Shown here one piece after another: positions 1-64,000 of a DNA stretch of 64,000 bases (its first letter is position 1; every line of letters begins with the position of its first letter). The DNA is from Bradyrhizobium sp. NDS-1. GTDB lineage: Bacteria; Pseudomonadota; Alphaproteobacteria; Rhizobiales; Xanthobacteraceae. The position numbers and the translations under genes are program-made. The stretch is taken from contig NZ_CP136628.1 in assembly GCF_032918005.1 (NCBI RefSeq), positions 682,001-746,000 on the forward strand, read 5' to 3'. The notes beneath the pieces were generated by a model. It saw nothing but the letters and a program-made list of their open reading frames with translations. It was not told the DNA's origin and searched no databases.

Positions 1-795
1 ATAGCGGTTGCTCCAGAACTCCTGCGGCTGTTCGTACTTCTTCAGGCGGAACATGCAGCGCCGCTCGTCGATCGCGATCGCCTGCCGGAAGATCCTGACG
101 CTCGGGTTGCGCAGCGTGAAGGCGAGCTCCTCCAGGCTCGGCCAGAACAGCCGGTCGGCGCGCGGCACGATCACGCTCGCCACCGTGTCCCACACGCCGA
201 TGAAATGGATGGTCGGCCAGCGCGTCGAGGTGATCCGCGCGAACTGCGCTGCGAGGTCGAACGCATCCTTCGGCAGCGGCCCCTGCTCGTCGAAAGCGAC
301 GTTCGCCGAGTCCTCGACGTCGTTGCCGCGCCCGGTGCCGGAATACTGCTTGTAGGCGACGAGGCCCGAGCCTGCGAGGTTCGCCTGCTCAGGCCTGATC
401 AGCCCGATCTTGTGGATCAGCCCCGCCAGCACGCGCACCGTATAGGCCCCGCGCGAAAAACCGAACAGGTAGATGCGGTCGCCCGGCGCGTAATGCTGAA
501 CCAGGAAGCAATAGGCCGAGAGCACGTTGTCGTCGAGCCCGTAACCGGTGGCGAGCCCCAGCACCAGGTTGATATTGGCTTTGAGCCGGTGCCACGTCGT
601 CGGCTCCGTCACCGTGCCGACCCCGGGATCGTAAAACACCATCTGCCGCGGCTGCGTCTTGTCGGTCTTGCGCAGGCAGCGATACAGCTTCAGGACGTTG
701 GAGATGTTCTCCGAGATCTCGTTGCCGGTGCCGTCACAGCAGATGACGAGGTTTTTGGGGGCGGGGTGGGGGGCGGGGTTGGCGGCGTGGTCCAT
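1..795 (-). CDS. DUF2235 (Tle1-like) alpha/beta hydrolase, 3' end outside window
   Basis: An open frame runs from an ATG at 795 to the window edge without a stop, giving 265 codons. Residues 17-25 read VICCDGTGN, the hallmark start of the DUF2235 family, and residues 112-116 read GFSRG, a GxSxG nucleophile elbow followed by AYTVRVLAG. DUF2235 includes the Tle1 phospholipase effectors of type VI secretion, but many members are stand-alone proteins of unknown substrate, and no secretion gene is visible here. There is no signal peptide. Codon use is GC-rich like the core genes and unlike the next gene. Family assignment is firm; a lipase activity is only inferred. Confidence 0.85.
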   Translation of the reverse strand, partial: MDHAANPAPHPAPKNLVICCDGTGNEISENISNVLKLYRCLRKTDKTQPRQMVFYDPGVGTVTEPTTWHRLKANINLVLGLATGYGLDDNVLSAYCFLVQHYAPGDRIYLFGFSRGAYTVRVLAGLIHKIGLIRPEQANLAGSGLVAYKQYSGTGRGNDVEDSANVAFDEQGPLPKDAFDLAAQFARITSTRWPTIHFIGVWDTVASVIVPRADRLFWPSLEELAFTLRNPSVRIFRQAIAIDERRCMFRLKKYEQPQEFWSNRY

Positions 796-916
796 GGGAT
801 GCGCCTCGGGGTGATGCTACCGGGGCGAGTATAGCGGAAAATGGTGAGAATAGGCAGAATGTAGACCAAACGAACGGGACACTCTAATTGCTGATCAAGC
901 AAAACAGATGCTTAGA

Positions 917-3900
917 TTAGCCGTGATAGATAACCCCAATGATTGCGCGCGCGCTTGTAACAGTTCGAAATCCCTTTTGGGGCTTGCCAATCGAAAGGAC
1001 CTGAGATGAGCCAAGACCGCCGATGCTTTCGAATTGCCAAAGATGATTTAGTTCGGCCGGTAACGAGGCCCCAATGCGCTTAAAAATACTTGACCCATCG
1101 TCGAGAGCCAATGCTACGAGCGCATCTCTATGTTGCCCAAGTTCATTTAGCTCAATGAGCGCTCCTCCTAGTACCACTTGTTTTTCAAGTGCTAGCGGAA
1201 CAGCGCTGTCGTCGGAAACTCGAAAGGCTATCTCAACGCGCTTCAGAACGCCACTAGCGTCGACTTGAACTGCCTCATCCTGACCTTGTGAGGGCACCAA
1301 GTTATGATCGAAAACTATTCCAACTACTCGATGAATAGATACGTCGGCCTCAGGTAGAAAGATGGTCTTAGGAGATTTAGTGCGAGGATCTGGGACCTCT
1401 GCGGTGAGACCGATGACATTCGAACTTGCGCTGCGCACCAAGCGCCGCGCATACGTCGTCGTGCCGTGCCTAGCAATTACGAGCCGTCGGTCGGCGACAG
1501 GGGCTGGGATCGCCTCGACAATAGCTATCGAATTAGCGGGGGCAGCAAAGCCAAAATTGGAACGTCTCAGAAGGTATGCGGCTGTATTGTCGAAAATACT
1601 CGGGGAGAGATGCTCCGGAGCAGCCTGTGACTCGCCTGGCGGAGAGTGGTGGGTGAATGCCGCTAAGTCAGGGCAAACCAAAACGTTCACGCTGGGACTG
1701 GTCACCGGAGCAAGCGCTGGCGGAAACACCTTACCCTGAGCCTGGTTTGGGAGTGCGTCCCTGCGCCGCCAGCGATAGCATTCCTCGTACATGGCTTCGA
1801 CTATTTCAAGAAGCTCGCTTAGATCGCGAGCACATTGCGCAACTTCAGCGGCTCGGATCTCATGGCGCCGACCGTGATGCGACTTATTCATAAGAGCAGT
1901 GACAGGAGATCCATCAACAAGTGCCGGATGGTCGACAAAGCGCCTGAAGATGTGAGCGCTGAACATCCCCTGCGGAGCGGACTTTACCAATGGGCGGAGA
2001 CGTTGCACAAAAGTTGACAAAGTCGGATCGGGATTTGCGATAGTCCAAGCCGCTGAAGCAGGATCGTCAAACATGTCTCCAAGCTTTGCTTCGAGGAAGA
2101 CGCGGCAACTATCCGCGAATTCCCGGGCGGGCTCCTCCATGTTAGGGTCCGCTTCAAATCGCCGTCTCCGTTGCTCGATGGCGGGAAGCGATGGCGTGGT
2201 TCTGATCACGGGCTGTAGGCGTGTCGCCGGATTAACTTCGAGATGCTCAACGCCTCCCGAAATCGGAAGTCGCGAAACTCGCGCAGAAAAGCGGGGATCG
2301 TACGACGAAACGACGAGTTGTGCGCCAGTTTCAACCAATGGAACAAGCGCTGACGCTAGACGCTCTCGATTTTCATCATCCAAGAGTTCTTGCGGGTCAT
2401 CTAGAATCAATATGACGAGCCCGCCACGATCTTTCAGTACATACTCCCAAAATGCGAGAAAGAACGCGACCAAGCTTGCGCGTAGTGCGGAGGCATTTGT
2501 CACATGTTGTGCGGGGGCCGCAACGCCACCGGTCTGAACGACCAGATCCAATTCGCCCTTGCGACCGAGCCCCGTATCGATCAATTCGTGGGCGGTATCA
2601 GGAAATGCGCCAAGATAGATTCGCTTTCGCCATGCCGCTGCCTCGTCTCTCAAGGTAGCTCGCAGGTGGTCGACTTGCTGGTCGGCGAGTTGGCCTAGGT
2701 CGAGAAGATTTAATAGTGCCGCACTTGCAATGCGGTATTCGCGAAGGCGACTTTCGGCCTTGCGCCGCTCTTTTAGATGCTGCCTGAGGCGATCGCACAG
2801 CATTATTGCATCGGAGATTGGTTTTGCGTCCTGTACAGTCGTTTGCAGGTGTAGCAGCTTGCCCGTGAGAGTGGTTATCTCCTTAGCGTCGTTCTCTCTA
2901 GCTGACCGTCCTAGCACTTTGCTCACTATGTCTCGTACAAGCGTATCGTTGCTTTGGCGCCATCTCGAAAAGCGAATGGCGCAATCAAGCCGCTTAAGAG
3001 TTTCACTGAGTGAGTAACATCCCTCTGGGAGGACTATCTCAGTTGGCTCGGGTAGAGCAGCTCGATTCTTGACGATCTCGTCAAAATCAGAAGCGGTTTG
3101 TAGCTTCAACTCCCTCAAGACGCCACGGAATGGCTCAAAATTGAAGAGTTCGTCTACAATGGCGGTTCGAAGCAAATCGCATGGATGCGAAGGAAGAGTT
3201 CGCGTGCACTCGGCCCGAAGTGCCTCAGGCAAGTTCCGCAACAACTCTCCTTGTGCATTTTCGGCCCAACGACGGATAGTCTGAGAAAGCAGACCCGCAT
3301 CGGACGCAGCGTCGTGCAGATGTGTTCGCACCGGCACACCTGTTACCGGATCCTTCGCTTCATTAAGATCATTGCCACAAACGACGCAAACATCATCCTT
3401 GCGTTCTGGATCGGGGTGATCGGCGATCCAAGTAGCTACTCGCGCGTAGAGGCGGATGCGCGCGGCTTTGGAAGGGTCTTGTGCCAAGGCATCGAGGACC
3501 CTTGCCTCGGTGAGAATGTTTTGGATTCTATCGTCGGCCGCTTCCAGTTGTTGGGATTCGATCTGGCGTAAGACTGCAAGTCGAGACGCAGAGGGAAGGT
3601 CCTGAGGTCGGCCGCTTCTCTCAACCGCTCGGCTAGTGTTTGACACAAGATCCGAAATGAGAGTCGCGTTCGCCGGATCAAAGCTTTGACCGAGAATATC
3701 TTTGGCAGCCTCAAAAGCCGACGCCTTGGCGCCCTCGAAATGACGTGCGATCTCGTTCAGCGCTTCCTCGATATCCGCAGCCCCGGATGGAGGAGGTGCC
3801 GGAGGAGCCGAAGACAAGGTTGGATGGCTAAGCAAGATACTACTCAGGTCATCCCTCGCGAGGCTGTAGCTGCGATCGGCCTGCTCAAGTTCGGCAATCT

Positions 3901-4858
3901 TTGCTTTGATGAATTCTTTGTCGATTTTGGTCTTCGTGCGCCGTGCGTGCTCCGCTAAATCGACGAGAGCGGAAAGGCCCGTGAGCTGAGAAACGGCGCG
4001 CCCCAACTCGGACTCTGATCCGACTTCAATCATCGGAAGTAGTCCCGGCATGACGGAGCCGATTCTTATCGCGATTGGATCAATTCCTAGGATCGATAGA
4101 TCTGGAGGAGTCTCCTTCAACTTTCCTTGTGGCGATCGGCTCTGGCTGCGACGAATAGCCGGTAAGACGACTCCGGCTTCATCAACGAATGTCAGCTCGA
4201 CCCAGGTATCGCTAGGTATCCATGGCTCGCTAGGGCGATACTGCTCCACATTTGGTAAGGGTGTAATCGGCGAAAGCTTATGTGCAGTTCGATCCTGGCC
4301 GGCCGTAGGCGAGTCTATCCAGCACTCAAAGTCTTCTGCAGTTTCGGGAGCGCGCTGCGGACGGAGCATTTCGCCTGTAAGCGTCCAGATGATAGCGTTG
4401 AGCAGCGAAGTTTTGCCTGAGCCGTTTCGTCCCTCGAAAAGTGTGAGTGATGTCGAAAATTCGTGGACATAGTTGTCCGGAGCAACTCCCGGCGTTCCAA
4501 ACTTGTGCAGTCCCGCAAACCGATGTGCCTCGACTTTTTTCAGCCGCAAACGACGATTGTTTGAGTTGATCGAGCCCGCACTGGAAGGAGGCAGTTGGGG
4601 TGGCTCCCGAAAGATACTATCGACTAGATCTTCGGCATGAGCCGCGCTCACATTAGCTGCCCATGTCGCCGGATCTCGCTTCCGGTACCATTCTAGCGCG
4701 CTACGCGTCCGTTCGTCAGGTAAGGAAAAACTCGTGCCACCACGGATAGAAATTGACTCGCCGCCAATCAGGCTAACAACAAGCGAAGTGAGCGTGTGAA
4801 GGTGCAGAGCGCGCGGTTTGAGTTCAGACACGCTTTCTCCAATATCAATGGTCTTCAA
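917..4858 (-). CDS. Large SMC/Rad50-like ATPase with S24-like C-terminal region
   Basis: This 1313-residue protein starts at a TTG with only a weak ribosome site, so the start is uncertain. About 100 residues precede an ABC-type ATPase that opens with a Walker A GRNGSGKT at 143-150. A C491-V-V-C494-G pair in the middle resembles a Rad50 zinc hook. A Walker B with D820-D821 (ILDDPQELLDD) closes the ATPase. The remaining 450 residues are not typical of SMC proteins; about 1105-1185 (SIAIVE, VIARHGTTTYARRLV, VVGIVFDH) resembles the LexA/CI S24 fold, but the Ser-Lys dyad is not evident. The DNA is visibly AT-richer than its neighbours and no partner nuclease is adjacent. A DNA-repair or anti-phage role is a guess. 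Confidence 0.75.
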   Translation of the reverse strand: MKTIDIGESVSELKPRALHLHTLTSLVVSLIGGESISIRGGTSFSLPDERTRSALEWYRKRDPATWAANVSAAHAEDLVDSIFREPPQLPPSSAGSINSNNRRLRLKKVEAHRFAGLHKFGTPGVAPDNYVHEFSTSLTLFEGRNGSGKTSLLNAIIWTLTGEMLRPQRAPETAEDFECWIDSPTAGQDRTAHKLSPITPLPNVEQYRPSEPWIPSDTWVELTFVDEAGVVLPAIRRSQSRSPQGKLKETPPDLSILGIDPIAIRIGSVMPGLLPMIEVGSESELGRAVSQLTGLSALVDLAEHARRTKTKIDKEFIKAKIAELEQADRSYSLARDDLSSILLSHPTLSSAPPAPPPSGAADIEEALNEIARHFEGAKASAFEAAKDILGQSFDPANATLISDLVSNTSRAVERSGRPQDLPSASRLAVLRQIESQQLEAADDRIQNILTEARVLDALAQDPSKAARIRLYARVATWIADHPDPERKDDVCVVCGNDLNEAKDPVTGVPVRTHLHDAASDAGLLSQTIRRWAENAQGELLRNLPEALRAECTRTLPSHPCDLLRTAIVDELFNFEPFRGVLRELKLQTASDFDEIVKNRAALPEPTEIVLPEGCYSLSETLKRLDCAIRFSRWRQSNDTLVRDIVSKVLGRSARENDAKEITTLTGKLLHLQTTVQDAKPISDAIMLCDRLRQHLKERRKAESRLREYRIASAALLNLLDLGQLADQQVDHLRATLRDEAAAWRKRIYLGAFPDTAHELIDTGLGRKGELDLVVQTGGVAAPAQHVTNASALRASLVAFFLAFWEYVLKDRGGLVILILDDPQELLDDENRERLASALVPLVETGAQLVVSSYDPRFSARVSRLPISGGVEHLEVNPATRLQPVIRTTPSLPAIEQRRRRFEADPNMEEPAREFADSCRVFLEAKLGDMFDDPASAAWTIANPDPTLSTFVQRLRPLVKSAPQGMFSAHIFRRFVDHPALVDGSPVTALMNKSHHGRRHEIRAAEVAQCARDLSELLEIVEAMYEECYRWRRRDALPNQAQGKVFPPALAPVTSPSVNVLVCPDLAAFTHHSPPGESQAAPEHLSPSIFDNTAAYLLRRSNFGFAAPANSIAIVEAIPAPVADRRLVIARHGTTTYARRLVRSASSNVIGLTAEVPDPRTKSPKTIFLPEADVSIHRVVGIVFDHNLVPSQGQDEAVQVDASGVLKRVEIAFRVSDDSAVPLALEKQVVLGGALIELNELGQHRDALVALALDDGSSIFKRIGASLPAELNHLWQFESIGGLGSSQVLSIGKPQKGFRTVTSARAIIGVIYHG

Positions 4859-5094
4859 TTCAAGTTGGTAGTTCTTCGTGAGCTACCCGATCTTATTCGA
4901 CTGCTAACTGTGCTGTTCATGCCGACAAAAAAGTCGCGGCAGCTGCGCATACAAAAGCAACCATAGGCGGTATGCAAGGTTGCATGCGCGCTAAATCACA
5001 CCGTGGAAATACGGTCTACCTTTGAGGGATTAGGTCGCCGCCTCGGCAGCGACTGTTTTCATGGCGATAGAAGGGCAGTCGCCCCTCCCCCCCC
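4859..5094. other. AT-rich intergenic stretch between ATPase and rpmB terminator
   Basis: No convincing gene is seen on either strand. The base composition matches the AT-richer ATPase gene up to about 5035, then returns to the local norm. The promoter of the ATPase gene should lie here, but no clear -35/-10 pair was found. This may mark the edge of an acquired segment. Confidence 0.5.
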
Positions 5095-5130
5095 AACAAA
5101 AACGGCCGGATCTTCCGATCCGGCCGCTAC
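5095..5130 (-). terminator. Rho-independent terminator of rpmB
   Basis: Read on the minus strand, a CGGCCGGATC / GATCCGGCCG hairpin with a short loop is followed by a run of five T. It lies about 65-100 bases downstream of the rpmB stop and on the correct strand. Confidence 0.85.
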
Positions 5131-5195
5131 TCAAACTCTACTCGGCTAAGCCTACGCCACGCGACGCAACTTAGCCCCCGCCCTGACGGTAAAAC

Positions 5196-5507
5196 TCAGC
5201 TGGCCTTCTTCGCCGGTGCGGCGGTCGGGCCGACCTTCTTCTGGATGGCGCGCTTCAGCTCGAGGGCGCGCGGCGACAGAACGTCGGCCTTGGCCTTGAG
5301 CAGATAGGCATCGAGGCCGCCATTGTGGTCGACGCTCTTCACCGCGTTGGTGGAGACGCGCAGGCGCACGTTGCGCTCGAGGGCTTCCGAGATGAACGTC
5401 ACGTTGACGAGGTTCGGCAGGAAGCGGCGCTTGGTCTTGATATTGGAGTGGCTGACCTTGTGGCCGACGAGGGGGCCCTTGGCCGTCAGTTCGCAGCGGC
5501 GAGACAT
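5196..5507 (-). CDS. rpmB: 50S ribosomal protein L28
   Basis: The 103-residue protein starts [20 protein letters not shown], the typical alphaproteobacterial L28 N-terminus, and contains [14 protein letters not shown]28 is a structural protein of the large ribosomal subunit. The ATG at 5507 is chosen because an AAGGA site lies about eight bases upstream; a longer frame to 5630 lacks family support. A basic, Ala/Lys-rich tail ([12 protein letters not shown]) ends the protein. The gene is monocistronic, with its own terminator downstream. Confidence 0.97.
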
Positions 5508-5653
5508 GGCATCAATCCTTATCCTAAACCCCCAACGATTTGCGGCCGCCATTCTGGGCGCCACGGGGGCGAATTCTCTGTCCTTGCAGGGAGCGGGCGG
5601 ACGTATAGGGGGGAAGGGGCGGGACGTCAAGGCGACGGGCCATTTTTGGCCTG

Positions 5654-5690
5654 TCGTCCCGGGGCGCGCGCGAGCGCGAACCCGGGATCT
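5654..5690. repeat. Dispersed palindromic repeat, family A (short form)
   Basis: It reads TCGTCCCGGGGCGCG, then a GCGCGAACCCGGGATCT arm. The same arms occur at 6928-7035, 23154-23191 and 27164-27211. The arms pair to form a hairpin. Confidence 0.7.
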
Positions 5691-5737
5691 CAGGCGGCAA
5701 ATCAGGTGCCATCACCCGCCTTGTGCGCACTGGGGCG

Positions 5738-5820
5738 GGCGATCCAGTACGCCGCGGCGGCGCGGCTGACCAGAGGGGCCGCGGCGTACCGGAAGCCCCG
5801 GTCAAGCCGGGGCATGACGG
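5738..5820. repeat. Dispersed repeat, family B
   Basis: It shares the 18-mer ATCCAGTACGCCGCGGCG and the hairpin GCCCCGGTCAAGCCGGGGC with the copy at 7420-7527. The element sits in the rpmB upstream region. Confidence 0.7.
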
Positions 5821-6025
5821 CGGAGGACGGGGAGAGGTGTCAGGGTCCGGCGCCCCCTCCCGATCACCAAAACGGCAATGTTTGTCGCGCGTTACCATCA
5901 CATAAAGGGCGTATTCGCCGCCGAAGAGTCCGGTGGAGTTCCGCGCCTCGACATACCCGGACACATTGTTTGCCGCGATTTTTGGCTTAAGTAACTTCGC
6001 ATCGCGGCCCCGATTGGATTGTTTC

Positions 6026-6910
6026 GTGCTCATCACGCCCCCTCTTGCGCACAATTTGCGCTCGGTCCGTCCGCGCTCTGCCGGCAGGCTGACGGCGCTT
6101 TGCGGCGTGATCCTTCCCCTGGCGCTGGCGTGGGGCGCGGCGCCGGCCGCGGCGCAGGGCAAGCTCGAGGCGCAATATGAGGCCTCGCTGTCAGGCATTC
6201 CCGTCGGCAAGGGCGGCTGGAACATCGACATCCAGGACGACGTGTTTGCGGCGGCCGCCGCCGGCGGCACGTCGGGCCTGCTGAAATCGTTCACGGGCGG
6301 GTCCGGCACCGGCGCCTCGCAGGGCCGCGTCGTCAATGGCGCGCTGGTCGCGACCGGCTACCAGGCCTCCACCACGACACAGAAGAAGACCGAAGAAATC
6401 CGCATCACGCTCGACAAGGGCAATGTGAAGGATTTCGCGATCCTGCCGGAGCCGCCGGTCGATCCTGACCGCATCGTCGTCACCGATGCGCATCGCCGCG
6501 GCGTCTGGGACCCCATGACGGCCTCGCTCTTGCGCGTGCCCGGCACCGGCGATCCCGTTTCGCCGGAGGCCTGCCACAGCTCGGCGCCCGTGTTCGACGG
6601 GCGCATGCGCTACGATCTCAAGCTCGATTTCAAGCGCATGGAGACGGTGAAGGCGGAGAAGGGCTATCGTGGCCCGGTCGTGGTCTGCTCGCTCTATTTC
6701 GTCCCTGTCGCGGGCTACATCCCCGACCGCCCCGTGATCAAATACCTCGCCGCCCAGCGCAACATCGAGATCGCCTTCGCGCCGATCGCCGGCACCCGCA
6801 TCCTCGTTCCGTTCTGGCTGAAAGTGCCGACGCCGCTGGGGCCTGCCATGCTGGAAGCGACCAGCTTCGTCACCACAGCCCAGCCGCCAAGGGTGGCGAA
6901 GACGCAGTAG
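6026..6910 (+). CDS. DUF3108 domain secreted protein
   Basis: The product (about 294 residues) opens with a hydrophobic stretch ending in AAPAAAQG, a signal peptide, so it acts in the envelope. The mature part (LEAQYEASLSGIPVGKGGW) fits the DUF3108 family, whose function is unknown. The start is a choice: GTG at 6026 places the basic and hydrophobic parts of the signal correctly, while the frame is open back to an ATG at 5933 through DNA that looks non-coding. There is no good ribosome site at either position. The gene stands alone; a family A repeat follows closely. Confidence 0.75.
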   Translation: MLITPPLAHNLRSVRPRSAGRLTALCGVILPLALAWGAAPAAAQGKLEAQYEASLSGIPVGKGGWNIDIQDDVFAAAAAGGTSGLLKSFTGGSGTGASQGRVVNGALVATGYQASTTTQKKTEEIRITLDKGNVKDFAILPEPPVDPDRIVVTDAHRRGVWDPMTASLLRVPGTGDPVSPEACHSSAPVFDGRMRYDLKLDFKRMETVKAEKGYRGPVVVCSLYFVPVAGYIPDRPVIKYLAAQRNIEIAFAPIAGTRILVPFWLKVPTPLGPAMLEATSFVTTAQPPRVAKTQ

Positions 6911-6927
6911 GGCGTCTTCCCCCCCGC

Positions 6928-7035
6928 CGTCATTCCGGGGCGCGCCGCAGGCGCGAACCCGGAATCCATCCTGCCACCGTCTCCGCCGCCCAATGGATTC
7001 CGGGCTCGCGCCAAGAGGCGCGCCCCGGAATGACG
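6928..7035. repeat. Dispersed palindromic repeat, family A (complete)
   Basis: The 108-base unit is bounded by a perfect 17-base inverted repeat: CGTCATTCCGGGGCGCG on the left and its exact complement on the right. Inside, GCGCGAACCCGGAATCCAT and its near-complement form inner arms. It follows the DUF3108 stop by 17 bases and could also act as a terminator. Confidence 0.85.
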
Positions 7036-7419
7036 AGCGAATTTTTGGCTCAAAAAAGTGTCAGTAATTTCAAGCGCATACCTACTGTGCATGGGGTTGT
7101 TTTCGCAAAAATGAGTCCGGGCAGGCCCAGGTCCGGGGAATCCATTTGACTCCTCCCCGATTCTGATTCGACTCCGCGCCGTCCCCAACTTAACGCTTTG
7201 CGCCATCGAAACGCCGCTTGTACGGCAGCCCGAAACTCCATCTAGTTGCGGCCAACAAGACTCCCGCGACATGTTGCGTGAACGGAACGGGACTCAATCT
7301 GGAGTCAGCGATTCGGCCGCGATTCGTTCTAGAGTCGTTCCGAAGCTTAACACCAACGGGAAAAGCGTCGCAAAGTGAGACAGTTGCGCGGGATTTGGGC
7401 GATGCTCCTACACCCACCG

Positions 7420-7527
7420 CCGTCATGCCCCGGCTTGACCGGGGCATCCAGTACGCCGCGGCGTCCCGGCTCAATCATTGCTGACTCTGGAATACTGGAT
7501 CGCCCGGTCGAGCCGGGCGATGACAGC
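7420..7527. repeat. Dispersed repeat, family B (complete)
   Basis: Two hairpins, GCCCCGGCTTGACCGGGGC and CGCCCGGTCGAGCCGGGCG, flank a middle section that starts ATCCAGTACGCCGCGGCG. The unit begins CGTCATG and ends GATGACAGCGG, so its ends are also complementary. Confidence 0.75.
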
Positions 7528-7609
7528 GGTGCGCATGTTTGGGGCCATGCACCTCACCGCCCCAGACAGCACTGACATTCGCCCAAATCGCCATTACCTA
7601 ATCCCCCAG

Positions 7610-10600
7610 ATGCCCTTTTCCTCCTCCCCCTTCGCTTCCGAGCGCGCCGCTTCCGATCGTGTGCCTGGCGCCGGCGTCACTGCGGTGCTCGGCCCGACCA
7701 ACACCGGCAAGACCCATCTCGCCATCGAGCGGATGCTCGCGCATCCCTCGGGCATGATCGGCCTGCCGCTGCGGCTGCTCGCGCGCGAGGTCTACAACAA
7801 GATCGCGGCACGGGTCGGAGCCGAGGCGGTCGCGCTCGTCACCGGCGAGGAGAAGATCAAGCCGAAGAGCCCGCGCTATTGGGTCTCGACCGTCGAGGCG
7901 ATGCCGCGCGACCTCGATCTCTCCTTCCTCGCCGTCGACGAGGTCCAGATCGCATCCGATCTCGAACGCGGCCACGTCTTCACCGACCGCATCCTCAACC
8001 GCCGCGGCCGCGACGAGACGCTGCTCTTGGGCGCCGCCACGATGCGCCCGATCATCGAACGTCTGCTGCCCGGCGTCTCCATGATCACGCGGCCGCGCCT
8101 GTCGCAGCTGGAATTCGCGGGCGATCGCAAGATCACGCGCCAGCCGCGCCGCACCGCCATCGTCGCGTTCTCGGCCGATGAAGTCTACGCCATCGCCGAG
8201 CTGATCCGCCGCCAGCATGGCGGCGCCGCCGTGGTGCTGGGCTCGCTGAGCCCACGCACCCGCAACGCGCAGGTGGCGATGTTCCAGAACGGCGATGTCG
8301 ATTATCTCGTCGCCACCGACGCCGTCGGCATGGGCCTCAATCTCGACGTCGACCACGTCGCCTTCGCCTCCGACCGCAAGTTCGACGGCTACCAGTTCCG
8401 CCGCCTGACGCCGTCCGAATTCGCGCAGATCGCGGGGCGCGCCGGCCGTGCCACGCGCAACGGCACCTTCGGCACCACGGGCCGCTGCGCGCCGTTCGAG
8501 CCCGAGCTCGTCAACGCGCTGCAGAACCACACCTTCGATCCCGTGAAGATGCTGCAATGGCGCAACGCCAGGCTGGATTTCGCCTCGCTCGGCGCGCTGC
8601 AGGTCTCGCTCAACCTCGCCCCCGGCCACGAGGCGCTGACACGCGCCCCGATCGCAGAAGACATGCGCGTGCTCGACCACGCCGCCCGCGACGTCGAGGT
8701 GCGCGATATCGCGCATGGCAAGGCAGCGGTGGAGCGCCTCTGGGAGGCCTGCCAGGTCCCGGACTACCGAAAACTGTCGCCGGCGGCCCATGCCGAGCTG
8801 GTGACGACGCTCTACGGCTTCCTGATGCGGAAGGATTGCATCCCTGATGCCTGGTTCGCCGCCCAGATCACCCAGGCGGACCGCATCGACGGCGATATCG
8901 ACACGTTGTCGGCCCGGATCGCGCAGATCCGCACCTGGACCTTCGTCGCCAACCGCCCGGACTGGCTGAAAGACCCCGAACGCTGGCAGGGAATCGCGCG
9001 GGAGGTCGAAAATAAATTATCGGATGCGCTCCATGAACGCTTGACTGAGCGTTTCGTTGATCGCCGTACCAGTGTATTGATGCGCCGCCTGCGGGAGAAC
9101 ACGAGCTTGAATACTGAAATCGGCAAGACCGGCGAAGTCATCGTCGAAGGCCATGTCATCGGCCGTCTCGATGGCTTCACCTTTGCACCGGATGCTGCGG
9201 AAGCGGGCTCCGATGCGAAAGCCTTGCAGGCTGCAGCGCAAGCGGTGCTCGCCGGCGAGATCAACACGCGCGCCGAACGGCTCGGCAACGCGCCGGACGA
9301 TCAGTTCGTGCTGACCTCGGAAGGCATCATCCGCTGGACCGGCGATGCCGTGGCGCGGCTGTCTGCCGCAGAGGACGCGCTGCATCCGCGCATCCGCATC
9401 ATCTCGGACGAGCGCCTGACCGGCGCTCCCCGCGACAAGGTGCAGGCGCGGCTCGAACTGTGGCTCAAGACCCATATCGAGAAGCTGCTCGGGCCGATGT
9501 TCGAGCTGTCGAAGGCCGAGGACGTCACCGGCATCGCCCGCGGCATCGCCTATCAGCTCGTCGAGGCGCTCGGCGTGCTGGAGCGTCCGAAGATCGCGAA
9601 CGAGCTGAAGGATCTCGATCAGCCCTCGCGCGCGGTCTTGCGCAAATATGGCGTCCGTTTCGGCGCCTATCACATCTATTTTCCCGGCCTGCTCAAGCCC
9701 GCCGCGCGCGCGCTGGCCGCGCTGCTATGGGCGCTCAAGCAGGACAATGTCGATCTGTCCTCGCTGTCGGGCGCACAGCATCTGGCATCCTCGGGTCGCA
9801 CCTCGTTCCCGGTCGACAAGGCGCTGCCGCGCGATGCCTATCGCGTGCTCGGCTACAAGCAGGCCGGCGAGCGCGCCGTCCGCGTCGACATCCTGGAGCG
9901 CCTTGCCGATCTGATCCGCCCGGCGCTGGCCTGGCGGGAGAATTCGTCCGGCGAAAAGCCGGCCGGCGCCTTCGATGGCCGCAGCTTCGTGGTGACGCAG
10001 GCGATGACCTCGCTCACCGGCTCTGCAGGCGAGGATTTTGCGTCGGTGCTGCGTGCGCTCGGCTATCGCATGGAGAAGCGTCCGCCGCTGCCGCAGAAGC
10101 CTGTCGTCGCCGAGCAGGTCGTGACTGAAACGGTCGCGGCGGAGACGCCGCCCACCGAGGGCAGTGCGGAGACATCGAGCGAGACCGCTGCGGAGGCCGT
10201 CGCCGGCCTGCCCGAGGAGGCATCCACCGAAGCCGCCGCGGAAGCCGTCACGGTCGAAGACGCTCCCGGCATGGACCGGCAGGACGAGGCCGCGCCCGCA
10301 GAGCCCGCGCTGGAAGCCTCTTCCGGGGCTCCCGTCACGCCCGAAGATGCTCCCGGCATCGCGCCGCCGGCCGAAGAGCCGGCAACCGCCCCGGAGGCCG
10401 CCGAGCTCGAAGCTGCTGCCGCCGAGACCGTGGCCATTGAAGCTGCCGCATCGCCCGACGCTGCCGCGCCTGAAGCCGCGGCGACGCCCGCAGAGCCCGA
10501 ACTGGTCGAGGTCTGGCGTCCCGGCGGCCGTCACGAGGACCGCAAGCCGCGCCACGAGCGCCATCGCCATCAGCGTCACCACCATCAGCGCCCGCAGGCG

Positions 10601-11041
10601 GGCGCTGAGGCTGGAGCTGCACCCGGTGCGGCGAGCGCCGCGCCCGGCGAAGCGGCCGAAGGCGCGAAGCCGGGTCACCGTCACGGTGGTGGTCATCGCA
10701 GGGATGGCGGCAGGGACTTCCGCAAGCCGCGCGAAGGTGGTGGCGAAGGCGCGCCGCGTCCCGAGGGGCGCGACGACAAGAACCGCCGCTTCGAGGGCAA
10801 GGATCGCGACAACAAGGGCCGTGATCGCGACAACAAAGGCAAGTTCGGCGGAGATCGCGACAAGGGCCGTGACGGCCGAGGCCGCGACCGTGACAAGGGC
10901 CGCGACCGCCAGGGCGGTCCGTCGCTGCGCCCCTACGCTTCGAGCGCGAACCCGCGCGAGCGCGATCGTCCGGCCGATCCGAACTCGCCCTTCGCAAAAC
11001 TCGCCGCGCTGAAAGAGCAATTGTCCGGTCGGAAGGAGTGA
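7610..11041 (+). CDS. SUV3-like superfamily 2 RNA helicase with long disordered tail
   Basis: The 1143-residue protein carries SF2 motifs in order: GPTNTGKT at 28-35 (motif I), DEVQ at 110-113 (motif II) and QIAGRAGR at 273-280 (motif VI). GPTNTGKT plus DEVQ is typical of the SUV3 family, which unwinds RNA in mitochondrial degradosomes and occurs in alphaproteobacteria. From about residue 830 the sequence becomes low-complexity: first Glu/Ala/Pro-rich, then His/Arg, then DRDKGRD- and DNKGRD-type repeats, probably an RNA-binding disordered tail. The ATG at 7610 is chosen because homology begins just after it, although the frame is open to 7478. An S4 RNA-binding gene follows by five bases. Confidence 0.88.
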   Translation: MPFSSSPFASERAASDRVPGAGVTAVLGPTNTGKTHLAIERMLAHPSGMIGLPLRLLAREVYNKIAARVGAEAVALVTGEEKIKPKSPRYWVSTVEAMPRDLDLSFLAVDEVQIASDLERGHVFTDRILNRRGRDETLLLGAATMRPIIERLLPGVSMITRPRLSQLEFAGDRKITRQPRRTAIVAFSADEVYAIAELIRRQHGGAAVVLGSLSPRTRNAQVAMFQNGDVDYLVATDAVGMGLNLDVDHVAFASDRKFDGYQFRRLTPSEFAQIAGRAGRATRNGTFGTTGRCAPFEPELVNALQNHTFDPVKMLQWRNARLDFASLGALQVSLNLAPGHEALTRAPIAEDMRVLDHAARDVEVRDIAHGKAAVERLWEACQVPDYRKLSPAAHAELVTTLYGFLMRKDCIPDAWFAAQITQADRIDGDIDTLSARIAQIRTWTFVANRPDWLKDPERWQGIAREVENKLSDALHERLTERFVDRRTSVLMRRLRENTSLNTEIGKTGEVIVEGHVIGRLDGFTFAPDAAEAGSDAKALQAAAQAVLAGEINTRAERLGNAPDDQFVLTSEGIIRWTGDAVARLSAAEDALHPRIRIISDERLTGAPRDKVQARLELWLKTHIEKLLGPMFELSKAEDVTGIARGIAYQLVEALGVLERPKIANELKDLDQPSRAVLRKYGVRFGAYHIYFPGLLKPAARALAALLWALKQDNVDLSSLSGAQHLASSGRTSFPVDKALPRDAYRVLGYKQAGERAVRVDILERLADLIRPALAWRENSSGEKPAGAFDGRSFVVTQAMTSLTGSAGEDFASVLRALGYRMEKRPPLPQKPVVAEQVVTETVAAETPPTEGSAETSSETAAEAVAGLPEEASTEAAAEAVTVEDAPGMDRQDEAAPAEPALEASSGAPVTPEDAPGIAPPAEEPATAPEAAELEAAAAETVAIEAAASPDAAAPEAAATPAEPELVEVWRPGGRHEDRKPRHERHRHQRHHHQRPQAGAEAGAAPGAASAAPGEAAEGAKPGHRHGGGHRRDGGRDFRKPREGGGEGAPRPEGRDDKNRRFEGKDRDNKGRDRDNKGKFGGDRDKGRDGRGRDRDKGRDRQGGPSLRPYASSANPRERDRPADPNSPFAKLAALKEQLSGRKE

Positions 11042-11045
11042 TCCC

Positions 11046-11315
11046 ACGACCGAGCGCCAGCGCCTCGACAAATGGCTGTGGCACGCGCGGGTGGTGAAGG
11101 CGCGCACCTCGGCCGCTGAGCTCGTCGAAAAAGGTCACGTTCGCATCAACGGCGCGCGCGAGACCTCCCCAGGACATGCGGTCAAGATCGGCGACGTGCT
11201 CACCATCGCGCTCGATCGCACCGTGCGCGTCTTGAAAGTGACGGGCTTCAACGAACGCCGCGGCGATGCTGCCTCGGCGCGGGTGCTCTACGAGGAGCTC
11301 GGCGCGCGCAATTAA
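11046..11315 (+). CDS. S4-domain RNA-binding protein (Hsp15-like) with apparent ACG start
   Basis: The frame encodes TERQRLDKWLWHARVVKART, the conserved start of the S4 / Hsp15 family, whose members bind RNA and rescue stalled 50S subunits. The first canonical start codons in this frame (GTG at 11088 and 11091) would cut off the RLDKWLW motif. Between the in-frame stop at 11010 and that motif there is no ATG, GTG or TTG. A strong GGAAGGAG at 11031-11038 lies seven bases before an ACG at 11046, where an ATG would be expected. The gene follows the helicase stop by five bases and is surely co-transcribed. It is 89 residues if ACG is used. Confidence 0.8.
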   Translation, partial: TTERQRLDKWLWHARVVKARTSAAELVEKGHVRINGARETSPGHAVKIGDVLTIALDRTVRVLKVTGFNERRGDAASARVLYEELGARN

Positions 11316-11447
11316 TTGCGCATTCAATTCATTTCTTGGCCGATCAAGCGCACACAAGTGTCATGATCGCGCTTTCACGACCTTGCGGCGCCGGGCCATC
11401 CGCGCTACGCAAGCCGCGACTTTTAAAAGAGCTTTTCGGAGCGTTGG

Positions 11448-11786
11448 ATGACTTACGTCGTCACTGAAAACTGCATCAAGTGCAAGTACACCGACTGCGT
11501 CGAGGTCTGCCCGGTCGACTGCTTCTACGAAGGCGACAACATGCTCGTCATCCATCCTGACGAGTGCATCGATTGCGGCGTGTGCGAGCCGGAATGCCCC
11601 GCCGACGCCATCAAGCCGGACACGGAACCGGGCTTGGAAAAGTGGCTGTCAGTCAATGCCGACTACGCCAAGAGCTGGCCGAACATCACCCAGAAGAAAG
11701 AATCACCCGCCGACGCCAAGGAATTCGACGGCATGGAAGGCAAGTTCGAGAAATATTTTTCTCCGAACGCCGGCTCCGGCGACTAA
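11448..11786 (+). CDS. fdxA: Ferredoxin FdxA, 7Fe/8Fe type
   Basis: This 112-residue cytoplasmic electron carrier has two cluster motifs in its first 55 residues: [18 protein letters not shown] and [12 protein letters not shown]. The extra cysteine spacing in the first motif is typical of the Azotobacter FdI-like group with one 3Fe-4S and one 4Fe-4S cluster. The acidic tail of about 50 residues is normal for alphaproteobacterial FdxA. A GGAG lies six bases before the ATG. The redox partner cannot be told from the context. Confidence 0.95.
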
Positions 11787-11853
11787 TTCGGGCCCAAACT
11801 TAACCCTAATAGCGGCGGCGCCGCGAAAACCAGCCCTGAAGACCCCTAAATCA

Positions 11854-11881
11854 TTGATTTTTGCGGGAAATGTGCTATATT
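11854..11881 (+). promoter_or_regulatory. Putative sigma-70 promoter of carD
   Basis: TTGATT at 11854-11859 and TATATT at 11876-11881 are separated by 16 bases. Transcription would begin near 11888, about 45 bases ahead of the GTG at 11932. Confidence 0.5.
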
Positions 11882-11931
11882 GGGCACATTAAGCCGAACC
11901 CCGTCAGCCCCGTTGGCCCCTCTGGGTTCCC

Positions 11932-12954
11932 GTGAAACCAAATGTCGAACAGGGGCGTGGCAGTTTCCGCGCGCAGGCTGTGTCACAGAAAACGCGTAAA
12001 AAGAGTACTTCAGCGAGGGCTTCCCATAAGGAGGCCAAGAAAGTCGCCGCGGCCAGCCGTAGCGCATCCAAGGGTCGGACCGCGACGAAGGCGCCGGCTG
12101 CAAAGTCCTCGAAGAACAAAAGAAGCGCAATGCCTAACAAGACTGCCAAACCGGCCGCGAAAGCGACCGCCGCTAAGCCTGCTGCCAAGCCTGTGACTGC
12201 CAAGGCTCCGGCGGCCAAGGCTCCCGCTGCCAAGCCCGCCGCGCCGAAGGCTTCCGTTGCTGCTGCTCCTGTCAAGGCTCCCGTCGCTGCCGCCAAGCCG
12301 GCCGCGAAGCCCGCTGCTGCGCCGAAGGTCGAGGAAAAGAAGGTCGTGACCCAGCGTCAGGGCTTCAAAGCCAACGAATTCGTGGTCTATCCCGCTCATG
12401 GCGTCGGCCAGATCCTGGCCATCGAGGAGCAGGAGATCGCCGGTGCGAAGCTCGAGCTGTTCGTCATCAACTTCATCAAGGACAAGATGACGCTGCGCGT
12501 GCCGACCGCCAAGGTCGCCAATGTCGGCATGCGCAAGCTGTCCGATCCGGTGCTGGTGAAGAAGGCGCTGGAGACCCTCAAGGGCCGCGCCCGCGTCAAG
12601 CGCACCATGTGGTCGCGCCGCGCCCAGGAATACGAAGCGAAGATCAATTCGGGCGATATCGTCGCGATCGCGGAAGTCGTGCGCGACCTCTATCGCTCGG
12701 AGTCGCAGCCGGAGCAGTCCTACAGCGAACGGCAGCTCTATGAAGCGGCGCTCGACCGCCTCTCCCGCGAGATCGCGGTGGTGCAGCACTCGACCGAGAC
12801 CGAAGCGGTCAAGGAAATCGAGTCCCAGCTCGCCAAGAGCCCGCGCCGCAACGCCAAGGCGGAAGCCGCCGAGGGCGAAGCCGACACGGATGCCGAGGGC
12901 GATGCCGACGACACCGATGGCGACGACACCACCGTCGCCGACGAGGCCGCGTAA
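11932..12954 (+). CDS. carD: CarD-family RNA polymerase-binding transcription regulator
   Basis: From about residue 145 the protein matches the CarD RNA-polymerase interaction domain (FVVYPAHGVGQILAIEEQEI, then LRVPTAKVANVGMRKL) followed by the helical DNA-binding part. CarD stabilises open promoter complexes at rRNA and other promoters. The N-terminal 140 residues are a Lys/Ala/Pro-rich tail resembling histone H1, and the C-terminus is Asp/Glu-rich. The start is uncertain: GTG 11932 fits the predicted promoter and makes 340 residues; ATG 12130 (MPNKTAKPAAKA) would make 274. A strong terminator follows. Confidence 0.9.
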   Translation: MKPNVEQGRGSFRAQAVSQKTRKKSTSARASHKEAKKVAAASRSASKGRTATKAPAAKSSKNKRSAMPNKTAKPAAKATAAKPAAKPVTAKAPAAKAPAAKPAAPKASVAAAPVKAPVAAAKPAAKPAAAPKVEEKKVVTQRQGFKANEFVVYPAHGVGQILAIEEQEIAGAKLELFVINFIKDKMTLRVPTAKVANVGMRKLSDPVLVKKALETLKGRARVKRTMWSRRAQEYEAKINSGDIVAIAEVVRDLYRSESQPEQSYSERQLYEAALDRLSREIAVVQHSTETEAVKEIESQLAKSPRRNAKAEAAEGEADTDAEGDADDTDGDDTTVADEAA

Positions 12955-12983
12955 GCGGCTTCGTTCTGCGCAAGCCATCAAGA

Positions 12984-13008
12984 GCCCGGCCGTTCGGCCG
13001 GGCTTTTT
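12984..13008 (+). terminator. Rho-independent terminator of carD
   Basis: The stem GCCCGGCCG pairs with CGGCCGGGC around a two-base loop and is followed by five T. It lies 30 bases after the carD stop. Confidence 0.93.
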
Positions 13009-13047
13009 GTTGGGCTCGTGACAGCGGCGTCGAGCGCGATCGGCATG

Positions 13048-14442
13048 CTACGAGCCGCGGACCTGAGTCCATATTCCGATCGGACGCTGGATCCCGCGGA
13101 CGGCCTGTGGCTCTCGCGCCATCAGCGGCTGGAATGCTTCGGCTGCGCTGCCAAGCTCGTCCTTTGCGCGGCTGATGAGATCGTCGCTTGCCACCAGCGC
13201 GCAGTCGAGCGTGCGGGTCAACGCCTCGAGACGGCTTGCAGCGTTGACGGTGGCACCGATCACGGCAAATTCCAGACAGGTCTGCCCGATATCGCCGAGC
13301 ACCACCGGCCCATAATGCAAGCCGAAACTCACACGCAGCGGTGGCTCCCCCACTGCCGTTCGTTGTCCGTTCCAACCGTCCGCCGCGGCGATCATGGCCT
13401 GGGCACACCGCAGCGCGTTGCTGGCATCGTGCGCGCCGGTAAAGGGGGTGCCGAACGTCGCCATCAACCCGTCACCGAGATATTTGTCGAGCGTGCCGCT
13501 GTGACGGAAAACCTCCTGCTCCATCAGTCCGTGGAATTCGCGCAACGTCCGCACCACCTCCTGCGGCGCGCGCGCATCGGCAAAGGCTGTGAAGCCGACG
13601 ATGTCGACGAATAGCACCGCAGCGTGTTGCGTGCGCACCTGCTTCAGCGGCTCGTCCTGCTTCGACAATTCCGCGACGACATTGGGCGAGAAGTAGCGTG
13701 CCAGATTGCCGCGTTCGCGCTCGACCGCGGCATGTCGGACCAGCAGGTCATTACTGCGGCGGACCGCCAGCGCCAACGTGACGGCCACGATCATGAATAC
13801 GACGATTTCCTGGATGCGAAGGTGGAATCCGATCGCATTGGGCGAGATCATTGCCAACAAGCGGTGATCGTCGCCGACTGCGGCCGCGATGCGGGCCGTC
13901 AGCGCAGGATCCCGATCGGGCTGCCACCACACCCAGGCCATGCCGACCAGCCAGAGCGCGGCGGTCCACGTTCCGACCGCAATCACGGTCCGCCAGGAAT
14001 AGGCCAGTGTGGCACCTGCGAGCAGTACGAAGAAATAGATGAAGTTGCCGAAATGGTACTGCATCGCGACCGGCCAGTGCGTAGTCCCGAATGGATTTGG
14101 GACCACGATGAGGAGGGTGAGCAACGCCAAATCGCAGAACAGGAGCGCCAATTCGGACCGTGAGACGCCCACCCGCCCAACCCTGACCTGGGCCCAGCCG
14201 ATCAGTGCGAACAGGCCGAGCAGCGCCACGTAGTAGAGCTGCTCCCACGCGGGATTGATCGCCAGCAGCAGGCAACCGATGACGGCGAGGGCGAAATAGC
14301 GCGCCCGCACTGCGAGTTGCAGACCCTCATGCTTGGCGGAGGTCAGCGCGGCCTCTGCGAACTCAACTGTTTCGCTGCCGCGCTGGCCGCGCGCGGGCGA
14401 AAGCGCGGCAGGTAGGTCGAACCGCTCGACGAGCATTGTCAC
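13048..14442 (-). CDS. Membrane-bound class III adenylate/guanylate cyclase
   Basis: The N-terminal half has several membrane segments between about residues 45 and 235. The C-terminal half is a class III cyclase domain: VDIVGF with the metal aspartate at 280, KYLGDG with the second aspartate at 324, and GLHYGPVVLGDIG and FAVIGATVNAASRLE further on. It should make cAMP (or cGMP) at the inner membrane face. The GTG at 14442 is preferred because AGGAG lies six bases upstream; an ATG two codons later is the alternative. It is downstream of regR on the same strand, 125 bases apart, so it may be read from the cyo-regSR side. Confidence 0.9.
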   Translation of the reverse strand: MTMLVERFDLPAALSPARGQRGSETVEFAEAALTSAKHEGLQLAVRARYFALAVIGCLLLAINPAWEQLYYVALLGLFALIGWAQVRVGRVGVSRSELALLFCDLALLTLLIVVPNPFGTTHWPVAMQYHFGNFIYFFVLLAGATLAYSWRTVIAVGTWTAALWLVGMAWVWWQPDRDPALTARIAAAVGDDHRLLAMISPNAIGFHLRIQEIVVFMIVAVTLALAVRRSNDLLVRHAAVERERGNLARYFSPNVVAELSKQDEPLKQVRTQHAAVLFVDIVGFTAFADARAPQEVVRTLREFHGLMEQEVFRHSGTLDKYLGDGLMATFGTPFTGAHDASNALRCAQAMIAAADGWNGQRTAVGEPPLRVSFGLHYGPVVLGDIGQTCLEFAVIGATVNAASRLEALTRTLDCALVASDDLISRAKDELGSAAEAFQPLMAREPQAVRGIQRPIGIWTQVRGS

Positions 14443-14567
14443 GGGAGACTCCTCGCTGGGACCTTTGCAGCAAAGCGACGGCCATCAGCCGCAGCAATCG
14501 GCAGTCTAGAGGTGCTTGGCCGCGAGGTCATCAGCCAGGCTGGGCATTTGGACGCTGAAAGACGTGC

Positions 14568-15101
14568 CTACCTGACCGGTCGCTTCTCGAGCTTCCTTGC
14601 CAGCGTGCGCCGGTGCATCCCCAATCGTCTTGCCGCTTCCGAGATGTTGAAATCAGTCTCGATCAGGGTCTGGTGGATGCGCTCCCATTCCAGCGTCTTG
14701 ATCGAGGTTGGCCGCGCATCCAGCGCGACTTCGGTGTTGCCTTCGGCCTTGTTGAAGGCGGCCTCGATATCGTCGGTATTCGACGGCTTTGCCAGATAAT
14801 GGCAGGCCCCCAGCTTGATCGCCTCCACGGCGGTAGAGATGCTGGCAAAGCCGGTGAGCACCACGATCAGCATGTCCGGGTCGTGGGTGTGCAGGAGCTC
14901 TACGCAGGCGAGGCCCGAGGCGCCGCCGAGCTTGAGATCGACCACGGCATGGCCGAAGGAGCGCTCCTCCAGAACGTTGCGGACCTCTTCGATCGAGGCG
15001 GCCAGCACGACCTCGTAGCCGCGGCGCTCGAACGAGCGCTTCAGCGTGCGCGCGAAGCCTGCGTCGTCCTCGACGACGATGAGCGAACGGTCAGGCGTCA
15101 A
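14568..15101 (-). CDS. regR: Redox response regulator RegR (ActR/PrrA/RegA family)
   Basis: The receiver domain has the acidic pocket at E11-D13, the phosphorylation site D55 (VVDLKLGG), T83 and K105. A short linker leads to a Fis-type helix-turn-helix at 152-172 (NISEAARRLGMHRRTLARKL), nearly invariant in the RegA/PrrA/ActR/RegR group. Length (177 residues) fits the family. In Bradyrhizobium RegR controls fixR-nifA and other redox-regulated genes. The regS stop overlaps the regR start by 11 bases, so the two are translated from one message. Confidence 0.95.
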   Translation of the reverse strand: MTPDRSLIVVEDDAGFARTLKRSFERRGYEVVLAASIEEVRNVLEERSFGHAVVDLKLGGASGLACVELLHTHDPDMLIVVLTGFASISTAVEAIKLGACHYLAKPSNTDDIEAAFNKAEGNTEVALDARPTSIKTLEWERIHQTLIETDFNISEAARRLGMHRRTLARKLEKRPVR

Positions 15102-16494
15102 AATTTCCTCCGATCGCCAGCGTTGCGAGCGGCAGCGTCAGGCGCACGGTGGCGCCCCGCTTCCTGTGATTCTCGGCGGTCACGGTGCCCCCCAACTTGC
15201 GCACCACGTTCACCACCAGGAACAGCCCGAGCCCGCCGCCGGCGCGGCCCTTGCTCGACTGATAGGGCTTTCCGAGCTGCGCCAGCATCTCCGGCGCAAA
15301 GCCCGGGCCGCGATCGCTGATCGACAGCACGAGGTTGTCGCCCTCGCGCTCGGCCACGAGTTCGACCCAGTCGCGCGAGACCTCATAGGCGTTGTCGAGC
15401 ACGTTGAAGATGACCTGCTTCAACGCGATGTCGGAGACGATGGCGACGTCCGCGCCGAACGTATTGACGAAGTAGAGCGTCCGTGCCGAGCGCGCGTCAC
15501 GCCACTCGTCGACCAGCGCGGTCACGAACGCCGTCACCGTCGTCGGCGAGGAGCCTTCGCCGCGCGCTTCGCCCGCCGACACCAGGATGCCCGTCACGAT
15601 CGACTTGCAGCGTTGCAGCGAGGTTTCCATCTCCGCAAGGTCCTCGGCGAGCTCCTGATCCGCGGCGAGATCCGGCATGCGACGCCAGTCGCTGAGGATC
15701 ACCGACAGCGAGGCCAGCGGCGTCCCGAGCTCGTGCGCCGCGCCGGAGGCGAGCAGGCCCATGCGCACGATGTGATCCTGCTCGGCGGCATGCTGGCGGA
15801 ATGCCGCCAGATGCGCATCGCGCTCGCGCAGGTTTCGATTGATGCGGGTGACGAACACGACCAGCAGCACGGCGTTGAGCACGAAGCCCAGCAGCATGCC
15901 GGCGACCGAGAGCGTGTAGGTCTCGCTCAGCGGGTTTGGCGGCAGGTCCAGCGGGCGGTATGCCAGCGTCAGCCACACGAAGCTCGCGCAGGTCAGCGCG
16001 ACCAGCGACCAGGTCGAGCGGGCATCGAGCAGCACCGCGCCGAGCGTCACCTGGAGCAGGAACAGCGAGGTGAAGGGATTGGTGGCTCCGCCGGAGAGAT
16101 AGAGCTGCGCGGTCAGGGCGGCCACGTCCAGCATCAGGGCGACCAGCAACTCGTTGTTGGTGATCGCGGCGCGATGGCGCACCCAGATCAGGCTGGAGAC
16201 GTTGAGCAGCACCAGCGCGCCGATCACCGCGCCCATCCGCTCCAACGGCAGCGGAATGCCGAGCCCAAAATGCACGCCGCCGATGGTCACGATCTGGCCG
16301 ACGACCGCGGTCCAGCGCAGCTGGATCAGCAGCGCCATGTTCTTGCGATTGGTCTCGTCGTCGGTCGGCGCGGCACCGATCAGCTCGCTGCGCGCGTCCG
16401 CCGGCGATTGCAGCGTGACGGCCAGCCCGCCATGCGCAAGTGTTTGGGAAAGCGTCTTCCCGTCGTCAGGCCTGTTCGACGATCGTTCCAGCAT
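15091..16494 (-). CDS. regS: Redox-sensing histidine kinase RegS (RegB/PrrB/ActS family)
   Basis: The 467-residue protein has membrane segments, a quinone-site motif GGATNPF at 135-141, the phosphoacceptor H254 in AAHELGTPLASLS, a cysteine at 296 (QRCKSIV) matching the redox-active cysteine of RegB, and ATPase boxes (NVLDNA, DRGPGF, GGGLGLFL). Thus both known redox-sensing elements of RegB are present. The ATG at 16494 has an AGGACGGG site and overlaps the end of the SURF1 gene by 29 bases. Its partner is the adjacent regR. The position at the end of a quinol oxidase operon fits sensing of respiratory state. Confidence 0.94.
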   Translation of the reverse strand: MLERSSNRPDDGKTLSQTLAHGGLAVTLQSPADARSELIGAAPTDDETNRKNMALLIQLRWTAVVGQIVTIGGVHFGLGIPLPLERMGAVIGALVLLNVSSLIWVRHRAAITNNELLVALMLDVAALTAQLYLSGGATNPFTSLFLLQVTLGAVLLDARSTWSLVALTCASFVWLTLAYRPLDLPPNPLSETYTLSVAGMLLGFVLNAVLLVVFVTRINRNLRERDAHLAAFRQHAAEQDHIVRMGLLASGAAHELGTPLASLSVILSDWRRMPDLAADQELAEDLAEMETSLQRCKSIVTGILVSAGEARGEGSSPTTVTAFVTALVDEWRDARSARTLYFVNTFGADVAIVSDIALKQVIFNVLDNAYEVSRDWVELVAEREGDNLVLSISDRGPGFAPEMLAQLGKPYQSSKGRAGGGLGLFLVVNVVRKLGGTVTAENHRKRGATVRLTLPLATLAIGGNFDA

Positions 16495-17314
16495 CTGATC
16501 CCGTCCTGCGCGCGGCGGCATCCAGGCCGCCGGCCGGTTCGTGGACGAAGCGCCGGCGGCGGAACGGCCCGCCGCCGAATGTAACGAGAAGTTTGCCGGC
16601 CAGCATGAAGGCCAGGGCAAACCACGTCAGCGCGTAGATCAGGTGGTTATTGGGAAAGCGGACCACGGTCAATCCGCCGACCGGCCCGCCTGCGATTTGT
16701 GATCCGGCGTCGGCATCGACGAAGAAGGGGGCGACATCGTGGAGGCCGCGTGCCGCCGCGATCGCCGCGACATCCCGCGAGTACCAACGGTTGTGCTGGG
16801 GGACGTTGTTTCGGAGGAACCCGCCTTTGGGCTCCGTGATGCGGAGCAGACCGATGATCTCGACCCGGCCGTCCGGATTGCCGCCTCGGCGGGTCGATGC
16901 GTCGCGCCGCTCGGACGGTACGAAGCCGCGGTTGACCAGGACTTGCGTGCCGTCGTCGCGCAGAAGCGGCGTCAGCACCCAATAGCCCGGGCCTTCCTCG
17001 GTGACGGCCTGAACCAGCGTCTCGCGATCATGCAGGAAGCGGCCGGTGACGCTGACATGCCGGTATTCGTCGTTCGCGGCGGAGACCGCGGACCATGAAG
17101 CAGGCGAGGGGATCGGCACCGCCGGGGCATGAACGCGTTGCTCGACACGGTCGATCAGCGTCAGCTTCCAGGCGCGGCGCTCGATCTGCCAGACGCCGAG
17201 GGCGATCAGGGTCACGAAGGCCGTGAGCGAGAGGACCGTGAGCCACAGGGAGGGGCACGCAGCATGGCCACGCGTCCCGTCTGCCTTGCTCGTCACGGTC
17301 CGGACCTCGTTCAC
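16466..17314 (-). CDS. SURF1-family oxidase assembly protein
   Basis: A first membrane helix near the N-terminus (LWLTVLSLTAFVTLIALGVWQ), an external domain with GYWVLTPL and VNRGFVP, and a last helix (LIYALTWFALAFMLAGKLLV) give the usual SURF1 layout. SURF1 helps insert heme a or stabilise the heme-copper oxidase subunit I. The start is uncertain: GTG 17314 overlaps the cyoD stop by four bases (GTGA), and GTG 17296 has a GAGG site. It stands directly after cyoD, so here it likely serves the quinol oxidase. Confidence 0.88.
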   Translation of the reverse strand: MNEVRTVTSKADGTRGHAACPSLWLTVLSLTAFVTLIALGVWQIERRAWKLTLIDRVEQRVHAPAVPIPSPASWSAVSAANDEYRHVSVTGRFLHDRETLVQAVTEEGPGYWVLTPLLRDDGTQVLVNRGFVPSERRDASTRRGGNPDGRVEIIGLLRITEPKGGFLRNNVPQHNRWYSRDVAAIAAARGLHDVAPFFVDADAGSQIAGGPVGGLTVVRFPNNHLIYALTWFALAFMLAGKLLVTFGGGPFRRRRFVHEPAGGLDAAARRTGSDAGTIVEQA

Positions 17315-17691
17315 TTCATACCGCTCATCTGATGCATCGGCATCATGTTGCTGTTGAGGTGGCTCATCACCCACAGCGAACCCGACAGCGCGATCACCAC
17401 CATGACGATGGTGAAGATCAGCGCCATCATGCTCCAGCCGTTCTCGGACGTCGTGTTCATGTGCAGGAAGTAGACCATGTGCACGACGATCTGCACGACC
17501 GCGAAGGCCATGATGACGAGGGCGGTGATCTGCTTGCTCGGCAGCGCGCCGCTCATCACCAGCCAGAATGGGATCGCGGTGAGAACGACCGAGAGTACGA
17601 AGCCGAGCATGTAGGTCGAGAACGTGCCGTGGGCGTGGCTGTCGCCGTGATGATGGTCGTCCGCATGGGCGGTGTGAGTGTCGGTGTTCAT
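17311..17691 (-). CDS. cyoD: Cytochrome o ubiquinol oxidase subunit IV
   Basis: The protein (126 residues) has a His-rich N-terminal tail (DDHHHGDSHAHG), then three membrane helices with the family motif HMVYFLHM and NGWSMMALIFT. Subunit IV aids assembly of the CuB site in subunit I. The ATG at 17691 overlaps the cyoC stop by four bases and has a GGGAG site, so it is preferred to the longer frame to 17772. Confidence 0.93.
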   Translation of the reverse strand: MNTDTHTAHADDHHHGDSHAHGTFSTYMLGFVLSVVLTAIPFWLVMSGALPSKQITALVIMAFAVVQIVVHMVYFLHMNTTSENGWSMMALIFTIVMVVIALSGSLWVMSHLNSNMMPMHQMSGMK

Positions 17692-18317
17692 CGCAGAACT
17701 CCCAGGAGATAGACGAAGGTGAAGACGCCGATCCAGACCACGTCGAGGAAGTGCCAGAACATCGACAGGCACATCAGACGGCGGCGGTTGGCCTCGATCA
17801 GGCCGAACTTCTGAACCTGCACCATCAACGTCACCAGCCAGATCAGGCCGCAGGAAACGTGCAGGCCGTGGGTCCCGACCAGGGTGAAGAAGGCGGACAG
17901 GAAGGCGCTGCGTTGGGGCGTCGCACCCTCATGGATCATGTGGGCGAACTCGAAGAGCTCGATGCCGATGAAGGCGAGGCCGAACAGGCCGGTGATTGCC
18001 AGCCAGATTTGCGTCTGCGCGACCTTGTTCTGCTGCATCGTCAGCATGGCGAAGCCGTAGGTGATCGACGACAGCAGCAGCATCGAGGTGTTCACCGCGA
18101 CCAGATTCAGGTCGAACAGGTCCTTCGGCGCTGGGCCGGCGGCGTAATTGCCGCCGAGCACGCCGAAAGTGGCGAACAGGATCGCGAAGATGAGACAGTC
18201 GCTCATCAGGTAGATCCAGAAGCCGAGCGAGGTGCTCCAGCCTTCCGGATGCGGGTGTTCGTCGGCGAGATAGAAGACCGGCTCGCCGGTTTGGGAAGAA
18301 TTGACGGCAACAGTCAT
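17688..18317 (-). CDS. cyoC: Cytochrome o ubiquinol oxidase subunit III
   Basis: This 209-residue, five-helix membrane protein carries GFWIYLMSDCLIFAILFA near the N-terminus, GTHGLHVSCGLIW and the C-terminal HFLDVVWIGVFT, all diagnostic for subunit III of heme-copper oxidases. It starts directly after the cyoB stop, with its ribosome site inside cyoB, so translation is coupled. Confidence 0.95.
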   Translation of the reverse strand: MTVAVNSSQTGEPVFYLADEHPHPEGWSTSLGFWIYLMSDCLIFAILFATFGVLGGNYAAGPAPKDLFDLNLVAVNTSMLLLSSITYGFAMLTMQQNKVAQTQIWLAITGLFGLAFIGIELFEFAHMIHEGATPQRSAFLSAFFTLVGTHGLHVSCGLIWLVTLMVQVQKFGLIEANRRRLMCLSMFWHFLDVVWIGVFTFVYLLGVLR

Positions 18318-20315
18318 TTACTTGGCTCCGGCGAGCAGTTTGGTGCGCGCGTCCTCGGTCCGGATGACGTCTTCAGCCGGAATGTCGAAGTCGCGGTGAT
18401 AGTTGAAGGTGTGGCCGATGCCGACGGCGAGCATCGCGATGAAGCTCACGGCAGCCAGCCACCAGATGTACCAGATCAGGCCGAAACCCATCGCGGTGGC
18501 GAGACCGGCGAGGATGATGCCGGTGCCGGTGCTGCTGGGCATGTGGATCGGCCTGAAACCGGTGAGCGGACGCTGGTAGCCGCGCTTCTTCATGTCCCAC
18601 CACGCGTCGTTGTCGTGAACGACGGGAGTGAAGGCGAAGTTGTAGTCGGGCGGCGGCGAAGAGGTCGCCCATTCCAGCGTGCGCGCGTCCCAGGGATCGC
18701 CGGTGACGTCCTTGAGCTGCTCGCGCCTGAGGAAGCTGACCGCGAACTGCATCAGCATGCACATGATGCCGAGGAGCACGAGGCCGGCCCCGATCGCGGC
18801 GATGACGAACCAGATCTGCAAGCTGGGATCGTCGAACACGCGCAGCCGGCGGGTCACGCCCATCAGGCCGAGCACGTAGAGCGGCATGAAGGCGAGGTAG
18901 AAGCCGGTGACCCAGAACCAGAACGACAGCTTGCCCCAGAACGGATCGAGCTTGAAGCCGAATGCCTTCGGGAACCAGTAGGTGATGCCGGCAAAGGCGC
19001 CGAACACCACGCCGCCGATGATCACGTTGTGGAAATGCGCGATCAGGAACAGGCTGTTGTGCAGCACGAAGTCGGCCGGCGGCACCGCGAGCAGCACCCC
19101 GGTCATGCCGCCGATCACGAAGGTCAGCATGAAGGCGATCGTCCACATCATCGGCAGCTCGTAGCGGATACGGCCGCGATACATCGTGAACAGCCAGTTG
19201 AACATCTTCGCGCCCGTCGGGATCGAGATGATCATCGTGGTGATGCCGAAGAACGAGTTGACGCTGGCGCCCGAGCCCATCGTGAAGAAGTGATGCAGCC
19301 AGACCAGATACGACAGGATGGTGATGACGACCGTGGCGTAGACCATCGAGGTGTAGCCGAACAGCCGCTTGCCGGAGAAGGTCGAGGTCACCTCGGAGAA
19401 GATGCCGAAGGCCGGGAGAACCAGGATGTAGACTTCAGGATGGCCCCAGATCCAGATCAGGTTCACGTACATCATCGGGCTGCCGCCGAAGTCGTTCGTG
19501 AAGAAGTTGGTGCCGACGTAACGGTCGAGCGACAGCAGCGCGAGCACGACGGTCAGGACGGGGAAGGAAGCGACGATCAGGACGTTGGTGCAGAGCGAGG
19601 TCCAGGTGAACACCGGCATCTTCATCATGGTCATGCCGGGGCAGCGAAGCTTGACGATGGTGCAGATCAGGTTGATGCCTGACAACGTCGTGCCGACACC
19701 GGCGACCTGCAGCGCCCAGATGTAATAATCGACGCCGACATCGGGGCTGTAGCCGATGTTGGACAGCGGCGGATAGGCCAGCCAGCCGGTGCGGGCGAAC
19801 TCGCCGATGAAAAGCGAAGCCATCACCAGCACCGCGCCGCCGACCGTCATCCAGAAGCTGAAATTGTTCAGGAACGGGAACGACACGTCGCGCGCGCCGA
19901 TCTGCAGCGGCACCACGTAGTTCATCAGGCCTGTGACCAGCGGCATCGCCACGAAGAAGATCATGATCACGCCGTGGGCGGTGAAGACTTGGTCGTAGTG
20001 ATGGGCGTTGAGATAGCCTTCGGAACCGCCAAAGGCCAGCATTTGCTGGCCGCGCATCATCAGCGCGTCGGCAAAGCCGCGCAGCAGCATCACGATGCCG
20101 AGGATCATGTACATGATGCCGATGCGCTTGTGGTCCACCGTGGTGAACCATTCGCGCCAGAGATAGCCCCAGAGGCGGAAATAGGTGAGAGCGCCGAGCA
20201 GCGCGGCGCCGCCGAGCGCGACCACCACGAAGGTGCCGACGACGATCGGCTCGTGCAGCGGCAGCGATTCGAAGCCGAGCCGGCCAAAGATGAGCTTGAG
20301 AAGATCAGGAGACAT
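18318..20315 (-). CDS. cyoB: Cytochrome o ubiquinol oxidase subunit I (catalytic)
   Basis: At 665 residues this matches family length. Diagnostic parts are [13 protein letters not shown], the heme ligand helix with [10 protein letters not shown], the cross-linked His-Tyr helix [17 protein letters not shown], the CuB histidines in WLHHFFTMG, and the heme ligands in HFHNVIIGG. It reduces oxygen to water using quinol electrons and pumps protons. No heme O synthase gene (cyoE/ctaB) is present in the window, so it must be supplied from elsewhere. Confidence 0.97.
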
Positions 20316-20340
20316 GCGAACTCTCTTTAGGAGTCTGACT

Positions 20341-21501
20341 TCACGAGTCTGACTTGGGACGTTGTCCGAGGAAGAAGGACGAGGACTTCAGCGGCGTGAA
20401 CGACGGCCGCTTCAGGCCGGCGCCGAGCAGGGGCGCGGTGTCGGTGGGCGCCGTGATGGCGGCGGTGGTCTTGCCCTGCGGCGCATCCGGCGTGCAGGTG
20501 CCGGCAACGAAGCTCGGCTCCGGCCCGAGTGCCGTGCCGCGGCGGGCGTATTTGTCGTAGGCCAGCGGCAGGGTGTTGTTCAGGCCCTGGTGGCCGGCGC
20601 CGCCCTTGGCGTCGATCGCCATCATCTCGCTCTGGCACATCTTGCCGGTCTCGACGCACATGTTGAGGATCAGGCGGTAGAGATCGGCGTCGACGGTGCC
20701 CCAGCGGCGCACCGGCTCGTTCTGGCTCGGCTTTTCGAGCTGGAGATATTCGGCGCGGCCGAGCGAGCCGCCGGCGGATTTGGCGTTGGCGATCCAGGCG
20801 TCAAAGCCCTTGTCGTCGAGGCCCTGGAAATTGAAGTGCATGCCGGAGAAGCCGGCGCCGCTGTAGTTCGCCGAAAAACCCTTGTAGGTGCCGGCGTGGT
20901 TGACGACGGCGTGGAGCTTGGTCTCCATGCCCGGCATCGCGTAGATCTGGCCGGCGAGCGCGGGGATATAGAACGAGTTCATCACCGAGGAGGCCGTGAT
21001 GCGGAAGGTGATCGGACGATCGACTGGAGCTGCGAGCTCGTTGACGGTGGCGATGCCGTAGTCGGGATAGATGAAGAGCCATTTCCAGTCGAGCGCGACG
21101 ACGTCGACCTCGAGCGGAGCCTTGGACTTGTCGACGGCGCGCTCCGCATGGATGCGGCCGAGCGTGCGGTAGGGATCGAGCAGATGCGTGCCCATCCAGG
21201 TCAGCGCGCCCAGGCAAACGATGATCAGAAGAGGCGCCGACCAGATCACCAGCTCGAGCTTGGTCGAGTGATCCCAATCCGGCTCGTAGCGGGCCTCGGT
21301 GTTGGACTGGCGGTAGCGCCAGGCGAACAGCACCGTCAGGGCCATCACGGGGACGACGATCAGGAGCATCAGGACGGTGGAGATGATGACGAGGTCGCGC
21401 TGCTGGGCAGCGATATCGCCGGCTGGCGCCAGCACGACGTAGTCGCAGCCGCTAAGCGCGGCAGCCAGAGGTAGTAGCGCCAGGATCTTGAGACGAGACA
21501 C
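20341..21501 (-). CDS. cyoA: Cytochrome o ubiquinol oxidase subunit II
   Basis: A lipoprotein signal ends in LSGC with C19, followed by two membrane helices ([40 protein letters not shown]) and a cupredoxin domain with [20 protein letters not shown] and [11 protein letters not shown]. The CuA cysteine pair is absent, as expected for a quinol oxidase. At 386 residues it has an extra C-terminal tail compared with E. coli CyoA (315). The start is GTG with an AAAGG site. It is the first gene of cyoABCD. Its end lies in a 14-base tandem duplication (20331-20355). Confidence 0.95.
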
Positions 21502-21567
21502 GGGCCGAGCCTTTGAGAATGAGTTTCTTTTGCGGGGCCAACGGGTAGCTGCGGCGCAACAATCCGG

Positions 21568-21590
21568 ACATTGGACAATTTGTCCAATGT
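21568..21590. promoter_or_regulatory. Perfect 11-1-11 palindrome, putative operator of cyo operon and/or MFS gene
   Basis: ACATTGGACAA at 21568-21578 and its exact complement TTGTCCAATGT at 21580-21590 are separated by one T. It lies 67 bases before cyoA and 93 bases before the divergent transporter gene, with no gene overlapping it. The length and perfect symmetry point to a dimeric regulator. I do not recognise the regulator. Confidence 0.7.
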
Positions 21591-21682
21591 TGCAGTGCGG
21601 GATGTTGGGTCAGACAGGACCGGATTGCCTGGCGCCCCGCCGGGCGGTCGGCTTTGGTTTTCAGGACGTTAAGGGCGCACGC

Positions 21683-23011
21683 ATGGCGACGGCACAGACC
21701 CCCGCAATGGCAGACCTCCACACGGGCGAGCACGGCCACGACCAGGCCAGTCCCGGCGAGATCGCCATCGGCGTCATCATCGGCCGCACCTCGGAATTCT
21801 TCGACTTCTTCGTCTTTGCGATCGCCTCGGTGATCGTGTTCCCGCGCCTGGTGTTCCCGTTCGCGAGCGAGCTGACCGGCACGCTCTATTCCTTCATGGT
21901 CTTCGCGCTGGCCTTCATGGCCCGCCCCATCGGCACGGTCATTTTCATGACCGTCGACCGTGCCTACGGCAAGACGGCCAAGCTGATCTCGGCGCTGTTC
22001 CTGCTCGGCACCGCCACCGTCGCGCTGGCGTTCCTGCCCGGCTATCACGACATCGGCGTTGCCGCGATCTGGCTGCTGGCGCTGGCGCGCATCGCGCAGG
22101 GTCTGGCCTGGGGCGGCGCCTGGGACGGCATGGCTTCGCTGCTGGCGCTGAACGCGCCGCCCTCCAAGCGCGGCTGGTACGCGATGGTGCCGCAGCTCGG
22201 CGCCCCGCTCGGGCTGATCGTGGCGAGCGCGCTGTTCGCCTATTTCGCGGGTAACCTGTCGGCTGACGATTTCTTCGACTGGGGCTGGCGCTACCCGTTC
22301 TTCGTTGCGTTCGCCATCAACGTCGTTGCGCTGTTTGCCCGCCTGCGCATGGTGACGACGGAGGAATACGCGACGCTGTTCGAGACCCGCGAATTGCAGC
22401 CCTCGCGCATCTCCGAGACAGTCGCGCGCGAAGGACAGACCATCATGCTCGGGGCGTTTGCGCCGCTCGCGAGCTTCGCGCTGTTCCACATGGTCACGGT
22501 ATTTCCGCTGTCCTGGGTGTTCCTGTTCACCCGCGAAAGCCCGGTGCGCTTCCTGATCATCGAGATCGTCGCCGCCGTGTTCGGCGTCGCCGCGATCGTG
22601 GCGTCGGGCATTATCGCCGACCGCGTCGGGCGCAAATCGCTGTTGATGGGATCGGCGATCGCGATCGCGATCTATAGCGGCTTTGCCCCGCAGCTGCTCG
22701 ACGCCGGCGCGTTCGGCGAGACCATCTACATGGTGATCGGCTTCATCCTGCTCGGCCTGTCTTTCGGCCAGTCCTCCGGCGCGATCGCCTCGAATTTCAA
22801 GCAGGCGTACCGCTACACGGCTTCCGCGCTGACTTCGGACATGGCTTGGCTGTTCGGTGCCGGCTTCGCGCCGCTGGTCGCGCTGCTGCTCGCCACCAAT
22901 CTCGGCGTCATCGCCTCGGGTGCGTATCTGTTGTCCGGCGCGTTCTGGACCCTGCTCGCCCTCTGGCTCAGCGGCCAGCGCGAGAAGGGCGACATGGACA
23001 CGGGGCGCTAG
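21683..23011 (+). CDS. MFS transporter, metabolite:H+ symporter type
   Basis: The 442-residue protein has about twelve hydrophobic segments. MARPIGTVIFM and the loop RGWYAMVPQLGAPLG resemble the MHS (sugar/metabolite:proton symporter) branch of the major facilitator superfamily, and a second-half ADRVGRKSLLMG is the usual conserved cytoplasmic loop. The substrate cannot be told. ATG 21683 has an AAGGG site; an open frame extends upstream to 21488 across the palindrome and is not likely coding. It is divergent from cyoA. Confidence 0.85.
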   Translation: MATAQTPAMADLHTGEHGHDQASPGEIAIGVIIGRTSEFFDFFVFAIASVIVFPRLVFPFASELTGTLYSFMVFALAFMARPIGTVIFMTVDRAYGKTAKLISALFLLGTATVALAFLPGYHDIGVAAIWLLALARIAQGLAWGGAWDGMASLLALNAPPSKRGWYAMVPQLGAPLGLIVASALFAYFAGNLSADDFFDWGWRYPFFVAFAINVVALFARLRMVTTEEYATLFETRELQPSRISETVAREGQTIMLGAFAPLASFALFHMVTVFPLSWVFLFTRESPVRFLIIEIVAAVFGVAAIVASGIIADRVGRKSLLMGSAIAIAIYSGFAPQLLDAGAFGETIYMVIGFILLGLSFGQSSGAIASNFKQAYRYTASALTSDMAWLFGAGFAPLVALLLATNLGVIASGAYLLSGAFWTLLALWLSGQREKGDMDTGR

Positions 23012-23038
23012 GCTCGCGTCGTTGCCGCATCACAGGTC

Positions 23039-23140
23039 TCACGGGGTGGCCAAAGGCGCGCAAGCGCCGTGCCTATCATCTGTGTCCGATTGAGAGAGGT
23101 GGTGGGCACGCTTGCGCCTTGCCCAGCCTACGGTAGCGGA
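23039..23140. repeat. Dispersed repeat, family E
   Basis: GTGGTGGGCACGCTTGCGCC followed by TTGCCCAGCCTACGGTAG resembles the copies at 25597-25718 and 35559-35634. It lies just after the MFS stop. Confidence 0.5.
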
Positions 23141-23153
23141 GCTCGTTGGTTCG

Positions 23154-23191
23154 AGATCCCGGGTTTGCGCTCAGCGCGCCCCGGGATGACG
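23154..23191. repeat. Dispersed palindromic repeat, family A (short form)
   Basis: GAGATCCCGGGTTTGCGCT pairs with AGCGCGCCCCGGGATGACG. It lies between convergent genes and could serve as a bidirectional terminator. Confidence 0.6.
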
Positions 23192-23206
23192 TGCGCTTAG
23201 CGCGCG

Positions 23207-24706
23207 TCAATCCGCCACGATCTTCACGCGATCGCGCACCTTCACCTGCGCGTTGCGATCGAGTCCGTTCAGCACGCGGAAGCGCTCGGCGGGATGATCG
23301 ACGCCGGCCATGCGGTGGGACAGCGATTCCACGGTGTCACCGGGCTGCACGGTGATGACCTTGATGCGCAGCGGACGCGCGGCCTGGATCTCGTCGAGCG
23401 TCAGGCGGCGGAATGAATTGACGGTCTCGCGCGCATTGCGCTCGCTCTCGGTCGATTTCTGCCGTGTCGCGAAGATGAAGCGGTAGACGTCGCTGCCGAA
23501 GCGCAGCGCATAGACCTTGAACTGCCACTGGTCGCCCTTGGCGGTGGCGGACGCGGCCGGGAAGCCGTTGATGGTGATGTCCTCGGTCGACGCCTTCTCG
23601 ACGCCTTCCATCCAGCCGGAATTAAGGTAGTCGCCGAGCGATTGCTCGGACGGCACGCGCACCACGTCGAAACGCATGGCCTGTGCGCCGCCCTCGCGCA
23701 CGCCGATCACGGCCTGGGCGGTGTTGTCGAGCGTGAAATTGTCCGGCGCCTGGAAGGTGAAGCCCAGCTTCGGATGAAGGAAACGGCGGCCGCGCACGAA
23801 ACCTTCGCTGGGGTCTTCGCCGTAGACGAGATTGTCGATCGCGGCGAGATAGGTCTCTCGGTCGCGCTCGGCGCCCTCCGGGGCAGTATACTGCCGCGCA
23901 ATGGCCTGCGCGTTCTGCACGCGCTCCGGGGTCGCCGGATGCGACGAGGTGAAATCCTGCGCGCGCGGATCGAGCGAGGACTTGCCGGCCTTCAGCTCGG
24001 CATTGCGCTCCATCGCGGAGAGGAAGCGCGCCGCGCCATAAGGGTCGAAATGCGCCTTGGCGGAAATGCCCACCCCGATGCCGTCGGCCTCGATCTCCTG
24101 CTTGCGTGAAAAGCTCGCCATGGTGAGCTTGGTCTTCGCCAGTGCCAGCGCCGTGAGGTCCGGGTCGTTGCTCATGTCGGTGACGACCCGGGTGACGATC
24201 GCGGCCTGGCGGGCCTGGTCCTCGCGCATCGCGGCGTGCTTGGACAGCACATGCGCCATCTCGTGGCTGAGCACGGAGGACAATTCCGACGTATCGCTCG
24301 CGAGCGCAAGAAGTCCGCGCGTGACATAGAGCTGGCCGTTCGGCAGCGCGAACGCGTTCACCGCGCCGGAATTGAGGATGGTGACCTTGTAGCCCTGGTC
24401 GGGACGATCGGAGGCCGCGACGAGCCGGTCGACGGTCTTGCTGACGAGTGATTCGAGCCTGGGATCGTCATAAGTGCCGCCATAGCTCGCCAGGATGCGC
24501 TCGTGCTCCTTCTCGGTGGCGGGGGTCTGGGCGACGGCCGGCTTCGGCTTCGGCATCGCGACCGTCGCCGGGACCGCCGCGGTCTGGAACCGGCCCATGT
24601 CGCCGCAGCCCGCGAGCGCCGTACCCAATACGAGGCATAGCGCGGCCGGCGCCGCCCGCAGGCGGCGGCGTTCGTTCCGTACGTGCCTTTCTAGCACCCC
24701 ATTCAC
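23207..24706 (-). CDS. M48-family metalloprotease lipoprotein with LysM-like tail
   Basis: A lipoprotein signal (LVLGTALAGCGDMG) places the 499-residue protein in the periplasm. The zinc motif HEMAH at 148-152 in SSVLSHEMAHVLSKHAA and the downstream KQEIEADGIG (third ligand) define peptidase family M48. The C-terminal part (VITVQPGDTVESLSHRMAG) looks like a LysM-type cell-wall binding module. Such proteins act in envelope quality control, like BepA. The gene is monocistronic or paired with the nuclease-like gene upstream. Confidence 0.9.
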   Translation of the reverse strand: MNGVLERHVRNERRRLRAAPAALCLVLGTALAGCGDMGRFQTAAVPATVAMPKPKPAVAQTPATEKEHERILASYGGTYDDPRLESLVSKTVDRLVAASDRPDQGYKVTILNSGAVNAFALPNGQLYVTRGLLALASDTSELSSVLSHEMAHVLSKHAAMREDQARQAAIVTRVVTDMSNDPDLTALALAKTKLTMASFSRKQEIEADGIGVGISAKAHFDPYGAARFLSAMERNAELKAGKSSLDPRAQDFTSSHPATPERVQNAQAIARQYTAPEGAERDRETYLAAIDNLVYGEDPSEGFVRGRRFLHPKLGFTFQAPDNFTLDNTAQAVIGVREGGAQAMRFDVVRVPSEQSLGDYLNSGWMEGVEKASTEDITINGFPAASATAKGDQWQFKVYALRFGSDVYRFIFATRQKSTESERNARETVNSFRRLTLDEIQAARPLRIKVITVQPGDTVESLSHRMAGVDHPAERFRVLNGLDRNAQVKVRDRVKIVAD

Positions 24707-24732
24707 GTCGCTTAACCCGTGCCTGGCCCTCG

Positions 24733-25503
24733 TTAGGGCCTTTCCCCTGTCGGCTCGCTTGCGCCCAGCAACTCGACTTGCCCTATGAGCCGCACATCGA
24801 TCCGCGGCCCCGTATTTTCCTCAACCCAGCCCCGGACTCGAATACGTTTATTTTCCAAGGACTTGAGGGTGATGCCGGCGCCTTCGAACACCGGTAGCGT
24901 GCGCTTTGAAATAGTCGCCGCAAAGCCGCGTGTCCAGTTCCGTCCAAAGTTGAGGTAGGTCATTGCCCCAGCTTGCCGGACCGACAGAACTTTGCCCTCG
25001 ACCACCATAAAGCGCCCGATCCCCGCCAAAATATCGTCCGGACTTTCCGCGTTTTTTATGGCCGACGGGTCAGCCCAACTGCCCTTTTTTTGGCGCCGCG
25101 CCGCTGCTTCCGACGCCATCAGGGCGGCTGCGCAGTCCTTGTCCACGATCTCGGCGGAGACGAGGGCGTCGCCCTGGGCCAGCAACATGGCCTGCACGGA
25201 GGCGTCGCTCTCGCCAACAAAGAGAAGCGCGCCTTGGCGGCCGTAGCGGTCCGGCGTGTCGTCGATGCCGCGGAGCGTGACGTTGCGTCCGACGAGCAGC
25301 GACGCCAGCGCCTGCTTCGCGGACGCCGTGGGCTCGATCCCCAGCAGGCGGATCTCGCGGCCGTCGTCCAGACGCACGCTGCGCGCATCGACGATGGCGG
25401 CGACGCGGCCTTCGCCTTGCGTCTCGAACCGGCATGGCGCCGCGAACGCGGTGTGACCCGCGGCAATCAAGAATGCGACGATGAGGTGAAGCTGTCGCGT
25501 CAC
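24733..25503 (-). CDS. Thermonuclease-fold (SNase-like) secreted protein
   Basis: The product has a signal peptide (LIVAFLIAAGHTAFAAPC) and a staphylococcal nuclease-like domain: VDARSVRLDDGREIRLLGIEP and TPDRYGRQGALLFV, which keep two arginines at positions corresponding to catalytic ones, though DGD is replaced by VDAR. The C-terminal half (MTYLNFGRNWTRGFAATISK) is often found in alphaproteobacterial relatives. The GTG at 25503 is chosen since the signal begins there; the frame is open to 25662 and no ribosome site is clear. Enzyme activity is uncertain. Confidence 0.75.
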   Translation of the reverse strand: MTRQLHLIVAFLIAAGHTAFAAPCRFETQGEGRVAAIVDARSVRLDDGREIRLLGIEPTASAKQALASLLVGRNVTLRGIDDTPDRYGRQGALLFVGESDASVQAMLLAQGDALVSAEIVDKDCAAALMASEAAARRQKKGSWADPSAIKNAESPDDILAGIGRFMVVEGKVLSVRQAGAMTYLNFGRNWTRGFAATISKRTLPVFEGAGITLKSLENKRIRVRGWVEENTGPRIDVRLIGQVELLGASEPTGERP

Positions 25504-25914
25504 GTGACCCGGAGAGGTTGCGTTGTACGTCGATCCTAACTCAAACGATGCCAACGACGAAGCGGACCTCGTAGGTTCGGCGAAGCGACTTGTCCGCCAC
25601 AGCTCGAAGAGCGATGGCGGAAGCGTGCCCGCGTCCTTGCCAATCGCGAGAGCGGTGGGCACGGCAGCGAAGAGCGCGCCTTTGCCCCACTACGGCAGCG
25701 AGTGTGGGGCTTCTCTGTTACGTCCCACGCGCGCGACGATGGCGCGGAAACATCTCTCGTCATCTCACCATTCCGTTTTGCGGAAAACGTGCCGCAGTCG
25801 CAAGACGCGCATAGCGCCCCGCGCTTGCTGCGCAGTTGCGCATGCGGCATGATTGCGGCAACACCAATAACCAAGCCGCCATCAGAGACAGGCGATTAAA
25901 GGGAGACTATTTTG
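25504..25914. other. Intergenic region with a family E repeat
   Basis: About 410 bases between divergent genes. A degenerate family E repeat covers 25597-25718. The remainder should contain the promoter of the binding-protein gene; nothing else convincing is seen. Confidence 0.5.
25597..25718. repeat. Dispersed repeat, family E (degenerate)
   Basis: GGCGGAAGCGTGCCCGC and GCGGTGGGCACGGCAGCG, with GCCCCACTACGGCAGCG at the right end, recall the other family E copies. The match is looser than for the copy at 35559-35634. Confidence 0.4.
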
Positions 25915-27120
25915 ATGAAGCACGTTCTGTCGGGCATTTTTGCCGCCGCGTTTGCCCTCAACGCGAGCGCCGTGCAAGCCCAGGACAAGCCACCTCTCAA
26001 GATCGGCGGCATCCTGGACATGTCGAGCCTCTATGCCGACATCACGGGCCCCGGCAGCGAGACTGCGGCCAAGATGGCTGTCGAGGATTTTGGCGGCGAG
26101 GTGCTCGGCCGCAAGATCCAGGTGCTCGCGGCCGACCATCAAAACAAGGCCGATCTCTCCGCCAACATCGCCCGCGACATGCTCGACAACCAGGGCGTCG
26201 AGATGATCTACGACGTCGCCGCCTCCGCCACCGCGCTTGCCGCCGGCGAGATCGCCAAGGCGCGCAACAAGATCGTCATCTTCAACGGCCCGGGCTCGAT
26301 CCGTCTCACCAACGAAGCCTGCGGCCCTTACACCATCCACTACGTGTTCGACACCTACGGTCAGGCGAACGTGACCGGTCTTGCGGCCGTGAAGACGGGC
26401 CTCGACAGCTGGTACTTCCTCACCGCCGATTATGCTTTCGGCCAAGATCTCGAAAAGGACACCAGTGCCGTCGTGACCAAGACCGGCGGAAAGGTGCTCG
26501 GCAGCGTGCGCCATCCGCTCAACACGTCGGACTTTTCGTCGTTCCTGCTTCAGGCGCAGGCTTCCAAGGCCAAGGTGATTGGCTTGGCCAATGCCGGCGG
26601 CGACACCGTCAACGCCATCAAGCAGGCCGCCGAGTTCGGCATCACCAAGGGCGGCCAGAAAGTGTCGCCGCTGCTCGCCTTCGTCACCGACATCGACTCG
26701 ATCGGGCTCGAGACCGCGCAGGGCCTGCTGCTGGCCGAGGCGTTCTACTGGGACATGAACGACGACACGCGCGCCTTCTCGAAGCGCTTTCAGGAGCGTG
26801 TGAAGCGGCCGCCGACGTCGGCGCAGGCCGGCGTCTACTCCTCCGTGACGCATTACCTGAAGGCCGTGAAAGCGGCCGGCACGACCGACGCGGCCACGGT
26901 GATGAAGGTGATGAAGGAAACGCCGATCAACGATTTCTTCGCCAAGGGCGGCAAGATCCGCGAGGACGGCCGCATGATCCACGACATGTATCTGTTCGAG
27001 GTGAAGAAGCCGTCGGAGTCCAAGGGCCGCTGGGACGATTACAAGCTGCTTGCCACCGTGCCCGGCAGCGAAGCGTTCCAATCGCTTGAGCAGTCGCGCT
27101 GCCCGCTGGTGAAGAAGTGA
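25915..27120 (+). CDS. Branched-chain amino-acid-type ABC substrate-binding protein
   Basis: A signal peptide (FALNASAVQAQ) precedes a periplasmic binding protein of type I (LivK) fold: LKIGGILDMSSLYADITGPG and TAAKMAVEDFGG are typical. Length is 401 residues. ATG 25915 has a GGGAG site ten bases upstream. No permease or ATPase gene accompanies it here, so it is an orphan component or supplies a transporter encoded elsewhere. The ligand cannot be told; neighbours with acyl-CoA functions hint at an aromatic or organic acid. Confidence 0.88.
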   Translation: MKHVLSGIFAAAFALNASAVQAQDKPPLKIGGILDMSSLYADITGPGSETAAKMAVEDFGGEVLGRKIQVLAADHQNKADLSANIARDMLDNQGVEMIYDVAASATALAAGEIAKARNKIVIFNGPGSIRLTNEACGPYTIHYVFDTYGQANVTGLAAVKTGLDSWYFLTADYAFGQDLEKDTSAVVTKTGGKVLGSVRHPLNTSDFSSFLLQAQASKAKVIGLANAGGDTVNAIKQAAEFGITKGGQKVSPLLAFVTDIDSIGLETAQGLLLAEAFYWDMNDDTRAFSKRFQERVKRPPTSAQAGVYSSVTHYLKAVKAAGTTDAATVMKVMKETPINDFFAKGGKIREDGRMIHDMYLFEVKKPSESKGRWDDYKLLATVPGSEAFQSLEQSRCPLVKK

Positions 27121-27163
27121 CGGGGGTAAGTCGCCTTGGTGACGAGCGTGTCCAACGATAGGT

Positions 27164-27211
27164 CGTCATCCCGGGGCTCGGGTTCGCGACTTCGTCGCGC
27201 CCCGGAATGAC
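27164..27211. repeat. Dispersed palindromic repeat, family A (short form)
   Basis: GTCGTCATCCCGGGGCTCGG pairs with CGTCGCGCCCCGGAATGAC. It lies between the binding-protein and enoyl-CoA hydratase genes. Confidence 0.7.
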
Positions 27212-27250
27212 CAAGTGAGAGAGTGGCACCACAGAAAGAGGCCAACATCC

Positions 27251-28039
27251 ATGAACGACATGGTCCTGCAAAAGCTCGAAGGCGGGCTGCTCACCATCAC
27301 GATGAACCGGCCGGAGCGAAAGAATGCGCTCAACCCCGAGATGGTCGCGGGGCTGGTCGACGCCGCGCGGCGCGCGGCCGACGATCCGGAGGTGCGGGCG
27401 GTGCTGTTCAAGGGCGCCGGCGGATCGTTCTGCGTCGGCGGCGACGTCAAGTCGATGGCGGCAGGCCGGGCGCCGCTGCCGTTCGAGCAGAAGCTCGCTA
27501 ACCTCCGTCGCGGCATGGAGGTCTCGCGCATCCTGCACCAGATGCCGAAGCCCGTGGTGGCGCAGCTCGATGGTGCCGCCGCCGGCGCGGGCCTGTCGAT
27601 GGCACTGTCCTGCGACCTGCGCATCGCCTCCGAATCCTGCAAGATCACGACCGCCTTCGCCAAGGTCGGCTTCTCCGGCGATTACGGCGGCACCTATTTC
27701 CTCACCCAGCTGCTCGGCAGCGCGCGGGCGCGCGAGCTCTATCTGATGTCGCCGGTCCTGACCGCGAAAGAGGCGCATGCGATCGGCATGGTCACCAAGG
27801 TCGTGCCCGACGCCGAGATCGACGCCGCTGCCCACGAACTCGCGCTGTCTCTGGCGCAGGGGCCCTCGATCGCGCTCGGCTTCATCAAGCGCAACATCAA
27901 CAATGCCGAGCATCTGGCGCTGGAGGATTGCTTCGACGGCGAGGCGATCCATCACACCCGCTGCGGCGACACCGAGGACCACAAGGAGGCCGCAAAGGCG
28001 TTCGTGGAGAAGCGCAAGCCGACCTTCAGGGGGGCATGA
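27251..28039 (+). CDS. Enoyl-CoA hydratase/isomerase family protein
   Basis: The 262-residue crotonase-fold protein begins with ITMNRPERKNALNPEM and contains the first oxyanion-hole segment FCVGGDVKSM and the second DGAAAGAGLSMALSCDLRIA. The crotonase family hydrates enoyl-CoA or isomerises related thioesters; the position usually holding a catalytic Glu (FAKVGFSGDYGGTYFL) is replaced by Gly/Asp, so hydratase activity is not certain. ATG 27251 has an AAAGAGG site. The stop overlaps the next gene's start (ATGA). Confidence 0.88.
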   Translation: MNDMVLQKLEGGLLTITMNRPERKNALNPEMVAGLVDAARRAADDPEVRAVLFKGAGGSFCVGGDVKSMAAGRAPLPFEQKLANLRRGMEVSRILHQMPKPVVAQLDGAAAGAGLSMALSCDLRIASESCKITTAFAKVGFSGDYGGTYFLTQLLGSARARELYLMSPVLTAKEAHAIGMVTKVVPDAEIDAAAHELALSLAQGPSIALGFIKRNINNAEHLALEDCFDGEAIHHTRCGDTEDHKEAAKAFVEKRKPTFRGA

Positions 28040-28788
28040 CCATGACACCCTATATGCGGTTGCGACAGATCTGCCTGGTCGCGCCGCAGCTCGCGCCTGT
28101 CGTCTCCGACATCGCGGAGATCATGGGCCTTGCTGTGTGCTACCGCGACGGCAATGTGGCGAAATACGGCCTGGAGAATGCGCTGCTCCCGGTCGATACG
28201 ATTTTGCTGGAGGTGGTCGCCCCCTTCAAGGACGGCACCACGGCCGGCCGCTTCATCGAGAAGACTGGCGGCCGCGGCGGCTATATGGCGATTTTCTGCT
28301 GTAACGATCCCGACGAGCGCGGGCGCATCGCCAATGCGATGGGCGTGCGCACCGCCAACGTCATCGACCACGCGCCCTATCACGGCGTGCAGTTACACCC
28401 CCGCGACTGCCGCGCCGCCTTCATCGAGTTCAACCATACCGAAGGCAGCGACGACGTTTCGGGGCCGTATCCGCCGGCCGGGCCGGACTGGCAGAGCTTC
28501 ATCCGCAAGGATGTGACGGAGGCGCTGACGGTCGTGGAGATGCAGAGCCCGGATCCGCAAGGGCTGGCGGAGCACTGGGGCAAGATCATAGGCATCACGC
28601 CCAGCGGCGCAGAACTGAAGCTGCCCAATGCGACCTTCCGCTTCGTGAAGGGCGCCAGCGAGATCATGAGCGCACTGGAGTTTCGGGTGACCGACGTGGC
28701 GCGTGTGCTGCACGCGGCACGGGCGAAAGGGCACGCGGTCGCGGGGAACGAGTTCTTGCTGGGCGGGGTGACGTTTCGCGTCGGTTGA
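28036..28788 (+). CDS. VOC-superfamily (glyoxalase-like) protein
   Basis: The 250-residue product has two repeated halves, the first starting MRLRQICLVAPQLAPVVSDI and the second EALTVVEMQSPDPQGLAEHW, consistent with paired beta-alpha-beta-beta-beta modules of the vicinal-oxygen-chelate fold. The enzymatic role (epimerase, dioxygenase or binding) is unknown. The start ATG overlaps the enoyl-CoA hydratase stop by four bases and has an AGGGGGG site, so the two are translationally coupled and probably act on the same substrate. Confidence 0.75.
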   Translation: MTMTPYMRLRQICLVAPQLAPVVSDIAEIMGLAVCYRDGNVAKYGLENALLPVDTILLEVVAPFKDGTTAGRFIEKTGGRGGYMAIFCCNDPDERGRIANAMGVRTANVIDHAPYHGVQLHPRDCRAAFIEFNHTEGSDDVSGPYPPAGPDWQSFIRKDVTEALTVVEMQSPDPQGLAEHWGKIIGITPSGAELKLPNATFRFVKGASEIMSALEFRVTDVARVLHAARAKGHAVAGNEFLLGGVTFRVG

Positions 28789-28801
28789 TTTCCAATCTTG
28801 T

Positions 28802-28930
28802 CCGTCACCCTGAGGAGGCCGCTTCTTCAGCGGCCCTCGAAGGGCGACGGCCCGGCTGCATCTCTGCCGTCCATCCTTCGAGGCTCAGCACAGCGCGCTG
28901 CACCGTGCTGCTCGCACCTCAGGATGACGG
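28802..28930. repeat. Dispersed palindromic repeat, family C
   Basis: The ends are complementary with one mismatch: CCGTCACCCTGAGG on the left and CCTCAGGATGACGG on the right. Inner arms GGCCGCTTCTTCAGCGGCC and GCGCGCTGCACCGTGC also fold. It separates two convergent genes. Confidence 0.8.
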
Positions 28931-28960
28931 GTCGAGAGGGCTGCATGCGGTGCAGCGGAA

Positions 28961-29773
28961 CTACCTTCCCTTGAAATTCGCCGCGCGCCGTTCTTCCGTG
29001 GCCTTCACGCCTTCCTTAAAATCTTCCGTCGCGCGCAACCGCGTCTGCTCGGCGAGCTCGTGATTGGTGGCGGCCATGACGCGATCGGCCAATCCCGCGC
29101 GCATCGTGGCGCGGGTCGAGAGCAGGCCGAGCGGGGAGCATTCGGCGATCTCGCCGGCGAGCTTCATCGCGGCCGCCTTGACTTGGTCCTGCGGCACCAG
29201 CTCGTTGGCGAGCCCCCATCTGTAGGCCTCCTCGCCGGTGACGCGGCGGCTGGTGTAGAACATCAGCTCGGCGTTGTTCTTGCCGATCAGCTCGGGCAGT
29301 GTCGTCGTCAGGCCGAAGCCGGGGTGGAAGCCGAGCTTGGTGAAGTTTGCGGAGAAGCGCGCCTCGGGGCAGGTGACGCGAAAATCGGCGGAAACGGCGA
29401 GGCCCAATCCGCCGCCGATGGCGGCGCCCTGCACGGCGGCGACGATCGGCTTCTTGGCGCGGAAGATGCGCACGGCCTGGATGTAGAGATGGTTGATCGC
29501 CCCGAGGCTGTCGGCGGGGTCGCCCTTCTTGTCGGCTTCGCGCGCTTCCTGCGCCTGCCGCGCCGGATCCTGGAAGTTGGCGCCGGCGCAAAAGGCCTTG
29601 CCCTGTGCGGAGAGCACGGAGGCGCGGATCTCGATGTCGCGGTCGAACTCCTCGAGCGCATCCGCAATCTGGTTGATCAGCGAAATGTCGAAGAAGTTCA
29701 GCGGCGGGCGGCGGATCTCGATGGTGCCGACGTGTCCGACCTTCTCGACGCCGATATCCTTGTAGGTGCTCAT
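28961..29773 (-). CDS. Enoyl-CoA hydratase/isomerase family protein
   Basis: The 270-residue crotonase-fold protein has FCAGANFQDP and GAAIGGGLGLAVSADFRV as oxyanion-hole segments and FTKLGFHPGFGLTTTLPELI in the third conserved region. It is the last gene of a three-gene minus-strand unit with two acyl-CoA dehydrogenase subunits, so it would hydrate the enoyl-CoA they form. ATG 29773 is chosen over an upstream ATG at 29803 because homology begins there. Confidence 0.9.
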   Translation of the reverse strand: MSTYKDIGVEKVGHVGTIEIRRPPLNFFDISLINQIADALEEFDRDIEIRASVLSAQGKAFCAGANFQDPARQAQEAREADKKGDPADSLGAINHLYIQAVRIFRAKKPIVAAVQGAAIGGGLGLAVSADFRVTCPEARFSANFTKLGFHPGFGLTTTLPELIGKNNAELMFYTSRRVTGEEAYRWGLANELVPQDQVKAAAMKLAGEIAECSPLGLLSTRATMRAGLADRVMAATNHELAEQTRLRATEDFKEGVKATEERRAANFKGR

Positions 29774-29789
29774 GATGATCCCTTGATGA

Positions 29790-30950
29790 TTAGCGCAGCC
29801 CAAGTCCGCGGGCGATGATGCCGCGCAGCACCTCCGTGGTGCCGCCCTGGATAGTGAGTTTCGGCGCCGTCTTGATGGCGAAGTCGAGCTGCCGCTCCAG
29901 CGTCTCGCGGTTGGTCGCGGTCTCCTCGACGAAGGCGGCGAGATCGCGCACCCGATGCGGAAGCTGCTGCTCCCATACCGTGCCGATGTCCTTGACGATG
30001 GACGCCTCGACCACCGGCTCCTTGCCGGCCTCGAGCATGCCGGCGACCGAGACCGACATGCGCCGCATGGTGTGGAGCTGCGCGACGAGACGGCCGATGC
30101 CTTCGGCGCTGCGCGTATCCGGGTTGCGACCGACGGCGCGGACCAGTTCGGTCAGCACGTAATAGGTTTCGAGGAAACGCTCGGGGCCCGAACGCTCATA
30201 GGCAAGCTCGCTCGTCGCCTGCTTCCAGGCACCGTCGACCTCGCCGAGAACGTGGTCGTCGGGGACGAAGAAGTCGGTGAAGACGACCTCGTTGAACTCG
30301 TACTGGCCGGTAATCTGGCCGATCGGGTTCACCTTGATGCCCGGCTGCTTCATCTTAACCAGGAACTGGGTCAGGCCGTGGCGACGGTTTTCCTTGGTCG
30401 GCGGCGAGGTCCGGAAGATCGCGATCATGTAGTCGGCGATGTGCGCCGACGAGGTCCAGATCTTGCTGCCGTTGATGAGATAGCCGCCGTCGGTCTTGGT
30501 CGCGCGCGTCTTCGCGGCGAACAGGTCCGAGCCTGAATTCGGCTCGCTCATGCCGATCGCAAAGCAGATCTCGCCTCGGCAGATCCGCGGCAGAATCTCC
30601 ATCTTGATATGTTCGGGCGCGTATTTGATCAGCACCGGCCCACTCTGGCGATCGGCGACGAAGAAGCGCCGCGTCGGCGCGTTGGCGACGCGCATTTCCT
30701 CGGTCACCACGTAGCGCTCGAGGAAGGAGCGCTCCTGGCCGCCATATTTCTTCGGCCAGGTCATGCCCAGCCAGCCCTTGGCGCCGACCCGGCGGGAGAA
30801 TTCCGGCGCGTCGGTGTCTTCGCGGTTGGGCTGGTGCGGATCGAAAGTGCCGGCGGCGATTTCCTCGGCGAGAAAGGCGCGCACTTCCTTGCGCAATTGC
30901 TCGCACTTCTCGGGCAGACGGATCGGATCGAAACGGAGCGCGGCGGTCAT
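29790..30950 (-). CDS. Acyl-CoA dehydrogenase, large subunit type
   Basis: The 386-residue flavoprotein shows FAIGMSEPNSGSDLFA (substrate/FAD loop), GSKIWTSSAHIADYMIA and a C-terminal GGTTEVLRGIIARGLGLR. The next gene upstream encodes a shorter, divergent dehydrogenase; such pairs form heteromers in rhizobia and Rhodopseudomonas, as proposed for pimeloyl-CoA dehydrogenase PimC/PimD. The substrate is not known here. ATG 30950 is used; an open frame continuing to 31433 is antisense-like arginine-rich sequence and not part of the protein. Confidence 0.9.
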   Translation of the reverse strand: MTAALRFDPIRLPEKCEQLRKEVRAFLAEEIAAGTFDPHQPNREDTDAPEFSRRVGAKGWLGMTWPKKYGGQERSFLERYVVTEEMRVANAPTRRFFVADRQSGPVLIKYAPEHIKMEILPRICRGEICFAIGMSEPNSGSDLFAAKTRATKTDGGYLINGSKIWTSSAHIADYMIAIFRTSPPTKENRRHGLTQFLVKMKQPGIKVNPIGQITGQYEFNEVVFTDFFVPDDHVLGEVDGAWKQATSELAYERSGPERFLETYYVLTELVRAVGRNPDTRSAEGIGRLVAQLHTMRRMSVSVAGMLEAGKEPVVEASIVKDIGTVWEQQLPHRVRDLAAFVEETATNRETLERQLDFAIKTAPKLTIQGGTTEVLRGIIARGLGLR

Positions 30951-30966
30951 GTGTTTCTCTCCCTGA

Positions 30967-32031
30967 TCAGCGCGATGCCACGAGCGGCCACAATTCGTCG
31001 GCGCCGCGGTTTGCGACCAACTTGCCGAGCTCGACGGCCCAGTGGCTTTCCGAACCGAAATCGTCGCGCCAGGCCAGCGCCCGGAGCGAATAGCGGTGCA
31101 GGATGTGCTCGAGGGTGAAACCGATCGCGCCGTGCACCTGATGCGCGATGGCGCCGCCTTTCTCGGCGGCTTCCGCGCAGCGGATCTTTGCGGAAGCGGC
31201 TTCCAGATAGACCTCGTCGTCGAACGATTTTGCATTCGCGATCGCATCGGCCGCGGACGTCGCCGCCGCAAGTGCCGCGGCGGATTCGCCGGCGAGGCGC
31301 GCCAGATTGTGCTGCACCGCCTGGAATTTCGAGATCTTCTTCTCGAAGGCGACGCGCTCGTTGGAATAGCGCACCGAGATGTCGAGCATCGATTCCAGCG
31401 CGCCAGCGATCTGCAGGCTGCGCGCAACGCCACCCATCAGCATCATCGTGGTCTGGTCAAAGCCGTTCGGCGCGACCTTGAGCGTGACGGGCTGGACCTT
31501 GTCGAGCGTCACGGTGTCGCTGTGGTCGTAGCCGACATTGAGCCCGGCCTCGATCCGCGCCTTGGCCGCATTGACCAGCGCGATCGAGACGCCGTCCTTG
31601 CCATGTGCGAGCACCGCAAAATGCTTTGCCGCCTTCGCAAAAGGCACGCCGCGGGCGCGGCCGGAGAGCGAGCCGTCGGCGTCGAGGACGATACGATCTT
31701 TCGGGCTTGCCGGCAGCACGGTCATCTCGCCATCGGGCGATGCGATCTTCGCCCGCGCCAGCAGCCAGCCCGCCAGCATGGTCTCGGCCAGGGGAACCGA
31801 GACGGCGAAACGGCCGGCGGCGTTCAGCAGCGCAAAGCCATCGGCAAGGCTCGCGCCAGAGCCGCCGAGATCATCGGGCACCCAGGACAATGGCAGGCCG
31901 GCTTCGCTCAGCGCCTGCCACAGCGGCGCCTGCCAGGAGTTCTTCTTGTCGTTGTTGATGGTTTGCGGATCGGCGAGATCGGCGAAGATCTTCTCCGCGG
32001 TCTCGACGACGATATTGTCACTCTCCGCCAC
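30967..32031 (-). CDS. Acyl-CoA dehydrogenase, small subunit type
   Basis: The 354-residue product has the dehydrogenase C-terminal helices (YSNERVAFEKKISKFQAVQH, VHGAIGFTLEHILHRYSLRA) but a shortened N-terminal part and no GGTNE-type motif, typical of the accessory subunit of heteromeric enzymes. It lies 16 bases upstream of the large-subunit gene. The start is GTG with GGGGA six bases upstream. Confidence 0.88.
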   Translation of the reverse strand: MAESDNIVVETAEKIFADLADPQTINNDKKNSWQAPLWQALSEAGLPLSWVPDDLGGSGASLADGFALLNAAGRFAVSVPLAETMLAGWLLARAKIASPDGEMTVLPASPKDRIVLDADGSLSGRARGVPFAKAAKHFAVLAHGKDGVSIALVNAAKARIEAGLNVGYDHSDTVTLDKVQPVTLKVAPNGFDQTTMMLMGGVARSLQIAGALESMLDISVRYSNERVAFEKKISKFQAVQHNLARLAGESAAALAAATSAADAIANAKSFDDEVYLEAASAKIRCAEAAEKGGAIAHQVHGAIGFTLEHILHRYSLRALAWRDDFGSESHWAVELGKLVANRGADELWPLVASR

Positions 32032-32192
32032 AGCGTTCCCCGTGTTTTGCCGTTGGCGCGTCCCGCCTGGTGGAGCGTACCGCGCAGGTCTTCTTGCGCC
32101 CGATGATCCGAAAAAGCCATGGCCCTGACAAGCGTTGATCGCAGGTCAACCTGCGGCGCGGGCATGGGCGCAAGGATCAATAGAAGGCTAAT

Positions 32193-32205
32193 TCCGCTTA
32201 GCGGA
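32193..32205. promoter_or_regulatory. Candidate operator, 6-1-6 palindrome
   Basis: TCCGCT and AGCGGA are exact complements around one T, in the 251-base gap between the divergent acyl-CoA dehydrogenase and SDR genes. A regulator gene is not adjacent. Confidence 0.35.
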
Positions 32206-32282
32206 GTTTGCTCGATTTGCAGGGCGCGACAAACTCGCTAAACAGGGCACGAAAGATCAGAGCCACGGGGAAGGACATCAGG

Positions 32283-33068
32283 ATGGCCAAGGACAATCTG
32301 TGCGCAATCGTGACGGGGTCGGCGTCCGGCCTGGGCGCCGCGACAGCGGAAATTCTCGCGCGCAGCGGGGCGCGGCTCGTCATCAACTATTCGTCGAGTA
32401 AGACCGAGGCCGAGGCCACCGCGGACGTCTGCCGCAAGGCCGGCGCGGCGGAGGTGCTGGTCGCGCAGGGCGACGTTTCGAAGGACGACGATTGCCGCAG
32501 GATCGTCGCGGCAGCCAGCGGCTGGGGCCGGCTCGATATCCTCGTCAACAATGCCGGCACCACGAAACATGTGGCTCACGCCGATCTCGATGGGTTGTCG
32601 GCGGAGGATTTCCAGCGGATCTATGGTGTCAACACCATCGGTCCGTTCCAGATGGTGCGCGCGGCACGCAGCCTGCTCGAGGCCGGCGCCAAGGCTTCGG
32701 GGCGGCCCTCCGCCGTGGTCAACGTGTCCTCGGTCGCCGGCATCAGCGGCGTCGGCTCGTCGATAGCCTACGCCGCGAGCAAGGGCGCGCTCAACACCAT
32801 GACGTTGTCGCTGTCGCGTGCGCTGGCGCCGCTGATCCGCGTCAATACGGTCTGCCCCGGCTACATCGACACGCCCTGGTTCACCAAGGGCCGCGGCGAA
32901 GCCGGCGCCAAGCAGGTGCGCGACAGCGTGGTGGAGAAGGTGCCGCTGAAGGTCGCATCAACAGCCGAAGACATCGCGCAGCTCGTCTGCTTCCTGGCGA
33001 TGCCGGCCTCCAGCAACATGACCGGCGAGGTCGTGCGCATGGATGCGGGGATGCATTTGATTACGTGA
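32283..33068 (+). CDS. Short-chain dehydrogenase/reductase
   Basis: The 261-residue protein has the nucleotide-binding motif TGSASGLGAATAEIL, the NNAG motif and the catalytic tetrad with S-x-YAASKGAL (IAYAASKGALNTM) of classical SDRs. It probably oxidises a 3-hydroxyacyl-CoA or reduces a ketone with NAD(P)H. ATG 32283 is preceded by GGAAGGACATCAGG. It is divergent from the acyl-CoA dehydrogenase pair, so it could complete that pathway (inference). Confidence 0.9.
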   Translation: MAKDNLCAIVTGSASGLGAATAEILARSGARLVINYSSSKTEAEATADVCRKAGAAEVLVAQGDVSKDDDCRRIVAAASGWGRLDILVNNAGTTKHVAHADLDGLSAEDFQRIYGVNTIGPFQMVRAARSLLEAGAKASGRPSAVVNVSSVAGISGVGSSIAYAASKGALNTMTLSLSRALAPLIRVNTVCPGYIDTPWFTKGRGEAGAKQVRDSVVEKVPLKVASTAEDIAQLVCFLAMPASSNMTGEVVRMDAGMHLIT

Positions 33069-33114
33069 TTGATGTGACTGGCCGCGGTGACGCTCTGCTG
33101 CTGCGGCAAATATA

Positions 33115-33264
33115 GGTGTCGTCCCCGCGAAGGCGGGGACCCATAACCACAGGGAGAAGTTTGGTGCGCGACTCCGATCACTGCGAGTCTTCGCCAAACC
33201 ACCGCCTGTGGCTATGGGTCCCGGATCTGCGCGCGCTTAGGGCGCGCTTGTCCGGGACGACACC
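33115..33264. repeat. Dispersed palindromic repeat, family D
   Basis: The 150-base unit is bounded by the perfect inverted repeat GGTGTCGTCCC / GGGACGACACC. Inner arms are CCCCGCGAAGGCGGGG, GACCCATAACCACAGG with its partner CCTGTGGCTATGGGTC, and GCGCGCTTAGGGCGCGC. It lies between convergent genes. Confidence 0.85.
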
Positions 33265-33272
33265 GAGTTTGG

Positions 33273-33545
33273 TCACCCCTTGATCACGCCGCGCGCCACC
33301 AGGCGGTTCCAGATGAACAGCACCACGACTGCGCCGATGGTGGCCATGATGAAGCCCGCGCCCTGGTCGGGACTGTAGTGACCAATGGCCTGGCCGATGA
33401 AGGTCGCGAGAAATGCGCCGGCGATGCCGAGGATGGTGGTGAGGATGAAGCCGCTCGGGTTATTCGGTCCCGGCGCCAGCCAGCGCGCGATGAGGCCGGC
33501 GATGAAGCCGACGACGATGATCCACAACAGGCCGCCCATGCTCAT
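33273..33545 (-). CDS. GlsB/YeaQ/YmgE family small membrane protein
   Basis: This 90-residue protein has three hydrophobic helices and the family pattern GFIAGLIARWLAPGPN, GFILTTILGIAGAFLA. Members are general-stress membrane proteins of unknown mechanism. The ATG has GGGGAG seven bases upstream. It follows the YidB-like gene on the same strand by 31 bases, probably in one transcript. Confidence 0.9.
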   Translation of the reverse strand: MSMGGLLWIIVVGFIAGLIARWLAPGPNNPSGFILTTILGIAGAFLATFIGQAIGHYSPDQGAGFIMATIGAVVVLFIWNRLVARGVIKG

Positions 33546-33576
33546 GAGTGTGCTCCCCTTCCCGAAAGCGCGTCGA

Positions 33577-34149
33577 TCAAAGTCTGCCCGAGATCTCGTT
33601 CTCGGTCGGCAGCCGTCCGTCCGGTGTCAAATGATCGATCACCTGCGGCAGATACTGGCTGAGGCCGTTGAGCAATTCGTCGCGCGACAGGCCGCTCTGG
33701 GCTGACAGGCTCTCGATCTGGTCGGCGCCGAGCGCGCTGGCGAGATCGCCCGGTGCGATCGGCTTGTTCTCGCCCTTGCCGACCCAGGAATTCGCGGCCT
33801 CGCTGTGGCCGCCTTGCTGGAGCTGGTTGAGGAGATCGCCAAGGCCGCCGCTGAGCACGGTGCCGGCCGCGCCGCCGGCGAGCAAGCCGCCGAGGCCGCC
33901 CTTGAGCAGGCCTCCGAGACCGCCAAGACCGCCGCTGTCCGCGTTCACCGGCGGCGGGGCAGGCGTCGGCGACGGTTGCGGCGCCGTGCCGGACTGGTTC
34001 GACGTCATGTGCTTGAACGCCTTCCAGGCGAGCAGGCCAAGCAGCGCCATGGTCATCGGCGACATGCCGCCGGAAGATTTCTCGGAGCTAGGCGTAGAGG
34101 GACCGCGCGGGCCGTTCTGCATGCCGTTGAGGACGTCGAGTAGACCCAT
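33577..34149 (-). CDS. YidB/DUF937 family protein
   Basis: The 190-residue product has one short hydrophobic segment (MTMALLGLLAWKAF), a Gly-rich middle with repeated GGLGGLLKGGLGGLLAGG, and a C-terminal part (LASALGADQIESLSAQSGLS) typical of YidB/DUF937 proteins of unknown function. ATG 34149 is preceded by a strong AAAGGAG. The open frame extends far upstream, but that extension is antisense to the next gene. Confidence 0.85.
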   Translation of the reverse strand: MGLLDVLNGMQNGPRGPSTPSSEKSSGGMSPMTMALLGLLAWKAFKHMTSNQSGTAPQPSPTPAPPPVNADSGGLGGLGGLLKGGLGGLLAGGAAGTVLSGGLGDLLNQLQQGGHSEAANSWVGKGENKPIAPGDLASALGADQIESLSAQSGLSRDELLNGLSQYLPQVIDHLTPDGRLPTENEISGRL

Positions 34150-34314
34150 GGTGCTCTCCTTTGGCGTCTCGTTCGGCGAGCGCTCGCCGATGACAGCCCC
34201 CGGGGCGAAAACATATGGGGCTCTCATGACGGTTACAAGGCGCATGCGCCGCGATTGGTTGCCGGCCTCGCCTCTGCTATCGAAGGCGGGTCGTTCAGGG
34301 AGCAAGGCGAGGTG

Positions 34315-35313
34315 ATGACGGATCGACCGATCGTGGTGGCTGGCGCGGGTGCCATCGGCTGCTTCGTCGGCGGCATGCTGGCGGCCGCGGGCCGCCGCGT
34401 CGCGCTGCTGGTGCGACCGCGGGTGAAGACCGAGATCGAGCGATTTGGTCTGCGGCTGACCGATTTCGACGGCTCCGAGAGGAAGCTCGGCGCGGGCCAG
34501 CTCGCGCTGTCGGAGGATCCTTCGATCCTGCACAGCGCCGGCATCGTGCTGGTCACGGTCAAGAGCGCCGACACCGCCGATGTCGCCGATCAGATCGCGC
34601 AGCACGCGCCGGAGGATGCCGTCGTCGTTTCGCTTCAGAACGGCGTCGGCAACGTCGCGGTGCTGCGCGAACGGCTCGGCGACCGCCGCGTGCTCGCCGG
34701 CATGGTGCCGTTCAACGTGATTGCGATGGGCGAGGGGCGCTTTCATCGCTCGACCTCCGGCGACATTCATATCGGCGAGGACGCCGAGAACACGGCCGCC
34801 GCGCTCTCGGTGCCTGGCCTCGCCATGCGTGCAAGCGGTGACATCACCGGCGTGCAATGGGGCAAGCTGATCATCAATCTGAACAACGCGCTCAGCGCGC
34901 TGTCCGACATGCCGCTCGCCGCGCAACTGGCCAACCGAGACTGGCGCAGGCTGTTCGCGGACCAGATGGCCGAGGGGCTCGCCGCGCTGAAGGCCGCCGG
35001 CATCGCACCGGTCTCGGCGACGCCAATTCCGATGAACTGGTCCCCGACATTGCTCAGATTGCCCGACATGATCTTCAACGCGATCCTGGGACGGACCATG
35101 AAGATCGATCCCGAGGCGCGCTCGTCGATGTGGCAGGACCTGAAACAGGGCCGCAAGACCGAGATCGACTATCTCCAGGGTGCCGTCATCGCCCTCGCCG
35201 AGCAAAACCATGTCGATGTGCCGCTGATGCGCCGCATTGTTGCGCTGATCAAGCAAGCCGAGGCGGACGGCAACGGACCGTCCCGCCTGACGCCGCAGGA
35301 AATTCGCGGGTAG
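34315..35313 (+). CDS. 2-dehydropantoate 2-reductase (ApbA/PanE) family
   Basis: The 332-residue protein starts with a Rossmann motif VVAGAGAIGCFVGGMLAAAG, and has the family's conserved LQNGVGN and KLIINLNNALSAL. PanE reduces ketopantoate to pantoate with NADPH for coenzyme A synthesis, but many paralogues act on other keto acids; a second paralogue lies at 61918-62892, so this cannot be named panE. ATG 34315 fits the motif start. Confidence 0.85.
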   Translation: MTDRPIVVAGAGAIGCFVGGMLAAAGRRVALLVRPRVKTEIERFGLRLTDFDGSERKLGAGQLALSEDPSILHSAGIVLVTVKSADTADVADQIAQHAPEDAVVVSLQNGVGNVAVLRERLGDRRVLAGMVPFNVIAMGEGRFHRSTSGDIHIGEDAENTAAALSVPGLAMRASGDITGVQWGKLIINLNNALSALSDMPLAAQLANRDWRRLFADQMAEGLAALKAAGIAPVSATPIPMNWSPTLLRLPDMIFNAILGRTMKIDPEARSSMWQDLKQGRKTEIDYLQGAVIALAEQNHVDVPLMRRIVALIKQAEADGNGPSRLTPQEIRG

Positions 35314-35338
35314 TGCTCGAGAGCGAAGGAGGAACGCG

Positions 35339-35554
35339 ATGAACCGTGGTTGTGTGATCGGGCTCGCGCTGGCCGCATTCTGCGGCGCATCGACGCTGGC
35401 CTATGCGAGACCGCCGACGGTTATGAACTCGCCCGGCTATGACAGGCGATTGCAGGAAAGCCGGTCGCAGTTGGGGAGTTCGCAGACAGTCGCCGAGCCA
35501 GCGACGGCGCCGGTGGTCAAGCCGAAGCGCAGCAAGAAGAAGCATCCCCATTGA
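35339..35554 (+). CDS. Small secreted basic protein, unknown
   Basis: A 71-residue product has a clear signal peptide (VIGLALAAFCGASTLAYA) and a short mature part ending in KPKRSKKKHPH. GAAGGAGG stands a few bases before the ATG. I do not recognise a family. It follows the ketopantoate-reductase-like gene by 25 bases and may share its transcript. Confidence 0.65.
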   Translation: MNRGCVIGLALAAFCGASTLAYARPPTVMNSPGYDRRLQESRSQLGSSQTVAEPATAPVVKPKRSKKKHPH

Positions 35555-35558
35555 ATTT

Positions 35559-35634
35559 GTAGGGTGGGCAAAGCGAAGCGTGCCCACCATCCTGTTTCGT
35601 CTTGCCGGTGTGGTGGGCACTTTGCCTACCCCAC
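35559..35634. repeat. Dispersed repeat, family E (best copy)
   Basis: TAGGGTGGGCAAAGCGAAGC is followed by GTGCCCACC, and then GGTGTGGTGGGCACTTTGCC and TACCCCACA on the right arm. It lies between convergent genes and immediately after the small secreted protein gene. Confidence 0.7.
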
Positions 35635-35652
35635 AGGTCGGTGCGAGAAAAC

Positions 35653-36276
35653 TCAGCTCTTCTTCGCCGGCTTGCTCGGCGTCGGGTTGAACAGCTTCTT
35701 CAGATCGTTCAAGCTTTCCGATAGCCGCGGCCATTCGCAGGAGAATGAGCCCTTGGTGCATGGCGCGCCCTTCGGACGCTGACCTATGGTCTGCTGCACC
35801 TTCGGCCGCTCGACGGGGATGGGCACGCGCTCGACCTCGGTCCGCAACGCGACCTGCTGGAGTTGCCGCACCTGTTGCTCCTGCAGCTCGCGCTGTTGAC
35901 GCGCGGCGGCCTGGGCGGCTTCGTTGTTGCGGCGCTCTCTGGCGAGATAGGCGGTGTAGGCCTCGTCGATCTTCTTCTGCTCCTCCGGCGTCGGATTGGG
36001 CCCGGCGATGTCGAAGGTGCGATCCTGCAGGAAGTCGTAATAGGCATAGCCGCCGCCCGGCTTGCGGCGGCCGGCGAACTTGGCGTTGCAATCGGCAAGC
36101 GCGGATGTCTTCTCGGCCTTGGTCGCGGCCTTCTCGGCGGCGTCGGCGCATTCCTCGAAATCGACCGGCGCGCGTTTCCACCATTGCGCCTGGGCATGCG
36201 GCAGTGTCAGCAGAAAAAATCCTGCTGCGGCAACGAGAAGCAGCGCCGCACGACGCAATGCAATCACCGACGACAT
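35653..36276 (-). CDS. Secreted protein of unknown function, Gln/Arg-rich coil
   Basis: The 207-residue protein has a signal peptide (LLLVAAAGFFLLTLPHAQAQ), three cysteines in the N-terminal mature part and near the end (EECADAA, LADCNAKF, CTKGSFSCEW), and a charged helical stretch rich in Gln and Arg (ARQQRELQEQQVRQLQQ) that may form a coiled coil. No family is recognised. Convergent with the small secreted protein gene. Confidence 0.7.
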   Translation of the reverse strand: MSSVIALRRAALLLVAAAGFFLLTLPHAQAQWWKRAPVDFEECADAAEKAATKAEKTSALADCNAKFAGRRKPGGGYAYYDFLQDRTFDIAGPNPTPEEQKKIDEAYTAYLARERRNNEAAQAAARQQRELQEQQVRQLQQVALRTEVERVPIPVERPKVQQTIGQRPKGAPCTKGSFSCEWPRLSESLNDLKKLFNPTPSKPAKKS

Positions 36277-36507
36277 TCTACGAGAGCATTCCTTGCAAAA
36301 CTCAACCCGAACTGAGTCGAGCCAGATTTTTGCCTCTTTATTGCCGGCTTGTCACCCATGGAACCTGGGAAATACATGGCTGTGATGCTGACATTTTGTG
36401 CTTGACGTGGCGCAGGAGTCACAGCGCCGTGCCGGCCGGCTGCTACACTCGCCCCGCGAGCGCGCTCATCCGAGGCGACGCCAAGAAAACGAAATGGAAA
36501 CCGCCTG

Positions 36508-38025
36508 ATGTTGCTGCCCCTGTCCGACGTGCCACGCTGGTACGCTGAGCGCAAACCACACGGCACGATCGCCGTTCGCCATGGGCAGGACGCGCTGACA
36601 TGGGACGAGCTCGAGCGCGGTGCCAACCGGCGCGCGCGGGCGTTCATGGCAAAGGGCGTCAAGCCCGGCGATTTCGTTGCGATCGGATTGCCCAACGGCA
36701 ACGCGTTCTTCGAGACCTCCTTCGCGGTGTGGAAGTGCGGCGCGACGCCGACGTCGCTGTCATGGCGGCTGCCGCGCGGCGAAGCCGCCGCCGTGCTCGA
36801 CATTCTCAAGCCTGCGCTGGTGGTCGGCGGCGAGGCCGACTGGAACGCGCCGAACCGTCTGCCGGCTGATTTCGTGCCGGACGGATTTTCGGATGAGCCG
36901 CTGACGCCCCCGGTTGCGCGCTACTGGAAAGCCATGACTTCAGGCGGCTCGACCGGCCGCCCGAAAGTGATCCTCGACCACCATCCGGCGGTGACCGACA
37001 CTGTTGCCGCGCCGCCGCTCAACATGCCCGTCGGAGTCTCGCTGCTCAATCCCGGTCCGCTCTATCACAATGCGCCGTTCATCGTGTCGCATTATGCGCT
37101 GTTCGTGGGAGGCCAGCTCACCGGTCTCGTCAAGTTCGACGCCGAGGAGACGTTGCGGCAGATCGAGCGCGAGCGCGTGCAATGGGTCAATTTCGTGCCG
37201 ACCATGATGCATCGGATCTGGGCAATGCCGGAGCGCGTGCGCAGCGCCTACGATCTGTCGAGCCTGCAGACGGTGTTCCACATGGCTGCTCCGATGCCGC
37301 CCTGGCTGAAGGAGAACTGGATCGCCTGGCTCGGACCGGAACGAATCTGGGAGCTCTATGGCGGCACCGAGCGCCAGGGCGCCTGCATCATCTCCGGCAC
37401 CGAATGGCTGACGCACAAGGGCTCGGTCGGCAGGATCGGCGACATGGCGAAGCTTCGTATCATCGGCGAGGACGGCAACGACGTCGCGCCCGGCGAGACC
37501 GGCGAGATCTATTTCCTCAACAACGACGGCAAGGACGCCACCTACCACTATCTCGGCGCCGAGCCGAAGCGCCGCTCCGACGGCTGGGAATCGCTCGGCG
37601 ACATCGGCCGGCTGGATGCGGAAGGCTATCTCTATCTCGGGGACCGCCTCGCCGACATGGTGCTCCGCGGCGGCGCCAACATCTACCCGGCCGAGGTCGA
37701 GGCTGCCGTCTCCGAATGTCCCGGCGTGCGGTCCTGCGTGGTGGTCGGCTTGCCTGATGCGGAATTGGGCCAGCGCGTGCATGCCATCATCGAGCCGGAA
37801 GGCGACGCCGACGGCCAGGCCATCGCCGACGGCACGGCAGAGTTCCTGAAGGACCGGCTTAGCCGCTACAAGCATCCGGAGAGTTTCGAGATCGTCAGCG
37901 TCCCGCCGCGCGATGATTCCGGTAAAGTCCGCCGCACCCTGTTGCGCGACGAGCGCGCGGCGTGGATGAAGGAAGGGCGCGCCTTCCGGATTTGGCCTTC
38001 CAAGGCGCCGGCGCACGCCGAATAA
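36508..38025 (+). CDS. AMP-dependent acyl-CoA synthetase/ligase
   Basis: The 505-residue adenylate-forming enzyme has the ATP loop TSGGSTGRPKVIL, the motif ELYGGTERQGACI, and the hinge region LGDRLADMVLRGGANIYPAEVE. It activates a carboxylic acid to an acyl-AMP and then acyl-CoA. The final Lys-containing motif lies in DDSGKVRRTLLRD. It is the first gene of a unit with RraA-like, cupin and Bug-type genes, so its substrate is probably the acid bound by that binding protein (inference). Confidence 0.9.
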   Translation: MLLPLSDVPRWYAERKPHGTIAVRHGQDALTWDELERGANRRARAFMAKGVKPGDFVAIGLPNGNAFFETSFAVWKCGATPTSLSWRLPRGEAAAVLDILKPALVVGGEADWNAPNRLPADFVPDGFSDEPLTPPVARYWKAMTSGGSTGRPKVILDHHPAVTDTVAAPPLNMPVGVSLLNPGPLYHNAPFIVSHYALFVGGQLTGLVKFDAEETLRQIERERVQWVNFVPTMMHRIWAMPERVRSAYDLSSLQTVFHMAAPMPPWLKENWIAWLGPERIWELYGGTERQGACIISGTEWLTHKGSVGRIGDMAKLRIIGEDGNDVAPGETGEIYFLNNDGKDATYHYLGAEPKRRSDGWESLGDIGRLDAEGYLYLGDRLADMVLRGGANIYPAEVEAAVSECPGVRSCVVVGLPDAELGQRVHAIIEPEGDADGQAIADGTAEFLKDRLSRYKHPESFEIVSVPPRDDSGKVRRTLLRDERAAWMKEGRAFRIWPSKAPAHAE

Positions 38026-38051
38026 GAAAAGTGACGAAAGGATTCTTTGAC

Positions 38052-38690
38052 ATGACGATTCACATCGCAGCGAACAGCGTGCCGAAGCCGCCGGCCGAGA
38101 TCATCGAGGGCTTTCGAGGTGCACCGACGTCGGTCATTTCTGACAATCTCGCCCGCCTGCCCGGCGCGGTCGGGCTGAAGCCCTATCATCGCGGGGCTAA
38201 GCTGGTGGGCACGGCCTTCACCGTGCGGACCCGTCCCGGCGACAATCTCGCCATCCACCGCGCCCTCGATCTGGTCGGTCCAGGCGACGTCATCGTGGTC
38301 GATGGCGGCGGCGACGAGACGCGCGCGCTGGTCGGCGAGATCATGAAGAACATCGCGCAGTGGCGCAAAGCGGAAGGTTACGTCATCGACGGCGCGATCC
38401 GCGATGTCGCCGCTTTCGCGGCCGACGACTTTCCCTGCTACGCCCGCGCGGTGATCCATCGCGGCCCCTACAAGAACGGTCCCGGCGAGATCAACGTGCC
38501 TGTGACGATCGGCGGCAGCGTGATTGCGCCCGGCGACATCGTTGTCGGCGACGAGGACGGCGTGGTGTCGTTTCCCGCCGCGGGTGCCGCCGCGCTGCTG
38601 GACGCCGTCCGCACCCAGGTCGCGCGCGAGGAGGAGACACTGAAGGCGATCCGCGAGGGCCGCTACCAGGGGTCGTACGGCAAATCCTGA
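38052..38690 (+). CDS. RraA-like family protein (HMG/oxaloacetate aldolase type)
   Basis: The 212-residue protein has GDNLAIHRALDLVGPGDVIV and the conserved GAIRDVAAF, with the Arg-Asp pair that binds pyruvate and metal in 4-hydroxy-4-methyl-2-oxoglutarate aldolases; true RraA proteins inhibit RNase E. Catabolic neighbours favour an aldolase or decarboxylase role. ATG 38052 begins 26 bases after the ligase gene; the frame continues upstream in shadow of the ligase. Confidence 0.85.
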   Translation: MTIHIAANSVPKPPAEIIEGFRGAPTSVISDNLARLPGAVGLKPYHRGAKLVGTAFTVRTRPGDNLAIHRALDLVGPGDVIVVDGGGDETRALVGEIMKNIAQWRKAEGYVIDGAIRDVAAFAADDFPCYARAVIHRGPYKNGPGEINVPVTIGGSVIAPGDIVVGDEDGVVSFPAAGAAALLDAVRTQVAREEETLKAIREGRYQGSYGKS

Positions 38691-38716
38691 TCAGGCGGGA
38701 GCAAAGGGAGGACGAC

Positions 38717-39088
38717 GTGAGTCAAAAAGAAGAATTCCACAACATCGACGATCCCAGCGATGGGCTGTTTCGCGAGCTCGCGGCAGGCGTGACCACGCGC
38801 ATCTTCTCCGGCGAGCAGGCGATGCTGTCGGTGGTGACGCTGGCGCCGCATGCGCAAGGCACCCTGCACCATCATCCCGAGGAGCAATGGGGCGTGCTGC
38901 TGGACGGCTCGGCCATCCGCGTTCAGGGCGACGAGGAAATCCCAGTGAAGAAGGGCGATTTCTGGCGTACCCCGGGCAACGTGCCGCACACCATGCGCGC
39001 TGGCGCCGACGGCGCGCGGGTGCTGGACATCTTCAGTCCGCCTCGGCCAGAATACAAGAAAGCCGGGTCGGGCTTCGGCACGAGCTAA
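38717..39088 (+). CDS. Cupin-fold protein
   Basis: The 123-residue product has cupin motif 1 (GTLHHHPEEQWGVLLDG) with three histidines and a glutamate position, and motif 2 (PGNVPHTMR), so a metal-binding small beta barrel. The GTG start has the excellent site AAAGGGAGGACGAC before it. It sits 26 bases after the RraA-like gene. It may be a dioxygenase, isomerase or a regulator; sequence does not decide. Confidence 0.85.
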   Translation: MSQKEEFHNIDDPSDGLFRELAAGVTTRIFSGEQAMLSVVTLAPHAQGTLHHHPEEQWGVLLDGSAIRVQGDEEIPVKKGDFWRTPGNVPHTMRAGADGARVLDIFSPPRPEYKKAGSGFGTS

Positions 39089-39165
39089 AGCGCTTTGCGC
39101 TTTAGATGCATCTTTTGAGCATGATCTTGTCGGAAAACCGCTACACACTTTTCCGGATCATGCTG
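39086..39165. repeat. Dispersed palindromic element, family F (AGCATGATC type)
   Basis: The first arm AAAGCGC / GCGCTTT (39087-39103) overlaps the cupin stop; then GAGCATGATC and GGATCATGCT (39118-39163) flank CGGAAAACCG and a CACTTTTCC stretch. This pattern recurs widely in rhizobial chromosomes. The first hairpin may end the cupin transcript. Confidence 0.75.
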
Positions 39166-39210
39166 CAGCGCCAAAGAGCAAAAGCCGGGCGCACCACAAG
39201 GGAGGGGACC

Positions 39211-40167
39211 ATGACGATCACACGACGCACGCTGCTGGCCGCGCCGGCCATTCTCGCAATGACGCCGGCGCTGGCACAGGCCGGCAAGATCACGCTGGTG
39301 GTGCCGTTTCCGCCGGGCGGCTCGACCGATGCGATGGCGCGGCTGCTGCAGACCAATCTGCAAACCAAGCTCGGCCGCATCGTCGTGGTCGAGAACAAAT
39401 CGGGCGCCGCCGGCGCGCTCGGTGCGGCGCAGGCCGCCAAGAGCCCGGCGGACGGCTCGACCTTCCTGGTCACCTTCGATTCCCACGCGGTGATTCCGTC
39501 CATCCTCGACAAGCCGCCGGTGGACGTCGAGCGGGAGCTGATGCCGGTGCTGCTGATCGGCACCGCGCCCTACGTGATCGCGGCGGGTGCCGATCGTCCC
39601 TATAAGAGTTTTGCCGACGTCGTGGCGGCCTGCAAGGCGAAGCCCGGTGCGGTGAAATATGCCTCTGTCGGCATCGGCACGCTCGGCCATCTCGCCATGA
39701 CCGTGCTCGGCAGCAAGGCCGGCGTCGAGATTATGCACGTGCCCTATCGCGGCGGCGGCCCGGCGATGAACGACGTGCTCGGTGGCCATGTCGATCTCAT
39801 CGCGGGATCGGCGGCGCTGGTCGCCGCCCAGCTCGGGACCAACATGCTGCGTCCGATCCTGCAGCTCGGCCGCGAGCGGCTGCCGGCCCTGCCTGATACC
39901 CAGACCGCGATCGAGGCGGGCTTTCCCGATTTCGAGACGCTGGCCTGGTGGGGCATCTTCGCGCCCGCAGGCACGCCGCCTGACATCGTCGCGGCCTTCG
40001 CGGCGGCGTCCAGGGAGATCCTGAGCGAGCCCGCGACCGCCACCCAGCTCAAGGAGACGCAGCACATGACGCTGCTGCTCCAGGACGGCGCCGCCTTCAA
40101 GACCTTCTTCGACAAGCAGGTCGCCTTTTGGGGCAAGGTGGTGAAGGACAATAATATCAAAGCGTAG
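39211..40167 (+). CDS. Bug/TctC-family periplasmic binding protein
   Basis: The 318-residue product has a signal peptide (AAPAILAMTPALAQA) with a twin-Arg-like TRRTLLAA, then the family's VVPFPPGGSTDAMARLL and MHVPYRGGGPAMNDVLGGHVD. Bug proteins bind carboxylates for tripartite tricarboxylate transporters, but TctA/TctB genes are not here. ATG 39211 has GGAGGGGACC. It ends the ligase / RraA-like / cupin unit, though a palindromic element separates it from cupin. Confidence 0.93.
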   Translation: MTITRRTLLAAPAILAMTPALAQAGKITLVVPFPPGGSTDAMARLLQTNLQTKLGRIVVVENKSGAAGALGAAQAAKSPADGSTFLVTFDSHAVIPSILDKPPVDVERELMPVLLIGTAPYVIAAGADRPYKSFADVVAACKAKPGAVKYASVGIGTLGHLAMTVLGSKAGVEIMHVPYRGGGPAMNDVLGGHVDLIAGSAALVAAQLGTNMLRPILQLGRERLPALPDTQTAIEAGFPDFETLAWWGIFAPAGTPPDIVAAFAAASREILSEPATATQLKETQHMTLLLQDGAAFKTFFDKQVAFWGKVVKDNNIKA

Positions 40168-40195
40168 GGCTCGCAGCAGTCTTTGCGCATGGGGC

Positions 40196-40225
40196 GCGGC
40201 GGGGCTTCCGATCCCGCCGCCGCTT
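40196..40225 (+). terminator. Possible terminator of the Bug-protein gene
   Basis: GCGGCGGG at 40196-40203 pairs with CCCGCCGC at 40213-40220, followed by CGCTTTGAT. The T tract is short, so this is weak. Confidence 0.4.
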
Positions 40226-40269
40226 TGATATGTACACCCTCAGGCAACCCGTCTAGGAGCGGGTTCCGC

Positions 40270-40346
40270 GGTCCCGTAGCTCAGCCGGATAGAGCGACGG
40301 TTTCCTAAACCGTAGGTCGCATGTTCGAGTCATGCCGGGATCGCCA
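40270..40346 (+). tRNA. tRNA-Arg, anticodon CCT
   Basis: The 77-base cloverleaf folds fully: acceptor GGTCCCG with CGGGATC, D arm with AGCCGGATA loop, anticodon stem ACGGT/ACCGT around TTCCTAA with CCT at the centre, T arm GCATG TTCGAGT CATGC, discriminator G and encoded CCA. It stands alone, and 276 bases of unassigned DNA follow. Confidence 0.97.
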
Positions 40347-40622
40347 GTTTTTCGATGCAAGAAACACAATAGCCACGGGCCTTTCCCTCCCGTACGCGCT
40401 CCGTCCCGGCGCCGATTTCGGTGTCTCGGGACCGATTCCCAAAGCTCCGTCCAGTACGTGTAATTACAAGGGGTTACATGGAGTGACGTCTGCTCCAGTC
40501 GCGAGCGCGTGAAGCCGCCTCATATCAACGTTTGATGTCCCTCGCGGCTCATTCGAGGACCCGTGGACTCTCTTCGGCGTCGGGTCGGACCGAAGAAGCC
40601 TCGGCGAACTCATCCCGCAAGC

Positions 40623-41561
40623 TCAGTAGCAAGCAGACACCAATCCAAGTTGCGGATACTGCCGGTCGATCGCGGCCACCTCTTTTCGCATCTGCGCGAT
40701 GATCCAATCTCGGATCTCGGCGGCGATCGGCCGCATCAAGCGGTTGCGCGGCGGCAGGAATTCGCAGATGCGGCGCGTAGTGGCGAGCGTGTCGGAGGCC
40801 GGCACCAGCGCGCCGGTGAGCAGCCAGTGCGAGGTGACCGTCAGCCAGCCGAGCGCGATGCCCTGGCCGAGCAGCGCAGCCTGCACCACGACGGCATAGT
40901 CGGTGAAGCTGAGCGCTTTGGCCGCCCCGCGCCGCCCCGTGAGAAGCGAGGCGTAGTCGGCGGCCCAATCACCCGGCGTCTCCCCGAGACGAATGATGGT
41001 ATTGCCTTCGGTGGGATCGGACTCGCCGAGATAGCCGGGGCTGCACATCGGCAGCATGACTTCCTTCATGATCAGCGTGCCGCCGGAGGATGGCTCGTCG
41101 CGATCGCGGAAGCGCATGCCGAGATCGACATTCTCCACCGGCCCGCGCAGCGCGCCGGAGATGAGCTGGAAGCGCAGATCCACTTGCGGAAACTGCTTCT
41201 GCAGCTTGTCGATGCGCGGCATCAGCCAATGCGTGGTGAAGGCGGACGAGACCGACAGCGTCACCGTCTCGGTGCCCTTGCGGCGCCGCTCGATCTCGAC
41301 GAGCCCGCTCTCGATGCTGCGGAAACCTTCGAGCACGCGGCGATACAGGAGCTCGCCCTCTTCGGAGAGCACGGCACGGCCCGCCTTGCGGTCGAACAGG
41401 CGGACGCCGAGATGCTCCTCGAGCTGTCCGAGCATGCGGCTCACCGCCGGCTGCGTGACGTTCAATTCGGCGGCTGCGGCGGTGAAACTGCCATTGCGCG
41501 CCGCGGCGTCGAAGACGAACAGGGCGTTGCTGGAGGGCAGCATGCGGCGGAGCTCTGGCAT
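40623..41561 (-). CDS. LysR-family transcription regulator
   Basis: The 312-residue protein has an N-terminal winged helix-turn-helix (GSFTAAAAELNVTQPAVSRML, then LEEHLGVRLFDRKAG) and a LysR effector domain close to the GcvA branch (WLMPRIDKLQKQFPQVDLR, LGMRFRD). It is divergent from the ABC transporter operon at 41772, the usual layout for a LysR regulator and its target. A CATAAC-N5-GTTATG palindrome overlaps its start codon, suggesting autoregulation. Confidence 0.93.
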   Translation of the reverse strand: MPELRRMLPSSNALFVFDAAARNGSFTAAAAELNVTQPAVSRMLGQLEEHLGVRLFDRKAGRAVLSEEGELLYRRVLEGFRSIESGLVEIERRRKGTETVTLSVSSAFTTHWLMPRIDKLQKQFPQVDLRFQLISGALRGPVENVDLGMRFRDRDEPSSGGTLIMKEVMLPMCSPGYLGESDPTEGNTIIRLGETPGDWAADYASLLTGRRGAAKALSFTDYAVVVQAALLGQGIALGWLTVTSHWLLTGALVPASDTLATTRRICEFLPPRNRLMRPIAAEIRDWIIAQMRKEVAAIDRQYPQLGLVSACY

Positions 41562-41575
41562 AACGTCATGTTATG
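41559..41575. promoter_or_regulatory. Putative LysR autoregulatory site overlapping the lysR start codon
   Basis: CATAAC at 41559-41564 and GTTATG at 41570-41575 are exact complements around GTCAT. The left arm includes the ATG of the LysR gene (on the minus strand). The spacing fits the T-N11-A LysR box. Confidence 0.5.
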
Positions 41576-41589
41576 AGCCGCGTGAGAAT

Positions 41590-41613
41590 TTGGCAATTGC
41601 CGACTTTTGCCAA
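41590..41613. promoter_or_regulatory. Candidate second operator in LysR/ABC divergent region
   Basis: The region contains the palindrome GGCAATTGCC at 41592-41601 within TTGGCA...TTGCCAA (41590-41613). It may be the activation site for the ABC operon. Confidence 0.35.
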
Positions 41614-41771
41614 GTCTGGTGTCATCGAGACGACTGCCTGACCATAGGGGCATCGGAAGAAGATTTGGCGCGGTGCACGCTTTGGACGGCGCGTGCTCAC
41701 ACCCCTGTCTATAAAGCAGGCTTATGGCGTGCAGTGAGGCACGCCATTGCAGGACATGGCGAGGTCGATCG

Positions 41772-42854
41772 TTGGACAAGCGAGCGGAAAGCGTCGAAAT
41801 CAGGTCCGCGAGCAAAGCTTACGGCGCGTTGCGCGCCCTTGACGACGTGTCCCTCAATGTCGGCGCCGGCGAGTTCGTCTCCCTGCTCGGCCCCTCCGGC
41901 TCCGGCAAGACCACGCTGCTCGGCATTTTGGGCGGCTTCATCCTGCCGACGTCAGGCACAATCCTTTTTGGCGGGCGCGACGTCACCTACATGCCGCCGC
42001 ACAAGCGCGGCATCGGCGTCGTGTTCCAGAACTATGCGCTGTTCCCTCACATGAGCGTCGGAGAGAACGTCGCCTTTCCCCTGCGCGCGCGGCGCCTGCC
42101 GAAGGCCTCCTGGCCGGACAAGGTGCGCGCGGCACTCGGTATGGTCGGCCTTGCCGGCTATGAAGAGCGCGGCATCGCGCAGCTTTCCGGCGGCCAGCGC
42201 CAGCGCGTCGCACTCGCACGCGCCATGATCTTCGAGCCGCGCCTGATCCTGATGGACGAGCCGCTCTCCGCGCTCGACAAGCAACTGCGCGAATCCATGC
42301 AGATCGAGCTGCGCGCGCTGCACAAACGCATCGGCGCCACCATCATCTACGTCACCCACGACCAGCGCGAGGCGCTGACCATGAGCGACCGCGTCGCCGT
42401 GATGAAGGACGGCCGGCTGGTCCAGATCGACGCGCCCGAGCGGCTGCACGACCATCCTGCCGATTCGTTCGTCGCCAGCTTCATTGGCGAGGCGACGATG
42501 CTGCCTGTTCGCCGCGTCGATGCGTCCAGCGTCGCACTCGGCAACGTCTTGCTGCGCACCGCGCGCGCCATTCCGGACGGCGATGCGCTGATGCTGGCCG
42601 TGCACAGCGAGAAGCTTCTGATCGACGATGGTGCGCAGGATGGCGCCTGCAACCGGTTGACCGGGACGGTCACCGACGTCGTCTATCAGGGCGAGAGCCT
42701 GCGCATCTTCCTGGCGCTGGACGGCGGCGTTGCGCTCAGCCTGCGCCAGCCGGCCTATCACCAGGCCCATAGCCGCATCCCGCCGCTCGGCGGCAGCCTC
42801 ACTGTCGCGCTCCATCCCGAGGACACCATCGTCGTGCCCCGGGTGGGGGACTGA
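41772..42854 (+). CDS. Polyamine-type ABC transporter ATP-binding protein
   Basis: The product has Walker A GPSGSGKT at residues 40-47, signature LSGGQRQRVALARA, Walker B LILMDEPLSALD, and a C-terminal TOBE regulatory domain (LTGTVTDVVYQGESLRIFL), the PotA/PotG arrangement. The start is uncertain: TTG at 41772 has GGCGAGG and homology begins there; an ATG at 41724 is the alternative. It opens an operon whose later genes supply binding protein and permeases. Confidence 0.92.
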   Translation: MDKRAESVEIRSASKAYGALRALDDVSLNVGAGEFVSLLGPSGSGKTTLLGILGGFILPTSGTILFGGRDVTYMPPHKRGIGVVFQNYALFPHMSVGENVAFPLRARRLPKASWPDKVRAALGMVGLAGYEERGIAQLSGGQRQRVALARAMIFEPRLILMDEPLSALDKQLRESMQIELRALHKRIGATIIYVTHDQREALTMSDRVAVMKDGRLVQIDAPERLHDHPADSFVASFIGEATMLPVRRVDASSVALGNVLLRTARAIPDGDALMLAVHSEKLLIDDGAQDGACNRLTGTVTDVVYQGESLRIFLALDGGVALSLRQPAYHQAHSRIPPLGGSLTVALHPEDTIVVPRVGD

Positions 42855-42890
42855 ACTTGAAGCCGGGACCAACCAGAGAGAAGAAGCCAG

Positions 42891-43607
42891 ATGTCGACCC
42901 AAGCCGCGTTCAGCAATTTCAAGGTTCTCACTTTCGACGTCGTCGGCACCTTGATCGACTTCGAAAGCGGTGTGCTCGCAGCAGTTCGCAAAATCTCCGG
43001 CAAGACGCCTGCCGAGCTCAGCGACGAAATGATCTTCGAATCCTACAAGCGTGGCCGCGACAAGCACTATGAGCGCTCCAGCGAGGTAATGTTCCACGTC
43101 TATCGCTATCTGGCCAAGGATCTCGGGCTGCCTGCCGACGACGCGTCTTGCGATGTGTTCCAGCTCGCCGTGCTGCGCTGGGGCCCGTTCCCGGATTCGG
43201 TCGAGGCCTTGAAGCGCCTGCGCACCAAGTTCCGCCTGGTGGCGATGACCAATGCCGACCGCGTCGCGCTGTCCTGCTACGCGCATGCGCTCGGCAATCC
43301 CTTCGACGACACGGTCTGCGCCGACGATACCGGGGTGGCAAAACCGAATCCGGAATTCTTCGCCTACAACAAAGGTCGCCAATCCGCCTTCGGCTACAAG
43401 CAGTCCGACATTCTACACGTCGCGCAGAGCCAGTATCACGACATCGGCATTGCGCGGAAGCTCGGCTACAAGGTGTGCTGGATCGAGCGCCGCCAGGGTA
43501 TCGCCGGCTTCGGCGGCACGCCGGCGGTCGAGACGCTGACCAAGCCGGACTTCCATTTCCCGACCCTGAAGGCCCTCGCGGACGCCGCGATCGGTCCGGC
43601 GGCGTAG
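42891..43607 (+). CDS. HAD-superfamily hydrolase, haloacid dehalogenase type II-like
   Basis: The 238-residue protein has motif I TFDVVGTLIDFE with nucleophile Asp, motif II in VAMTNAD, Lys in GVAKPNPEFF and a late acidic motif (SQYHDIGIARKLG). This resembles L-2-haloacid dehalogenases, but paralogues with other phosphatase-like roles are common. Placement inside a polyamine-type ABC operon suggests it acts on a derivative of the transported compound (inference). Confidence 0.85.
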   Translation: MSTQAAFSNFKVLTFDVVGTLIDFESGVLAAVRKISGKTPAELSDEMIFESYKRGRDKHYERSSEVMFHVYRYLAKDLGLPADDASCDVFQLAVLRWGPFPDSVEALKRLRTKFRLVAMTNADRVALSCYAHALGNPFDDTVCADDTGVAKPNPEFFAYNKGRQSAFGYKQSDILHVAQSQYHDIGIARKLGYKVCWIERRQGIAGFGGTPAVETLTKPDFHFPTLKALADAAIGPAA

Positions 43608-43621
43608 CGGTGAGCGGCGGC

Positions 43622-44929
43622 ATGACACGGGACCGGAGCGCGCTGCCATCGGCCAATTCGCTGTGGGAAGCCACGGCGGAGCCGGCGCGCGACTATCCCG
43701 TGCTGTCGGGCGAGTGCCAAGCCGATGTGGTGATCATCGGTGCCGGCTACACGGGCCTCTCCGCCGCGCACCACGTCGCCAAGAGCGGCCTGTCGCCCGT
43801 CGTGCTCGAGGCGAACCGTCCTGGCTGGGGCGCGAGCGGGCGCAATGGCGGCGTTATCACCGCAAAATTTCGCCTGTCGTTCCGCGAGATCGACGCCGTG
43901 CACGGCCGCGCCATGGCGCGGCGCATGTACGAGATCGCGCATGAATCCACCGACATGGTCGAGGAACTGGTGTCTGAGTTCGGCATCGCCGGCGCGAACC
44001 TGACGCGCACCGGTCAGGTCAAGGCCGCACATAACGAGACGACACTCCGGGCCGCGATAGAAGAAGCCAATTGGATGACGCGCGAGATGGGTTCGGCCGA
44101 GGTCCGCATTCTCGACAAGAACGGCGTGCGCGAGGAGACCGGCTCCGACATCTTTGTCGGCGGCGTGCTCAATCCCGGCTCGGGCGGCATCCACCCGCTG
44201 AACTATCTGCGCGGACTTGCCGATGGCCTGGCGCGCCGGGGCGTGCCGATCTACCAGCAGTCGCCGGTCACCGAACTACGGCGTGAGGACGGTGGCATCG
44301 TCGCCGAGACGCCACGAGGAACGATCCGCGCCAAACAGGCAATCATCGCCACCAATAGCTACTCCGACCTGACCAGTGCCACCGCGCATCTGCAGCGCAC
44401 GCTGATCCCGTTTCGCAGCGCCATGGTCGCCACCGAGAAGCTGCCGCGCAATCTCGCGGGAAAACTGATGCCGACTGGGCGCACCTATACCGAGACCAAG
44501 CGCATGATGCGCTGGTTCCGCATGGTCGACAATCGCGTCATCTTCGGCGGCCGCGGTGCCTTCGGCAAAGAGGACTCGCAAGCCGCGTTCGACGCGTTGC
44601 GCAAGGCGATGGTCGGGATCTTCCCTGATCTCGCCGATATTCGGCTCGAATACAGCTGGTCGGGCCTCGTCGCGATGACGCTGGACTCGGTGCCGCATAT
44701 CGGCCGGCTCGACGAGCGCACGCTGGTCTCGATGGGCTACAACGGCGCTGGCGTTGCGATGTCGAGCCTGATGGGGCGCTATCTCGCTGCCCTCGTGCGC
44801 GGCGAGACGCCCGACGTCGGCCTGCTCGATGTCAGGCGCATGAAAACCATTCCGTTCTATCCGCTACGCGAGCCCGCCGTGCGCATGGTCGCCGGCTGGT
44901 ACCAGTTTCTCGATGCGATCGGCCGGTGA
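43622..44929 (+). CDS. FAD-dependent amine/amino-acid oxidoreductase (DAO family)
   Basis: The 435-residue flavoprotein has the dinucleotide-binding motif VVIIGAGYTGLSAAHHVA, a second FAD motif WGASGRNGGVI and the C-terminal SMGYNGAGVAMSSLMG. The architecture is like PuuB (gamma-glutamylputrescine oxidase) and OrdL proteins encoded with polyamine transporters. It would oxidise an imported amine, releasing an aldehyde. ATG 43622 is preferred over GTG 43610. Confidence 0.88.
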   Translation: MTRDRSALPSANSLWEATAEPARDYPVLSGECQADVVIIGAGYTGLSAAHHVAKSGLSPVVLEANRPGWGASGRNGGVITAKFRLSFREIDAVHGRAMARRMYEIAHESTDMVEELVSEFGIAGANLTRTGQVKAAHNETTLRAAIEEANWMTREMGSAEVRILDKNGVREETGSDIFVGGVLNPGSGGIHPLNYLRGLADGLARRGVPIYQQSPVTELRREDGGIVAETPRGTIRAKQAIIATNSYSDLTSATAHLQRTLIPFRSAMVATEKLPRNLAGKLMPTGRTYTETKRMMRWFRMVDNRVIFGGRGAFGKEDSQAAFDALRKAMVGIFPDLADIRLEYSWSGLVAMTLDSVPHIGRLDERTLVSMGYNGAGVAMSSLMGRYLAALVRGETPDVGLLDVRRMKTIPFYPLREPAVRMVAGWYQFLDAIGR

Positions 44930-44957
44930 GATCATTTTGGCGACGGAGGAGGAGAGG

Positions 44958-46004
44958 ATGAACATGAAGCGGAATCTTGGACTGGGCTGCGCCCTGGCGG
45001 GCGCAATCGGATTGACCAGTGCGGCCGATGCGGCCGAGCAAATCACCTTCGTCTCGCAAGGCGGCGCCTATCAGCAGGCGCAAACGGTGGCGATCCTCGA
45101 TCCCTCCGCCAAGAAGCTCGGCATCACCATCAACCAGGATTCCATTCCCGACGCCTGGCCCGCGATCAAGACCCAGGTCGGCAGCGGCAAGCCGATTTGG
45201 GACGTGGTCGACACGCCGACCGGCAACTGCCTGCGCGGCGGCGAGCAGGGCCTGATCGAGAAGCTCGATTTCTCGAAGATTCCGAACGGTGCCGCGATGC
45301 CGGAGGCATATCGCAGTCCCTATTCGGTGTCCTACGAGTTCTATTCCAGCGTGCTGGCCTACAGCCAGAAGACCTTTGCGAAGGACGCGCCGAACAGCTG
45401 GGCCGACTTCTGGGACGTGAAGAAATTTCCCGGCCGCCGCGCACTGCGCAACCACCCGTTCGCGACGCTCGAGGCCGCGTTGATGGCCGACGGCGTTGCG
45501 CCGGACAAGCTCTATCCGCTCGACGTGGACCGCGCCTTCAAGAAGCTGGAGGAGATCAAGCCGCACATCACGGTGTGGTGGACCTCGGGCGCGCAGTCGG
45601 CACAGCTGCTCAACGACGGTGAGGTCGACATGGAGATGGCGTGGAACGGTCGCGTCAGCGCGGTCGCCAAGGAGGGTGCCAAGGTCGCCTTCACCTACAA
45701 TCAGGGCATCCTGCAGAGCACCTCGCTCTGCATCCTCAAGGGTGCGCCCAATCTCGCCACGGCCGTGAAATTCCTCAACGAGGCCGTCGACCCCGTACAT
45801 CAGGCCAACCTGCCGCTCCACATCGATTATGGCCCGGGCAATCCCAAGGCGTTCGAGACGAACGTGATCAAGCCCGAGCGCGCCGCGCAATTGCCGAGCG
45901 AGCCGGCCAATGCGGCCAAGCAGGCGCTGATGTCCTATGCCTGGTGGTCCTCGTCGGCCGGAGAGGCCGCCGAGAAGCGCTGGGCGTCGTTCATGCAGAA
46001 ATAG
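44958..46004 (+). CDS. Polyamine-type periplasmic binding protein (PotD/PotF-like)
   Basis: The 348-residue product has a signal peptide (LAGAIGLTSAADAAEQ) and a type II periplasmic fold (ITFVSQGGAYQQAQ; TPTGNCLRGGEQGLI; WWTSGAQSAQLLNDGEVDM) as in spermidine/putrescine binding proteins. The ATG has a GGAGGAGAGG site. The four acidic residues that bind polyamines in PotF cannot be mapped with confidence, so the ligand is not proven. Confidence 0.9.
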   Translation: MNMKRNLGLGCALAGAIGLTSAADAAEQITFVSQGGAYQQAQTVAILDPSAKKLGITINQDSIPDAWPAIKTQVGSGKPIWDVVDTPTGNCLRGGEQGLIEKLDFSKIPNGAAMPEAYRSPYSVSYEFYSSVLAYSQKTFAKDAPNSWADFWDVKKFPGRRALRNHPFATLEAALMADGVAPDKLYPLDVDRAFKKLEEIKPHITVWWTSGAQSAQLLNDGEVDMEMAWNGRVSAVAKEGAKVAFTYNQGILQSTSLCILKGAPNLATAVKFLNEAVDPVHQANLPLHIDYGPGNPKAFETNVIKPERAAQLPSEPANAAKQALMSYAWWSSSAGEAAEKRWASFMQK

Positions 46005-46886
46005 ATGGAGCGAGCGTTGACGACATCCGTGCCAGATCCCTCCCAAAAGCATCAGCGCCGTGAGCACGGTCTTATGCTGGCATTGGTGTCGCCGGCGCTG
46101 CTGGTCATCCTGGCTCTGATCGTGCTGCCGGTCGGTTGGCTGGCCTGGCAGTCGATCTACCAGGACGGCTTCACGCTGGAGAACTACCGTCGCGTCTTCA
46201 CCGAAGACGTCTACTGGCGCAGTTTTGCGCTGACCTTCGAGATCAGCCTCGCGGTCACGGCCATCGCGCTGCTGCTCGGCTATCCGATCGCATATCTCGC
46301 CAATTCGGTGCCGAAGGGATGGAGCATCCTCATTCTGTCGCTTGTCGTGCTGCCGTTCTGGACCAGCGTCCTGGTGCGCGCCTATGCCTGGCTGGCGCTC
46401 CTGCAGCGGACCGGCGTGATCAACCAGTTCCTGCGCTATCTCGATGTGATCTCGGAGCCGCTCGCGCTGGCCCACAATACGTTCGGCACGGTGGTTGCGA
46501 CCGTGCACATCCTGCTGCCGTTCATGGTTCTGCCGCTCTATGCCACGATGCAGAAGATCCCCGGCGACCTCATGGAGGCCGGCGCCAGCCTGGGCGCAAG
46601 CCCGTCGCTCACCTTCTTTCGCGTGTTCCTGCCGCTGTCGCTGCCGGGCGTGCTCGCCGGCTGCACCATGGTGTTCGTGCTCTGCCTCGGCTTCTACATC
46701 ACGCCGGAGCTACTCGGCGGCGGACGCACCGTGATGGTGTCCATGCTGGTGAGCCGCAATGTCGAGCTCTACAATCAGTTCGGTGCGGCGAGCGCCGTCG
46801 CGGTGGTGCTGCTCCTCGGCGTGCTGGCGATCTTCTTCGTCGTCAGCCGCTTCATCTCGCTCGATCGCGTGCTGGGGCAGAGATGA
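46005..46886 (+). CDS. ABC transporter permease, PotB type
   Basis: The 293-residue membrane protein has six hydrophobic segments and the EAA-like cytoplasmic loop DLMEAGASLGASPSLTFFRVFLPLSLPG that contacts the ATPase. It starts directly after the binding-protein stop and its stop overlaps the next gene (ATGA). Confidence 0.92.
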   Translation: MERALTTSVPDPSQKHQRREHGLMLALVSPALLVILALIVLPVGWLAWQSIYQDGFTLENYRRVFTEDVYWRSFALTFEISLAVTAIALLLGYPIAYLANSVPKGWSILILSLVVLPFWTSVLVRAYAWLALLQRTGVINQFLRYLDVISEPLALAHNTFGTVVATVHILLPFMVLPLYATMQKIPGDLMEAGASLGASPSLTFFRVFLPLSLPGVLAGCTMVFVLCLGFYITPELLGGGRTVMVSMLVSRNVELYNQFGAASAVAVVLLLGVLAIFFVVSRFISLDRVLGQR

Positions 46887-47680
46887 TGCGCGTCTCGCCC
46901 GCACGGATCGTTCTCTACGTGATCAGCGCGCTGGTACTGGTCTATCTGATCCTGCCGGTGCTGATCATCGCGCCGATTTCGTTCTCCAGCGCGCGCTTCC
47001 TGACCTTTCCGCCGCCATCCCTATCGCTGCGCTGGTACCAGCAATACTTCTCGAATCCGGCCTGGATGCAGGCGACGCGGGTGACGCTGACGGTCGCGCT
47101 GCTGACCGTCGTGATCGCGACCCCTCTTGGAGTAGCCGCTGCCTATGCCATCAGCCAGTCGAAGCTGCGGATCATGCGCACCATCCACATGACGCTGCTG
47201 TTGCCGCTGGTGGTGCCGATCATCATCACCGCGGTCGGCATCTTCTTCGTCTATGCCAAGGTCGGGCTAGTCGCGACCATGCCCGGCCTCGTGCTGGCGA
47301 ACGTGATGCTGGGACTGCCTTATGTCGTCATCTCCGTGCTGGCGGGCCTGCAGAGCTTCGATCCCGCTCAGGAGATGGTGGCTCGCAGCCTCGGCATGAA
47401 CCGCCTGCGCAGCTTCTTCGTGGTGACGCTGCCGCAGGTCAAGTCCAGCGTTACGGCGGGCGGCATCTTCGCCTTCATCTCGGCGATGGACGAGACCATC
47501 GTCGCGCTGTTCATCTCCGGCGGGCAATACCAACCGCTGACCAAGCGCATGTTCACTGCGCTTCGAGACGAAATCGATCCCACAATCGCGGCGATATCGA
47601 CGCTGATGACAGCGGCCTCCTTCATGCTGGTGCTGCTCGCAAGTACTCGGCGACGAGCTGCAGCGGGGAGGCTTCAATAA
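46883..47680 (+). CDS. ABC transporter permease, PotC type
   Basis: The 265-residue protein has six hydrophobic segments and the loop EMVARSLGMNRLRSFFVVTL typical of PotC. ATG 46883 overlaps the upstream stop by four bases. It ends the six-gene operon 41772-47680 (ATPase, HAD, FAD oxidoreductase, binding protein, two permeases). Confidence 0.92.
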   Translation: MMRVSPARIVLYVISALVLVYLILPVLIIAPISFSSARFLTFPPPSLSLRWYQQYFSNPAWMQATRVTLTVALLTVVIATPLGVAAAYAISQSKLRIMRTIHMTLLLPLVVPIIITAVGIFFVYAKVGLVATMPGLVLANVMLGLPYVVISVLAGLQSFDPAQEMVARSLGMNRLRSFFVVTLPQVKSSVTAGGIFAFISAMDETIVALFISGGQYQPLTKRMFTALRDEIDPTIAAISTLMTAASFMLVLLASTRRRAAAGRLQ

Positions 47681-47700
47681 TTGGGATTCGAGTTCGTCGG

Positions 47701-47830
47701 TCAGTTGACCTTGGTCCCCGTCTGCTCGACGACCTTTCCCCATTTCCGGGCTTCAGCCGATATGACCTTGCCGAAATCGGCAGCTGTGCCGAACGAGAAT
47801 CGCGTTCATTTCTCCGTCCAACCTATCGAC
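47701..47830 (-). pseudogene. Remnant of a Bug/TctC-family binding protein
   Basis: On the minus strand, VDRLDGEMNAIL (47795-47830) and, in a shifted frame, FGTAADFGKVISAEARKWG and KVVEQTGTKVN with a stop at 47701 match the C-terminus of Bug proteins (compare KVVKDNNIKA at the end of the intact gene at 39211). The frameshift lies near 47795 and no N-terminal part is evident upstream, so only a scar remains. Confidence 0.7.
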
Positions 47831-47992
47831 TGATCTGTTGGGCGGCATCGAGCCGATCCTGCCACCGCTCGGCGTGCTTGCGGTCGCACAGGTGATGCGC
47901 GCGATGCTGACCCCCGAACCGCCGCCAATCCGTAAGCGGAAGTTCGGAAGCATCATGGCCGGCCAATGGGCGCCCCCAATCCGGGTGGTCGA

Positions 47993-49384
47993 TCAGAAGC
48001 GGGCGTCGATATCCACGACGTCGATCAGCTTGTGGTTGACGAATTCCTTGAGGCCGAGCCCGAGGAGCTCGCGGCCGTAGCCTGATCGCTTGATGCCGCC
48101 GAACGGCAGGTCCGCTTCCACCTTGGTCGGATGATTGACGAACACCATGCCGGTCGAAATCTTCCGCGCGACTTCCGCTCCGTGTTTCGGGTTGGACGTG
48201 AACACCGAGCCGCCGAGGCCGAAGGGGGAGTCGTTTGCGATGCGCACGGCGTCGGCCTCGTCCTTGGCGCGGAACAACATGGAGACCGGGCCAAAGAATT
48301 CCCAATAGCGGGCCGGATTGTCCTCGGTCACCTCGGTGAGAATCGTCGGCTGCACGAACGCACCCTGGTTAGGCACCGATGGACCGACCTCCTCGGCTTT
48401 GGCGCCCTGCTGCACGGCCTGCTGAATCCTCTCCTTGATCTCGTCGGCGGCGTGCTGTGACGAGAGCGGCGCCAGCGTCGTCTCGGAATCGAACGGGTCG
48501 CCTGCCTTCAGGGCAGCGACACCCTTGCGATAACGCGCCAGGAATTCATCGTACACCTCATCCACGACGATCATGCGCTTGGAGGAGACGCAGACCTGGC
48601 CGCCATTCCAGTGCCGGCCGAACACGGCCCATTTGACGGTCTTTTCCAGATCAGCATCGGCCAGGACGACGAACGCATCGGCACCACCAAGCTCCATCGT
48701 CGATTTCTTCAGCGCCTTGCCGGCCTGGGCGGCGACGATCGCGCCGGCGTCCTCGGAGCCGGTGAGCGCGACACCATGGACCCTGGGATCATTGATGATC
48801 ATCTCGACCTGTGAGCGGGTGGCGTAGAGCTTGGTGAAACATCCCTCGGGCAGCCCGGCCTCACGCATGATGCGTTCGAAGGCTGCTGCGCTCTGGGGCA
48901 CGTTCGAGGCATGCTTCAGCAGGACGGTGTTTCCGACCGACAATTGGGGCGCGATGATGCGGGCGATCTGGTAATAGGGAAAATTCCACGGCTCGATGGC
49001 GAGGATCACGCCGAGCGGATCGTGAACGATCATCGCCTCGCCTTCCGCCGGGTCTGCGACAGGCAGCTTCTCCGGCCGCAACAACTGCTCGGCATTGTTG
49101 ACGTAGTATTCGAAGATGCGCGCGCAGAGATCGACTTCGGCCTTGGCCTCGGCAAAGAGCTTGCCCATTTCCAGCGTCAAGAGCTTCGCATAACTATCGC
49201 GATCCCGTCGCAGAATGTCTGCCGCTTTTTGAAGCACTGCCGTGCGTGCCGAGATGGGGACCTCGCGCCAGGCGTGAAAGGCTGCGTGCGCCCGATCGAT
49301 GGCGGCGCTGACCTCCTGGTCGCTCGTGTTGGGAAAAGTCTTCAGAGTCTCGCCGGTATATGGATTGATGGTGGCATAGCTCAT
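47993..49384 (-). CDS. NAD(P)-dependent succinate-semialdehyde dehydrogenase
   Basis: The 463-residue aldehyde dehydrogenase has the catalytic C265 (NGGQVCVSSK), general base E231 (MELGGADAF), and NWFP-like EPWNFPYYQ. MSYATINPYTGETLKTFPNT is typical of the SSADH subgroup. It would oxidise succinate semialdehyde to succinate, the end step of putrescine/GABA degradation, which fits the polyamine transport operon next to it. ATG 49384 has an AAAGGA site. Confidence 0.9.
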   Translation of the reverse strand: MSYATINPYTGETLKTFPNTSDQEVSAAIDRAHAAFHAWREVPISARTAVLQKAADILRRDRDSYAKLLTLEMGKLFAEAKAEVDLCARIFEYYVNNAEQLLRPEKLPVADPAEGEAMIVHDPLGVILAIEPWNFPYYQIARIIAPQLSVGNTVLLKHASNVPQSAAAFERIMREAGLPEGCFTKLYATRSQVEMIINDPRVHGVALTGSEDAGAIVAAQAGKALKKSTMELGGADAFVVLADADLEKTVKWAVFGRHWNGGQVCVSSKRMIVVDEVYDEFLARYRKGVAALKAGDPFDSETTLAPLSSQHAADEIKERIQQAVQQGAKAEEVGPSVPNQGAFVQPTILTEVTEDNPARYWEFFGPVSMLFRAKDEADAVRIANDSPFGLGGSVFTSNPKHGAEVARKISTGMVFVNHPTKVEADLPFGGIKRSGYGRELLGLGLKEFVNHKLIDVVDIDARF

Positions 49385-49480
49385 GTCCGTGGTCCTTTCG
49401 GGCGAGCAGATTGTTGGAAGCCAGATCACAGTCGGCTTGCCGGTCGATCGGACCATAGGATTGAGCCCGGCTCGGACATT

Positions 49481-49495
49481 GACATGAATCATGTC
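49481..49495. promoter_or_regulatory. Candidate operator, 7-1-7 palindrome
   Basis: GACATGA at 49481-49487 and TCATGTC at 49489-49495 are exact complements around one A, in the divergent region between the dehydrogenase and amidohydrolase genes. A TTGACA overlaps its left edge and may be a -35 element. Confidence 0.45.
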
Positions 49496-49575
49496 GCGTT
49501 TATCGATGTGCAGGGGGATGCCTTCCTGTCTGGCCGGCTGATCCAGCCTGCATTTGGCCGCTACATCCGGAGACC

Positions 49576-50727
49576 ATGATGACTTTCGACCTGATCCTGC
49601 GCGGAGGCCGCGTGATTGACCCCTCGCAGAAGCTCGATGCCGTGACCGATGTTGCCTTCGCCGGCGGCAAGGTTGCCGCCATCGGCGCCGGACTCAAGGC
49701 CGATCCGGGCACGGATGTGCGCGATGTCTCGAAATACATCGTCACGCCGGGACTGATCGATCTGCACACCCATGTCTATTGGGGCGGCACGTCGCTCGGC
49801 ATCGATGCCGAGGAGTTCTGCCGTGTCTCCGGCGTCACGACGGCGGTCGATACCGGCAGCGCCGGCCCCGGCAATTTCGCCGGCTTCCGCAAACATGTGA
49901 TCGAGCCGAGCCAGGTCCGCATCCTCGCTTACCTGCACGTCTCGCATGCCGGCATCTTCGGCTTCTCGCACCGGATCATGGTCGGCGAGAGCGAGGAGTT
50001 GCGGCTGATGAATCCGATCGAGGCGGCCGAGGTGGCCGATGCCAACCGCGACCTCATCGTCGGCATCAAGGTGCGCGTAGGGCTGCATTCTTCGGGGACA
50101 TCAGGGACCGTCCCGCTCGACATCGCGCTGCAGGTTGCCGACGAGGTCGGCATGCCCTTGATGGCGCATATCGACCATCCGCCGCCGAGCTATGAGGAGG
50201 TGCTGGCACGCCTGCGTCCCGGCGACGTGCTCACCCATGCGTTCCGCCCGTTCCCCAACACGCCGGCGACCGCGCAAGGCACGGTGAAGAAGGCGGTGCT
50301 GGATGCACGCGAGCGCGGCGTGCTGTTCGACATCGGCCACGGCAAGGGCTCGTTCGCGTTCAAGACCGCCCGTGCGATGCTCGCCAACGGGTTCTATCCG
50401 GATACGATCTCTTCGGACATCCACCAACTCTGCATCGACGGTCCCGCCTATGACCAGGTGACGACGATGTCGAAATTCCTATGCATGGGCATGGAGCTGT
50501 CGGATGTGATCGCGGCGTCCACCGTCAATGCCGCCATGGCGCTGCGGCGCCCCGAGCTCGGCAGCCTCAAGCCGGGTAGCGTCGGCGACGCCACGCTGAT
50601 CGCCGTGAAGCAAGGCCAGTTCGATTACGAGGACGTCGTCGGCGAGCACCTGATCGGCGACCGCAAGATCGTCTCCGAAGGTGTCGTCATCGGCGGCCGC
50701 TGGTGGCATCCGAACGAGAGCATGTGA
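49576..50727 (+). CDS. Amidohydrolase/deacetylase-family metallohydrolase
   Basis: The 383-residue enzyme has the metal motif GLIDLHTHVYWGG, a probable carbamylated lysine in IVGIKVRVGL, metal histidines in HIDHPPP and a late Asp in SSDIHQLC. This is a dihydroorotase-related subgroup of the amidohydrolase superfamily; the physiological substrate is unknown. It is divergent from the succinate-semialdehyde dehydrogenase gene. The ribosome site is weak (CGGAGACC). Confidence 0.88.
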   Translation: MMTFDLILRGGRVIDPSQKLDAVTDVAFAGGKVAAIGAGLKADPGTDVRDVSKYIVTPGLIDLHTHVYWGGTSLGIDAEEFCRVSGVTTAVDTGSAGPGNFAGFRKHVIEPSQVRILAYLHVSHAGIFGFSHRIMVGESEELRLMNPIEAAEVADANRDLIVGIKVRVGLHSSGTSGTVPLDIALQVADEVGMPLMAHIDHPPPSYEEVLARLRPGDVLTHAFRPFPNTPATAQGTVKKAVLDARERGVLFDIGHGKGSFAFKTARAMLANGFYPDTISSDIHQLCIDGPAYDQVTTMSKFLCMGMELSDVIAASTVNAAMALRRPELGSLKPGSVGDATLIAVKQGQFDYEDVVGEHLIGDRKIVSEGVVIGGRWWHPNESM

Positions 50728-50734
50728 AGTGGCG

Positions 50735-52771
50735 ATGAGAGATATTATTCGGGCCCCTTTAGCTCTTCCGGCAATGAGATTCATGCGGAAGGCCGCGGTA
50801 GTCACCCTGCTCGTCGCCATTGCTTCGTTGCTGCTCGTACCGAGTTGTCGGGCCGCATCGCAATCGCGCGACAACTGCAAAAACAGGGACTACGACTCTG
50901 ATGGAACAATCCAGGCTTGCACGGACCTTCTGCGGAAGCGGAGCTGGGATAGCTTCGTCCATCTTCACGTCCGTTCAAGAGCCTGGCTTGCGAAACGAGA
51001 CTGCGATCGCGCCTTGGCCGACGAGAATGAGTCCATGCGATTGTTTCTCAGTGATCCGCTCGTCGCACGAAAGAAGATGAGCGGGGAGGATCGATGGTTC
51101 TTTCGAATGCACGGGTTCTTGGGAAAGATCGAAATCCATCTCTTTTGTTTTCTGGATTACAACAAAGCGCTCTCGGTCGTCGAAGAAGCCATGGCGATCT
51201 ATCCAAATGAGACCGACTTGTACAACCGTCGCGGCCTCATCTTCATCCAAACCAAGAATTTCGATCAGGCGTTCAGCGATCTGCAGCGTGCCATTGATCT
51301 GGCAGACAAGAAGGACGCCGCGTTCAATAACCGCGCAAGCGTTTTTAACGGTCTCGGAGATTTCGACAACGCCATTCGCGATGCAAACAGCGCTATTGCC
51401 TTCAATCCGAAGAGCGGAGAGGCTTATGGCAACCGGGCTGTAGCCTTCAGTGGCAAGGGAGAACATGGCCGCGCCATCGACGACATCAATACGAGACTCA
51501 AACTTGATCCGGAAGGCCAGGCGGGGCCGTTAGCTCATCGCGGCAAGTATCACTTGAAAGGCGGGGATCTGGAGTCCGCGCTCACGGATCTCACTCGATC
51601 GATTGCATTGTTCGAGAAAAACAAGGTCGAGCCGGTAATCGCACTTTGCGCGCGCGGAGACCTTTTCCGATTTCGGGGGGAGTTTTCTCGCTCACTCGAG
51701 GATTTTGATAGAGCGATCAGTTCGCGGGCCGATTTTGCTACCGCGTATACTGGTCGCGGGCTAACCTATGAGCGGATGGGCGATCTGAAGAGGGCCCGGA
51801 GTGATTTCGAAAAAGCCCTTGGATTTCCCGCGCAGCAATATGACAGCAATCTCGAAGCGCAAATAACCGCGAGAGCGAGGCTTGCGGCGTTGGATTCGGG
51901 TGAAGCCCAGCCCGTCATACCCGTCACGACGGGCAAGCCTGTGGCCCCATTTGCGGTCACCACGTCGCCCCTGATTGCGCCAGTATTGACCGCTCCCCGT
52001 TTGCCGTCCGGTTCCGAGCGTCAGGGACGCCGGGTCGCACTCGTCATCGGTAACGCCGCCTATCAAAAAGCCGGAGTTCTTAAGAACCCCCTGAACGATT
52101 CTGAAGCCGTTGCGGCCGCACTTCGAAACATTGGTTTCGACGAAGTGATGGTGGCGACGGATACGACGAAGGAGCGACTTACGGCAGCTCTCCAGCGGTT
52201 TGCACGCGCTTCTGACGCTGCCGATTGGGCCGTCGTCTACTATTCGGGCCACGGCATCGAGATGGCGGGAAGAAATTATTTGCTTCCGATTGACGTTGTG
52301 CTGAGGACTGACCGAGACGTGCAGTTCGAGGCAGTGCCCGTTGATCAGGTGATGGCATCGATAGATGGCGCGCGTAAGCTGAAGCTGATCGTGCTGGACG
52401 CCTGTCGCAACAACCCATTCGCGGACACAATCAAGCGAACGGGGCCGCGCGAGGCCGTGACGCTCGATGCGAGCAACGTCGGCGAGATCGGGACTCGCGC
52501 GGTCGGGCGAGGACTTGGCGAAATCAAGGTAAAGGGCGCTTCGCTCGTCGTTTTCGCGGCAAAGCACGGCCAGACTGCCCTCGATGGCGAAGGACGGAAT
52601 TCGCCCTTTGCAATTGCACTGGTTCAGCGCGTCGCAACGCCTGGCGTGGAAATGAACAAGGTCTTTCGGCTCGTCCGCGACGATGTGTTGGAAGCGACGG
52701 CGGGAAGGCAAGAGCCCTACACTTACGGATCCCTACCGGGCAAAGAGGATTTCTTCTTTGTCAGTAAATGA
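50735..52771 (+). CDS. TPR-repeat protein with C-terminal caspase (C14) domain
   Basis: The 678-residue protein has an N-terminal hydrophobic signal (VVTLLVAIASLLLVPSC), a run of TPR units between about residues 150 and 390 (AFNNRASVFNGLGDFDNAIR, EAYGNRAVAFSGKGEHGRAI and others), a Pro/Thr linker and a caspase-like domain that keeps the dyad H506 (YYSGHG) and C557 (LDACRNNPF). Bacterial caspase homologues cleave after basic residues and some act in stress or defence signalling. Start is uncertain (ATG 50735 or 50774). DNA is somewhat AT-richer than neighbours. Confidence 0.9.
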   Translation: MRDIIRAPLALPAMRFMRKAAVVTLLVAIASLLLVPSCRAASQSRDNCKNRDYDSDGTIQACTDLLRKRSWDSFVHLHVRSRAWLAKRDCDRALADENESMRLFLSDPLVARKKMSGEDRWFFRMHGFLGKIEIHLFCFLDYNKALSVVEEAMAIYPNETDLYNRRGLIFIQTKNFDQAFSDLQRAIDLADKKDAAFNNRASVFNGLGDFDNAIRDANSAIAFNPKSGEAYGNRAVAFSGKGEHGRAIDDINTRLKLDPEGQAGPLAHRGKYHLKGGDLESALTDLTRSIALFEKNKVEPVIALCARGDLFRFRGEFSRSLEDFDRAISSRADFATAYTGRGLTYERMGDLKRARSDFEKALGFPAQQYDSNLEAQITARARLAALDSGEAQPVIPVTTGKPVAPFAVTTSPLIAPVLTAPRLPSGSERQGRRVALVIGNAAYQKAGVLKNPLNDSEAVAAALRNIGFDEVMVATDTTKERLTAALQRFARASDAADWAVVYYSGHGIEMAGRNYLLPIDVVLRTDRDVQFEAVPVDQVMASIDGARKLKLIVLDACRNNPFADTIKRTGPREAVTLDASNVGEIGTRAVGRGLGEIKVKGASLVVFAAKHGQTALDGEGRNSPFAIALVQRVATPGVEMNKVFRLVRDDVLEATAGRQEPYTYGSLPGKEDFFFVSK

Positions 52772-52851
52772 TGGCCTTCCCTATTCGGAGATCGCGAGGT
52801 CGACGCCGAAGGCGTCGTCATCGCGACGCGGGATGAATCGCGTAGATCGGC

Positions 52852-53577
52852 TCAGTCGCGTCCCGCCGCCATGATCGCCCTGGCGAGCCGGGCCGGATCG
52901 GAGAAGCACAGCTCATGGCTTCCCGGCACCTGCAGCAGGCGGAACAGGCCGAGCTTCTCCGATAGACGCGGATGCCAGCCATAGCTGTGCGGCAGCGCGG
53001 TGTCCTCGGTGCAGTTGATGTAGGATTTGGCCAGCTGCATCTCGGCCGGATCAGTCTTCAGCGCGATCTTGTCGGTGAAGGTCGCCAGCGGATGGGGATT
53101 GAGGACGTCGTAGGCCCTCTGCGCCGTGTCCAGATCGGCATCGTTGATGAAGGCCTCGCGCCAGATCGGGAAAGGCAAGACCACCGAGCCGTCGCCGCGC
53201 TCGGCCGCAATCGCGTCGAACAGGCCGACATAGTGCGGCGGCACCATGTCGTTGAGGCATTCGCCATTGTTGGGCACGAAGGCATTCCAGTAGACCAGGC
53301 GGCGGATGCGCTCGGGCGCGAGGTCAGCGACGCCGGTGATGACCATGCCGCCATAGGAATGGCCGAGCAGGATGACGTCCTTCAGGTCATTCTCGGCCAG
53401 GTAGTCGGCGATCGACTGGATCGCTTCCTTCAGGCCCGTGGTCTTGGCATCGCCCGGACGGTTGCCCTTGATGGTGGGGGTATGGACCTGATGGCCGGCC
53501 GCGCGGATCGGTGCGGCCACGGGCTCGAATTCGGCACCGGTGTGCCAGGCGCCGTGCACGAGGACGTAGGTCGGCAT
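52852..53577 (-). CDS. Alpha/beta-fold hydrolase (esterase-like)
   Basis: The 241-residue protein has the nucleophile elbow LLGHSYGGMVI with Ser, LVHGAWHTGAEF at the start (oxyanion hole) and a C-terminal GSHELCF with His. It resembles plant salicylate-methylesterase-like bacterial hydrolases; the substrate is not known. It is divergent from the AraC-type regulator gene. Confidence 0.85.
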   Translation of the reverse strand: MPTYVLVHGAWHTGAEFEPVAAPIRAAGHQVHTPTIKGNRPGDAKTTGLKEAIQSIADYLAENDLKDVILLGHSYGGMVITGVADLAPERIRRLVYWNAFVPNNGECLNDMVPPHYVGLFDAIAAERGDGSVVLPFPIWREAFINDADLDTAQRAYDVLNPHPLATFTDKIALKTDPAEMQLAKSYINCTEDTALPHSYGWHPRLSEKLGLFRLLQVPGSHELCFSDPARLARAIMAAGRD

Positions 53578-53697
53578 GTTGTGGCTCCTCCCGAGGGTGT
53601 GGTTAGATCGGCGCAGTGTCGCCGCGCGGCCAGTGTGGTCCGGCGGCGGAACTTTTGCTTGGCTGGAAATGAACCGGACTGGTCTCGGAGTGAACCG

Positions 53698-54678
53698 ATG
53701 CAGCAGATCGAGCGCGCCGTTCCGTCACGCCAATCGGCCTGGAATACCGCGGGCGTGCGGCCGGACGAGCAGTTCGCCTATTATCGCGAGGCGATCTGCC
53801 AGGCCTTCATGAACCTGACGCCGGAGCCGGCGGCCGCAACGGGCTTTCCGGCCAGTGTCGAGCACGTCCGGCTCGGCGATGCCGCGATCAACCGCGTCAG
53901 CTTTCCCGAACATGTGGTGCGGCGTTCCGCGGCCGACATCGCGGCATCCGATCGCAGTTGCTTCTACCTCAATCTGAAGCTGGCCGGCCGCTGTCGCATT
54001 AAGCAGGGGGACCGCGAGATCAGCCTGTCACCCGGCCAGGTTGGAATCTTCGACAGCGACCGGCAGTTTGCGCTCCTGCATGATCGTGGTCCGCAACTGC
54101 GCGTTGCCTCGTTCTGGGTGCCGAGAGAGACTTTGCGCGAACGGCTGCCGCCTTCGTTCGACGTCGCTGCGGCGCGCGTCTCTGACGATCCCTTGGTCGG
54201 CCATCTCATCGTCGAGACCGCGCGCACGCTCAGCGGCGGCGCGATGCGGATGAGCGAGGACGAGGGCGTGCGGCTGTTCCGGGCGTTGATCGAGCTGGTC
54301 GCCGTGAGCCTGTCGCGGCGGAGCCGGGCGGGCGCTGCGGAGTCCGAGAGTCTTGCCGACGCAACCGCGCTGGCGCTGAAGCGTGCCATTCATCGGCGGC
54401 TCCGCGAGCCTGGACTTGTGGTCGCCGATGTCGCTGACGCCGTCGGCATCAGCGAGCGCTACGTGCACAAATTGCTCGCGCGATCGGGCTCCAGCTTCAC
54501 CGATTACGTCATCGACCATCGGCTCGATGGTATCGCCAGGGATCTCGGCGATCCCGCGATGGCGGATCGTGCCATCGGCGCCATCGCGTTCGACTGGGGC
54601 TTCTCGGACCTCTCCCACTTCAGCCGGCGCTTCAAGCAGCGCTTCGGCTGCCGACCGCGCGACTGGCGTGCGCGATGA
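53698..54678 (+). CDS. AraC-family transcription regulator
   Basis: The 326-residue product has a FixJ/AraC-like sensory N-terminal domain and a C-terminal AraC double helix-turn-helix (VVADVADAVGISERYVHKLL; GAIAFDWGFSDLSHFSRRFK QRFGCRP with the last part adjacent). ATG 53698 has GGAG eight bases upstream. Its likely target is the divergent hydrolase gene. Confidence 0.9.
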   Translation: MQQIERAVPSRQSAWNTAGVRPDEQFAYYREAICQAFMNLTPEPAAATGFPASVEHVRLGDAAINRVSFPEHVVRRSAADIAASDRSCFYLNLKLAGRCRIKQGDREISLSPGQVGIFDSDRQFALLHDRGPQLRVASFWVPRETLRERLPPSFDVAAARVSDDPLVGHLIVETARTLSGGAMRMSEDEGVRLFRALIELVAVSLSRRSRAGAAESESLADATALALKRAIHRRLREPGLVVADVADAVGISERYVHKLLARSGSSFTDYVIDHRLDGIARDLGDPAMADRAIGAIAFDWGFSDLSHFSRRFKQRFGCRPRDWRAR

Positions 54679-54679
54679 C

Positions 54680-55825
54680 CTACAGAGACCTTGCTATCAG
54701 CAGCTTCATGATCTCGTTGGTGCCGCCATAGATCTTCTGGATGCGGGAGTCGATGAAGATGCGCGAGATCGGGTATTCCTGCATGTAGCCATAGCCGCCG
54801 AACAGCTGAAGGCATTCGTCGGCGGTTTCGACCTGCTTCTCCGAGCACCAGTATTTCGCCATCGACGCCGTGACGGTGTCGAGATCCCCGGCGACTAGGC
54901 GCTCGATGCACCAGTCGACGAAGACGCGCGCGATCATTGCCTCGGTCTTGCGCTCGGCGAGCTTGAAGGCGGTGTTCTGGAAGTCCATCAGCGGCTTGCC
55001 GAACGCCTTGCGCTCCTTGGTGTACTCTGTGGTGAGCTTGACCGCGCGCTCCATCGCGGCGACGGCGCCGACCGCGAGCGCGAGACGTTCCTGCGGCAAT
55101 TGCTGCATCAGCTGGACAAAACCCTGGCCCTCCTCCTTGCCGAGGAGGTTCTCGGGCGGGACCGTGACGTTGTCGAAGAACAGCTCCGACGTGTCGGAGG
55201 CGTGCAGGCCGATCTTGTCGAGGTTGCGCCCGCGCTTGTAGCCATCCGCGCCTGAAGTCTCGACCACGATCAGCGAGATGCCCTTCGCCCCGGCATCGCC
55301 GGTGCGCGCGACCACGATGACCAAGTCGGCGGCCTGGCCGTTGGTGATGAACGTCTTCTGGCCGTTGATGACGTAGGAATTGCCCTGCTTCTTCGCCGTG
55401 GTTTTCACGGCTTGCAGGTCCGAGCCGGTGCCGGGTTCGGTCATGGCGATGGCGCCGACCATCTCACCCGAGGCCATCTTTGGCAGCCAGCGCTTCTTCT
55501 GCTCCTCCGAGCCGTAATTGAGGATGTAGTGGGCGACGATGGCGCTGTGCACGGAAACGCCAGTCGTCAGCTCCGGCACGGTGCTTTCGAGGTCGTCGAG
55601 CACCGCGGCGTCATAGGCGAAGGTCGCGCCCAGGCCGCCATATTCCTCGGGCACGCTGGCCAGCAGCGCGCCCATTTCGCCGAGCCCGCGCCAGGCAAAG
55701 CGGTCGACCATCTTCTGCTCGCGCCATTTTTCGGCATGCGGCGCGAGATCCTTGGCGAGATATTTCCGGAACTGGTCGCGAAACGTGTCCAGCTCTTCGG
55801 TCATCCATGACGATCGATAATGCAT
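54680..55825 (-). CDS. Acyl-CoA dehydrogenase, long-chain (LCAD) type
   Basis: The 381-residue flavoprotein carries GAIAMTEPGTGSDLQAVKTT, GQKTFITNGQAADLV, LPQERLALAVG with the helix-G Glu, and YGGTNEIMKLLIARSL. The helix-G Glu and Gly at the other base position are as in long-chain acyl-CoA dehydrogenase, so the catalytic base is in LPQER. ATG 55825 is chosen (GAGG site); a TTG at 55846 overlapping the SDR stop is the alternative. It ends the thiolase / MaoC / SDR operon. Confidence 0.9.
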   Translation of the reverse strand: MHYRSSWMTEELDTFRDQFRKYLAKDLAPHAEKWREQKMVDRFAWRGLGEMGALLASVPEEYGGLGATFAYDAAVLDDLESTVPELTTGVSVHSAIVAHYILNYGSEEQKKRWLPKMASGEMVGAIAMTEPGTGSDLQAVKTTAKKQGNSYVINGQKTFITNGQAADLVIVVARTGDAGAKGISLIVVETSGADGYKRGRNLDKIGLHASDTSELFFDNVTVPPENLLGKEEGQGFVQLMQQLPQERLALAVGAVAAMERAVKLTTEYTKERKAFGKPLMDFQNTAFKLAERKTEAMIARVFVDWCIERLVAGDLDTVTASMAKYWCSEKQVETADECLQLFGGYGYMQEYPISRIFIDSRIQKIYGGTNEIMKLLIARSL

Positions 55826-55838
55826 CGGGGCCTCGTTC

Positions 55839-56666
55839 TCAGACAATCAGGCCGCCGCCGGCGACGACCACCTGGCCGCTGATATAGTTGGATTCCGGAC
55901 TACAGAACAGATAGACCGCGTCGGCCGCCTCTTCCGGCGTGCCGCCACGGCCGAGCGGGATCATGCGCGACATGGCATCCAGCATGTGCGGCTGCACACC
56001 CACCTTGATGTCGCGGCCGGCGACGTCGATGGTCTTCTGCTGGGCCTCGATCGGCTGGGTCAGACGGGTGTTGATGAGCCCGAAGGCGACGCAATTGACG
56101 TTGACCTTGTAGCGGCCCCACTCCTTGCACATGGTCCGGGTCAACCCAATCAGCGAGGCCTTGGCCGAGGAATAGCTGGCCTGTCCGGCATTGCCGTAGA
56201 GGCCGGCGATCGAGGAGATGTTCACGACCTTGCGGAACACCTCGCGGCCTTCCTCGGCTTCCTTCCTGGCGAAGACCCGGATCGGCTCGGCCGCCGCGCG
56301 CAGAAGCCGGAACGGGGCGACGAGATGGACGTCGAGCATGGCCTGGAACTGCTCGTCCGTCATCTTCTGGATGGTGGAGTCCCAGGTGTAGCCGGCATTG
56401 TTGACGATGATGTCGAGCCCGCCGAACTTGTCCAGTGCGGCGCCGACAAAGCGGTCGGCGAAACCCGCTTCCGAGACGCTGCCGTTCACGGCGACGGCGT
56501 CGGCGCCGAGCGCCTTGATCTCTGCGACCACGGCATCGCCAGGCTCGGCATCGAGGTCATTGACGACGACCCTGGCGCCCTCGCGTGCGAGCTTGAGTGC
56601 GATCGCGCGCCCGATGCCGCGGCCCGAGCCGGTGACGAGCGCGACTTTTCCCTGCAGTTTTGCCAT
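55839..56666 (-). CDS. Short-chain dehydrogenase/reductase (FabG/HSD-like)
   Basis: The 275-residue enzyme has TGSGRGIGRAIALKL, NNAGYTW and the catalytic YSSAKASLIGLTRTM. It probably oxidises a 3-hydroxyacyl-CoA in the pathway. It sits between the MaoC genes and the acyl-CoA dehydrogenase gene, overlapping neither significantly. Confidence 0.9.
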   Translation of the reverse strand: MAKLQGKVALVTGSGRGIGRAIALKLAREGARVVVNDLDAEPGDAVVAEIKALGADAVAVNGSVSEAGFADRFVGAALDKFGGLDIIVNNAGYTWDSTIQKMTDEQFQAMLDVHLVAPFRLLRAAAEPIRVFARKEAEEGREVFRKVVNISSIAGLYGNAGQASYSSAKASLIGLTRTMCKEWGRYKVNVNCVAFGLINTRLTQPIEAQQKTIDVAGRDIKVGVQPHMLDAMSRMIPLGRGGTPEEAADAVYLFCSPESNYISGQVVVAGGGLIV

Positions 56667-56687
56667 TTGAATGAATCCTCTTTGCTG

Positions 56688-57098
56688 TCAGAGCGCGATG
56701 ACGGCGCTGCCTTCGAGCTTGACCTCGCCGCGATCGTCTCTGGTGGTGAGCGCCAGCCTCGCGCGGCGCTCGCCAGCCTCGGCGAAGAGCTCCGTCACGG
56801 TGCCTTCGCATGTCAGCTCGGCGCCGAGCTGGGTGATGGCGACGAACCGGGTCGCAAAACCGCGGAGCTTCGATGGCGGCACCGCATCCGTGAGCGCCTG
56901 CCCGAGACAGGCCATCACCAGCATGCCGTGGGCGAACACGTCGGGAAATCCGGCCGACTTGGCGAAGTCGATGTCGACGTGGATCGGATTATGGTCGCCC
57001 GATGCACCGCAGTAGAGCGCGAGCGTGTGGCGGGTGATCGGCGGAAAGACCTTATGGACGATGCGGTCGCCGGCCTTGATGTCTGCGGATGCCGTCAT
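56688..57098 (-). CDS. MaoC-family hot-dog dehydratase
   Basis: The 136-residue hydratase has the R-specific hydratase motif YCGASGDHNPIHVDIDFAKSAGF with Asp and His for catalysis. It overlaps the preceding gene by four bases (ATGA), and together the two could form the heteromeric enoyl-CoA hydratase as in two-subunit MaoC systems. The complete substrate range cannot be told. Confidence 0.88.
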   Translation of the reverse strand: MTASADIKAGDRIVHKVFPPITRHTLALYCGASGDHNPIHVDIDFAKSAGFPDVFAHGMLVMACLGQALTDAVPPSKLRGFATRFVAITQLGAELTCEGTVTELFAEAGERRARLALTTRDDRGEVKLEGSAVIAL

Positions 57099-57553
57099 GA
57101 CGACGCAACCTCGTTGCGGACCACGATGGTGCGCCCGGTATCAGCGACATGCACGCCGTCCTGGTTGGTCACCTCGCATTGGATGCCGATTAGCGTCATC
57201 GCGCCGCCCTTCTTATTCGTCACACTGGTTACGCGCGGCCGAAGCGTCAGGGTGTCGCCGACCAGAACCGGCGCGTGATAGACGAAGCTCTGCTCGCCAT
57301 GCAGCACGCGGGCGAGGTCGATGCCGAGCGCGGTCAACATTTCAAAGGGATCGTCGACGTCCATCATCTCCAGGCAGAACAAATAGGTCGGCGGCACCGG
57401 CATGCCGGTGAATCCGGCCGCCCGCGCCGCATCTACGTCGCGGTAGACCTTGTTCTGCTCACCCAGCGTATTCAGGAAGTAGCGAAGACGACCCGGTTCC
57501 ACGCGGGCGGTGACGGGCGTGAAGCAGCGCCCTACGGCGGACTGGTCGACCAT
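57095..57553 (-). CDS. FAS1-like (MaoC N-terminal) dehydratase subunit
   Basis: The 152-residue hot-dog protein starts MVDQSAVGRCFTPVTARVEP and has the pattern AGFTGMPVPPTYLFCLEMM of the partner subunit without catalytic Asp/His. ATG 57553 is used. It is the second gene after thiolase. Confidence 0.85.
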   Translation of the reverse strand: MVDQSAVGRCFTPVTARVEPGRLRYFLNTLGEQNKVYRDVDAARAAGFTGMPVPPTYLFCLEMMDVDDPFEMLTALGIDLARVLHGEQSFVYHAPVLVGDTLTLRPRVTSVTNKKGGAMTLIGIQCEVTNQDGVHVADTGRTIVVRNEVASS

Positions 57554-57561
57554 GACGGAAA

Positions 57562-58743
57562 TCAGTGCCGCTGATAGAGGGTGACGACGCAGGCGCCGCC
57601 AAGGCCCAGATTGTGCTGGAGCGCGATTTTCGCCCCCTCGACTTGCGTGGGGCCTGCGGTGCCACGCAATTGCCGCGTCAGCTCGTAGCACTGTGCAAGC
57701 CCGGTGGCGCCGAGCGGATGTCCCTTCGACAGCAAACCTCCGGACGGATTGGTCACGATCCGGCCGCCATAGGTGTTGTCGCCGTCATTGATGAACTTGC
57801 CGGCTTCTCCCTCGCCGCAGAGCCCGAGCGCCTCGTAGGTGATGAGCTCGTTGTGTGCGAAGCAGTCGTGCAGCTCGACGACGTCGAGATCGCGAGGGCC
57901 GATACCGGCGCTTTCATAAACCTGGCCTGCCGCCTCCTTGGCCATGTCGTAGCCGACCAGTTGCATCATGTCGCCGGCCTTGAAAGTCGAGGGCGTGTCG
58001 GTGGTCATGGCCTGAGCCGCGATGCGCACCTGCTTGCCGATGCCATGCCTGTCCGCAAATCGCTCGGAGACCAGTACGGCGGCGGCGCCGCCGCAGGTCG
58101 GCGGGCACGCCATCAGGCGCGTCATCACGCCGGGCCAGATCACCTGATCGTTCATCACGTCATCCGCCGTGATTTCCTTGCGGAAGAGGGCGAGCGGATT
58201 GTTCTTGGCATGACGGCTCGCCTTGGCGCGCACCTTCGCGAAGGCGTCGAGCGGGGTGCCGTACTTCTTCATGTGGCTGAGCCCGGCGCCGCCGAAATAG
58301 CGCAGCGCCAGCGGGATGCCGGGAGCGTCGATCAGCTGGTCGGCGGCCGCGTCGAATTCTTCGAAGGCGCTCGGGCGATCGGTATAGACGCTGCCGAGGG
58401 CGCCCGGTTTCATCTGCTCGAAGCCGACCGCCAGCACGCAATCGAGCGCGCCGCTCGCGATCATCTGCCGCGCCAGGAACAGCGCGGTCGAGCCGGTCGA
58501 GCAGTTGTTGTTGACGTTGACGATGGGGATGCCGGTCATTCCGACATGGTAGAGCGCGCGCTGCCCGCAGGTGGAATCGCCGTAGACGTACCCGACATAG
58601 GCCTGCTGGACCGTCTCGTAGCCGAGGCCTGCGTCGGCGAGTGCGAGCCTGGCCGCTTCCGTCCCCATCTCGTGATAGGGCGCGCTGGCGCCCGGCTTGG
58701 CAAAGGGGATCATGCCGACCCCTGCTACGATGACGTCAGACAT
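57562..58743 (-). CDS. Thiolase-family (SCP-x / lipid-transfer type) acyltransferase
   Basis: The 393-residue protein has the nucleophile C81 (NNNCSTGSTALFLARQM), the later LHDCFAHNE and GGLLSKGHPLGATG with His, and VTLYQRH at the end. This is the SCP-x thiolase branch that cleaves branched or sterol-like 3-ketoacyl-CoA, which lacks the second Cys of classical thiolases. It is the first gene of the minus-strand operon and lies next to the TetR operator. Confidence 0.9.
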   Translation of the reverse strand: MSDVIVAGVGMIPFAKPGASAPYHEMGTEAARLALADAGLGYETVQQAYVGYVYGDSTCGQRALYHVGMTGIPIVNVNNNCSTGSTALFLARQMIASGALDCVLAVGFEQMKPGALGSVYTDRPSAFEEFDAAADQLIDAPGIPLALRYFGGAGLSHMKKYGTPLDAFAKVRAKASRHAKNNPLALFRKEITADDVMNDQVIWPGVMTRLMACPPTCGGAAAVLVSERFADRHGIGKQVRIAAQAMTTDTPSTFKAGDMMQLVGYDMAKEAAGQVYESAGIGPRDLDVVELHDCFAHNELITYEALGLCGEGEAGKFINDGDNTYGGRIVTNPSGGLLSKGHPLGATGLAQCYELTRQLRGTAGPTQVEGAKIALQHNLGLGGACVVTLYQRH

Positions 58744-58760
58744 CGCTTCCTCCGAATAAA

Positions 58761-58793
58761 TTACCCATTGGACTTTTTCTTACCCACGGGTAA
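58761..58793. promoter_or_regulatory. Putative TetR operator with extra half-site
   Basis: TTACCC-AC-GGGTAA at 58780-58793 is a perfect inverted repeat; a further TTACCC half-site lies at 58761-58766. The whole sits in the 61-base gap between thiolase and tetR starts, so binding would cover both promoters. Confidence 0.65.
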
Positions 58794-58804
58794 CATATCG
58801 CCCG

Positions 58805-59572
58805 ATGCCCACCAGAGTCAACCGATCGAGCATGGCTTCAGCGCCGTCCATTCCGCCGCCCTCGCCGGCGCCTTCTCCGTGGCTGCCGTTCGAGAGCCGG
58901 CGCCGCGCTCGCGACGAAAAGCGCGAGGCGGTGCTGCGCGCCGCCGTGCAGCTTTTCCTGGAGCAGGGCTATCATCGCGTGACCCTGAACGAGGTCGCCG
59001 ATCGGCTGAACATCACCAAGCCCGCGCTGTACAATTACTTCCGGGGCAAGGACGAAATCCTGTTCGAATGCTGGTCGATGGGTGCCGAGCTTGTCGACAG
59101 CGTGATCACGGAGATCAACGCCGGCGGTGGTTCGGGCCTCGCCAAGCTGCGCAAGCTGGTGCACGCCTATGCCGGGTTGATGGCGACCGATTTCGGCGCG
59201 AGCCTCGTGCGTTTCGACCTGCGCGACCTGACCGAGCGGAATGCCGGTGTCGCGCGCGCCGCCAAGAAGCGGATTGACGTCACCTTCCGCAAGTACATCT
59301 CCGGCGGCATCGACGACGGCTCGATCAGGCCTTGCGACCCCAAGCTTGCGGCGTTCGCGATCGCGGGCTCGCTCAACTGGATCGGCCACTGGTATCGCCG
59401 TGACGGCGAGCTGTCGCCGACCGAAATCGCCGACGAGTTCACGGTTCGGCTGACCGAAGGTCTGGCGACCGCAGGCAGGCAGCACATGACAAAGAAGACG
59501 CCGAGGGCGCCGCAACGGCGCAACTCAGGACGCGCAACACCAGGGAAGAAGCGTACAGGAGGACCGCGATGA
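58805..59572 (+). CDS. TetR-family regulator of the acyl-CoA cluster
   Basis: The 255-residue protein has an extended Pro-rich N-terminus then the TetR helix-turn-helix (VTLNEVADRLNITKPALYNYF, KDEILFE) and a ligand domain with KRIDVTFRKYISGGIDDGS. It most likely represses the divergent thiolase operon and its own operon and is released by an acyl-CoA (inference). Its stop overlaps the ligase start (ATGA). Confidence 0.9.
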   Translation: MPTRVNRSSMASAPSIPPPSPAPSPWLPFESRRRARDEKREAVLRAAVQLFLEQGYHRVTLNEVADRLNITKPALYNYFRGKDEILFECWSMGAELVDSVITEINAGGGSGLAKLRKLVHAYAGLMATDFGASLVRFDLRDLTERNAGVARAAKKRIDVTFRKYISGGIDDGSIRPCDPKLAAFAIAGSLNWIGHWYRRDGELSPTEIADEFTVRLTEGLATAGRQHMTKKTPRAPQRRNSGRATPGKKRTGGPR

Positions 59573-61125
59573 ACATCACGCACGGGCTACGGCGCGCGCT
59601 GCAGATCAATCCGAACGGGCTCGCAACCGTCTACGGCCAGCGGCGCCGCAAATGGGGCGAGCTCGGCGAGCGTGTTGTCAGGCTGGCCGGCGGCCTGCGC
59701 TCGCGCGGCGTCAAAGACGGCGATCGCGTCGCCGTGCTATCCTTCAACTCGGACCGTTATCTCGAGCTTTACCTCGCGACCGGCTGGGCGGGCGGCGTAA
59801 TCGTGCCGCTCAACATCCGTTGGAGCGCCCTGGAGAACGAGGATGCGCTGCGCGATTGCCGTGCCTCCGTTCTGCTGGTCGACAAGGCCTTCGCCCAGGT
59901 CGGCGCGCAGCTCGCCGGCGCCATTCCGGAGTTGAAGCTGATCTATGCCGATGACGGCGAGGTGCCGGCCGGGATGGAGAGCTATGAGGATCTGGTGGCC
60001 GGCAGCGCTGCGGTTGCCGATGCCATGCGCAAGGGCGATGATCTCGCCGGCATTTTCTACACCGGCGGAACCACCGGGCGTTCCAAGGGCGTGATGCTCA
60101 GCCACCAGAACCTGATGGCGAATGCGCTCAACGCTCTCGGCGAAGGACTGTTTCCGGCGAGCACGACCTATCTGCACGCGGCCCCGATGTTTCACCTCGC
60201 CAACGGCGCTGCGATGTATTCGCTGCTGCTCTCCGGCGGCTCAAACGTGATCGTTCAGGGCTTCACGCCCGAAGGCGTGATGGCTGCGATGCAGAGCGAG
60301 CGCGTCACCGACGTTCTGCTGGTGCCCACGATGATCCAGATGTTCGTCGATCACCCCGCGATCGGAAACTACGACTTGTCGTCGCTCAAGCACATCATCT
60401 ACGGGGCCTCGCCGATCAGCGAGGCGGTGCTCGACCGTGCCGCTCGCGCGCTGCCGCATGTGCGCTTCACGCAAGCTTATGGCATGACCGAATTGTCGCC
60501 GATCGCGACACTGCTGCATGCCGGCGAGCATGTCGGGGAGGGGCGCAGAAAGGGACGTCATCGCGGTGCCGGCCGCGCCACGCTCGGCTGCGAGGTCCGC
60601 ATCGTCGACGAGAACGACCGGCCCGTGCCGGCAGGGTCGGTCGGCGAGATCGTGGTGCGCGGCGACACCGTGATGATGGGCTATTGGGAACGGCCGGAGG
60701 AGACCGCGCGCGCCGTCGTCGACGGCTGGATGCACACGGGCGATGGCGGCTATATGGACGAGGACGGGTTCATCTATGTCGTCGACCGCGTCAAGGATAT
60801 GATCATCTCGGGCGGCGAGAATGTGTATTCGGTCGAGGTCGAGAACGCGCTGGCGCAGCATCCGTCGGTGCTGCAATGCGCCGTCATCGGAATTCCCAAT
60901 GAACAATGGGGGGAGCAGGTCCATGCCGTCGTGGTCAGACGCAGCGGCGTGGATGTTTCGGCGGGCGAGCTGATCGAGTTCACGAAGACGTTGATTGCTG
61001 GCTATAAGTGCCCGCGCAGCATCGAGATCACCGAGACGCCGCTGCCGCTGTCTGGCGCCGGCAAGGTGCTGAAGCGCGAGCTGCGCCGGCCGTTCTGGGA
61101 GGGGCGGGAACGCCGGGTCAGCTGA
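59569..61125 (+). CDS. AMP-dependent acyl-CoA ligase
   Basis: The 518-residue enzyme has FYTGGTTGRSKGVMLSHQN, the YGMTELSPIATLL and hinge VVDRVKDMIISGGENVYSVE, and C-terminal Lys in LPLSGAGKVLKREL. It would activate the acid degraded by the divergent cluster. It overlaps tetR by four bases and is presumably co-regulated. Confidence 0.92.
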   Translation: MNITHGLRRALQINPNGLATVYGQRRRKWGELGERVVRLAGGLRSRGVKDGDRVAVLSFNSDRYLELYLATGWAGGVIVPLNIRWSALENEDALRDCRASVLLVDKAFAQVGAQLAGAIPELKLIYADDGEVPAGMESYEDLVAGSAAVADAMRKGDDLAGIFYTGGTTGRSKGVMLSHQNLMANALNALGEGLFPASTTYLHAAPMFHLANGAAMYSLLLSGGSNVIVQGFTPEGVMAAMQSERVTDVLLVPTMIQMFVDHPAIGNYDLSSLKHIIYGASPISEAVLDRAARALPHVRFTQAYGMTELSPIATLLHAGEHVGEGRRKGRHRGAGRATLGCEVRIVDENDRPVPAGSVGEIVVRGDTVMMGYWERPEETARAVVDGWMHTGDGGYMDEDGFIYVVDRVKDMIISGGENVYSVEVENALAQHPSVLQCAVIGIPNEQWGEQVHAVVVRRSGVDVSAGELIEFTKTLIAGYKCPRSIEITETPLPLSGAGKVLKRELRRPFWEGRERRVS

Positions 61126-61239
61126 CGGCTTCCGCTCGCATCGAGGTGCACACACCCGCGACGAGTGCGCGAAGTTTCGTGTTTTCAGATCGCGGTCGCG
61201 CAGGTACCATTAGTGCGATCCATTCGGGAACATTCAGTC

Positions 61240-61914
61240 TTGGTCGAGACGCGCGAGCTCAAGCTCGACATCGAGCGCATCGGCACGGTCTCGGCAGTGC
61301 TGACGCGGCCGGACCATGCGCGCGCCTGCTACGTGCTGGCGCACGGTGCCGGCGCCGACATGCGGCACTCCTTCATGGAGAAGGTCGCGGCAGGCCTGGC
61401 GGAGCGCGGCATCGCGACGCTCCGCTTCAATTTTCCGTACATGGAGAAGAAGCTGGGGCGTCCAGACCAGCCGGCGGTCGCGCACGCCGCCATCCGCGCG
61501 GCGGTGGAGGAGGCGGCGCGGCTGTGCCCGGGATTGAAGCTCGTTGCCGGCGGAAAATCGTTCGGCGGGCGCATGACGTCGCAGGCGCAGTCGAAGGCAC
61601 AGCTGCCTGGTGTCAAAGGGCTCGCCTTCCTCGGCTTTCCCTTGCATGCCGCGAAGAAGCCCTCATCCGAGCGCGCAGAACACCTCACCGGCATCGCCAT
61701 TCCCATGCTGTTCCTGCAAGGCACGCGCGACGGGCTTGCCGATCTCGGCCACCTCAAGCCGGTGATCGCCACGCTCGGGCCGAAGGCGACGCTGCATGAG
61801 ATCGAAGGCGGCGATCACTCCTTCGCGGTCTTGAAAAAGTCCGGCCGTAGCAACGACGAGGCGCTGTCAGAGGTGCTCGACACGCTGGCGGCGTGGATCG
61901 ACCTGCTCGCCTGA
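61240..61914 (+). CDS. Alpha/beta-fold hydrolase (KANL3/Tex30-like)
   Basis: The product (about 224 residues) has YVLAHGAGADMRHSFME, nucleophile Ser in AGGKSFGGRMTSQ, and a C-terminal GGDHSF with His, the catalytic triad of this family. The start is uncertain: TTG 61240, GTG 61213 or ATG 61165. Function unknown. Confidence 0.8.
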   Translation: MVETRELKLDIERIGTVSAVLTRPDHARACYVLAHGAGADMRHSFMEKVAAGLAERGIATLRFNFPYMEKKLGRPDQPAVAHAAIRAAVEEAARLCPGLKLVAGGKSFGGRMTSQAQSKAQLPGVKGLAFLGFPLHAAKKPSSERAEHLTGIAIPMLFLQGTRDGLADLGHLKPVIATLGPKATLHEIEGGDHSFAVLKKSGRSNDEALSEVLDTLAAWIDLLA

Positions 61915-61917
61915 ACT

Positions 61918-62892
61918 TCACGCGGAGTAAAGCCCCTTGTCGCGCGCCTTCTGGATCGCGAGCGCGGCGATCAGATCGAGTGTCGGCGTCGACAGGCCGG
62001 CGGTGCGCGCGAAAGCTTGGGGCGCCCTCACCAGCACGTCGATTTCCATGGCACGGCCGAGCTCGTAATCCTGGAGCAGCGACGGCTTGTGATTGGGGGC
62101 AGGGCCGCTGCGGGTCACGCGCTTGACTTCGGGGATGAAGTGCTGGGCGATCTCATTGGCCTCGTTCAGCATGCGTGGAATCACCTCCACAAAGGCGGGG
62201 TCGTCGCGCACGCCCCGGGCGGTCTGGCCGGTGAGCAGGCACAGCACCGAGAGCGACATGTTGGTCAGCAGCTTTGACCAGATCGCCTCGCGGATCTCGG
62301 CGACCGGCGGCGATTCCAGCCGCGCCTCGTTGAAGACGCCGCGAAGCTTGGTGATGCGTTCGCAATGGCGGTCATCGCATTCGCCGATCAAGAGGCGGTT
62401 GCGGTCCGGGGTGAGATTGTGCACCACGCCGGGCGCGGTCACCTCGTTGGAGGAGAAGACGACGCCGCCGATGATCCGTTCCTTCGGGATGCAGGCGCGC
62501 AGGCGTCCGCCGGGATCGAGGAAGGATATGTCGGGCGGGGTCGGATGCCGCGGCGGCAGGCCGATGCCGTACCACCAGGGGATGCCGTTCTGCGCAAATA
62601 TGATCGCGGTGTCGTCCTGGAGCAGCGGCTTGATGCTGGAAACCAGCCCCGTTAGCGCGGTTGCCTTCAGCGTCGAGATCACGACGTCCTGCGGGCCGAG
62701 CTGGGCCGGATCGCCCGATGCGTTCACCTTGGCGCTGACCTCGGAATCGCCGACGCGCAGCTTGAGGCCGCCTGCACGCGCGGCCTCGAGATGCGCGCCC
62801 CGCATCACGCATGAGACCTCGTGGCCGGCGCGCGCCAGCCGGACCGCGATGTGGCTGCCGACGGCCCCCGCGCCGAAAATGCAGATGCGCAT
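61918..62892 (-). CDS. 2-dehydropantoate 2-reductase (PanE) family, second copy
   Basis: The 324-residue protein starts MRICIFGAGAVGSHIAVRLA with a Rossmann fold, and has FAQNGIPWWYGIG and KLLTNMSLSVLCLLTG as conserved NADPH/substrate parts. Like the paralogue at 34315, its true substrate is not determined. It is convergent with the hydrolase gene. Confidence 0.87.
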   Translation of the reverse strand: MRICIFGAGAVGSHIAVRLARAGHEVSCVMRGAHLEAARAGGLKLRVGDSEVSAKVNASGDPAQLGPQDVVISTLKATALTGLVSSIKPLLQDDTAIIFAQNGIPWWYGIGLPPRHPTPPDISFLDPGGRLRACIPKERIIGGVVFSSNEVTAPGVVHNLTPDRNRLLIGECDDRHCERITKLRGVFNEARLESPPVAEIREAIWSKLLTNMSLSVLCLLTGQTARGVRDDPAFVEVIPRMLNEANEIAQHFIPEVKRVTRSGPAPNHKPSLLQDYELGRAMEIDVLVRAPQAFARTAGLSTPTLDLIAALAIQKARDKGLYSA

Positions 62893-63045
62893 GATGATTC
62901 CGTCCTGTCCCTTGGTGCCGTCAGGGCGGCAGCATGACACAAGCCGCCATGCGATGGGCGCGACCGCCCTACGCTGGAAAGATATGGATCGGGACGCGTG
63001 GCCTCGGCCATAGTGCGTGCCAAGCAACTGACCGGAGGATCGCCG

Positions 63046-63843
63046 ATGACTGCCAGCCCCGTCCTGTGGACCCTTGATGAGCGTGGGGTTGCGAACGTCA
63101 CGTTGAACCGGCCGGAAGTCAACAACGCCTATGACGGTGCCCTGATCGCAGGCGTGCTCGCGGCCATGGACGAGTTGGCGAAGAAGCCGGCCTTGCGCGT
63201 CGTCGTGCTCCGGGGCAACGGCAGGCATTTCCAGGCCGGCGCCGACTTGAAATGGATCAACGGCGTGCGTCCGCAATCAGCGGAGGCCAACGAGGCAGCG
63301 TCGCGCGCCACCTTCGAAGCGGTGCAGCGGCTCAACACGCTGCCGATCCCGACCGTCGCCCTGGTGCAGGGCGGCTGTTTCGGCGGCGGCACCGGCGTGA
63401 TCGCGGCCTGCGACGTAGTGATTGCCGCCGACAATGCCCTGTTCTCCATCACCGAGGTGCGTTGGGGTCTCACCGCTGCGATCATCATCCCGCAGCTTTG
63501 CGATGCCATCGGCGTGCGGCAAGTCCGCCGCTACGCGCTGACCGGCGAACGTTTTGGTGCCGAGGACGCCCGCCGCATCGGCCTCGTTCACGAGGTCGTG
63601 CCGCTCGCCGAACTCGAAGCTGCAGGCCGCAAGGTGGTCGAGCAATTGCTCGCCAACGGACCCGACGCGATGGCCGAGACCAAGCGCCTCGCGCTCGAAA
63701 GCTCGTTCGGCGGTATGGCGGTGGACGATGCGGCGTACACCCGGCTGGTGCATCTGCATTCACTCAAGCGCCAGAGCGCAGAAGCGGCGGAAGGGCTGGC
63801 CTCGTTCGCCGAGAAGCGGGCGGCGAAGTGGGGCGGCGGCTAG
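63046..63843 (+). CDS. Enoyl-CoA hydratase/isomerase family protein
   Basis: The 265-residue protein has VTLNRPEVNNAYDGALI, the oxyanion-hole segment FQAGADLKWI, GGCFGGGTGVIAACDVVIA, and a probable Glu in FSITEVRWGL, giving one potential catalytic Glu. It may act as methylglutaconyl-CoA hydratase-like enzyme. ATG 63046 has CCGGAGGATCGCC. Confidence 0.9.
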   Translation: MTASPVLWTLDERGVANVTLNRPEVNNAYDGALIAGVLAAMDELAKKPALRVVVLRGNGRHFQAGADLKWINGVRPQSAEANEAASRATFEAVQRLNTLPIPTVALVQGGCFGGGTGVIAACDVVIAADNALFSITEVRWGLTAAIIIPQLCDAIGVRQVRRYALTGERFGAEDARRIGLVHEVVPLAELEAAGRKVVEQLLANGPDAMAETKRLALESSFGGMAVDDAAYTRLVHLHSLKRQSAEAAEGLASFAEKRAAKWGGG

Positions 63844-63858
63844 AGCTGAGCCGGCCGC

Positions 63859-64000
63859 TCAGCAGCCGCGGCAGATGTTGTTGATGCTGCGATAGACGGC
63901 GTCGTCGTCCTGCCGCATCTGGCGCAGCGTTTCGAGTGTGGTGCCATCGTTCGTGGGTGCGGGCGGCTTGCGCTTCGCGGCGAGCTCTTCCTCCTGCCGC
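63859..64000 (-). CDS. Small protein of unknown function, N-terminus outside window
   Basis: A frame open from the window edge ends at 63859 after 46 residues: a Glu/Lys/Pro-rich part (RQEEELAAKRKPPAP) and a Cys-containing end (SINNICRGC). The composition is normal for a real gene and the opposite strand has no alternative. No family recognised. Confidence 0.6.
   Translation of the reverse strand, partial: RQEEELAAKRKPPAPTNDGTTLETLRQMRQDDDAVYRSINNICRGC

Follow-up and report, generated by a model that had tools for sequence, protein, structure and literature searches.

A Rad50-like ATPase fused to tandem LexA-type folds, a candidate stand-alone defense protein at the rpmB site of a Bradyrhizobium genome

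Introduction

Sensors of the SMC and Rad50 type are widespread among the immune proteins of bacteria. Responsiveness to RecA is typical of S24 proteins, as established for LexA, UmuD and CI, and these three are cleaved at an Ala/Cys-Gly site about 36 residues before the serine. We know of no ABC/SMC-family immune protein with a built-in LexA-type protease switch, and we found no published SMC–S24 fusion in the literature searched; Krishnan and others' ABC-ATPase classification may mention one. For most SMC/Rad50-like sensors, Lamassu among them, the question is how they are silenced and armed (PMC10586767).

The closest described systems (PMC2610378, PMC3710099, PMC10586767, PMC3874168) differ in their layout. 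RloC is a zinc-hook ABC ATPase with a C-terminal HEPN anticodon nuclease; its switch is described as a DNA-break-responsive ATPase (PMC3874168, PMC2610378), and the anticodon nucleases RloC and PrrC carry the triad Arg-x3-Glu-x36-52-His. Lamassu usually has separate LmuA and LmuC genes, and its LmuB has about 650 residues (PMC10586767).

Here we analyze a gene in a stretch of 64,000 nucleotides (the window) from Bradyrhizobium sp. NDS-1. Like RloC and LmuB, its product has a Rad50-like head with a CxxC zinc hook, and like RloC it is a single chain; unlike RloC, it spans about 1304 residues and adds an N-terminal domain and a pair of S24 folds. We favor a stand-alone, horizontally moving defense protein in which the S24 pair would act as a safety catch, a reading that we hold as a serious possibility, somewhat short of probable.

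Results

Gene and ATPase head

The longest open reading frame (917-4858, on the minus strand like every feature of the gene below) has 1313 codons from a TTG at 4858. A preliminary description had taken this frame as the gene; the frame is present, but the true start is probably the GTG at 4831 (residue 10 in the numbering kept here), giving a coding sequence of 917-4831 with the stop codon (917-919) included. This start is probable because exactly 1303 residues are found in 69 of the 120 homologues listed, the residue-10 column is the start of 16 of 20 aligned members, and a GGAG read from the sequence 5 nt before the GTG (4837-4840) is a likely ribosome-binding site. The gene is AT-richer than its surroundings, as had been remarked: GC content is 53-55% in 1001-5000 versus 59-73% in 1-1000 and 5001-14000, and 62-70% across the 16 kb that precede the window. 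A promoter scan gave two sites against 2.0 expected. The rhizobial SOS-box pattern, scanned on both strands, is absent from 917-5092 and has three matches in the 64 kb, with 1.8 expected.

A small N-terminal domain (residues 10-102, 4553-4831), delimited from the secondary structure of the predicted model, is followed by an ABC ATPase head of the Rad50/SMC/LmuB type split by a helical arm (residues 103-880, 2219-4552), assigned by profile and structure matches. The Walker A motif GRNGSGKT (residues 143-150, 4409-4432), the zinc-hook type C491-x-x-C494 (3377-3388) and the end of Walker B, D820-D821-P-Q823 (2390-2401, placed by alignment), lie exactly where they had first been read, and K149, both cysteines, D820 and D821 are invariant in an alignment of 21 proteins. 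Structure comparison likewise backs the SMC-like head proposed earlier, as one of the SMC/Rad50 kind. LmuB is the best PADLOC match (E 5.8e-18), and Foldseek matches the head to LmuB structure 9hqu (E 1.7e-9). The Pfam families that pass the cut-off in the window protein are confined to the ATPase part, and AAA_13 (PF13166) is absent among its matches at E up to 1. In contrast to LmuB, about 430 extra C-terminal residues follow the head. Lamassu proper is ruled out, as no effector gene LmuA, alone or together with LmuC, stands beside the gene, whose neighbors are rpmB and a conserved gene.

Tandem S24/LexA-like folds

The C-terminal region is predicted to hold two S24 folds. Copy 1 (residues 1056-1185, 1304-1693) is supported by profile and structure; copy 2, of the catalytic type (residues 1191-1313, 920-1288), is supported by structure, with its residues placed by alignment and the two copies compared by hhalign. 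A profile of 15 C-terminal pieces searched against the PDB gave 11 matches at E 10 or below, all of them LexA, the best at E 0.002. Pfam Peptidase_S24 matches 9 of the 15 members (best E 2.6e-5), the window member itself being unmatched, and falls in copy 1 in all seven cases listed. The predicted structure of residues 881-1313 (pLDDT 82) matches LexA, CI and UmuD, providing the S24 core for which a structure prediction and fold search had been suggested. Foldseek alone returned no match for the S24 model at E 0.001 or less, and a search with copy 2 alone found no S24 protein in the PDB (E up to 10) and none among the PHROGs that bears an S24 name. A chance likeness is ruled out by the LexA-only profile matches in the PDB together with the structure matches, and the fusion of an SMC-like head to S24 folds, which the preliminary description had put forward, is upheld by profile for copy 1 and by structure for both copies and the head.

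That description had located the S24 likeness at residues 1105-1185. The fold is indeed there; this copy, however, appears catalytically dead, and the Ser-Lys pair falls in residues 1191-1313. In copy 1 the catalytic serine position is N1101 (T or S in some members) and the lysine position is R1138, with the lysine lost in 21/21 proteins, whereas copy 2 keeps the proposed catalytic serine S1218 (1205-1207; DDSAVP, or GDSAFP in distant members) and lysine K1260 (1079-1081; FKRIG) in 21/21. This contrast speaks for copy 2 having kept its chemistry, with copy 1 as a putative fixed pseudo-protease. The loop L1065-A-A1067-F1068 (1655-1666) aligns by profile with the LexA cleavage loop VAAG, and distant members read GRLAA. 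The likeness to LexA, UmuD and lambda CI thus comprises the fold, the Ser-Lys pair and the A-A of the cleavage loop; unlike in those proteins, the folds stand in tandem with a dead first copy, are fused to an ABC ATPase rather than to a helix-turn-helix or to nothing, and have no glycine after the conserved alanine.

This last difference bears on self-cleavage. A1067 is conserved in 21/21 proteins, but it is followed by F, S, R, H or Q and never by Gly (0/21). Cleavage near A1067 is therefore doubtful, and the loop may be a mere docked pseudo-substrate; the structure matches of the S24 model include a LexA G85D mutant. The loop also precedes copy 1 and lies 151 residues before S1218, as against the usual 36 or so. 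The missing glycine and the fixed pseudo-protease copy both suit another reading, in which a defense ATPase uses a non-proteolytic S24 pair for dimerization or docking; the pair might attach directly to RecA-ssDNA filaments, like LexA, so that the protein is recruited to damaged phage DNA uncut. The titles of matches 8trg, 8gms, 8gmt and 8gmu, in which LexA, CI and UmuD bind RecA filaments, are in keeping with it. Given that S1218 and K1260 persist in every protein while copy 1 has lost its lysine in every one, we consider a non-proteolytic pair unlikely.

The extents of the structure alignments provide a further hint. LexA of E. coli and P. aeruginosa, along with several CI rows with the cleavage region included, align from model positions 172-178 to 430-433, whereas most other matches cover one copy only, T. 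maritima LexA (3k2z, chain 86-197) covering copy 1 alone. These end points, the only part of the alignments considered, hint at a swap.

Helical domain and comparison with RloC

Between the head and the S24 pair, the predicted model has a helical domain (residues 885-1040, 1739-2206), which we regard as the candidate effector. It contains R919-x3-E923 (2090-2104; 21/21) and N991-K-S-H994-H995 (1874-1888), in which N991, H994 and H995 are kept in 21/21. The ABC ATPase with a zinc-hook insert is shared with RloC and PrrC, the DDP after Walker B with RloC and other AAA_13 members, and the R-x3-E followed by N-x-x-(S/H)-H with RloC. The Glu-His spacing, on the other hand, is 71 to H995 (70 to H994) versus 36-52 in the triad.

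Profile comparison of the helical domain with AAA_13 proteins gave nothing significant: hhalign gave no usable alignment with eight AAA_13-type proteins of the same order, and among 1070 open reading frames of the homologue loci the best non-family match to its HMM was an AAA_13-like ATPase (L086) at E 0.61. With an HMM running from before Walker B onward, L086 aligned through the R-x3-E (E 0.0008), outside matches that scored better spanning the ABC head only, and its sequence continues to N-Y-V-S-H. The R-x3-E/N-x-x-H set may be structural in ATPases of this kind. A sequence search for PDB relatives of two AAA_13-type proteins gave only Rad50-like and chance matches for one of them and none for the other, so that no RloC/PrrC structure was at hand for comparison. 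With weak AAA_13 profile evidence and a triad spacing outside the range, RloC membership is putative at most, and an RNase role of the helical domain is a candidate one.

Proposed mechanism

We envision that the ATPase clamps DNA ends or other abnormal DNA arising from phage or plasmid replication, as is thought for Rad50, RloC and LmuB. At rest, the S24 pair would be folded as an intramolecular pseudo-dimer that keeps the helical domain silent, with the LexA-like loop L1065-A-A1067 presented to the S1218/K1260 site. Driven by ATP and DNA, and possibly with the kind of help that RecA filaments give to LexA, UmuD and CI, the heads would then close and cause the chain to cut itself near A1067 or to undergo an equivalent release. 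The released ATPase-helical part might cut RNA (tRNA, by analogy with RloC and PrrC) and stop the infected cell, the S24 pair serving as the in-chain safety catch, a role that the type I restriction enzyme has for PrrC. The complete chain of events, in which a Rad50-like sensor meets phage DNA or a RecA filament, the tandem S24 cuts the chain and an RloC-like RNase is armed in a one-protein suicide system, is offered tentatively and lies on the unlikely side.

A regulator fused in cis with a mutable Ser-Lys pair makes the question of silencing and arming directly testable. The family also suggests how abortive infection could be set off by a RecA/SOS signal at the post-translational level; if true, protease gating would link the two directly, with no transcription in between, and the protein would be the first ABC/SMC-family immune protein known to us with a built-in LexA-type protease switch.

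Family distribution and genomic setting

Among 7990 candidates scored, 392 proteins belong to the family at E 0.001 or better. The 21 proteins counted above are not independent, since L030/L031 and L018/L102 are close relatives; the homologue L033 has a shorter frame, which starts at about residue 421. These counts exclude L015 and L017 (a single in-frame stop), L022 (cut by a contig end), L024, L003-L004 and L006-L013 (decayed or fragments), L025-L027 (P-loop matches only), L005/L029/L036 (near-identical to L023), L002 (same as L014) and L001/L028 (same as the window). The gene is sporadic, present in 5 of 149 genomes and absent from a genome of the same species (G229), which rules out a vertically inherited core gene, one of the two outcomes that would have refuted the original proposal; the other, a fold lacking an S24 core, did not arise either. 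No homologue was found in viral contigs or in 50,697 phage records.

Locus comparison shows the gene in a variable cargo stretch (842-5091) between a conserved gene, whose end lies at about 841, and rpmB, a site at which it is exchanged with Hachiman, AbiL and restriction-modification cargo. Neighborhoods were compared at 24 other homologue loci, several shortened on one side by contig ends and with genes mostly read by eye. No constant neighbor gene was read in these 24, consistent with the stand-alone layout first suggested, and defense islands, for which a check had been proposed, surround 7 of them. The proposed defense role is drawn from the genomic context, and the domain set, together with a location where relatives carry anti-phage genes, makes one-protein phage defense probable.

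The gene might instead encode a Lamassu/Rad50-like sensor working with chromosomal or plasmid partners such as an SbcD/Mre11-like nuclease, as a DNA repair or plasmid-competition factor and not in abortive infection. SbcD-like genes with an SbcC-like neighbor do occur near it at three loci (L040, L098 and L099; the SbcC-like protein of L040, without a Pfam match, was read by eye), an SbcD-like gene lies at the edge of L103, 9 of 20 plasmid records are conjugative (7 of the 20 were retrieved for analysis), and LmuB is the best PADLOC match. Against it, a crude motif screen of the remaining 20 loci and of window positions 1-20000 detected no SbcD, reading of the 16 kb that precede the window gave no Mre11/SbcD, and the window site and others lie among anti-phage genes; unlike Rad50/SbcC, moreover, the protein has extra C-terminal domains and no Mre11/SbcD gene was found beside its gene. 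Such a partnered role is distinctly improbable, and we retain the stand-alone defense protein as our reading. Least probable is a protein of mobile elements that is activated by DNA damage, controls cell stasis or repair and plays no part against phages, as a checkpoint ATPase cut during the SOS response; this would suit a Rad50-like head and typically RecA-responsive S24 folds but is at odds with the lack of an upstream SOS-box pattern, the sporadic distribution, and the swaps with Hachiman, AbiL and restriction-modification cargo at one site.

Architecture and start of the SMC–S24 gene

The ORF at 917–4858 of the preliminary description is real and lies on the minus strand, with its Walker A, CxxC and DD motifs at exactly the residues named there; the TTG start fared less well. 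GTG 4831, which has GGAG 5 nt upstream on the minus strand, is probably the true start in place of the TTG: of the 120 homologues listed, 69 have a length of exactly 1303 aa, and 16 of 20 aligned members begin at the alignment column occupied by residue 10 of the window protein. The gene is indeed AT-richer than its surroundings (GC 53–55% in 1001–5000 versus 59–73% in 1–1000 and 5001–14000), and GC is 62–70% over the 16 kb beyond the window's left edge.

In a protein search that scored 7990 candidates, 392 came out as relatives (E ≤ 0.001), and 120 of these were listed. Since 19 relatives aligned with the window protein (63–78% identity) are collinear over almost the full length, the fusion is a fixed architecture. 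We assign the layout (ABC ATPase 103–880, helical domain 885–1040, S24 copies 1056–1185 and 1191–1313) with high confidence. Two homologous loci carry a single in-frame stop, L015 near residue 1025, just ahead of the S24 pair, and L017 near residue 1064, at its first strand. No report of an SMC/ABC–S24 fusion was found in the literature searched, and the portion of a HEPN survey available to us (PMC3710099) mentions neither LexA nor S24. The parts are known; their combination appears new, a variant of stand-alone ABC-ATPase defence.

A possible proteolytic latch and RNase

The RNase of RloC is held off by its own DNA-break-responsive ATPase and that of PrrC by a restriction enzyme (PMC3874168, PMC3710099); compared with both, the SMC–S24 protein carries a third device, fused on. 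Because the Ser–Lys pair (S1218, K1260) is kept by copy 2 only, in every member examined, we think that catalysis by this copy matters. In its simplest form this would be self-cleavage releasing a latch, the best candidate site being the conserved L-A-A loop (1065–1067) ahead of copy 1. Gly never directly follows this loop, which counts against self-cleavage there, and we rate a proteolytic latch as somewhat below an even chance.

In the helical domain, R919, E923, N991, H994 and H995 are invariant (21/21 aligned proteins). RloC and PrrC share Arg-x3-Glu-x36-52-His, with Ser frequent before the His, and mutating any one of the three abolishes RloC nuclease activity (PMC2610378); this domain has been assigned to the HEPN RNases (PMC3710099). 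The same letters occur in some AAA_13-type proteins of the order, e.g. R-x3-E...N-R-F-H-H. Because the spacing is longer than in RloC/PrrC and profile comparisons with AAA_13-type proteins are weak, the resemblance is a lead, not membership. An active RNase seems a little less probable still than the latch. These gradings, like those for architecture and defence, are judgements.

Distribution of the family

The gene is rare: counting the window genome each time, it is present in 5/149 genomes of relatives (with decayed copies in two), 8/397 of the order and 2/398 of the phylum, and it is absent from the same-species genome G229. A contig scan gave 14 loci, with true relatives at 11: Bradyrhizobium, Microvirga, Mesorhizobium, Chelatococcus, Ralstonia, Pseudomonas, the acidobacterium Granulicella and four MAGs (labelled Nitrospira, Deltaproteobacteria, Rhodospirillaceae and bacterium). 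The gene or a decayed copy lies on 20 of 72,556 plasmid records, 9 of the 20 being conjugative and 7 mobilizable by PLSDB typing; no match was found among the phage records or viral contigs searched. Large Bradyrhizobium plasmids (~0.98 Mb; contig C2 of genomes G036/G061, plasmid matches H4–H7 and H15–H17), all with peanut in the source field, share a copy of the gene that matches in 3–4 pieces.

Genomic context and a probable role in defence

The gene sits between a conserved gene ending at ~841 and rpmB (L28, identified by reading), and the same site was retrieved from eight other Bradyrhizobium genomes. The rpmB-side matches start at window 5088–5095 in seven and at 5194 in G280. In G013 (locus L014), a 78% homologue lies at a contig end, its orientation and side as expected for the rpmB site, with ~5.6 kb extra before the conserved gene; rpmB begins a separate contig. 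The cargo differs in the other seven: Hachiman HamA/HamB (G339), AbiLi/AbiLii (G280), two methylases and a GHKL protein (G229), an AriA/NsnB-like ATPase (G009), an RmuC gene and a helicase piece (G021), a helicase-like piece (G063) and, outside the PADLOC scan, a 381-aa ORF (G008). All six scanned sites gave at least one PADLOC match (1e-5), the helicase, methylase and ATPase models being generic. Window 842–5091 is an rpmB-adjacent Bradyrhizobium cargo site at which defence genes are exchanged between strains, and a useful hunting ground for new systems. Nearby, ~5644–5692 belongs to a dispersed ~40-base repeat, partial copies of which are numerous across the 12 Bradyrhizobium genomes searched.

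At 24 other family loci no constant neighbour was read, and the retrieved flank holds a defence-type gene at seven: DISARM DrmA/DrmB with Vsr and an integrase (L023), a GmrSD-like gene (L019), a GHKL protein with a weak type II enzyme match (L021) and, by annotation, Shedu (L097), AbiEii (L099), RT with SLATT (L101) and macro-domain/DUF4433 with RES (L103). PADLOC, applied here to just 10 neighbour proteins from five loci, matched six, and none of those scanned from L020 and L038. We consider a role in defence likely. An SbcD-like (Mre11-like) gene accompanied by an SbcC-like one adjoins the gene at L040, L098 and L099, and an SbcD-like gene lies at the L103 edge; two of these cases are on conjugative plasmids.

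Elsewhere in the window, a gene at 50681–52771 looks by eye to combine TPR repeats with a caspase-like peptidase (GNAAY, YYSGHG, DACRNNP), within an AT-richer stretch (55% GC at 51001–52000).
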